A stretch of DNA of 22,869 nt from positions 1 through 22,869 of the IMG/VR virus record IMGVR_UViG_3300018048_000068; one strand, given 5' to 3'. Origin of the DNA: a virus. Made by a program: the position numbers and the translations under genes. Below the pieces are notes generated by a model, which saw only the letters and a list, made by a program, of their open reading frames with translations, ran no database searches and was not told where the DNA came from. Within the stretch, counting starts at the first letter, position 1; each line of letters opens with the position of its first letter. Shown in pieces: positions 1 through 22,869 of the stretch.

Positions 1-10
1 AAAAAAACAC

Positions 11-38
11 TTGACACACAACTTAAAGAGTATATAAT
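11..38 (+). promoter_or_regulatory. Sigma70-type promoter, predicted leaderless
   Basis: A perfect TTGACA (11-16) and a perfect TATAAT (33-38) are separated by 16 bp. The expected transcription start, about 7 bases after the -10 box, is 45-46, which is the A of the ATG at 46. No Shine-Dalgarno sequence fits between the -10 box and the ATG, so the transcript is probably leaderless. The -10 lies in an 11-bp AT palindrome (31-41). Boxes are seen directly; the start site is inferred. Confidence 0.85.
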
Positions 39-45
39 ATAAAGT

Positions 46-1029
46 ATGAGCACATATATTTTAGTAGACACAGCAAATACCTTCTTTAGAGCACGACACG
101 TTATTCGTGGAGATTTAGATACTAAAGTAGGTATGGCATTGCATATCACTTTCAATTCAATTAAAAAGGCTTGGCAAGACTTTAAAGCAGACCATGTTGT
201 GTTTTGCTTAGAAGGTCGTAGTTGGCGTAAAGACTACTACGAACCATACAAGCGCAATAGACAAGATGCACGTGATGCACTGTCGCCGCGTGAAGCAGAA
301 GAAGATAAAGTGTTTTGGGAAATCTTTGACGAGTTTAAAGATTTTATTGGCACTAAAACTAATTGTACAGTTATGCGTCATCCCGAGCTAGAAGCAGATG
401 ATTTGATTGCAGGTTGGGTACAAGCACACCCTAGCGATAATCATATTATTATTAGCACAGACGGTGACTTTGCACAACTTATTGCACCTAATGTTAAACA
501 GTATAATGGTGTACAAAATGTAACTATTACACACGAAGGTTACTTTGACGACAAAGGTAAGCCTGTTGTAGATAAAAAAACTAAAGAAGTTAAGCCTGCG
601 CCTGACCCTGCATTTATGTTGTTTGAGAAGTGTATGCGTGGTGACACAAGTGATAATGTGTTTAGTGCTTACCCAGGTGTGCGTAAGAAAGGCACTAAGA
701 ACAAGGTAGGTCTTATAGAAGCGTTTGAAGATAAGAATACAAAAGGTTACAATTGGAACAACATGATGTTACAGCGTTGGACTGATCATAACGGTGTAGA
801 GCATCGTGTACTAGATGATTATAATCGCAATGTTACACTTTGTGATCTAACTGCACAACCTGCAGAAATTAGAGAAATTATTAATAACACTATTGCAGAA
901 GTAGAACCTAAGGACATATCACAGGTAGGTATGCGTCTAATGAAGTTCTGTGCTAAATGGGATATGCAAAAAATTGCAGATCAGGCAGCACACTATGCAG
1001 AACCATTACAAGCGAGGTATCCGAAATGA
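46..1029 (+). CDS. T4 RNase H-like 5'-3' exonuclease / flap endonuclease
   Basis: The 327-residue protein belongs to the FEN-1/5'-3' exonuclease family, whose phage members remove RNA primers and trim 5' flaps during lagging-strand replication; T4 RNase H is of similar size (about 305 residues). Acidic metal-binding positions are visible in order: D8 in LVDTAN, the LEGRSWRKDYYEPYKRNR segment (about residues 54-71), E114/E116/D118/D119 in ELEADDL, D139/D141 in STDGDF, and D200/D203 in GDTSDN. A helix-hairpin-helix-like stretch (PGVRKKG) follows. The start at 46 leaves the catalytic N-terminus intact and follows a strong promoter directly. The stop overlaps the next start (ATGA), so the two are translationally coupled. 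The nuclease assignment is firm; its specific role in replication is inferred from the family. Confidence 0.92.
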   Translation: MSTYILVDTANTFFRARHVIRGDLDTKVGMALHITFNSIKKAWQDFKADHVVFCLEGRSWRKDYYEPYKRNRQDARDALSPREAEEDKVFWEIFDEFKDFIGTKTNCTVMRHPELEADDLIAGWVQAHPSDNHIIISTDGDFAQLIAPNVKQYNGVQNVTITHEGYFDDKGKPVVDKKTKEVKPAPDPAFMLFEKCMRGDTSDNVFSAYPGVRKKGTKNKVGLIEAFEDKNTKGYNWNNMMLQRWTDHNGVEHRVLDDYNRNVTLCDLTAQPAEIREIINNTIAEVEPKDISQVGMRLMKFCAKWDMQKIADQAAHYAEPLQARYPK

Positions 1030-1511
1030 AAGATAAAATTATTGCAAAAGAAGTACTAACTAACAAGTTTTGGATTGTAGAAGACGAGGGAACTAAGACA
1101 AATATAGGTACTCTTAGTTACGATAACGAACGTTATATGTTAAGCGATACAGCAGGTTGTCATTTCTATGACAACGAAAGAGCTCTTAAAAAGATATTTA
1201 ATAATAAACTTATCTGGCAGAAAATTGAGTCAAAGGTTGCTGAAACTGAAGAATTTGATGTTCACGGTTATCCTACAAGTTCAAAACCTTTCAACCCTGT
1301 ATTAAATATTAAACGTAAACTACCATTGTTTAGTAAATCAGAAAAATCAAAAAGTTTATATTGTGCAGGTTATTATATTATTAAGTTTAATAAAGGTTGG
1401 GTTAAAAGTTTTTGTCCAAAACTAATTACAATAGAACGGTATGAAACTCGCGGTCCGTACAAAACAGATCTTGAGATGCGTCAAGAATTGAGTCGTGCAA
1501 ATGCAGAATGA
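1026..1511 (+). CDS. Conserved-type phage hypothetical protein, 161 aa
   Basis: I do not recognise a function. The start is taken at ATG 1026, which overlaps the exonuclease stop (ATGA) and has a GAGG at 1014-1017 at good spacing. An upstream in-frame ATG at 957 would add 23 residues read out of frame through the exonuclease C-terminus and has no ribosome binding site. The protein is soluble-looking, mixed alpha/beta and basic in its C-terminal half, with a Lys-rich stretch (KRKLPLFSKSEKSKS, about residues 98-112) and several aromatic residues. No catalytic motif or membrane segment is visible. Co-transcription with the nuclease suggests an early or replication-linked role, which is only inference. 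Confidence 0.75.
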   Translation: MKDKIIAKEVLTNKFWIVEDEGTKTNIGTLSYDNERYMLSDTAGCHFYDNERALKKIFNNKLIWQKIESKVAETEEFDVHGYPTSSKPFNPVLNIKRKLPLFSKSEKSKSLYCAGYYIIKFNKGWVKSFCPKLITIERYETRGPYKTDLEMRQELSRANAE

Positions 1512-1740
1512 GCCCATTAACACAGGTCCTATACAAGCATTTATTCAGCAAGTAAAATCTGCTGATGCTTCAAGAGCAAAAGAAGTAAAACTTAATCTTA
1601 ATGATGCTAAAAACCTAGCATTTGCTCTAGGCATTGTAATGTCTAGACTACACGGCGATCTAGAGCGTTATGTTAAAGAAAATGCTCCTAAAGAAGAAGT
1701 TGTAGAAGTTCGTTTAGGCGGTACTGGAGATTGGCAATAA
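1501..1740 (+). CDS. Small conserved-type hypothetical protein, 79 aa
   Basis: This is a small, charged, mostly helical protein with no recognised domain. The start is ATG 1501; a GTG at 1495 in the same frame is possible but less likely. The reading frame overlaps the preceding stop at 1511, so translation is probably coupled. The middle (LNLNDAKNLAFALGIVMSRL, about residues 30-49) looks like one amphipathic helix and the C-terminus is acidic (KEEVVEVRLGG). It is the last gene of the unit that starts at 46; a palindrome-rich gap follows. Function unknown. Confidence 0.7.
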   Translation: MQNEPINTGPIQAFIQQVKSADASRAKEVKLNLNDAKNLAFALGIVMSRLHGDLERYVKENAPKEEVVEVRLGGTGDWQ

Positions 1741-1748
1741 TATGATTT

Positions 1749-1796
1749 AGTAATATGCATATATTACTCAAATTTGAGATAAATATATACGTATAT
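1749..1796. repeat. Three stacked inverted repeats around a late-promoter-like element
   Basis: The 76-base gap between 1740 and 1817 holds three adjoining inverted repeats. AGTAATAT/ATATTACT (1749-1756 and 1761-1768) has a 4-base GCAT centre; CTCAAATTTGAG (1767-1778) is a perfect 12-bp palindrome; ATATACGTATAT (1785-1796) is another perfect 12-bp palindrome. A GATAAATA element (1778-1785) sits exactly between the second and third. These could be protein-binding sites controlling the unit that starts at 1817, or mRNA hairpins at the end of the upstream unit. No T-tract follows, so a classical terminator is unlikely. Confidence 0.7.
1778..1785 (+). promoter_or_regulatory. Putative T4-type late promoter (GATAAATA)
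   Basis: GATAAATA differs by one base from the T4 late promoter -10 element TATAAATA, which is read by the phage late sigma factor without a -35 box. It lies 32 bases before the ATG at 1817. A good ribosome binding site (AAAGGA, 1801-1806) lies in between. Assigned by similarity and by recurrence of the same core elsewhere in the window; not proven. Confidence 0.5.
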
Positions 1797-1816
1797 TATT
1801 AAAGGAATCATATTAC

Positions 1817-2107
1817 ATGAGCCGACCTAAACCTAAAATATTATTAGAATATGTTGATAAGAAAACATACAAAAGCGATCAAATTCTTGATGCTGAGGCC
1901 ATTTGGGCGGTTTTCTATAAAAACAAACCATTTAACTTAAAGACATCAAATGTTTTAACTAGTTATCCTGGACCAAAATATAAAAAAGTATCTTTTTCAA
2001 ATCCGGGACATGCACACAACTTAGCCAAAAAACTTAACGAACAGTTCAATTGTAACGACTTTACAGTTGTTAAATTAACCGAAGGAACTGTTGTGGTACC
2101 AGAATGA
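1817..2107 (+). CDS. Conserved-type phage hypothetical protein, 96 aa
   Basis: This is a small basic protein (N-terminus MSRPKPKILLEYVDKKTYKS) without a recognisable domain, signal or membrane segment. The start at 1817 has AAAGGA 10 bases upstream. A mixed strand/helix pattern and a C-terminal FTVVKLTEGTVVV strand suggest a compact alpha/beta fold. The stop overlaps the next start (ATGA at 2104-2107), so this gene and the next form a coupled pair behind the late-promoter-like element. Function unknown. Confidence 0.75.
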   Translation: MSRPKPKILLEYVDKKTYKSDQILDAEAIWAVFYKNKPFNLKTSNVLTSYPGPKYKKVSFSNPGHAHNLAKKLNEQFNCNDFTVVKLTEGTVVVPE

Positions 2108-2490
2108 ACTTGAAAGAAGTCTATACTAAGATATTTCTTAAACAAGCAGGAAAAAGTGTGGATGAAGTATCGTTACAAGAAGTACTTCCTGTATGGTGGC
2201 AAAACACTAGAGCCAAAAGTGAAGGCGGACTCCGTTTAACAGACGACGGATATCTTTTTATCACTGAAGAATTAGGCTTACAAATTTATGAAGTTCCTTT
2301 TCCAAAAGACTTTGAACTTACAACCCAAGCAATAATCTTTCTAGATCAATTTATTGATTGTCCTTACTATATCACTAGAAAAGGACTCATTGTAACGAAC
2401 GAAAAGAAAGCGGTAGAACTGCACCTTTTCTCCGGTGACATACGTAAGTATGGACTAATTAAAGCAGTTAAACGCCAACAAAAAGAATAA
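2104..2490 (+). CDS. Conserved-type phage hypothetical protein, 128 aa
   Basis: No function is recognised. The sequence style (GGLRLTDDGYLFITEELG, then a hydrophobic TQAIIFLDQFIDCPYYIT segment, then a basic C-terminus GLIKAVKRQQKE) resembles small hypothetical proteins common in marine T4-like phages, but that is from memory and unverified. There is no clear Shine-Dalgarno before ATG 2104, so translation probably depends on coupling to the preceding gene through the ATGA overlap. It ends just before a strong promoter for the MoxR gene. Confidence 0.75.
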   Translation: MNLKEVYTKIFLKQAGKSVDEVSLQEVLPVWWQNTRAKSEGGLRLTDDGYLFITEELGLQIYEVPFPKDFELTTQAIIFLDQFIDCPYYITRKGLIVTNEKKAVELHLFSGDIRKYGLIKAVKRQQKE

Positions 2491-2506
2491 TTTGGCAAAA
2501 AAAGTC

Positions 2507-2534
2507 TTGACATTTTCTCTAGCGGTGCTATAAT
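2507..2534 (+). promoter_or_regulatory. Sigma70-type promoter for the MoxR gene
   Basis: A perfect TTGACA (2507-2512) and a perfect TATAAT (2529-2534) are separated by 16 bp, with the -10 extended as TATAATATA. The expected start near 2541 gives a leader of about 50 bases ending in a GAGGA ribosome binding site (2581-2585) before ATG 2593. Seen directly. Confidence 0.88.
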
Positions 2535-2592
2535 ATATACATAGTAAGAAATTAGGCACTGAACTTACTTTAAACAGAACGAGGAATACATT

Positions 2593-3687
2593 ATGTCAGA
2601 AATCGCAACAGTCCGTACAGTTAGCCCAAATAAGGCTAAAAACAGTATCCGTCACGCTATTGCTAAAAAGCGTCCTATCTTCCTTTGGGGACCTCCAGGC
2701 ATTGGTAAATCAGATATTGTTAAACAAATTACTGAGAACCTATCCAATTCACATCTAATTGATGTTCGTTTATCATTATGGGAACCTACAGACATTAAAG
2801 GCATTCCATATTATCATGCTAAACAGAGCAAAATGGTTTGGGCGCCGCCATCAGAATTACCTGATGAAGAAATGGCATCACACTTTGACCATATTGTTCT
2901 TTTCCTAGATGAAATGAACTCGGCGGCTCCTGCTGTACAAGCGGCAGCATACCAGTTGATTCTTAACCGTCGTGTAGGACAGTATAAACTGCCAGACAAC
3001 GTTCTTATTATTGCCGCTGGTAACCGTGAAGCAGACAAAGGTGTTACTTATCGTATGCCTGCTCCGCTGGCTAATCGCTTTATTCACTTAGAACTTGCTG
3101 TTGATTTTGATGATTGGGCTCAGTGGGCTACTGATAATCGCATTCACAGAGATGTTGTTGGCTATTTAACTTTTGCTAAGAAAGACTTATACGATTTCGA
3201 CCCTAAGTCACCTTCACGTTCATTTGCAACGCCTCGTTCTTGGTCGTTTGTTTCTGAATTACTTGAAGACGACTTAGACGAAAACACCACTATGGATTTA
3301 GTTAGTGGTGCAATTGGTGAAGGACTTGCTATCAAGTTCTTGGCTCACCGCAAATATGCTTCTGAATTACCAAATCCTACAGATATTTTGGATGGTAAGG
3401 TAAAAGAGTTAAAGACTAAAGAAATCAGTGCCATGTATTCCTTAACAGTCTCACTCTGTTACGAATTACAAGAAGCAAATAACAAAGGCGATAAGAAGTT
3501 TGATTCTAAAGTCAACAACTTCCTACGCTTTGCAATGGACAATTTTGATACTGAACTGATTGTAATGGGCATTAAACTTGCTCTTACCCAGTACGGTCTT
3601 CCAATTGATCCAGACGAAGTGGAATGCTTTGACGAATTCCACGAGCGTTACGGTAATAAGTATATTAAAGCCGCTAACGAAGCGTAA
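2593..3687 (+). CDS. MoxR/CobS-like AAA+ ATPase
   Basis: This 364-residue AAA+ ATPase couples ATP hydrolysis to remodelling of a partner protein. It shows Walker A GPPGIGKS (33-40), Walker B IVLFLDE (101-107), a sensor-1-like IIAAGNR (about 140-146) and an arginine-finger region PAPLANRF. MoxR-type ATPases act as hexamers with a VWA-domain partner, and the next gene encodes exactly such a protein. Cyanophages carry a related gene usually labelled cobS, so the same label is possible; a cobalamin role is not supported here because no other cobalt-chelatase subunit is visible. The start at 2593 has GAGGA at good spacing and its own strong promoter. The ATPase call is firm; the target of the complex is unknown. 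Confidence 0.92.
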   Translation: MSEIATVRTVSPNKAKNSIRHAIAKKRPIFLWGPPGIGKSDIVKQITENLSNSHLIDVRLSLWEPTDIKGIPYYHAKQSKMVWAPPSELPDEEMASHFDHIVLFLDEMNSAAPAVQAAAYQLILNRRVGQYKLPDNVLIIAAGNREADKGVTYRMPAPLANRFIHLELAVDFDDWAQWATDNRIHRDVVGYLTFAKKDLYDFDPKSPSRSFATPRSWSFVSELLEDDLDENTTMDLVSGAIGEGLAIKFLAHRKYASELPNPTDILDGKVKELKTKEISAMYSLTVSLCYELQEANNKGDKKFDSKVNNFLRFAMDNFDTELIVMGIKLALTQYGLPIDPDEVECFDEFHERYGNKYIKAANEA

Positions 3688-3699
3688 GTGAGCCGAGTT

Positions 3700-3731
3700 T
3701 TTGGGTGTTTCTCCTTAAAAAAACACCCAAA
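3700..3731. other. Stem-loop between MoxR and VWA genes
   Basis: TTTGGGTGTTT (3700... to 3710) pairs with AAACACCCAAA (3721-3731), an 11-bp stem with a 10-base loop. There is no T-tract on either strand after the stem, so an intrinsic terminator is doubtful. It sits 5 bases before the next promoter's -35 box and could protect the 3' end of the MoxR mRNA or partly terminate it. Confidence 0.65.
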
Positions 3732-3735
3732 TTAC

Positions 3736-3763
3736 TTGACAAAACCTTTAAATAATGTATAAT
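3736..3763 (+). promoter_or_regulatory. Sigma70-type promoter for the VWA/metallopeptidase-like gene
   Basis: TTGACA (3736-3741) and TATAAT (3758-3763) are perfect and 16 bp apart. The -10 forms an 11-bp palindrome GTATAATATAC (3757-3767). The expected start near 3770 leaves a leader of about 25 bases with AAGGA (3783-3787) before ATG 3795. Confidence 0.88.
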
Positions 3764-3794
3764 ATACATATAGTAACTAAACAAGGACATGGCA

Positions 3795-5111
3795 ATGAGT
3801 TCAACTAAAACTACTAAAACTAAAGTAGGTACTAAAAATTGGCAACCTAATTTAGATATTACTCCAGAAGAACTCAAAGAAATGCAGGCACAAGTTGTTG
3901 ACAATATTATTATTGCTCGTGTGCGTCTTTTATTGCAACATCCATTCTTTGGCAACATGGCAACTCGGTTGCGTATTCAGGCAGCAGACGATTGGTTGCC
4001 TACTGCCGCTGTAGACGGACGTAACTTATATTACAATACTCAGTTCTTTAATGCAATGAACATTCAAGAAATTGAATTTGTTATTGCGCACGAAATTTTA
4101 CATTGTGTTTACGATCACTTAACACGCAGAGAAGATCGTAACCCAATGATTTACAACATTGCATCAGATTATGTTGTAAACAACCTTTTAGTTCGAGATA
4201 AAATTGGTCACAAACCCTCCATTGTAGATTGTTTCCAAGATTTTAAATACGATGGTTGGACTTCTGAAGAAGTGTACGACGATATATTTGAAAAATATGA
4301 CGAACAAGAATTGGAAGCACTAGGCGAATTACTAGACGAACACGTTGACTGGGAAAAAGATGGTCAAGCCAGTGGCGAAGGTAAAGACGGAAAAGAAGAA
4401 AACAAAGAGGGTAAAGAAGGTAAAGGTCGTCCATCATACTCAAAAGAAGAGTTACGTAAAATTCGTGACGAGATTAAAGAAAATATGATGACTGCGGCTC
4501 AAAGCGCAGGCGCAGGCAATGTCCCTGGTGATATTGCACGTATGATTAAAGAACTTACTGAGCCTAAAATGAACTGGCGTGAAATACTACGTCAACAAAT
4601 TCAATCAACAATTAAAAACGATTATACGTTTTCCCGTCCTAGCCGCAAAGGATGGCATACTGGTGCTATTTTGCCAGGTATGAACTATATGGATACTATT
4701 GACATTGCTATAAGTTTAGATATGTCAGGTTCAATTGGTGACGACCAGGCGCAAGACTTCTTAGGCGAAGTTAAAGGCATTATGGACGAATTTAAGGATT
4801 TCAATCTTAAACTTTGGTGCTTTGATACACAGGTTTACAACGAACAAGACTTTAGTGCAGACGGCAATGACGACTTGCTAGATTATGAAATCCACGGAGG
4901 CGGTGGCACAGACTTTATGTGTAACTGGAATTACATGAAAGAAAACGACATTCAGCCTAAGAAATTTATTATGTTTACAGACGGTTATCCTTGGGACTCG
5001 TGGGGTGATGCTGATTATTGTGATACAGTGTTTATTGTACACGGACATCGTGATAAGAATCTCCAAGCACCATTTGGTATAACTGCACATTATGAGGAGA
5101 GCCGTGCTTAA
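3795..5111 (+). CDS. DUF2201-type HExxH metallopeptidase-like protein with C-terminal VWA domain
   Basis: The 438-residue protein has two parts. The N-terminal half carries the zinc-protease signature HEILH (99-103) followed by CVYDH, as in the putative metallopeptidase domain of DUF2201 proteins. The C-terminal part is a von Willebrand A domain with a complete metal-ion adhesion site: DMSGS (309-313), a GGGGTD threonine (near 371) and TDGYPWD (near 396). The two are joined by a Lys/Glu/Gly-rich linker (about 190-230) that is probably disordered. DUF2201/VWA proteins pair with MoxR ATPases, matching the gene upstream. The start is put at ATG 3795 rather than 3789 because AAGGA (3783-3787) is 7 bases from 3795 but abuts 3789. 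Whether it is a working peptidase or a chaperone adaptor is unknown. Confidence 0.88.
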   Translation: MSSTKTTKTKVGTKNWQPNLDITPEELKEMQAQVVDNIIIARVRLLLQHPFFGNMATRLRIQAADDWLPTAAVDGRNLYYNTQFFNAMNIQEIEFVIAHEILHCVYDHLTRREDRNPMIYNIASDYVVNNLLVRDKIGHKPSIVDCFQDFKYDGWTSEEVYDDIFEKYDEQELEALGELLDEHVDWEKDGQASGEGKDGKEENKEGKEGKGRPSYSKEELRKIRDEIKENMMTAAQSAGAGNVPGDIARMIKELTEPKMNWREILRQQIQSTIKNDYTFSRPSRKGWHTGAILPGMNYMDTIDIAISLDMSGSIGDDQAQDFLGEVKGIMDEFKDFNLKLWCFDTQVYNEQDFSADGNDDLLDYEIHGGGGTDFMCNWNYMKENDIQPKKFIMFTDGYPWDSWGDADYCDTVFIVHGHRDKNLQAPFGITAHYEESRA

Positions 5112-5385
5112 ATTAAAAGAGCCTAATCCTTTAAACTTATTTGGTTTAAGAAGGCTAGATTTAGCGCCGCCTCACTTTGAGTGTATTACAATTCCGCTAT
5201 CATACAATTTAGAACAAAGTATTGAACGTTGGATTATAAAGAACTTAAAAGGACGGTTCTTTATGGTCAAAACTACGGGTGTAGACAAATCTGATACAAT
5301 AAATGTCTTATTTAAAATTGGATTTGAAGATAGGCGAGAACTAAGTCTATTCACTTTAGGGTGCCCACATTTAAAATATAAGTAA
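5104..5385 (+). CDS. Small conserved-type hypothetical protein, 93 aa (GTG start)
   Basis: The likely start is GTG 5104, 4 bases after GAGGAG (5094-5099); the in-frame ATG 5092 lies inside that ribosome binding site. The gene overlaps the end of the VWA gene by 8 bases, so it is probably coupled to it. The protein begins KLKEPNPLNLFGLRRLDLAPPHFECITIPL and has no membrane segment or known catalytic motif. I do not recognise its function. Confidence 0.65.
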   Translation: MLKLKEPNPLNLFGLRRLDLAPPHFECITIPLSYNLEQSIERWIIKNLKGRFFMVKTTGVDKSDTINVLFKIGFEDRRELSLFTLGCPHLKYK

Positions 5386-5388
5386 ATA
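5381..5388 (+). promoter_or_regulatory. Putative late-promoter-like element (AGTAAATA)
   Basis: The TAAATA core occurs 34 bases before the ATG at 5422, in the short gap before a run of small co-directed genes. It matches the late-type element less well than 1778-1785 or 6591-6598. It overlaps the stop codon of the preceding gene. Confidence 0.3.
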
Positions 5389-5421
5389 AAGTACGCATAT
5401 AAAATGCATAGGAGAAAAAAT

Positions 5422-5664
5422 ATGAGCGAAGAACAAGTTTCTGAAACATTAGAAGAAACAGCGGCACCAACCGCAGAGCAGCCAGCCGCAGGCGGTCCAG
5501 AATTAACAGTTAATGATCTTAACTTGCTCAAAGGTATCATTGACGTAGCAACACAACGTGGTGCATTCAAACCAAACGAAATGGTTACTATTGGTACAGT
5601 ATATAACAAGTTAGAAACATTCCTAACTGCTGTTGCACAACAGCAAAAACAACAAGGAGAATAA
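5422..5664 (+). CDS. Conserved-type phage hypothetical protein, 80 aa
   Basis: The start is ATG 5422 with AGGAG (5410-5414) 7 bases upstream; the in-frame ATG at 5404 precedes that site and is not favoured. The first 30 residues are acidic, Ala/Pro/Glu-rich and probably disordered (SETLEETAAPTAEQPAAGG). The rest, LTVNDLNLLKGIIDVATQRG through TVYNKLETFLTAVAQ, is helical. The pattern resembles a small protein recurrent in marine T4-like phages, but no function is known to me. It is followed by AAGGAG and the next gene with a 1-base gap. Confidence 0.75.
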   Translation: MSEEQVSETLEETAAPTAEQPAAGGPELTVNDLNLLKGIIDVATQRGAFKPNEMVTIGTVYNKLETFLTAVAQQQKQQGE

Positions 5665-5665
5665 C

Positions 5666-6277
5666 ATGGCTCTTAAACACGTAGGTAGAGTAAAAAGAAA
5701 TAATAGAAAAGTGGTAGTAGCATATCGTACACTTCCAGACGACGGTCAAAATTGTGTAGTTGTTACAACTGAAAATTTGGCTGCAGAAGAACACGATGCT
5801 CTAATGAAGGCTGTTGAATCAGACGCCGGTCAAAGTTCATACGAATTTGCAGAATGCATGGCTAGAACTACACTTCCAGACGGTAGCAATATGTTATCTA
5901 GATTCCATACTACTGGTAAAATGGTAAAACTACCAACATCTTCTGTTGAAATGACCCCTGACAGAGTAACTGTTATCAGTTTAGACGAATTGAATAACAC
6001 TATTGCTGAACAAAAGGGTGTTACTGTAGATGATCTTGCTTTAAAGGGTCCTACAGCGCAAAATAAGCCCGCTACAGCGGCGATGCCAGTAGTAGAGGAT
6101 GTAGCACCAGCGACTGTTACTGAAGCAGCAACAGACAGTGTTTTAAGCGATGAAGATCTAGCCAAATCATACCGTTCACAGGCAGACAGATTGAGCAAAG
6201 AAGCAGCAGAATTGAGACGCCAGGCTGAAGCATTGGTACCGACAAAGAAAGCCAAAAAAGAAAGTGTCCAAGCCTAA
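5666..6277 (+). CDS. Conserved-type phage hypothetical protein, 203 aa (possibly structural)
   Basis: The start is ATG 5666, with AAGGAG 6 bases upstream; an upstream in-frame ATG (5633) would overlap the previous gene and lacks a binding site. Residues 1-120 form a compact domain opening MALKHVGRVKRNNRKVVVAYRTLP. After that comes an Ala/Pro/Thr/Val-rich linker (about 127-165) and a C-terminal coiled-coil-like helix rich in Ala, Glu, Arg and Lys (QADRLSKEAAELRRQAEAL) ending in a Lys-rich tail. The layout (domain, flexible linker, coiled coil) would suit a virion or assembly protein, but that is inference. Similar proteins occur in marine T4-like phages to my recollection. Confidence 0.75.
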   Translation: MALKHVGRVKRNNRKVVVAYRTLPDDGQNCVVVTTENLAAEEHDALMKAVESDAGQSSYEFAECMARTTLPDGSNMLSRFHTTGKMVKLPTSSVEMTPDRVTVISLDELNNTIAEQKGVTVDDLALKGPTAQNKPATAAMPVVEDVAPATVTEAATDSVLSDEDLAKSYRSQADRLSKEAAELRRQAEALVPTKKAKKESVQA

Positions 6278-6575
6278 AAATGCTCTGCCAGATGAAGTAA
6301 TTAAACTTTGGCCCGACATTTTTGAAGATATTGAAGTACAGGCTATACCAATAGAATATTTACATTCAATTACTATAGAATTCCATACTGGAAAAACTTG
6401 GTTAATTGAAGTGGCTGATAATAAAGACCCAAATGTAGATATTGAACAAGAAATTGAAAACTTGTTTATGGCATATGATAGTGAAATATCCAGTGTTAAT
6501 TTTAAATTAGACACAGAACGTGTTAAAAAGGATATTTCAAAACGTACTAAGCTCTTTATGAAGAAACGGCGCTAA
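6264..6575 (+). CDS. Conserved-type phage hypothetical protein, 103 aa (GTG start)
   Basis: The frame opens with GTG 6264, inside the last codons of the previous gene (14-base overlap); there is no good Shine-Dalgarno, so translational coupling is likely. The sequence (NALPDEVIKLWPDIFEDIEV, later LDTERVKKDISKRTKLFMKKRR) resembles a small protein that I recall from marine T4-like phages. It has an acidic first half and a strongly basic C-terminus, which may bind nucleic acid. No function is assigned. Confidence 0.75.
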   Translation: MSKPKNALPDEVIKLWPDIFEDIEVQAIPIEYLHSITIEFHTGKTWLIEVADNKDPNVDIEQEIENLFMAYDSEISSVNFKLDTERVKKDISKRTKLFMKKRR

Positions 6576-6590
6576 AATATTTGCGGTTGG

Positions 6591-6598
6591 CATAAATA
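6591..6598 (+). promoter_or_regulatory. Putative T4-type late promoter (CATAAATA)
   Basis: CATAAATA lies 29 bases before the ATG of the fibre-like gene at 6628, in a 52-base gap, with AGGAG (6616-6620) in between. It is a one-base variant of the T4 late element, and the gene behind it encodes a virion-type protein, which is what a late promoter should drive. Confidence 0.55.
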
Positions 6599-6627
6599 CA
6601 GTATACGAAATTGCTAGGAGTTTTTAA

Positions 6628-7149
6628 ATGGCTTTACAGATAAGACGCGGTACAAATGCAGATAGATTAACAATTACCCCTGCTGAGGGTGAATTGATTT
6701 ATACCACTGACACCAAATTGTTATATGTTGGTGACGGTTCTACTGTAGGCGGTTTAGAGATAACAGATGGCGGCGATCCGCATATTAGTGCATTAGTTGA
6801 AGATATCAATCCACAACTAGGCGGCAATCTTGATCTAAATTCTAGCGATATTGAAGGTACTGGTAATATTGATATTAACGGTAATGTTACTGCTAATAAT
6901 CTTTATTCAGATAATCTTCATGTAGAAACAACACCAAACGCATCATTAACACTCCACGCAAACGGTACTGGCCTTGTTGAAATTAATGCTACGTCATTAA
7001 AACTTCCTACATATGCAACTGCTGCCGCACGTGATGCTGCTATTGCATCTCCTATTGCAGGTATTATGGTATTTGTAGTTGATGGTGACGGTGCAGGAAA
7101 TCCACAATTCCACGGTTATACTGGCGCTGCCTGGGTATCACTTAATTAA
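6628..7149 (+). CDS. Short tail-fibre-like protein with Mtd-type N-terminal domain
   Basis: The first 45 residues (QIRRGTNADRLTITPAEGEL, then IYTTDTKLLYVGDGSTVGG) match the motif style of the N-terminal domain of major-tropism-determinant and related phage fibre proteins, which anchors trimers on the virion. The middle has Asn/Asp/Gly-rich repeats of beta type (GGNLDLNSSDIEGTGNIDINGN), typical of a triple-stranded beta fibre. The C-terminal 40 residues (ATAAARDAAIASPIAGIMVF ... GYTGAAWVSLN) form a small cap-like domain. At 173 residues it is short for a receptor-binding fibre and may be a fibre tip, whisker or decoration protein. It has AGGAG 7 bases before the start. It is the last recognisable virion-type gene before the accessory island. 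Confidence 0.75.
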   Translation: MALQIRRGTNADRLTITPAEGELIYTTDTKLLYVGDGSTVGGLEITDGGDPHISALVEDINPQLGGNLDLNSSDIEGTGNIDINGNVTANNLYSDNLHVETTPNASLTLHANGTGLVEINATSLKLPTYATAAARDAAIASPIAGIMVFVVDGDGAGNPQFHGYTGAAWVSLN

Positions 7150-7152
7150 TAC

Positions 7153-7181
7153 TTGACTTTATCTTGCAAGCATAGTATAAT
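7153..7181 (+). promoter_or_regulatory. Sigma70-type promoter with overlapping inverted repeat, predicted leaderless
   Basis: TTGACT (7153-7158) and TATAAT (7176-7181) are 17 bp apart. The expected start is about 7188, which is the ATG of the next gene, and no Shine-Dalgarno is present. The inverted repeat CATAGTA (7171-7177) / TACTATG (7184-7190) spans the -10 box and the start codon and may be an operator. Confidence 0.85.
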
Positions 7182-7187
7182 ACTACT

Positions 7188-7943
7188 ATGCATAATATCA
7201 TTTGTTTAAACGTTGTAGAAGGTGCTAGAGGCCATCAAATAGGAAGGCTAATATCCTCTTGTGAAAACGTGCAATGGTATAATTGGACTGAAAATGGTTC
7301 TACACCATGGACTCCTAATAAAAATCCATCTACATCAAATCTAAGCATTTATCATTTTGATAGAAGATTTGATGGTGCAGTTGGCGTTGGAGTATGTGAC
7401 AAAACAGTTCCTCCTGTATTAGATTTTGCTAAACGCAACAAGTATGTTGAAATATCATTTGACAAGATACTCGATTGGGGTGCAACTGTTTATCCTAATA
7501 ATTTGTTATATGTTAGTCACTCTGATTTAGATCAATCAAAAGATTTTTTCCAGCACTGTAAACATATTGTTGTAATCAACGAAAACATTGACGAGATTGT
7601 TGAACGTTATCTTAAAACTACTGCTAACTTCATTTATTCTTGGACTCCGACAAACAGTGATGATTGGACAATAGAATGCCAACGACTAACATTTAAAGAA
7701 GCAGTAATGAAAGAACACCCTAACGTTGATTATACAGAATGGGTTGAAAATTATATCACAAAAAAACTAAAGAACTTTAAAGAAAACATAGGGCCTAATG
7801 ATTTTGTTATTTCAAGAATTGAAGATTTATTTGACCAGTCTATGTTTAAATCATTATGTAAAAAGTTTAACTTAACCTGTAATTCCGATAACTATAATAA
7901 AGTTTACAATTTTGTAAAGGACGATAACTATGCAAACAATTGA
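7188..7943 (+). CDS. Divergent P-loop/sulfotransferase-like protein of unknown function, 251 aa
   Basis: The N-terminus (IICLNVVEGARGHQIGRLIS) has a hydrophobic strand followed by a glycine-rich turn and helix, the layout of a nucleotide or PAPS-binding P-loop, but with no canonical GxxxxGK[ST]. An aromatic patch (NVQWYNWTENGSTPW) follows. The rest is alpha/beta with a Lys-rich helix near 200 (ITKKLKNFKENIG). Other genes in this island have comparable N-termini, so it may be a remote relative; this is a weak inference. Its start coincides with the predicted transcription start. It overlaps the next gene by 14 bases. Function unknown. Confidence 0.6.
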   Translation: MHNIICLNVVEGARGHQIGRLISSCENVQWYNWTENGSTPWTPNKNPSTSNLSIYHFDRRFDGAVGVGVCDKTVPPVLDFAKRNKYVEISFDKILDWGATVYPNNLLYVSHSDLDQSKDFFQHCKHIVVINENIDEIVERYLKTTANFIYSWTPTNSDDWTIECQRLTFKEAVMKEHPNVDYTEWVENYITKKLKNFKENIGPNDFVISRIEDLFDQSMFKSLCKKFNLTCNSDNYNKVYNFVKDDNYANN

Positions 7944-8463
7944 ATTGAATGAGTCTCATAAAAATGATATTTTAGAATTTTGTAAGTCTTGTCAGGAATT
8001 GGGTTATAAAAACAACGACTCGCTTTCTAGTATGAAATATGATTGGTGTTTAGAAAACGGAGGCGTTTGGTATGGATCTTTTTTGCAGGATAAACTAATA
8101 TCAGTTAGTGGTGTACATGATTTTCCAGAAATTGGTTCAAACGCTGTAAGGGTATTATTTAGAGGAGCACAGGTGTTTAATCCTTATCGAGGCTTAACAA
8201 AATATCATATGAATAGCATTCCATTTAGAGATCATTTACCTCTTGCAATTGAAAAGTTTAGTGAAAAACAATTATACATTACTAGCAATGTAACACACGA
8301 TGCTAGTGGTAAAATGAATATGATTCATCAAGTTATGCAAAAATTGCGCTCACACGGTATATTAACATTAACAGTAGAGTCAATGGAACTCTTTTATACT
8401 GAACAATCAGTATGGCGTGTTAATAAGGATACATATTTAAATGTCAGAAGCAAAGTTACTTAA
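7930..8463 (+). CDS. Putative GNAT-like acyltransferase, 177 aa
   Basis: GNAT enzymes move an acyl group from acyl-CoA (or acyl-ACP) to an amine. The strand pair GGVWYGSFLQDKLISVSGVH and the following VRVLFRGAQVF resemble the beta4-beta5 core of that fold, and length is normal for the family. The usual acetyl-CoA pyrophosphate loop (Q/RxxGxG/A) is not clearly present, so the call is tentative. The start has AAAGGA 8 bases upstream. The gene overlaps both neighbours (14 bases before, 23 bases after), so it is translated as a unit with the AMP-binding enzyme that follows, suggesting a shared acyl substrate. Confidence 0.5.
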   Translation: MQTIELNESHKNDILEFCKSCQELGYKNNDSLSSMKYDWCLENGGVWYGSFLQDKLISVSGVHDFPEIGSNAVRVLFRGAQVFNPYRGLTKYHMNSIPFRDHLPLAIEKFSEKQLYITSNVTHDASGKMNMIHQVMQKLRSHGILTLTVESMELFYTEQSVWRVNKDTYLNVRSKVT

Positions 8464-9157
8464 TCTGTTTAATACAGGTTGTACTATAAATTCGTCAGGT
8501 ACAACTGGCACGCCTAAAGAAATATTTAGAACACCCGATAATCTAAAATGGTGTGCTGATGCTGCTGTAGATTCTCAAGAAATATCATCGTCGTCAAAGA
8601 TTTATACTGTTTGCAAAATGTCTCATGCAGGCGGACTGTTAGCACAAACACTTCCTGGATTGAGGATTGGCGCTAGTGTAGACATAGAGCCGTTTAATCC
8701 ATATACATATTTTAAAAATTTAATAAACAAAAAATATACACACTCTCATTTAACACCCGGGCACTGCAAAGCACTAATGCAGACACACAGTTGGGACACT
8801 GTTGATTTATCAGGAATATGGATTACGTGCGGAGCAGATCCTGTTACTTGGGACATCATAGAAGGGTTTGTTTCTAAAGGTGCAACCTTTATGTCTAATT
8901 GGGGTATGAGTGAAATAGGACCTTGTGCTATTAACACAGTATTTAGATCTCAAGAAGATATAAATCTGTTTAAAAACAATCAAGGAACTATTTTAGGTAA
9001 TAGATTTTATTGTGATTGGAAAATAGAAAATCAGCAGTTGTATGTCAAAGGTAATCAATGTATATACAATGATTGGTTTGACACTGCTGATCTAGTTGTA
9101 AATTTACAAGACTGTTTATATTATACAGGTAGAATTAATTTATTACAGCAAACATAA
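8441..9157 (+). CDS. Minimal AMP-binding (ANL superfamily) adenylating enzyme, 238 aa
   Basis: ANL enzymes activate a carboxylate with ATP to an acyl-adenylate and often pass it to CoA. Core motifs are visible: the phosphate loop SSGTTGTPK (18-26, motif A3), NWGMSEIGP (153-161, A5), WFDTADLV (212-219, A7) and the hinge TGRIN (229-233, A8). The protein ends 5 residues after the hinge, so the roughly 100-residue C-terminal domain with the A10 lysine is missing, and about 150 N-terminal residues of a usual 450-550 residue enzyme are missing too. MenE-like ligases are the nearest compact relatives I know. AAGGA (8426-8430) precedes the ATG. It overlaps the GNAT-like gene and, tail to tail, the opposite-strand gene by 23 bases. 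The family is firm; substrate and activity are unknown. Confidence 0.82.
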   Translation: MSEAKLLNLFNTGCTINSSGTTGTPKEIFRTPDNLKWCADAAVDSQEISSSSKIYTVCKMSHAGGLLAQTLPGLRIGASVDIEPFNPYTYFKNLINKKYTHSHLTPGHCKALMQTHSWDTVDLSGIWITCGADPVTWDIIEGFVSKGATFMSNWGMSEIGPCAINTVFRSQEDINLFKNNQGTILGNRFYCDWKIENQQLYVKGNQCIYNDWFDTADLVVNLQDCLYYTGRINLLQQT

Positions 9158-9707
9158 TACCAGCATTTCCTGTTTCATCAATTTCTGGTAATAGTTCTTC
9201 TGTAATGTCTGTTTTCTTAACAATAGTAGGATTCCATTCTAACTGTCTTGTTGTTACTATATTGTCTATAATACCACTAATTCTTTTATTATAGTCTACA
9301 ATAGTATCCACTGTTAGACTTGGAATAACATTAACCATATTGCCTGCTCTTTTTAACAATGCTTGTTCTCCGTTACCTGTAGCACGTTTAAAAAAGAAGT
9401 GTTTGTCATCCGGATACTCTTCTAGTAATCTTTCAACTTGAATAGACGATGCTAACCCTCTAATTATCATACCGTTAAAATTTGCATTAGTTAACGATTC
9501 AGTTTTAGATGTTAATTTTTCTTTAATTAAGTCGTAGCGTTCAAGCATATCTAAACTATCGTTAGGATTCAATTTATAGTGTCTGAATCCCATAGTATTG
9601 ATCATGTCCCATAAAAGGTTACGATTAAATACTAAATGTTCAAGTAACCGTTCAGCAAACATACGTTCGCCACTATACATTGGTCCGTGTACAAAAATTC
9701 TTTCCAT
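9135..9707 (-). CDS. P-loop-like hypothetical protein, 190 aa
   Basis: The N-terminus RIFVHGPMYSGERMFAERLLEHL has the strand, glycine/serine loop and helix of a P-loop, comparable in position to the sulfotransferase-like proteins encoded upstream in the same operon but lacking their GxPGSxWS motif. The remainder is helical with a VVTTRQLEWNP-like C-terminal part and no other signature. AGGAG lies 8 bases before the start (complement of 9716-9720). It is the last gene of the leftward operon and its 3' end overlaps the AMP-binding gene by 23 bases on the other strand. Function unknown. Confidence 0.65.
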   Translation of the reverse strand: MERIFVHGPMYSGERMFAERLLEHLVFNRNLLWDMINTMGFRHYKLNPNDSLDMLERYDLIKEKLTSKTESLTNANFNGMIIRGLASSIQVERLLEEYPDDKHFFFKRATGNGEQALLKRAGNMVNVIPSLTVDTIVDYNKRISGIIDNIVTTRQLEWNPTIVKKTDITEELLPEIDETGNAGIMFAVIN

Positions 9708-9726
9708 TAATAATACTCCTATATTA

Positions 9727-10422
9727 TTATTTATCTAATATGCTTGTTAAATTATAATGGGCAATCGATACATCAAAATGCCAAAAACTGCCTTCTGGCA
9801 ATTGTCGCATTTCAAGTGAACGCATATAATTATCAAGTTCTTCTGTATCTCTATTTATGCCCCATACAGACTTCCAATACTTCTCTCTGGCTGTGTGTAT
9901 ATCTAAATCATGTTCTGCAATAAACTTTTTTATAGCCCTATTTTCTTTTTCAATTTCATACTTTAAAAATATTTCATCTTTATAGTATTTACTGTAGTTA
10001 GGGTATGTAATTTTTTCAAAGCCGCCAGCAGAAGTCCAACCTGCATAAGCACTAGCATCTGGTCTGTAAACCATAATGATACCTGCCTTTGGGAAAGTTT
10101 CTTTTATGAAGTCTAAATGTAAACTAAAATGATGGCATCTAACTAACTTGTATTGCCCTGTTTCAGCAAGATAAGCACTACTAATCTCTGATAATATTTC
10201 ATCTTTTGTCAAGGTATCTAAGCGATCAAATCGTTCGCCTATGCCATTGCCTGGACCAAAGAACGCACCTTGATGTGCTATTTTAACATCATCGTGATAG
10301 TAGTATCTATCTTTGCTGTAGTCTGAAGTATTAAACTTGCCCGTTTGGCAAATAATGTGGGAAGTTGCACTCCATTTACTACCCGGAGAACCAGTAAAAA
10401 ATATTAACTTACTTTCATCCAT
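9727..10422 (-). CDS. Sulfotransferase-like P-loop protein, paralogue B
   Basis: The 231-residue protein opens MDESKLIFFTGSPGSKWSAT: a strand, then GSPGSKWS (11-18), where sulfotransferases have the 5'-phosphosulfate loop. Further on, QYKLVRCHHFSLHLDFI and GIIMVYRPDASAYAGW resemble the 3'-phosphate-binding region. It shares GxPGSxWS, the GAFFGPGxGxGxxFD segment, the VYRPD strand and GGFxxxxYPxYSxY with the proteins at 10975-11568 and 19892-20590. The start is put at 10422, not 10476: this places the P-loop at the same residues as in the 10975-11568 paralogue and leaves only an 8-base overlap (ATGGATGA) with the methyltransferase, whereas 10476 adds 18 unrelated residues. Sulfate transfer is inferred from motif layout only. 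Confidence 0.68.
   Translation of the reverse strand: MDESKLIFFTGSPGSKWSATSHIICQTGKFNTSDYSKDRYYYHDDVKIAHQGAFFGPGNGIGERFDRLDTLTKDEILSEISSAYLAETGQYKLVRCHHFSLHLDFIKETFPKAGIIMVYRPDASAYAGWTSAGGFEKITYPNYSKYYKDEIFLKYEIEKENRAIKKFIAEHDLDIHTAREKYWKSVWGINRDTEELDNYMRSLEMRQLPEGSFWHFDVSIAHYNLTSILDK
9728..9735 (-). promoter_or_regulatory. Possible late-promoter-like GATAAATA on the minus strand
   Basis: GATAAATA reads on the minus strand 20 bases before the ATG at 9707. It includes the last codons of the preceding gene (GAT AAA TAA, coding Asp-Lys-stop), so it may be coincidence. Recorded because the same octamer occurs at 1778 and 12337. Confidence 0.25.
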
Positions 10423-10972
10423 TCTTAAGCCAGGTCCAGCGTTTACGTTTGCCCATTCCTTCAGTATCATATACAATAGGTTCTACAAGGAACGAGAAAT
10501 TGTATTTTTCTGTAAATTCGTTAAGCATACCAGGTGCCCAACCACAATGTCGTTTATTAGGAAATTGACCTAGTGCAATTCGCATTTCAATAATGCCTCC
10601 AGGCTTACACCAACCAACAATTTTATCTATATTTTCTCTAATATAATCATGACTAATAAACTGTATGCTACCTAGAGACAACACAACGTCTGCACACTCT
10701 GGTTCAAACTCTGCATCTAATATTGTTGACTGAAAATCAATATCTGGAAACGGTGACGGATCAAACCCTATCAAATTTGGTATATACGCCTTATGTGGAT
10801 TACGGCCGCATCCTGCATCAATTACCAATGAAGGATTTCTTGCATTAACTCGTTCATAGAGTTCTTGTAATCCTGCATTTTCTTGAAAATGATCACCTCT
10901 CCAGGTTACTGGATCAAAACGTTTAGTTAGGATATCATTATCGTAATATAAATCGTCTGTCATATCTGCCAT
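10415..10972 (-). CDS. SAM-dependent methyltransferase, paralogue B (class I-like)
   Basis: Motif I is LVIDAGCGRN (49-58), followed by IPNLIGFDPSPFP, a motif II acidic residue at D71, and ADVVLSLGSIQF (94-105, motif IV). WCKPGGIIEMR (121-131) is the usual post-motif strand. At 185 residues it is compact, with little beyond the SAM-binding core, so the acceptor is not predictable. It clearly resembles the methyltransferase at 19228-19857 (shared VIDAGCGxN, NLIGFD, PFP, LGSxQF, KPGG) and less closely the one at 11577-12317. AAGG lies 8 bases before ATG 10972; a second ATG at 10963 is possible. It overlaps the sulfotransferase-like gene downstream by 8 bases and follows the previous gene by 2. 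Confidence 0.85.
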   Translation of the reverse strand: MADMTDDLYYDNDILTKRFDPVTWRGDHFQENAGLQELYERVNARNPSLVIDAGCGRNPHKAYIPNLIGFDPSPFPDIDFQSTILDAEFEPECADVVLSLGSIQFISHDYIRENIDKIVGWCKPGGIIEMRIALGQFPNKRHCGWAPGMLNEFTEKYNFSFLVEPIVYDTEGMGKRKRWTWLKNG

Positions 10973-10974
10973 TA

Positions 10975-11568
10975 TTAAACCTTAACTATAGTTACTAAAC
11001 AGTCGTGAAACGTGTCAAATTTTACATGGTCTATGTTACTAACATCAAATACTTCTTTAAAGAATTTGGTATTAAAATGATACCATGTACAATCATGCTT
11101 ATGTGCAAACTCTAATATACATCTATTTTGTTCTGCAATTTCGGCATGCATTTTAGTACTGTTTCTATAAGAACTATAGTCTGGATATTTGATGCTGAAC
11201 CCACCTGCTTCGTGCCACCAGGCAAGGCTAACTGTATCTGGACGATACACTAACATAATCCAATCAGTAGGATACTTTTCTTTTATTTGATCCAGCACAT
11301 GAGCCCAATCGTGACTTTTAATTAGTCTAGTGCCGCCATCGTCTTTCCAAGGCCTATCTAGATATTCAGGATTGTCTAAGTATGCTTCATACTCCATACC
11401 AACACCAAAGTATGCACCTTTGTGTCCAGAGAAAGCATGATGGCTGTATTCTTTAGATGGGTCTCTGTCCGATGTGTTTAGATTTAGTTGTTCTTCAAGT
11501 ATTTGTGCAATACCGCTCCAACGACTTCCTGGCACACCTGTAAAAAATATTCTGTTTGGATATTTCAT
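10975..11568 (-). CDS. Sulfotransferase-like P-loop protein, paralogue A
   Basis: Residues RIFFTGVPGSRWSG (6-19) give a strand plus GVPGSRWS loop at 11-18. LIKSHDWAHVLDQIKEKYP and WIMLVYRPDTVSLAWW follow, resembling the KSH and R-x-P-x-D elements that hold PAPS in sulfotransferases, and then GGFSIKYPDYSSY and an ExAEQNR helix. At 197 residues it is short next to typical sulfotransferases (about 250-300). AAGGA lies 6 bases before ATG 11568. It is 8 bases downstream of one methyltransferase and 2 bases upstream of another. The family membership is moderately supported by motif layout and by two close paralogues in the window; donor and acceptor are unknown. Confidence 0.68.
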   Translation of the reverse strand: MKYPNRIFFTGVPGSRWSGIAQILEEQLNLNTSDRDPSKEYSHHAFSGHKGAYFGVGMEYEAYLDNPEYLDRPWKDDGGTRLIKSHDWAHVLDQIKEKYPTDWIMLVYRPDTVSLAWWHEAGGFSIKYPDYSSYRNSTKMHAEIAEQNRCILEFAHKHDCTWYHFNTKFFKEVFDVSNIDHVKFDTFHDCLVTIVKV

Positions 11569-11576
11569 GATTTTCC

Positions 11577-12317
11577 TTATTCTGGCTTATGAAACTCAAA
11601 GTACAATCGATCGCCGTTGTCTTTTTTAAACTTTTCTAATTCTAAGTTGTGTTTTTTTGCTAGTTCAAATGCAAATTCAAATGACCAAGGAAAAATATCA
11701 ACATATGGTCCTTTAGGCCATAGATGTCCTGGATTAGCACGGAAGTACATACGTCCGCCTGGCATTAACAATTCATCTAGTTTAGCAAAACGCTCTTCTA
11801 GTTCGTCTTTAGAATTAAAGTTTAAACTGCCAAATACAATAATATGATCAAACGACTGTGGGTCAACTTTAAAGTCTAAAATATCAACCATATAATCCGC
11901 AGCAGTATTATAAGGATCAATACCAACTAGGTTGTTAATACGACCTTTAAAAGGATTGTATCCACACCCAAAATCTAATACATTCTTAGGATCAGCATTG
12001 TTGATTAGTTCTACTAGGTTCCAGCCGCTGTATTGATATTTGCCTGTTTCTGGTTGCCAAACTTCTCCAAAGAAACGATTCATATATCGTTCGTTACAAC
12101 GTTTAACAATTTGCTCAATAGTACCTGTTAGATCAACTTCAGAAAAATCTAATTCTTGCTGAATTTTTTCTTGAAACTTTAAAAAACGCTTAGGAGTCCA
12201 AGGAAGTTCAGAAATTATTGTATTTTTATCAAAATTTTTCTCTAATGTGTCATATTTTGGCAAAGAAAACGCTTCAGCAAGATTTTGTTTTAGCATATTA
12301 AAAATCCGTAAATTCAT
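11577..12317 (-). CDS. SAM-dependent methyltransferase, paralogue A
   Basis: The 246-residue protein has motif I NVLDFGCGYN (112-121), then PFKGRINNLVGIDPYN with the acidic ribose-binding D134, FDHIIVFGSLNF (156-167) and LLMPGGRMYFR (183-193). About 110 residues precede motif I, unlike the two shorter paralogues, and may form a substrate-binding lid. The motif spacing between GCGxN and GxDP is the same short form as in the others. The start is put at 12317 because GGAGA lies upstream at usual spacing; the ATG at 12332 has no binding site. It is the first gene of the leftward operon, divergent from tctC, and is 8 bases from the sulfotransferase-like gene. Confidence 0.85.
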   Translation of the reverse strand: MNLRIFNMLKQNLAEAFSLPKYDTLEKNFDKNTIISELPWTPKRFLKFQEKIQQELDFSEVDLTGTIEQIVKRCNERYMNRFFGEVWQPETGKYQYSGWNLVELINNADPKNVLDFGCGYNPFKGRINNLVGIDPYNTAADYMVDILDFKVDPQSFDHIIVFGSLNFNSKDELEERFAKLDELLMPGGRMYFRANPGHLWPKGPYVDIFPWSFEFAFELAKKHNLELEKFKKDNGDRLYFEFHKPE

Positions 12318-12336
12318 TTGTCTTTTCTCCATCGAT

Positions 12337-12344
12337 GATAAATA
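12337..12344 (+). promoter_or_regulatory. Putative T4-type late promoter (GATAAATA)
   Basis: GATAAATA on the plus strand lies in the divergent gap between the leftward operon and tctC, identical to the element at 1778. It is 121 bases upstream of the tctC start, longer than at the other sites, so either the leader is long or the site is not used. No clear sigma70 promoter was found for either direction in this gap. Confidence 0.35.
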
Positions 12345-12350
12345 ATTTCA

Positions 12351-12421
12351 ACAGTAAAGTGTTTTTCATAAACATCTTACTGTAATATACTTAATTATCT
12401 CTTTCTAGACCTCTTAGAGGT
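12351..12421. repeat. Inverted repeats in the divergent intergenic region
   Basis: ACAGTAA (12351-12357) and TTACTGT (12377-12383) form a 7-bp inverted repeat with a 19-base spacer, and ACCTCTTAGAGGT (12409-12421) is a 13-bp palindrome with a single central base. Both lie between the divergently read methyltransferase and tctC genes, where a shared operator would sit. Neither is followed by a T-tract. The rest of the 133-base gap holds the tctC ribosome binding site and nothing else recognised. Confidence 0.55.
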
Positions 12422-12465
12422 AATTGTGGTATATACAATGCTATCTAACTTAATAAGGAGTGAAA

Positions 12466-13524
12466 ATGAAGCGTTTAATTTTAACTTTAGCAATGGTACT
12501 AGGCATTGCTACTCCTGCACTTGCTGACTATACACTTATAGTTCCACAAGAGCCAGGAAAAGGTACTAGTGTATGGGGCGGTATTATTGCTAAGAACCTT
12601 AGTAAGTTTACCGACGAGCCAGTAGTAGTACGCCATATTCCAGGCGCACGTGATATCCCAGGTTATAACAAGTTCCATAACGAACTACGTTTTGACGACA
12701 AGACTATCATGGTTGCACATGGCGGTAATGGTGTGTCATTCTTGCTTGACAAGGTTGATTACAACTACTTTGAATACGACTTAATTGGTTCTATGAACAA
12801 CGATATCGTTCTTGGTAAGCACAAAGGTGCAAACGAAAAGAAAGGTAACTGGAAGATTGCTGGCGGATCAGGTTTTGAACCAGACGGTGCGGCAGTTGCT
12901 ATGTTGCTTTGTGGTCCACAAGGTAGTGGTACCGTTGACGAGTACTTAAAGTGCTGGCGTGAACGTGCTACTTGGATCAACGGTGTAGGTGGCGGCGAAA
13001 AGCGTCTAGGCTTTAAAAACAAGGAGTTTGATGTTGCTCGTGAATCACCAGCGGCTTGGAACAAGTTTTATAAGCACATTGAAGAAAACGAATTGTGGTT
13101 TACACATGGTATTCTTGATCTAAAGAACAAGCGTCAAATGGCTGATCCTAACTTCCCAGGCACACAGTTTGAGGAGAAGTATAAAGCACTTTGGGGCGAA
13201 TATCCAAAAGGTGATTTGTATAATGCATACAAACTAACTCGTAACTGGCGTGATGCTATTCAAAAGTCACTATGGGTAAACAAGGGCAATCCAAATACCG
13301 AAAAACTTCGTACTGCTCTTAACAAGATGATCGCAGATCCAGAATCATCAGCAGAAATTAAGAAACTTGCTGGCGACTATCCTTGGATTGTTGGCGATGA
13401 CGGTCCTGCAATGCTTGCAGTTCTTAAGTCTTTGATCACTGAAAAAGCTCTTAAAGATGCTGTTAAGTGGAACCAGGAAGCATACGGTTTCCCTTCAGTA
13501 TACAAGCCAGAACTTTTGAAGTAA
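12466..13524 (+). CDS. tctC: TctC/Bug-type periplasmic solute-binding protein of a tripartite tricarboxylate transporter
   Basis: Bug proteins capture carboxylates (such as citrate, other di- or tricarboxylates or aromatic acids) in the periplasm and hand them to TctAB. The first 20 residues, MKRLILTLAMVLGIATPALA, are a textbook Sec signal with an ALA cleavage site, so the mature protein begins DYTLIVPQEPGKGTS. The N-terminal strand and GKGTSVWGGIIAKNL, then VVRHIPGARDIPGYN, follow the usual Bug order, and total length (352) fits. The start is ATG 12466 with AAGGAG (12455-12460) 5 bases before; the GTG at 12460 overlaps that site. The permease follows after 17 bases. A host-membrane transport gene is unusual in a phage; the ligand cannot be read from the sequence. 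Confidence 0.85.
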   Translation: MKRLILTLAMVLGIATPALADYTLIVPQEPGKGTSVWGGIIAKNLSKFTDEPVVVRHIPGARDIPGYNKFHNELRFDDKTIMVAHGGNGVSFLLDKVDYNYFEYDLIGSMNNDIVLGKHKGANEKKGNWKIAGGSGFEPDGAAVAMLLCGPQGSGTVDEYLKCWRERATWINGVGGGEKRLGFKNKEFDVARESPAAWNKFYKHIEENELWFTHGILDLKNKRQMADPNFPGTQFEEKYKALWGEYPKGDLYNAYKLTRNWRDAIQKSLWVNKGNPNTEKLRTALNKMIADPESSAEIKKLAGDYPWIVGDDGPAMLAVLKSLITEKALKDAVKWNQEAYGFPSVYKPELLK

Positions 13525-13541
13525 GATAGGAAGGTAAAAAC

Positions 13542-15050
13542 ATGCTTGAATACGTAATGTGGGCGGTTATTGGTACCGTTTATGGAATGGTCGTTGGAGT
13601 TGTTCCTATTGCGGGGGTTACCACTGCCCTCATCACAGTGTTTAGTATGGGGCCATACTTTTTATCAGATCCGTATGCGGGTCTGGTATTCCTTACAGCA
13701 ATTGTAGCAAGTTGTGCAAGTGCCGATAGTTATACTAGTATCCTTACTGGTATTCCTGGTGCAAGCACAACTGCTGCTTGCGTCATTGATGGTTATCCAA
13801 TGGCAAAAAGAGGAGAGGCGGCTCGAGCAATGGGCATAGCAATTGCAGATAGTACGTTTAACGGCGTTCTATATGCATTGCTTGCTTTTTTGCTACTACC
13901 GTATTACGGTAAAATTATAGGACTATTTGGACGTCCTGAATTTTTAGGGTTTATGATGATGGCACTTGCTTGTGTAGGATTTGTTGCAAGTAAGCGAGTG
14001 TTTTCAAGTATTATTGCAATTACATTAGGTCTGTTTATAGGATTAATAGGACAGAACAGCGTAGGATCACCTAGATTTGCGTTTGGCTGGGAGTACCTTG
14101 AAGCAGGCGTAGGGATGATTGCATTACTTTCAGGTCTGTTTGGTATTCCTGAATTATTAGATGGTTTTAAATATGGTAAAACTGCGGCGCCACCAATGGC
14201 TGTTGAAAACTATTGGCCTCAATTAAAACAAGGTTTTAGAGATGTGCGCACAAACTGGCGAGATATGGTTCGTGGCGGTTTTATTGGATTCGTAACAGGA
14301 CTACTACCAGGTGTAGGAGGTGCTGTTGGAGACTTTTTAGCATACGGTGCAACTAAGGCTGCACATAAAGAAAAACAAGAAATTCCATTTGGTGAAGGCA
14401 ATCCAATTGGACTACTAGGATGTGAAGGTGCAAACAATGCACAAAAAGTTTCTAGTATGATTCCTGCTGTACTATTTGCTATTCCAGCGGCGCCATTTGC
14501 GGCAATGGTAATGGCTATTGCAATTTACTTTGGTATGGAAATTGGTAGACCTAGTCTACTAACAGACGAAAAGTTTGTAACTAGTATTGCATTTGGATAT
14601 GTGTTTGGTACTATAGGTGTTGCTCTATTAAGTATTTTTATGTATAGATGGATTATTAAAATCCTTGAAGTACCTTATTGGATCTATGCATCAGTCATTC
14701 TTGCTGTTATTGTCTATGCTAATATGCAGTATACTCAAGGTTGGGAAGATCTTGCATTACTAGGTATTTTAAGTGCTATTGGCGTAGTGTTAAAACATTA
14801 CAAAATTAGTAGGCCGGCAATTTTAGTTGCATATGTTGTTGCATTTAAGATTGACGAGTATTTTTACGGCACACTACAATTGTATGGTTACAAACAATGG
14901 AAATCATTTCCGGAATCATTTGAAGGATTCCGTTGGGGTGAACTCTTTAGCATTACAGAGCATCCGTTGTTTATTCTCTCTATAATCATCTCTGTAGGCA
15001 TACTCATAAATAGTATAGTTAGAAAAGACAGAGGTATAGATTTCACATGA
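13542..15050 (+). CDS. tctA: TctA-type large permease subunit of a tripartite tricarboxylate transporter
   Basis: This 502-residue polytopic inner-membrane protein has the TctA length and signature. Near the N-terminus it shows VVGVVPIAGVTTAL and the loop LTGIPGASTTAACVIDGYPM followed by AKRGEAARAMG, and the second half repeats the motif as GFVTGLLPGVGGAVGDFLAYG, in keeping with the two-fold pseudo-repeat of the family. About ten to twelve hydrophobic segments are visible. AGGAAGG lies about 7 bases before the ATG. The small subunit TctB, usually encoded between tctC and tctA, is absent here. The stop overlaps the next start (ATGA), so the transporter and the tailoring genes that follow are in one transcriptional unit. 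Probably powered by ion gradient, as in the family. Confidence 0.92.
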   Translation: MLEYVMWAVIGTVYGMVVGVVPIAGVTTALITVFSMGPYFLSDPYAGLVFLTAIVASCASADSYTSILTGIPGASTTAACVIDGYPMAKRGEAARAMGIAIADSTFNGVLYALLAFLLLPYYGKIIGLFGRPEFLGFMMMALACVGFVASKRVFSSIIAITLGLFIGLIGQNSVGSPRFAFGWEYLEAGVGMIALLSGLFGIPELLDGFKYGKTAAPPMAVENYWPQLKQGFRDVRTNWRDMVRGGFIGFVTGLLPGVGGAVGDFLAYGATKAAHKEKQEIPFGEGNPIGLLGCEGANNAQKVSSMIPAVLFAIPAAPFAAMVMAIAIYFGMEIGRPSLLTDEKFVTSIAFGYVFGTIGVALLSIFMYRWIIKILEVPYWIYASVILAVIVYANMQYTQGWEDLALLGILSAIGVVLKHYKISRPAILVAYVVAFKIDEYFYGTLQLYGYKQWKSFPESFEGFRWGELFSITEHPLFILSIIISVGILINSIVRKDRGIDFT

Positions 15051-15802
15051 GACATAAAACTAATTGGCAGAAGAAACTTGCTGATCCTTCAGAATACAAA
15101 AGTAACTGGGATTGGACAGTAGCACACAGTGAATATCATTTTGATATTAACAAAGAAGATAAGGTAGGCGACTGGTTTGATATTTTAGGTACATTTGATA
15201 ATCCTGAATTATGGAAGGCTGAACGCGATGCTATCGTAAAAGAAGCATATCCTATTAACTGGGAAACTAGAAAATATTACGGAGATAATGATGAAGTATC
15301 ACCAATGCTTGAACAAGAAGAATACGATATTGCACAAGGCGGCACAAATCCTAAAGAATTAATGCTTACTAATTTGTATGACAAATTAGAATACGAACCA
15401 GAAAAATTTCCTGTACTTACTAAGATGGCAAACTACTTTGGTTTAGACCTTGGTTATGGTAGTGCAACTAAGAAACGTATTCATGCACAAATGCCTGGAC
15501 AAATGTTTAACTTGCATATAGACAAGTTATGGGATCGTGATCCCGTAGATCCAGAACGTGTTGCTCGCATTACAGTTTTCTTAGAAGATTGGAAACCAGG
15601 ACAATTTTATATGTATGGTAACTATGTTTACTCGCATTGGAAAGCAGGCGAGGCACATATATTTGACTGGCCTAACGTTCCACACGCTACTGCTAATGCT
15701 AGTAACGACATACGTGTAAGTTTACAATTAACAGGTTTTAAAACAGAAAGAACAAGACGTTTAATTAATAATGCAAGCGTTAATAATGTGTTTAAGATCT
15801 AA
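15047..15802 (+). CDS. Fe(II)/2-oxoglutarate-dependent oxygenase-like protein, paralogue 1
   Basis: The 251-residue protein carries an iron triad HxD...H: H157-I-D159 in NLHIDKLWD and H213 in NVPHATAN, with R223 ten residues after the distal histidine, where such enzymes bind the 2-oxoglutarate carboxylate. The surrounding pattern (MPGQMFNLHID, VFLEDWKPGQ, SHWKAGEAHIFDW, RVSLQLTG) is like aspartyl/asparaginyl beta-hydroxylase-type jelly-roll oxygenases. It is paralogous to the proteins at 16442-17128 and 20587-21573. Translation is coupled to tctA through ATGA. The substrate is unknown; hydroxylation of a small molecule, lipid, glycan or peptide is possible. The fold call rests on motif geometry. 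Confidence 0.78.
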   Translation: MRHKTNWQKKLADPSEYKSNWDWTVAHSEYHFDINKEDKVGDWFDILGTFDNPELWKAERDAIVKEAYPINWETRKYYGDNDEVSPMLEQEEYDIAQGGTNPKELMLTNLYDKLEYEPEKFPVLTKMANYFGLDLGYGSATKKRIHAQMPGQMFNLHIDKLWDRDPVDPERVARITVFLEDWKPGQFYMYGNYVYSHWKAGEAHIFDWPNVPHATANASNDIRVSLQLTGFKTERTRRLINNASVNNVFKI

Positions 15803-15804
15803 AT

Positions 15805-16434
15805 ATGAAACCTACTTTAGTAGTAATGACAGGTCCGCAAGGATCAGGGAATCATCTGTTTAGTAAAGCATTTACTAACAACCCTGCTCTTTGCGGATGG
15901 TCTACTTTAAAGGAAAAATACTGGGAAGGGCACGACATGGAGCCTTTTGCAGAATATTGGAAAGATCCTAAAAAGTTAATTGAGTACGATTGGAATAAAA
16001 GCGATTACTTTATTACTAGTATAAGTTGTCCTTTCTTTGATGATGGTGTTGAAAGTGTTCCTAAGTATATTGAATTTATTACAGAAGCAAAAAAATATGC
16101 TTTCATAAAAGTACTTATAATTGGACGTGATCAAAATATTTTAGAACATCAGCAATACAGAGTAAGAGATAAACATACAACTCCTGTATTCTTAGATAAC
16201 ATTAAATACTTACTAAATTTTAATCCTTTTTTTGTATCGCAAGAACTATTATATCTTTATCAACTACCATACCTCAATACAATAGAACAATATTTAAATT
16301 TACCGTTGTCTACGGATGAAGCAGGATTGCGTCAGATATTAGATACAGATGCTAACAAAAAATATATTACACCTGTTACAACAAATTGGTTAGACGAACA
16401 TATAAAATTAGCCTCCAGTAAAAAAGGGGGCTAA
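15805..16434 (+). CDS. P-loop (kinase/sulfotransferase-like) protein, 209 aa
   Basis: Residues LVVMTGPQGSGNHLFSKAF (5-23) form a strand, a GPQGSGNH loop and a helix, like the nucleotide- or PAPS-binding loop of sulfotransferases and small-molecule kinases; the canonical lysine of Walker A is replaced by Asn. VLIIGRDQNILEHQQYR (about 109-125) resembles the second PAPS-binding strand with its arginine. It is more divergent from the GxPGSxWS paralogues but keeps the same gene-neighbour logic, lying between two oxygenase paralogues with gaps of 2 and 7 bases. No strong Shine-Dalgarno precedes ATG 15805, so it depends on coupling. Function unknown. Confidence 0.68.
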   Translation: MKPTLVVMTGPQGSGNHLFSKAFTNNPALCGWSTLKEKYWEGHDMEPFAEYWKDPKKLIEYDWNKSDYFITSISCPFFDDGVESVPKYIEFITEAKKYAFIKVLIIGRDQNILEHQQYRVRDKHTTPVFLDNIKYLLNFNPFFVSQELLYLYQLPYLNTIEQYLNLPLSTDEAGLRQILDTDANKKYITPVTTNWLDEHIKLASSKKGG

Positions 16435-16441
16435 ATATAAT

Positions 16442-17128
16442 ATGCAAAGACCTAACGCAGAAAATTTTACAAGCAATTATGAGTGGTCAAAGAGTATTAG
16501 CAAATATCACTTTGATGACACAGTTATTGATCAACCAGGCGAATGGTTTCAAGATTTAGGAAATATCCGTGGTGATTGGAATGATGAACTTGAACGTATC
16601 ATTGTAGATGCTCCTGAGAGAACCTGGGCTACAAGAAAATCAGAAAATCAAAAAAATAGATTTCTAGCAATGGAATTAAATGACATTGCTGAAGGCGGCG
16701 GAAATCCAAATGCTGTTATTTCTAGACTAGGTTACAACGTAGAAGATTATCCTAAAGTTAATCGTATAGCAGATTTTTTTGAATTAGAAAATGTACAAAA
16801 AAGACTACACGTACAATTAACTGGACAGTTATGGCATTTACATCTTGACAAATTGTATCACGTAGATAAAATACACCCAGACAGAATTGTAAGAATTATG
16901 ATTATGTTAACTCCTTGGACTCAAGGACATATATACCAATATGGAACAACTTATTATTCTCATTGGAAAGCCGGTGATGTTCATATTTTTGATTGGATGA
17001 ACACTCCACACTCAACTGCTAATACAAGTTACAAACCTCGTGTAACTTTGCAATTAACAGGAATTAAAACTTCTAAAACACAAGAAATAATAGATAACGC
17101 ACCTTATACTTTTCCGGACATATTATGA
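16442..17128 (+). CDS. Fe(II)/2-oxoglutarate-dependent oxygenase-like protein, paralogue 2
   Basis: The 228-residue protein repeats the layout of the 15047 gene: H134-L-D136 in HLHLDKLYH, H190 in NTPHSTAN, and R200 ten residues later. The N-terminal region also matches (NYEWSKSISKYHFDD against NWDWTVAHSEYHFDI), as does the stretch SHWKAGDVHIFDW and the final LQLTGIKT. All three iron ligands and the 2-oxoglutarate arginine are present, so it looks active. It is shorter by about 23 residues, mainly in the middle region before the HxD. The stop overlaps the start of the next gene (ATGA). Separate retention of both copies suggests different substrates or a heteromer; this is inference. Confidence 0.78.
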   Translation: MQRPNAENFTSNYEWSKSISKYHFDDTVIDQPGEWFQDLGNIRGDWNDELERIIVDAPERTWATRKSENQKNRFLAMELNDIAEGGGNPNAVISRLGYNVEDYPKVNRIADFFELENVQKRLHVQLTGQLWHLHLDKLYHVDKIHPDRIVRIMIMLTPWTQGHIYQYGTTYYSHWKAGDVHIFDWMNTPHSTANTSYKPRVTLQLTGIKTSKTQEIIDNAPYTFPDIL

Positions 17129-17481
17129 TTGAACTTTTAATCACTAATGCAATTTATGTTGCATATCGTTTACTCGTCTCTGCTCAAATAGTAAAATTTT
17201 TAAACAAACATTTTACATATTATATTGCAGTATTGTTAATGGCGCAACTTAGTTTTGCATATGATACATTTGTATTTGGTCATTACTTTAATGCACAAGA
17301 CATTCCGCCAGTTTTAGAATATTTAAAATCTGATTTGCTATATACTTTACGTGTATTAGCAGCATGGTGGCTAATTAAGCAAATATGGAATATAGTTAAG
17401 AACTATTGGGTAGCAGTATTCATAGGTGCAGAGATTACGTTTGTTGCAGACTTCTTTATTTTTAAGGATTTATTTAACTAA
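17125..17481 (+). CDS. Small four-helix integral membrane protein, 118 aa
   Basis: Four hydrophobic segments are visible, at roughly residues 4-24, 32-51, 68-88 and 94-114, with few charged residues between them. There is no signal peptide and no recognised family motif. Translation is coupled to the oxygenase upstream by an ATGA overlap. Size and four-segment topology are like TctB, the subunit missing from the transporter upstream, but there is no sequence feature that confirms this; a holin or a membrane anchor for the tailoring enzymes are alternatives. Confidence 0.65.
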   Translation: MIELLITNAIYVAYRLLVSAQIVKFLNKHFTYYIAVLLMAQLSFAYDTFVFGHYFNAQDIPPVLEYLKSDLLYTLRVLAAWWLIKQIWNIVKNYWVAVFIGAEITFVADFFIFKDLFN

Positions 17482-17498
17482 AGTAAAAGGATATCATA

Positions 17499-17714
17499 AT
17501 GAAGTACTTAGACTTCAAACATTTAAAACATACAAAGACTTCGTATTTCACACATCTGTTTTATGCTACAAAATTAAATATCCTAGCACTATTAGTGTTT
17601 ATAACTGGAACTATACACAGTTTTATACCAATACTATTTCCTTACACTCCGTATAAGTTAGCAAAAAAGATTGTTGATGTAACCGAAGAGAAGTTTGGCA
17701 AACCGTTAGATTAA
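17499..17714 (+). CDS. Small membrane protein resembling DUF6356, 71 aa
   Basis: The pattern YFTHLFYATKLNILALLVF then GTIHSFIPILFPYTPYKLAK resembles the DUF6356 family, in which an FxH...A helix is followed by an IHxxxPxxF segment; members are found near capsule and surface-polysaccharide genes and in phages. One clear membrane segment and a second shorter one are visible, with an amphipathic C-terminal helix. AAAGGA precedes ATG 17499 by about 9 bases. It is 1 base upstream of the carbamoyltransferase. The family call is from memory of the pattern. Confidence 0.6.
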   Translation: MKYLDFKHLKHTKTSYFTHLFYATKLNILALLVFITGTIHSFIPILFPYTPYKLAKKIVDVTEEKFGKPLD

Positions 17715-17715
17715 T

Positions 17716-19167
17716 ATGATATTAGGAATAAACAGTTTAAATCACGATGCTAGTGTTGCACTGATTAATAACAAAGACATACTATTTGCTGCTCATGCAG
17801 AGCGTTATAGTAGAATTAAAAACGACAAAACATTAAACAAAGATATCATTGCCGAAGCACTTACATACGGAACACCTGAAAAAATAGTTTGGTTTGAAAA
17901 GCCTTGGGCTAAAAGTGCAAGGAAACTATATTCAGGAGAACGTCCTTGGTTAGAACGTCCTAAGCAAGAACTCAAACGTTTAGGTTTAGGTAACATACCA
18001 TTTGAAACAGTATGGCATCACGAAGCTCATGCTGCCGCAGGATACTTTACTAGTCCATTTGAAGAAGCAGCCGTATTAGTTATAGATGCTATAGGCGAAT
18101 GGGATACATTATCTATATGGCACGGTAAAGGTTCTAAGTTAACAAAAAAATTCTCAATTAAATATCCAGATAGTATTGGATTATTTTATACTGCATTTAC
18201 TGACTGGGCAGGACTAAAACCTAATGAAGAAGAATATATCTTTATGGGTATGGCAGCATATGGAAAGCCGTTGCTATATGAAGATATTAAAAAAGAATTC
18301 TTTTGCGAATGGAAACCACCTTACTTTCAATTAACTAAAAATTTACATAGAGGCATTAAAGACTGGCAAATGCCTAAAGGCGTAACAGCATATGATGTTG
18401 CGGCTTCTGTACAAAAAATTGTAGAAGAATTTATATTAGAAACTGTAACATACATTAAACAAACTATTGACAGTGATAATCTAGTGTACATGGGCGGCGT
18501 GGCACTAAATTGTGTTGCTAATACGTTAATTGCAGATTCTAAGTTATTTCAAGACATTTGGATAATGCCTAATCCAGGTGACTCTGGTTCAGCAATTGGA
18601 TCAGTTGCAGCATATACAAATGAACACTTGCACTGGACTAGTCCGTTTTTAGGAACCAACATAGGCATAGAATACGACCCTAGACAAGCAGTAAAAGAAC
18701 TATTAACAACAGGCATTGCTGGTTTAGCAACAGGTCGTGCAGAATTTGGTCCAAGAGCATTTGGTAATAGAAGTCTTATTGCTGACCCTAGAACGTTTGC
18801 TAACAAACAAAAAGTTAATGACATTAAACAAAGACAACAATTTAGACCATTTGCACCTGCTATCTTAGAAGAACACGCACATAGTTACTTTGATATGAGT
18901 GTTAAAACATCGCCATATATGCAATATACATTTAAATGTTCTAGACCTGATAAAATTCCTGCTGTTGTACATTTTGACAATACTAGTAGAATACAAACTG
19001 TAGCAAAAGGCGACGGACATTTTAGAGAGTTACTCGAACTATGGCACAAAGAAACAGGATGTCCAGTATTATTAAACACTAGCCTAAATATAAAAGGCGA
19101 ACCACTAGTAAATAACATAGATGATGCATTACGTTGGTCTAAGAAATATAATGTAAAAGTATTTTAA
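17716..19167 (+). CDS. NodU/TobZ-type O-carbamoyltransferase
   Basis: The 483-residue protein begins MILGINSLNHDASVALI, the ATPase-like N-terminus of the NodU/CmcH/TobZ family, with HDAS at 10-13, the metal-binding HHEAHAA (about 100-106) and VIDAIGEWDT following. The C-terminal YrdC-like part shows AEFGPRAFGNRSLIADPR, RPFAPAILEEHA and LNTSLNIKGEPLV, all family signatures. These enzymes make carbamoyl-adenylate from carbamoyl phosphate and ATP and transfer carbamoyl to a hydroxyl of a sugar or antibiotic. The protein is somewhat shorter than TobZ or NodU (about 560-600). No Shine-Dalgarno is visible; the start lies 1 base after the previous stop, so it is probably coupled. It is the last gene of the tctC operon. 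The acceptor is unknown. Confidence 0.9.
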   Translation: MILGINSLNHDASVALINNKDILFAAHAERYSRIKNDKTLNKDIIAEALTYGTPEKIVWFEKPWAKSARKLYSGERPWLERPKQELKRLGLGNIPFETVWHHEAHAAAGYFTSPFEEAAVLVIDAIGEWDTLSIWHGKGSKLTKKFSIKYPDSIGLFYTAFTDWAGLKPNEEEYIFMGMAAYGKPLLYEDIKKEFFCEWKPPYFQLTKNLHRGIKDWQMPKGVTAYDVAASVQKIVEEFILETVTYIKQTIDSDNLVYMGGVALNCVANTLIADSKLFQDIWIMPNPGDSGSAIGSVAAYTNEHLHWTSPFLGTNIGIEYDPRQAVKELLTTGIAGLATGRAEFGPRAFGNRSLIADPRTFANKQKVNDIKQRQQFRPFAPAILEEHAHSYFDMSVKTSPYMQYTFKCSRPDKIPAVVHFDNTSRIQTVAKGDGHFRELLELWHKETGCPVLLNTSLNIKGEPLVNNIDDALRWSKKYNVKVF

Positions 19168-19198
19168 TTCACTCTACGTTCTGTTACACATACCTTAA

Positions 19199-19206
19199 AA
19201 TAAATA
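19199..19206 (+). promoter_or_regulatory. Putative late-promoter-like element (AATAAATA)
   Basis: AATAAATA lies 21 bases before the ATG at 19228 in a 60-base gap between the carbamoyltransferase and the third methyltransferase. It shares the ATAAATA core of the elements at 1778, 6591 and 12337. No terminator hairpin is visible in the gap. Confidence 0.4.
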
Positions 19207-19227
19207 CACTTAGAAATAGGATGTAGG

Positions 19228-19857
19228 ATGAAAGAACAATTAGCAAATCATTTTGAACCTGAAAAATGGAAGGGTCACGCAGCCTTTCAGCATTATAAGT
19301 ATACAGGTAAAAATTTAATAGAAGAAGTAAATGCTTTAGATCCTGATCTAGTTATTGATGCTGGTTGTGGTCATAATAGATTTAAAGGTCATATAAAAAA
19401 CTTAATAGGTTTTGATTCAGAGCCATTCCCATTTGTTGATATTGTAGACTCTATTGAAAATGTAAAGTTTCGTGAAGGTAGTGCAGATGCAGTTCTAGCA
19501 TTAGGTAGTTTACAATTTGGTGATAGAGAGTTCGTTAAACAACAAACTGCAAAAGTTGCATCATGGCTAAAACCAGGTGGGTTTTTAATTATGCGTACTA
19601 TGAATGACTGGCTTAAAGATACTCCGTATCCATTTTGGGATCATCAATATAAATGGACTAAAGAAGATGTTGAAGACATTGGTGCAGAGTTAGGTTTAGA
19701 TATACATAAAGGAATCTTCACTGAATGGGTGCCTGAAAAAACTCCAGATGGTCCTAAATGGAAAAGTACCAGACTAGCATGGTGGTGGCAAAAGCCTGGC
19801 ATACGACAAAAATTTGAAATTGACACTGTGTCTTGCCACGTTAACGAACGTATGTAA
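19228..19857 (+). CDS. SAM-dependent methyltransferase, paralogue C
   Basis: The 209-residue protein has motif I LVIDAGCGHN (41-50), KNLIGFDSEPFP (58-69) with the acidic D63, ADAVLALGSLQF (86-97) and WLKPGGFLIMR (113-123). It aligns throughout with the protein at 10415-10972, and the N-terminus (FEPEKWKGHAAFQ against FDPVTWRGDHFQ) also matches, so the two are duplicates. The C-terminal 80 residues rich in Trp (WDHQYKWTKEDV, RLAWWWQKPG) are specific to this copy. An AGG lies 7 bases before the ATG. As in the leftward operon, a sulfotransferase-like gene follows, here after 34 bases. Confidence 0.85.
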   Translation: MKEQLANHFEPEKWKGHAAFQHYKYTGKNLIEEVNALDPDLVIDAGCGHNRFKGHIKNLIGFDSEPFPFVDIVDSIENVKFREGSADAVLALGSLQFGDREFVKQQTAKVASWLKPGGFLIMRTMNDWLKDTPYPFWDHQYKWTKEDVEDIGAELGLDIHKGIFTEWVPEKTPDGPKWKSTRLAWWWQKPGIRQKFEIDTVSCHVNERM

Positions 19858-19865
19858 AATACCAA

Positions 19866-19873
19866 GGTAAATA
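19866..19873 (+). promoter_or_regulatory. Weak late-promoter-like element (GGTAAATA)
   Basis: A TAAATA core lies 18 bases before ATG 19892, followed by AGGAG (19881-19885). It deviates in the first two bases from the better elements and the distance to the start is short. Listed only as part of the recurrent pattern. Confidence 0.25.
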
Positions 19874-19891
19874 GTTGTATAGGAGAGTTTA

Positions 19892-20590
19892 ATGGATAAT
19901 AATTATAAGTTTACGTTTGTTGCAGGTGCACCTGGAAGTGCATGGAGCATGATTAGTTTTAGAATGAAAATCACTGTTCCAGGTTATGACAAGTCTGACC
20001 AAACGGCAGAAAGACAGTATGACTTACCTGAAGCACACGCAAAAAATAATTATGACGTTAAAGACCGTTCAACCTGGAAGGCTAAAACGCACATTGGTAG
20101 TTACTATGGACCATATCATGGATTAGGTGACCAGTTTGACGACCTTACTTACTATAACGGAAATGTTGAAGGATTCTACGATGAATGTTTACGTCCATTT
20201 AACGATACAACAAAACCTAGAAAGTTAGTTAAATCACATTGGTTTGCATATAACTTAGATTGGTTGTGGGAAAACTGTAAAGGACACGATTTAATGTTAG
20301 TGTGGCGTGAAACTGACGCTGCTGATAAATGGTGGCATACTATGGGCGGCTGGGATATTAAGCATCCTGTATACGACTGGTATGTTGACGATGAACGTAT
20401 GCACAAACAAATTGCTATCGAGTCTGACAATATTTGGGAGTTTGGTGAGCGTAAAGGTGTTAAATGGTTAGACTACGACGTTAATGATTCATGGATACAA
20501 AAACGTTTTGGTGTTCCTTTCCTCAAAAAAGTTCAAGCAACACCTAAATTTGAGGATACAATCAAGATAGGATACATTACAATAACATGA
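19892..20590 (+). CDS. Sulfotransferase-like P-loop protein, paralogue C
   Basis: The 232-residue protein shows FVAGAPGSAWSM (9-20) as its loop, the SYYGPYHGLGDQFDDL segment, RKLVKSHWFAYNLDWLW, then DLMLVWRETDAADKWWHTMGG and IKHPVYDWY. Each has a counterpart in the proteins at 9727-10422 and 10975-11568. The KSH and WRxTD elements are in the place of the sulfotransferase 3'-phosphate-binding motifs. AGGAG is 6 bases before the ATG. It follows a methyltransferase, as the other two copies do, and overlaps the start of an oxygenase by 4 bases. Enzyme class is inferred from motif layout, and an inactive or different P-loop transferase is possible. Confidence 0.68.
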   Translation: MDNNYKFTFVAGAPGSAWSMISFRMKITVPGYDKSDQTAERQYDLPEAHAKNNYDVKDRSTWKAKTHIGSYYGPYHGLGDQFDDLTYYNGNVEGFYDECLRPFNDTTKPRKLVKSHWFAYNLDWLWENCKGHDLMLVWRETDAADKWWHTMGGWDIKHPVYDWYVDDERMHKQIAIESDNIWEFGERKGVKWLDYDVNDSWIQKRFGVPFLKKVQATPKFEDTIKIGYITIT

Positions 20591-21573
20591 GCAAGTTAAT
20601 GAATAAGATCATTCCACATGAGGAATGGGTAGAATTACAAAAAGATCTTACTGCTAGACAACAGGTTTGGGAGAAGGCAAGAGATTTACACAAACAAGGT
20701 TTAGGACCTAAACCAGGTCCTGTACCACGTAACTGGAACGATCCAGATACAGGAAAAGCAAGTCGTTGGTTACAAGCAAAAAGTTTTAGTAACTACGATG
20801 AAACAAGATTTGGTCCTGATCCTATAGATACTGTAATTGATAGATTGGGTATATTTGAAGGTTTTGACTTTAATGCAGATATTAAACACGCAGAAGAAAA
20901 CAGTTACGGTCCTACTACTCTAATTGATCGTACAGGAACTCCTGAATACAGAGATAAAAATAGTTCACACTATCCTATTACTATGGTTAACGATGCTGAT
21001 AAAGCAGGTGTTAATCTCGATGAAATGCCAATGTTTGATAGTTCACGTTGGATTAACGATCCGCATCAAGGCTGTCAAGCAATATCTGACTTTATTGCAC
21101 TAGACTATGAAAATGCTGACAAAGGCGCAAAGCGTGAGTACGGTTACGATAGTTTTCATATTCAACGTCCAGGGCAAATGTTGATGTATCATCATGATTT
21201 GTACTATGCTGTTATACGTGATGCAGATCCTGAATTATCATGGAAGCCTGAAAAATTAAGACGTTTTGTTATTTTTATGGAAGACTGGCGTCCTGGGCAT
21301 GTATGGATTGTAGGTAACACTGAATACAGTCATTGGCGTAAAGGCGAATGCATTACATGGAACTGGCAAGATATGCCACACGGTACTGCAAATCTAAGTC
21401 CTGTTCCACGTTATAGTATACACTTAACAGGTTACATGTCTGAACGTAGTTTTAAGTTTCACGAAAAGGCAAACAAAGATACACGATATAGACGAGATGC
21501 AGAAGGTAATTGGAAAATTACTCAAGTACAAGAAGATGGAACAGAAGTTGAAAGGATTGACTTCTGGGACTAA
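20587..21573 (+). CDS. Fe(II)/2-oxoglutarate-dependent oxygenase-like protein, paralogue 3 (long form)
   Basis: The 328-residue protein has the same active-site layout as the two shorter paralogues: H202-H-D204 in MYHHDLYY, H265 in DMPHGTAN and R275 ten residues later, with FMEDWRPGHVWIVGN, YSHWRKGECITWNW and HLTGYMSERS around them. It carries an extra N-terminal region of about 70 residues and a charged C-terminal tail (RYRRDAEGNWKITQVQEDGT). The start overlaps the preceding stop (ATGA). It is the last gene of the rightward unit and is closed by a strong terminator. The substrate is unknown; pairing with a methyltransferase and a sulfotransferase-like gene suggests successive modification of one molecule. 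Confidence 0.78.
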   Translation: MSKLMNKIIPHEEWVELQKDLTARQQVWEKARDLHKQGLGPKPGPVPRNWNDPDTGKASRWLQAKSFSNYDETRFGPDPIDTVIDRLGIFEGFDFNADIKHAEENSYGPTTLIDRTGTPEYRDKNSSHYPITMVNDADKAGVNLDEMPMFDSSRWINDPHQGCQAISDFIALDYENADKGAKREYGYDSFHIQRPGQMLMYHHDLYYAVIRDADPELSWKPEKLRRFVIFMEDWRPGHVWIVGNTEYSHWRKGECITWNWQDMPHGTANLSPVPRYSIHLTGYMSERSFKFHEKANKDTRYRRDAEGNWKITQVQEDGTEVERIDFWD

Positions 21574-21574
21574 T

Positions 21575-21599
21575 AAAAAGAGGCTTAGGCCTCTTTTTT
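21575..21599. terminator. Bidirectional intrinsic terminator
   Basis: AAAAAGAGGC (21575-21584) and GCCTCTTTTT (21589-21598) form a 10-bp stem with loop TTAG, followed by a T-run on the plus strand and, because of the A-run, on the minus strand too. It sits between two convergent units. The stop codon of the minus-strand gene (complement of 21585-21587) lies in the loop, so its last four codons are part of the stem. Confidence 0.92.
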
Positions 21600-22268
21600 A
21601 TTGAATTGTGTTTCTAACCAATCAAAGTCATTAATTAGTTTTAATTGCTCAGGATTATCGCTGTTACTAATACCAAAATTGCGACCAGCGATGGCACCAG
21701 AGATCGCGGCCCTTCCAAACTGTCTGTCACCTCCTGTTGTGGTCCAGACTGTAAGTCTTTTTTCAGTTTCATCGTCAATTTGTCCTTGTATTACTCTACT
21801 TGCTAATTTTGCACATTCTCTAAACGCACTGCGCCATGTACTAAATTCATCTGTATTAAACGCAGTAATATTACTAACTTCATCTATTGTTTTAAATAAT
21901 GTTGAAATACTAGTTGTCATGTCTGCTTTAGATACGTCCATATTTATTGTAAGTTTACGTGGTAATAATTTTACACCACCGTATCCATATTCAAGATCAT
22001 TTATTGGATTACGACTACGCCATACGTGAACTGTTTCTAAATCCCAATCTGTTACGTTATAAGAAAAATTAAAACTGTTAACTAATTCTGCATCAGCATC
22101 AACTACCCAAAACATTTTAGTAAAACATTTTTTAGCAGCAACAATATGCGCTTGATGAATTCCTTTAATACCATGTACACGTTTTGCCGTAGGAAATCTA
22201 TCTTTTAATTTTTTAAAGTTTTCGTCTGCATTTGGCTCGTTATAACTTATAAAAACTATGTCATACAT
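21585..22268 (-). CDS. Glycosyltransferase-like protein (GT-A type)
   Basis: The 227-residue protein starts MYDIVFISYNEPNADENFKKL and continues AKRVHGIKGIHQAHIVAAKK and MFWVVDADAELV. The last is a DxD-type motif (DADA, near residues 57-60) where GT-A glycosyltransferases bind the metal and nucleotide sugar. A later HVWRSRNPINDLEYGYGGVKLLP segment is a pattern I recall from marine phage glycosyltransferase-like proteins. The start is coupled to the upstream gene by an 8-base overlap, with no strong Shine-Dalgarno. The last codons lie inside the terminator. The likely role is glycosylation of virion, DNA or host surface; donor and acceptor are unknown. Confidence 0.68.
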   Translation of the reverse strand: MYDIVFISYNEPNADENFKKLKDRFPTAKRVHGIKGIHQAHIVAAKKCFTKMFWVVDADAELVNSFNFSYNVTDWDLETVHVWRSRNPINDLEYGYGGVKLLPRKLTINMDVSKADMTTSISTLFKTIDEVSNITAFNTDEFSTWRSAFRECAKLASRVIQGQIDDETEKRLTVWTTTGGDRQFGRAAISGAIAGRNFGISNSDNPEQLKLINDFDWLETQFNKKEA

Positions 22269-22869
22269 CTTTTATATTTTTCCGTATTTGATCAAACAAT
22301 GCATACATTGTTGGCATTTGACTTCTGCCTATAAACTTTGCTGAATTTAATTTAGAATAATCTGCAACTTCTTTCATTAACTCTTGTAAATTGTCAGCAG
22401 TTGATAATCTTTTTAATTCGTCTGTAATTAAGTTTACTTTTTTTACAGGCGACGTAAAGGAATCATACCTTTCATTTATTACATTATGATATGTGTGATA
22501 TCCTATACTTTGTAAGTATTTAATTATTCCACTGTTACCAACTATTATAAAAGGTTTTTGTAAAAATATCATTTTCCACATTTCATATGTAGTAAAAACT
22601 GCTCTTGATTCATCTATATATTTGTCAGACTCAAAACTAAATTTAGGAGTAATAATAGTAAAATAACTATTTAAATGATGTTCTAAATTATCTTTTATAG
22701 ATATGTTAAATCCGTTATACACTTCTTTAATTATTGATTCTTTAAGAGAGTTTTTTTCTGGACTTAAATCTAAGTCTACGAGATTTCTATTACCCTTTAA
22801 ATTAATTTTATGTTTTGGTTTAATATAATTAATGATTCCAAAAGGATCTATTTCTTTTTCAATTACAGA
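22261..22869 (-). CDS. Partial glycosyltransferase-neighbour protein, 5' end beyond window
   Basis: The reading frame stays open from 22722 up to the window edge (49 further codons without a stop or ATG), so the GTG at 22720-22722 is not the true start and the gene is cut by the window. The visible part ends with ESRAVFTTYEMWKMIFLQKP then FIIVGNSGIIKYLQSIGYHT, a pattern (S/TEKxxKxIxxxxPFIxxGxxGxLxYLxSxGF) seen in proteins found beside glycosyltransferases in phage and bacterial surface loci. It overlaps the downstream glycosyltransferase gene by 8 bases. Function is probably glycan-related, by pattern and context only. Confidence 0.6.
   Translation of the reverse strand, partial: SVIEKEIDPFGIINYIKPKHKINLKGNRNLVDLDLSPEKNSLKESIIKEVYNGFNISIKDNLEHHLNSYFTIITPKFSFESDKYIDESRAVFTTYEMWKMIFLQKPFIIVGNSGIIKYLQSIGYHTYHNVINERYDSFTSPVKKVNLITDELKRLSTADNLQELMKEVADYSKLNSAKFIGRSQMPTMYALFDQIRKNIKDV

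Follow-up and report, generated by a model that had tools for sequence, protein, structure and literature searches.

Enzymes of the ANL superfamily are generally described by a model in which the C-terminal domain rotates between two states and its A10 lysine drives adenylation; it is mainly for the adenylation half-reaction that this lysine is required. Closely related to the protein reported here are MenE (o-succinylbenzoate-CoA ligase) and related acyl-CoA synthetases, and also isolated N-domains of ANL enzymes. The N-domains of FACL13 (5zrn/3t5c), BasE (3o83) and FadD23 form a stable fold without the C-terminal domain, and that of FadD23 alone is almost inactive (PMC9989471). No work on an isolated luciferase N-domain was found in the open-access literature searched, and the open-access papers on DUF6356, on truncated or C-domain-less ANLs and on viral AMP-binding genes yielded no description of a half-size ANL architecture. 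We analyzed such a half-size protein, referred to as mini-ANL, which is encoded in a 22,869-nucleotide stretch of viral DNA (IMG/VR record IMGVR_UViG_3300018048_000068; hereafter, the window).

The mini-ANL gene is located on the plus strand at 8441..9157, runs from an ATG start to a TAA stop codon, and encodes 238 aa. Pfam AMP-binding (PF00501) matches the product with an E-value of 1.3e-14 and 54.2 bits (gathering score 29.9), the match spanning only model positions 170-336 of 384; all 34 members of a family alignment match PF00501 at E <= 0.1. The characteristic ANL residues of A3 to A8 are present, namely the A3 P-loop SSGTTGTPK (residues 18-26; 8492..8518), the A4 histidine His62 (8624..8626), the A5 glutamate in the motif NWGMSE (residues 153-158; 8897..8914), the A7 aspartate in WFDTAD (residues 212-217; 9074..9091) and the A8 arginine in Gly-Arg (residues 230-231; 9128..9133), all on the plus strand. 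In A5, a W is found where Tyr is usual. The original prediction of a short but motif-complete ANL protein is borne out by the presence of A3, A5, A7 and A8 within 238 aa, and it had placed the end of the protein correctly at 5 residues past the hinge: the C-terminus lies 7 residues beyond the A8 Arg, or about 5 beyond the hinge position. The nearest full-length ANLs (~493-512 aa) carry 159-166 residues ahead of A3 and another 100-113 beyond the A8 Arg, and compared to them the window protein lacks ~145 residues in front and ~100 behind.

Searching viral contigs with the window protein yielded 10 relatives, and with the family alignment 53, while a search of genome contigs gave 50 bacterial loci in SAR11, Methylophilaceae, SAR116, gammaproteobacterial MAGs and others. 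Once duplicates were collapsed, 88 distinct relatives remained, 38 of them viral and 50 from bacterial genomes, and 86 are complete. The complete members are 226-269 aa long and have 12-52 residues before A3, mostly 15-32, where full-length ANLs carry the N-terminal subdomain of ~160 residues. After the A8 Arg only 1-18 residues follow (median 2), and the C-terminal domain with the A10 lysine is absent from all 86. Since the boundaries are the same in every relative, the short form is not due to chance. Same-length homologues in marine phages, a check proposed with the original prediction, were thus found at 38 viral loci, and the suspicion that all homologues might be full length failed, as each of the 86 complete relatives is short.

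A size of about half that of a normal ANL would also result from a truncated pseudogene or a sequencing frameshift, the latter being the event named beforehand as capable of overturning the prediction. The probability of this explanation is negligible. The same length recurs in 86 independent complete sequences, and pairwise dN/dS values lie between 0.04 and 0.24 (21 viral and bacterial pairs), which confirms the expectation that the gene is under purifying selection and unlikely to be decaying. In addition, no continuation of mini-ANL was found in other frames: the frames upstream belong to a GNAT-like gene, and downstream there is a coding frame on the opposite strand. Frame inspection and the low dN/dS values together led us to reject frameshift and decay.

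The mini-ANLs are a discrete family, as indicated by the gap in score that separates them from full-length ANLs. Among 274 gammaproteobacterial genomes, the single mini-ANL was retrieved with an E-value of 4e-89, compared to 1e-20 or weaker for full-length ANLs, and a similar gap was observed in genomes of the SAR11 family. Full-length homologues at the family level were not found in our searches, including these 274 genomes. The original prediction had missed that the family is not confined to phages and is also present on the chromosomes of SAR11 and other bacteria. The idea that it is a core gene of SAR11 was rejected because of its scattered occurrence, the gene being carried by 2 of the 147 genomes from the SAR11 family and by 1 of the 61 from the genus. 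At the SAR11 locus, mini-ANL is flanked on one side by an SDR/DUF6356 pair and on the other by a glucose/sorbosone dehydrogenase gene, and a photolyase-related gene, FolD and HemC are close by; these surroundings indicate that the gene is chromosomal there. A tree of the 86 proteins requires 7 or more switches between the viral and the cellular label, of which 4 or more are forced by well-supported branches, and the gene has been passed repeatedly between viruses and bacteria. Three loci counted as bacterial (L069, L100 and L111) may represent pieces of viral DNA within MAGs. An IMP dehydrogenase/GMP reductase-like gene was seen beside mini-ANL in L069 (4986-6023; PF00478, E 1e-60) and L111 (4926-5963), whose contigs are binned as bacteria and may be viral. 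The gut phage records MT839182, MT835484 and MT835721 also appeared as relatives by tblastn and were rejected, as they contain ordinary full-length ANLs (552-563 aa, or one within a 758-aa frame), and the contigs carrying them are unannotated and look bacterial.

The AlphaFold model of mini-ANL (pLDDT 93.7, pTM 0.90) confidently predicts an ANL half-domain. Its best Foldseek match is Staphylococcus aureus MenE (3ipl, E 1e-13), and VIA-align gave a Z-score of 22.4 for 5ie2 and, over 227 residues, one of 20.7 for 3ipl; the alignments cover 227-232 residues at 2.5-3.1 Å. Profile-profile comparison with nearby full-length acyl-CoA ligases gave an E-value of 1.7e-37. Mini-ANL corresponds to the second half of an ANL N-domain, that is, the P-loop, the acyl/adenine-binding subdomain and the beta-barrel.

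As mini-ANL ends exactly at the hinge, and as enzymes have often been split in the course of evolution, the C-terminal domain could be supplied in trans, as the original prediction had suggested. We consider this quite improbable. When 9 bacterial genomes and 4 virus records were examined for AMP-binding_C (PF13193), every match fell within a frame of 470 aa or longer, the sole exception being a 79-aa frame at a contig edge, and no match at all was obtained in virus records of 383, 159 and 103 kb. The suggestion was therefore not borne out, as no stand-alone C-terminal domain was found in the bacterial genomes and virus records searched; these genomes are incomplete, and within this limit the missing domain weakens the in-trans reading. 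A minority of the viral loci (L039 and L055-L060) encode a second ANL of ~380-393 aa, which is short at the front and has its own C-terminal domain (for example, L039 10841-11983 and L055 11323-12504).

Alignment of the complete members revealed residues that are invariant in 86 of 86: G20, Q46, S52, T56, G65, Q69, P72, F85, H101, G131, N153, W154, G155, M156, E158, G160, P161, I164, N165, G186, G204, W212, T215, D217 and R231. In the P-loop, G20 is accompanied by S19 (85/86) and by T21, G23 and K26 (83/86 each); the A4 histidine His62 is found in 85/86 and is a His in the nearest full-length ANLs as well. The P-loop, A4 His, A5 Glu, A7 Asp and A8 Arg are thus invariant or nearly so, and common to full-length ANLs, and the predicted ATP/AMP-contact residues are invariant in the family. 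A second group, consisting of Q46, S52, H101, H103, N153, W154 and N165, is family-specific and differs from full-length ANLs. His101-x-His103 (8741..8749, plus strand; H103 in 83/86) occupies positions that are hydrophobic, aromatic or small in full-length ANLs (L/W/A at 101; V/S at 103, with one His). Both histidines align with the strand preceding the conserved proline that lines the acyl pocket in luciferases and 4CL. By this alignment and the structures of those enzymes, H101 and H103 are likely to be at acyl-pocket positions.

The most constant direct neighbor of mini-ANL is not the GNAT-like gene but a gene for a small membrane-type protein of the family DUF6356, which the original prediction had missed. 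In the window, this gene (17499..17714, plus strand; 71 aa; PF19883, 29.6 bits, cutoff 24.4) stands apart from mini-ANL. PF19883 was also above its cutoff in one bacterial and one viral homologue (30.1 and 26.7). Directly upstream of mini-ANL, and usually overlapping it, a DUF6356 gene is found at 23 of the 38 viral loci and at 33 of the 50 bacterial ones, numbers that rise to 27 and 35 when more distant copies in the fetched stretch are included. A NodU/CmcH-type carbamoyltransferase gene (17716-19167; Pfam E 1e-50) starts 2 bases after the DUF6356 gene of the window; enzymes of this type act via a carbamoyl-adenylate. In L055, a flavin-dependent tryptophan-halogenase-type gene (4669-5835; PF04820, E 2.7e-60) lies directly upstream of DUF6356 and mini-ANL, and a similar gene is present in L056, L057 and L060; these loci are a group of marine viral contigs. 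In other Alphaproteobacteria, no ANL match was found beside DUF6356, so that no clue to a pathway was obtained from them.

The GNAT-like gene, which the original prediction had pointed out as overlapping, is a recurrent neighbor in viruses. It is located at 7930..8463 on the plus strand, overlaps the start of mini-ANL and encodes 177 aa. Such a gene was found near mini-ANL at 35 of 38 viral loci. The protein has no Pfam GNAT match, and the acyl-CoA-binding motif Q/R-x-x-G-x-G/A is not clear by eye. Its GNAT fold is predicted from the structural model (pLDDT 93.6), for which the top 50 Foldseek matches listed are GNAT or GNAT-like acyltransferases (best E 8e-6, TM 0.5-0.65), among them AHL synthases and FeeM, an N-acyl amino acid synthase. 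Upstream of it, a gene on the plus strand (7188..7943) encodes an unnamed protein of 251 aa with an N-terminal GxxGHxxGR motif and no Pfam match above cutoff; this gene is present at 32 of 38 viral and 0 of 50 bacterial loci. At the viral loci, the GNAT and GxxGHxxGR genes accompany mini-ANL in varying order. That the order is shuffled and the set nevertheless retained argues for a functional connection rather than mere synteny. The gene neighborhoods link mini-ANL to DUF6356 and, in phages, also to the GNAT-fold protein. PADLOC revealed no link of the cassette to defence.

Several other genes in the window were recorded. A TctA transporter gene (13542-15050; PF01970, E 1.4e-84) follows a gene that appears TctC-like by eye (12460-13524) on this phage contig, and TctA also occurs at 15 of the 38 viral mini-ANL loci. 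The proteins encoded at 9727-10476, 10975-11568 and 19892-20590 have a common 'F.G.PGS.WS' start; one gave a weak sulfotransferase match, and none has a Pfam match above cutoff. Those at 15047-15802, 16442-17128 and 20587-21573 are related to each other and resemble 2-oxoglutarate oxygenases by eye, with no Pfam match.

Taken together, we propose that mini-ANL is a minimal ATP- or adenylate-handling enzyme that acts with DUF6356 and, in phages, with the GNAT-fold protein, a reading to which we assign a probability of roughly one half. Mini-ANL would bind ATP: the invariant nucleotide contacts point to ATP or an adenylate, and the conserved P-loop to ATP itself rather than only AMP. A pocket putatively lined by His62, His101 and His103 would then be the place where a small polar acid is converted to its acyl-adenylate or held in that form. 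Mini-ANL may do so at the membrane, together with DUF6356. In phages, the GNAT-fold protein could belong to the same pathway, along which the activated group, or something made from it, would be handed on. As there is no A10 lysine, the pocket histidines or a partner protein would have to take over catalysis. Neither partner is universal, since the GNAT-fold gene is near mini-ANL at only 2 of 50 bacterial loci, and no DUF6356 gene turned up in 8 of the 12 bacterial genomes searched for one, most of which were picked because DUF6356 is not beside their mini-ANL. The more specific prediction, namely a stand-alone adenylate-forming enzyme of ~230 residues without front subdomain or C-terminal lysine domain, with a histidine pocket and DUF6356, carried by marine phages, SAR11 and other bacteria, is put forward tentatively, at somewhat less than even odds.

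The near-inactivity of FadD23 without its C-domain (PMC9989471) speaks against a minimal enzyme. If a conventional ANL loses almost all activity in this way, either the family-specific histidines or a partner compensate, or the protein is a binder. Mini-ANL might accordingly be a non-catalytic binder of ATP, AMP or an acyl-adenylate, serving as a sensor, a chaperone or a regulatory subunit of a membrane complex with DUF6356. The combination of invariant nucleotide contacts with the loss of the A10 lysine domain in all 86 complete members fits this explanation, and the invariant residues could also serve pure binding. We nevertheless regard it as unlikely, because the conservation of a P-loop, which in ANLs handles the ATP phosphates, and of the polar pocket residues H62, H101, H103 and N165 exceeds what simple nucleotide sensing needs. 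Less probable still is that mini-ANL transfers or hydrolyzes a pre-formed adenylate delivered by another enzyme, such as a full-length ANL of the host. No adenylation half-reaction, the step that the C-terminal lysine mainly serves, would then be needed; the bacterial carriers possess full-length ANLs, and L039 and L055-L060 have the second viral ANL with a C-domain. The invariance of the P-loop would be left without a reason, however, and the second ANL is confined to a minority of the viral loci.

Compared to a conventional ANL enzyme, mini-ANL has lost the C-domain and half of the N-domain under natural selection while keeping the nucleotide contacts. It thus offers a test of how much of the ANL fold is needed, and assaying it would show how little of an ANL enzyme still works. 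DUF6356, a family of unknown function, is now assigned a conserved gene linkage. The mini-ANL family itself is conserved but unnamed: this gene of marine viruses and some SAR11 has no name in current profile libraries.

MenE and related acyl-CoA synthetases share the A3, A4, A5, A7 and A8 residues with mini-ANL and differ from it by the additional 100-113 residues after A8, which form the C-terminal domain with the A10 Lys, and by ~145 additional residues before A3. The NCBIfam cutoffs for acyl-CoA ligase equivalogs are far from reached (best 55.8 bits vs. 476 for PRK06187), as is that of menE (25.1 vs. 330). An N-terminally shortened MenE (NF005877/PRK07824, 362 aa) starts ~47 model positions before A3, like mini-ANL, and provides a precedent for losing the front half. 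It keeps the C-terminal end, however, as its 362-position model runs ~100 positions past the matched region, and the match of the mini-ANL family to NF005877 is weak (E 0.0066). The N-domains of FACL13, BasE and FadD23 are laboratory constructs of ~390-440 aa that, unlike mini-ANL, retain the front half. The acyl-CoA synthetase PRK08308 (414 positions) and the AMP-dependent CoA ligase DVU_1553 (331 positions) are short ANLs with weak profile similarity, but these models are much longer than 226-269 aa and mini-ANL scores far below both cutoffs. Mini-ANL should be regarded as a derivative of the ANL superfamily N-domain and classed as a half-size variant rather than as an acyl-CoA ligase; two defining features of ANL enzymes, the C-terminal domain and the front subdomain, are missing.

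Follow-up and report, generated by a model that had tools for sequence, protein, structure and literature searches.

The DNA analysed here, hereafter called the window, is the whole of the IMG/VR virus fragment IMGVR_UViG_3300018048_000068 (22,869 bases), which derives from an uncultured T4-like aquatic phage and carries three copies of a gene pair composed of a class I SAM methyltransferase (MT) and a sulfotransferase-like P-loop protein (ST). On the minus strand, MT 1 (P0001, 11577–12317), ST 1 (P0002, 10975–11568), MT 2 (P0003, 10415–10972) and ST 2 (P0021, 9727–10422) form a tight four-gene run, with successive spacings of an 8-nt gap, a 2-nt gap and an 8-nt overlap, while MT 3 (P0005, 19228–19857) and ST 3 (P0006, 19892–20590) lie on the plus strand, 34 nt apart. 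The first-pass annotation, which had singled out this threefold pair, placed and ordered the six open reading frames correctly, and the methyltransferase motifs that it listed were verified as GCGYN/GCGRN/GCGHN, NLVGID/NLIGFD/NLIGFD and GSLNF/GSIQF/GSLQF in pairs 1/2/3, respectively. The motifs given for the partners hold in part: the P-loop (GVPGSRWS/GSPGSKWS/GAPGSAWS), the KSH/RCH/KSH triplet and the GGFSIKYPDY/GGFEKITYPNY/GGWDIKHPVY segment occur in all three, but VYRPD is found in pairs 1 and 2 and not in pair 3 (VWRETD).

The remaining genes of the island, all on the plus strand, include three paralogous Fe(II)/2OG-oxygenase-like proteins (P0012, 15047–15802; P0013, 16442–17128; P0014, 20587–21573), the third overlapping ST 3 by 4 nt; in this family the residues of the HxD..H..R motif, His157, Asp159, His213 and Arg223, are invariant in 61 of 61 members. 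A TctC-like periplasmic binding protein with a signal peptide (P0019, 12460–13524) is followed by TctA (P0020, 13542–15050; E = 1e-84, 284.6 bits), the large membrane subunit of tripartite tricarboxylate transporters. The former scores below the Pfam threshold and is related, with 96.5% profile probability, to the PF03401 TctC proteins found in the same slot elsewhere, so that TctA is accompanied by a TctC receptor, as in a tripartite tricarboxylate transporter. The small multi-helix membrane protein P16 (P0016, 17125–17481), which recurs right after tctC/tctA, is a possible equivalent of TctB, a component that is presumed here. A NodU/TobZ-type O-carbamoyltransferase (P0011, 17716–19167) is also present, and the island is bordered by an Mtd_N-containing structural protein of the tail/receptor type (6628–7149).

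MT and ST genes are found next to each other in hundreds of related viruses. Across phages, the island mixes MT, ST, Fe/2OG oxygenases, TctC/TctA, a PaaA-like diiron protein and a class I amidotransferase, and in some cases an APS kinase. Among 119 MT-seeded loci, 76 contain ST, 49 the oxygenase, 56 TctA, and 43 and 31 the two TctC types. TctA is absent from most of the TctC-bearing freshwater relatives, and transport is therefore not a constant part of the island. An APS kinase family scoring above the Pfam cut-off and bearing APS-kinase motifs (best PDB match adenylyl-sulfate kinase 2yvu, E = 9e-12) occurs in 11 of 50 contigs of relatives, in eight of which ST is at most 7 kb away (2.3 expected; P = 3e-5); the window fragment itself contains none. 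The explanation that we favour, to which we give about an even chance, is that the window holds part of a phage-borne uptake-and-tailoring island that would hydroxylate, methylate and sulfate a small molecule or glycan.

The same set of enzymes might instead decorate a surface, with the methyltransferase, sulfotransferase, carbamoyltransferase and oxygenases acting on a glycan or a protein, either in the virion tail fibre or in the host envelope, and thereby changing receptor binding or blocking superinfection. Compatible with this are the adjacent Mtd_N tail protein and the NodU-type enzyme of the window, the two ST genes that directly follow a 1615-residue Mtd_N fibre protein in the phage of the single-cell genome AG-345-D19, the nearest oxygenase from an isolate, that of Synechococcus phage S-SCSM2R, which has glycosyltransferases and an amidinotransferase as neighbours, and a putative GT-A-like DxD segment in P0017 of the window. 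On the other hand, most freshwater ST/MT loci have TctC, diiron-protein, PhoH or clamp-loader genes as neighbours instead of fibre genes, glycosyltransferases are few in the islands examined, and the secreted transport-binding proteins indicate uptake. We regard surface decoration as possible, if somewhat unlikely.

The identity of the ST partner is central to the uptake-and-tailoring reading. The three window copies are homologous to each other (pairwise BLAST E = 2e-30, 1e-18 and 6e-15), as the first-pass annotation had supposed, and ST 3 has relatives with 47–51% identity in loci L098, L100 and L155. A high-confidence model of ST 1 (pLDDT 95, pTM 0.92) displays the order strand–KSH–helix–strand–R–helix, which is the topology of PAPS sulfotransferases. 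The Lys of the catalytic K-x-H, located at a strand end in the model, is conserved as Lys84 in 63 of 64 members (Arg in the other), and both His86 and Arg109, an arginine of the 3'-phosphate-binding type, are invariant (64/64 each); the corresponding serine is present in 57 of 64, with fewer intervening residues than in textbook examples. In the P-loop, GxPGSxWS, the position and the Pro, Ser and final Ser/Thr are invariant, and the Gly-Thr of the P-x-S-G-T-T type is replaced by Arg/Lys-Trp. The best viral fold match is A0A6J5LXF1, annotated `Sulfotransferase family' (TM 0.83, E = 3e-15). Two of 64 members also give a weak Sulfotransfer_3 match; ST 2 has such a weak match, spanning the K/R-x-H to Arg segment.

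An alternative assignment of ST as a small-molecule kinase or another P-loop transferase draws on the shikimate and gluconate kinases that are its best PDB fold matches by E-value, and on its Pfam sulfotransferase score, which lies far below the cut-off. None of these fold matches is significant, however, and kinases and sulfotransferases rank together against PDB structures (E = 0.04–0.5). Moreover, the Walker-A lysine of P-loop kinases (GK[ST]) is replaced by Trp in all 64 members, while the K/R-x-H and Arg are retained as in sulfotransferases, and the proximity of APS kinase and the annotation of the viral fold neighbour also argue against a kinase, which we consider unlikely. Judging from these residues and the model, ST is probably a sulfotransferase, which would use PAPS as donor. 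It shares with the PAPS-dependent enzymes of the Sulfotransfer_1/_3 superfamily the P-loop fold, the K/R-x-H and the Arg preceding a helix, but differs in its compact size (about 200–230 residues), its GxPGSxWS loop, the conserved Asp34, His43, His49 and WWHxxGG, and the lack of a significant Pfam or PDB match. Searches of PDB sequences with an ST profile returned nothing, and scans of GTDB genomes with two alignments, based on short peptide patterns, picked up no cellular relative. Viral sulfotransferases annotated as Sulfotransfer_3 have been reported, their function being called unclear (PMC10580990).

The association of the two families extends far beyond chance, in line with the earlier suggestion that their products act together. 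Of 80 viral loci seeded with ST in IMG/VR, 78 have an MT of this family at most 1.7 kb from ST, 73 within 1 kb and 58 within 100 nt; the contigs are 5 to 335 kb long, and all four possible arrangements occur. The distances in the MT and ST trees are correlated (Spearman 0.64; none of 999 permutations reached this value). Both the linkage and the correlation speak against an auxiliary-gene hot spot in which MT and ST travel together by chance and have no joint function. Such a hot spot would fit the loci where MT occurs without ST (L092, L093, L107 and L108) and the re-pairing of partners between lineages. Indeed, orthologue identities and gene context show that, in other phages, partners have been swapped across pair types: the MT 3 orthologue adjoins a pair-2-type ST in L019 and L103 and lies near a pair-3-type ST in L100 and L155. 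Taken alone, AU tests of an exchange of partners between pairs 2 and 3 fall short of significance (p = 0.18–0.22). We hold linkage without joint function to be quite improbable.

The MT copies are likewise homologous (pairwise BLAST E = 4e-32, 8e-21 and 4e-16). MT 1, of a widespread type, carries an extra N-terminal region of about 72 residues common to its orthologues and is divergent from tctC, as in L005, L006, L098 and L102, whereas MT 3 just exceeds the cut-off of Methyltransf_11 (21.3 against 21.2 bits). The model of MT 2 has 666 PDB fold matches at E ≤ 0.001 and corresponds to class I methyltransferases (E = 7e-9), the best being small-molecule and tRNA methyltransferases, including NodS. 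Consistent with this class, the fold is of the Rossmann type, and the GCG motif and the acidic Asp71 after strand 2 are invariant in 59 of 59 members. These features are shared at the fold level with the small-molecule N/O-methyltransferases NodS and DDMT and with METTL6; in contrast to these, MT constitutes a family of its own with invariant Trp24, Arg131 and Trp145 and a near-invariant NPG, which MT 2 lacks, and without any NCBIfam assignment. Its best PHROG match, a weak one, is to a phage tRNA methyltransferase group, which, together with the METTL6-like fold, could point to hypermodification of nucleic acids, either a DNA base or tRNA, in which MT would act with the oxygenase, the carbamoyltransferase and the P-loop enzyme. 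DNA modification based on carbamoyl and oxygenase chemistry is known in phages, but the signal-peptide-bearing TctC and the TctA of the same island argue otherwise, a search for DNA-binding or TET/JBP-type domains found none, and we judge hypermodification very improbable.

The proposal that a fixed two-gene module was duplicated within this phage lineage, prompted by the identical order of the three pairs and the triplication of both families, is barely credible, since AU tests rule out a single clade for the window copies of ST (p = 0.001–0.005) and of MT (p = 7e-5), orthologues of pair 1 occur in many phages, and the relation to L019 differs between MT 2/3 and ST 2/3. Unrelated origins of the copies, the outcome that the first-pass annotation had set against its own proposal, are borne out for pair 1 relative to pairs 2 and 3. 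Nor is gene order kept, as had been claimed: the 66 distinct pairs comprise 43 in divergent orientation (<MT ST>), ten that read ST>MT>, seven that read MT>ST> and six convergent ones. Ten other contigs, from about five lineages, carry two or more copies of both ST and MT. The unit is thus a mosaic island in which at least three families, MT, ST and Fe/2OG oxygenase, have been amplified, rather than a duplicated two-gene module.

Building directly on the observed homology, linkage, conserved catalytic-type residues, folds of both families, association with APS kinase and Tct, and reshuffling, the uptake-and-tailoring reading can be set out as a pathway. The TctC/TctA-type system would take up a precursor that bears a carboxylate group, and in the infected cell the Fe(II)/2OG oxygenases, joined in relatives by the PaaA-like diiron protein, would hydroxylate it; MT, as class I SAM methyltransferases, and ST, as compact PAPS-dependent sulfotransferase-like enzymes, would then transfer methyl and sulfate to hydroxyl, amino or carboxyl groups, whether newly made or already present, most likely on one class of acceptor. 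The APS kinase of some relatives would boost the supply of PAPS. Copies of MT, ST and oxygenase behave as separate cassettes that are gained, lost and re-paired, which would let a phage alter its decoration pattern. The use of PAPS, the order of the steps, the sharing of an acceptor and its nature, a small acid or a glycan, are what we infer; the acceptor is a guess, because no scaffold-building enzyme was identified in the island. A broader view, in which aquatic phages widely carry a self-contained system for acid import, hydroxylation, methylation and sulfation through a virus-specific ST family, some making their own PAPS and each producing its own decorated molecule from shuffled cassettes, is rather doubtful at present.

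The Nod-factor tailoring set comprises the methyltransferase NodS, the sulfotransferase NodH, the carbamoyltransferase NodU and the acetyltransferase NodL. The island offers an analogy only: it combines the same kinds of group transfer, centred on a single acceptor, but it has no chitooligosaccharide synthase and its MT and ST belong to different protein families, and membership is not claimed. None of the described systems matched the island, and the open-licence papers searched contain no phage sulfotransferase–methyltransferase module, in keeping with the initial impression of an undescribed system. Single components are known from marine phages: the parts consulted of two reports describe 2OG-Fe(II) oxygenase and carbamoyltransferase genes in cyanophages (PMC3037559) and tctA, of unknown function, with a 2OG oxygenase in SUP05 viral contigs (PMC4164917), and the MT–ST pairing, the island and a link to sulfation do not appear in those parts.

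Sulfotransferases, 2OG oxygenases, carbamoyltransferases and tctA were thus already known singly in aquatic phages. Seen together as a single island that recurs and is shuffled, with APS kinase linked to the sulfotransferase, they make a common pathway open to testing out of what were separate puzzles. Such a pathway would add sulfation to the cell chemistry introduced by phages. The MT–ST pair may also serve as marker genes for finding phages with sulfation-tailoring.

Two further elements accompany these genes. P8 (P0008, 15805–16434, plus strand) represents a second P-loop family (GPQGSGNH...RD), found near ST and often in tandem in other phages; it is not counted as a fourth ST because profile comparison indicates no relation (probability 1%), and PDB sequence searches gave nothing useful for it. 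The three-gene set of P9, a GNAT-like protein (P0015) and an AMP-binding fragment (P0010) (7188–9157, plus strand) adjoins ST in L098, L100, L102, L117 and L155.

The methyltransferase and sulfotransferase-like genes of the window are probably part of a phage auxiliary or tailoring gene island, of which the new element would be a virus-specific sulfotransferase family. Components of the island have been reported singly in marine phages (PMC3037559, PMC4164917, PMC10580990), and no description of the gene pair or of the island was found in the open-licence literature searched. The window, a 22.9 kb IMG/VR virus fragment, carries T4-type genes at its left end (a 5'-3' exonuclease, a MoxR-like AAA ATPase and a VWA metallopeptidase) and a gene for an Mtd_N tail protein (6628-7149). 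It does contain, as claimed in the first-pass annotation, three methyltransferase and three partner genes in three adjoining pairs, with all members of each set homologous by BLAST. At the end of the methyltransferase/sulfotransferase operon, a minus-strand gene (9135-9707) encodes a protein of 190 residues with a P-loop-like start (HGPMYSGER), for which no family match was found, while a 71-residue DUF6356 protein (17499-17714) is flanked by the small membrane protein P16 and a carbamoyltransferase. Two more minus-strand genes occupy 21585-22869, a region without a Pfam match; the GT-A-like DxD segment of one of them (VVDADAEL) suggests a glycosyltransferase at the window's edge.

The model of the partner protein (pLDDT 95) matched PDB entries without significance, P-loop kinases being mixed with sulfotransferases; its sole strong fold match (TM 0.83) was a protein of viral origin annotated 'Sulfotransferase family', and the Pfam sulfotransferase model matched weakly. 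It is residue conservation that decides in favour of a predicted sulfotransferase, since all 64 members have Trp in place of the Walker lysine and share K/R84-x-H86 and R109 without exception; these residues follow the order (K/R-x-H, then Arg) in which PAPS sulfotransferases carry their catalytic and 3'-phosphate sites. The methyltransferase model (pLDDT 84) is that of a class I Rossmann enzyme, matched by 666 PDB chains at E <= 0.001, the top-ranking ones including a toxoflavin N-methyltransferase, METTL6 and NodS. Conservation of D52, GCG, D71, S102, F105, R131 and W145 in all 59 sequences exceeds the needs of SAM binding, making a single conserved substrate type likely.

One IMG/VR scan revealed at least 186 stretches encoding sulfotransferase relatives. 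A methyltransferase of the same family is present in 78 of the 80 best loci, at most 100 nt away in 58 of them and never beyond 1.7 kb. The reverse scan yielded at least 491 methyltransferase stretches, and the sulfotransferase was present in 76 of the 119 retained loci, many of which are cut by contig ends. Among deposited phages it was found only in the single-cell record Marine virus AG-345-D19, for which a psbA-like gene read on the contig points to a cyanophage; there, a gene for a 1615-residue Mtd_N fibre protein is followed, past a single small gene, by two divergent sulfotransferase copies and a third P-loop-like protein (L086:8562-10654). As scans of GTDB genomes found no relatives, the family seems largely viral as far as these searches reach.

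The gene order claimed to be kept within the pair varies between phages, the 66 distinct pairs comprising 43 divergent and six convergent arrangements, ten with the sulfotransferase gene first and seven with the methyltransferase gene first. Nor did the trees uphold the proposed duplication of a module: a clade of the three copies was rejected for both the sulfotransferases (p 0.001-0.005) and the methyltransferases (p 7e-5). The two genes travel jointly yet are re-paired, as seen from the correlation of their pair distances in the trees (overall Spearman 0.64) and from slot-wise swaps of the sulfotransferase. Pair 1 is the common type, its methyltransferase gene lying divergently beside tctC in L005, L006, L098, L102, L103 and the window, while the sulfotransferase in the tctC-side slot resembles that of pair 1 (P0002) in L005 and L006 but that of pair 2 (P0021) in L098 and L102. 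The methyltransferase of pair 3 adjoins a P0021-like sulfotransferase in L019 and L103 and has one resembling its own partner (P0006) nearby in L100 and L155. The window is not unique in its multiple copies, as ten other contigs from about five lineages contain at least two genes of each kind.

Three families rather than two are amplified in the window, since an Fe(II)/2OG oxygenase likewise occurs in three copies (P0012, P0013 and P0014, at 15047-17128 and 20587-21573; E 1e-58 to 7e-18), and pair 3 continues directly into one of these copies with a 4-nt overlap. The HxD..H..R residues are invariant across 61 relatives, and the members tested matched no Pfam or PHROG family. Such oxygenases would create hydroxyls, the sulfotransferase step would require a hydroxyl or amine acceptor, and the methyltransferases could cap hydroxyl, amine or carboxyl groups; a chain of the three on one acceptor would fit the direct methyltransferase-oxygenase-sulfotransferase runs in L098, L100, L102 and the window (19228-21573), with TctC and TctA possibly supplying or recovering a carboxylate. 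The main rival places these modifications on a glycan or the virion, and it retains this standing on two grounds: both the window and AG-345-D19 have sulfotransferase genes beside genes for tail fibres, and an oxygenase relative from an isolate is located in a glycosyltransferase cluster.

Besides Fe/2OG oxygenases, the recurrent neighbours encode TctC (PF03401) or a distant relative, TctA, small membrane proteins (P16, DUF6552), a PaaA/PaaC-like diiron protein, a class-I amidotransferase (C26), SPASM radical SAM proteins, a carbamoyltransferase, the P8 P-loop family and APS kinase. The run tctC-tctA-methyltransferase-(amidotransferase)-diiron protein-oxygenase-(sulfotransferase)-methyltransferase, with two different methyltransferase types, is conserved over many contigs (L091, L094, L095, L106-L118). 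The P9, GNAT-like and AMP-binding genes (7188-9157) count as island members owing to their recurrence beside the sulfotransferase in five loci (L098, L100, L102, L117 and L155). The most telling neighbour is APS kinase, the maker of the sulfate donor PAPS, which is present in 11 of 50 contigs, eight within 7 kb of the sulfotransferase against 2.3 expected (P 3e-5), and whose profile matches solved adenylyl-sulfate kinases first. P8, a second P-loop family with GPQGSGNH and a conserved RD (15805-16434; also L017, L028, L033 and L079, in tandem copies), matched no known family; in L029 and L033 its genes overlap those for APS kinase. In some phages the APS-kinase-like protein is fused to a C-terminal nucleotidyltransferase-like domain with HxGH/ISGTxIR (L027:1-726, minus strand; L084:7551-8411, plus strand), possibly a one-protein analogue of PAPS synthetase with a new architecture. 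TctC receptors without TctA also adjoin the pair genes in large phage contigs (L012, L041, L061, L082 and most freshwater loci), with up to four copies per contig (the 127 kb contig of L061).
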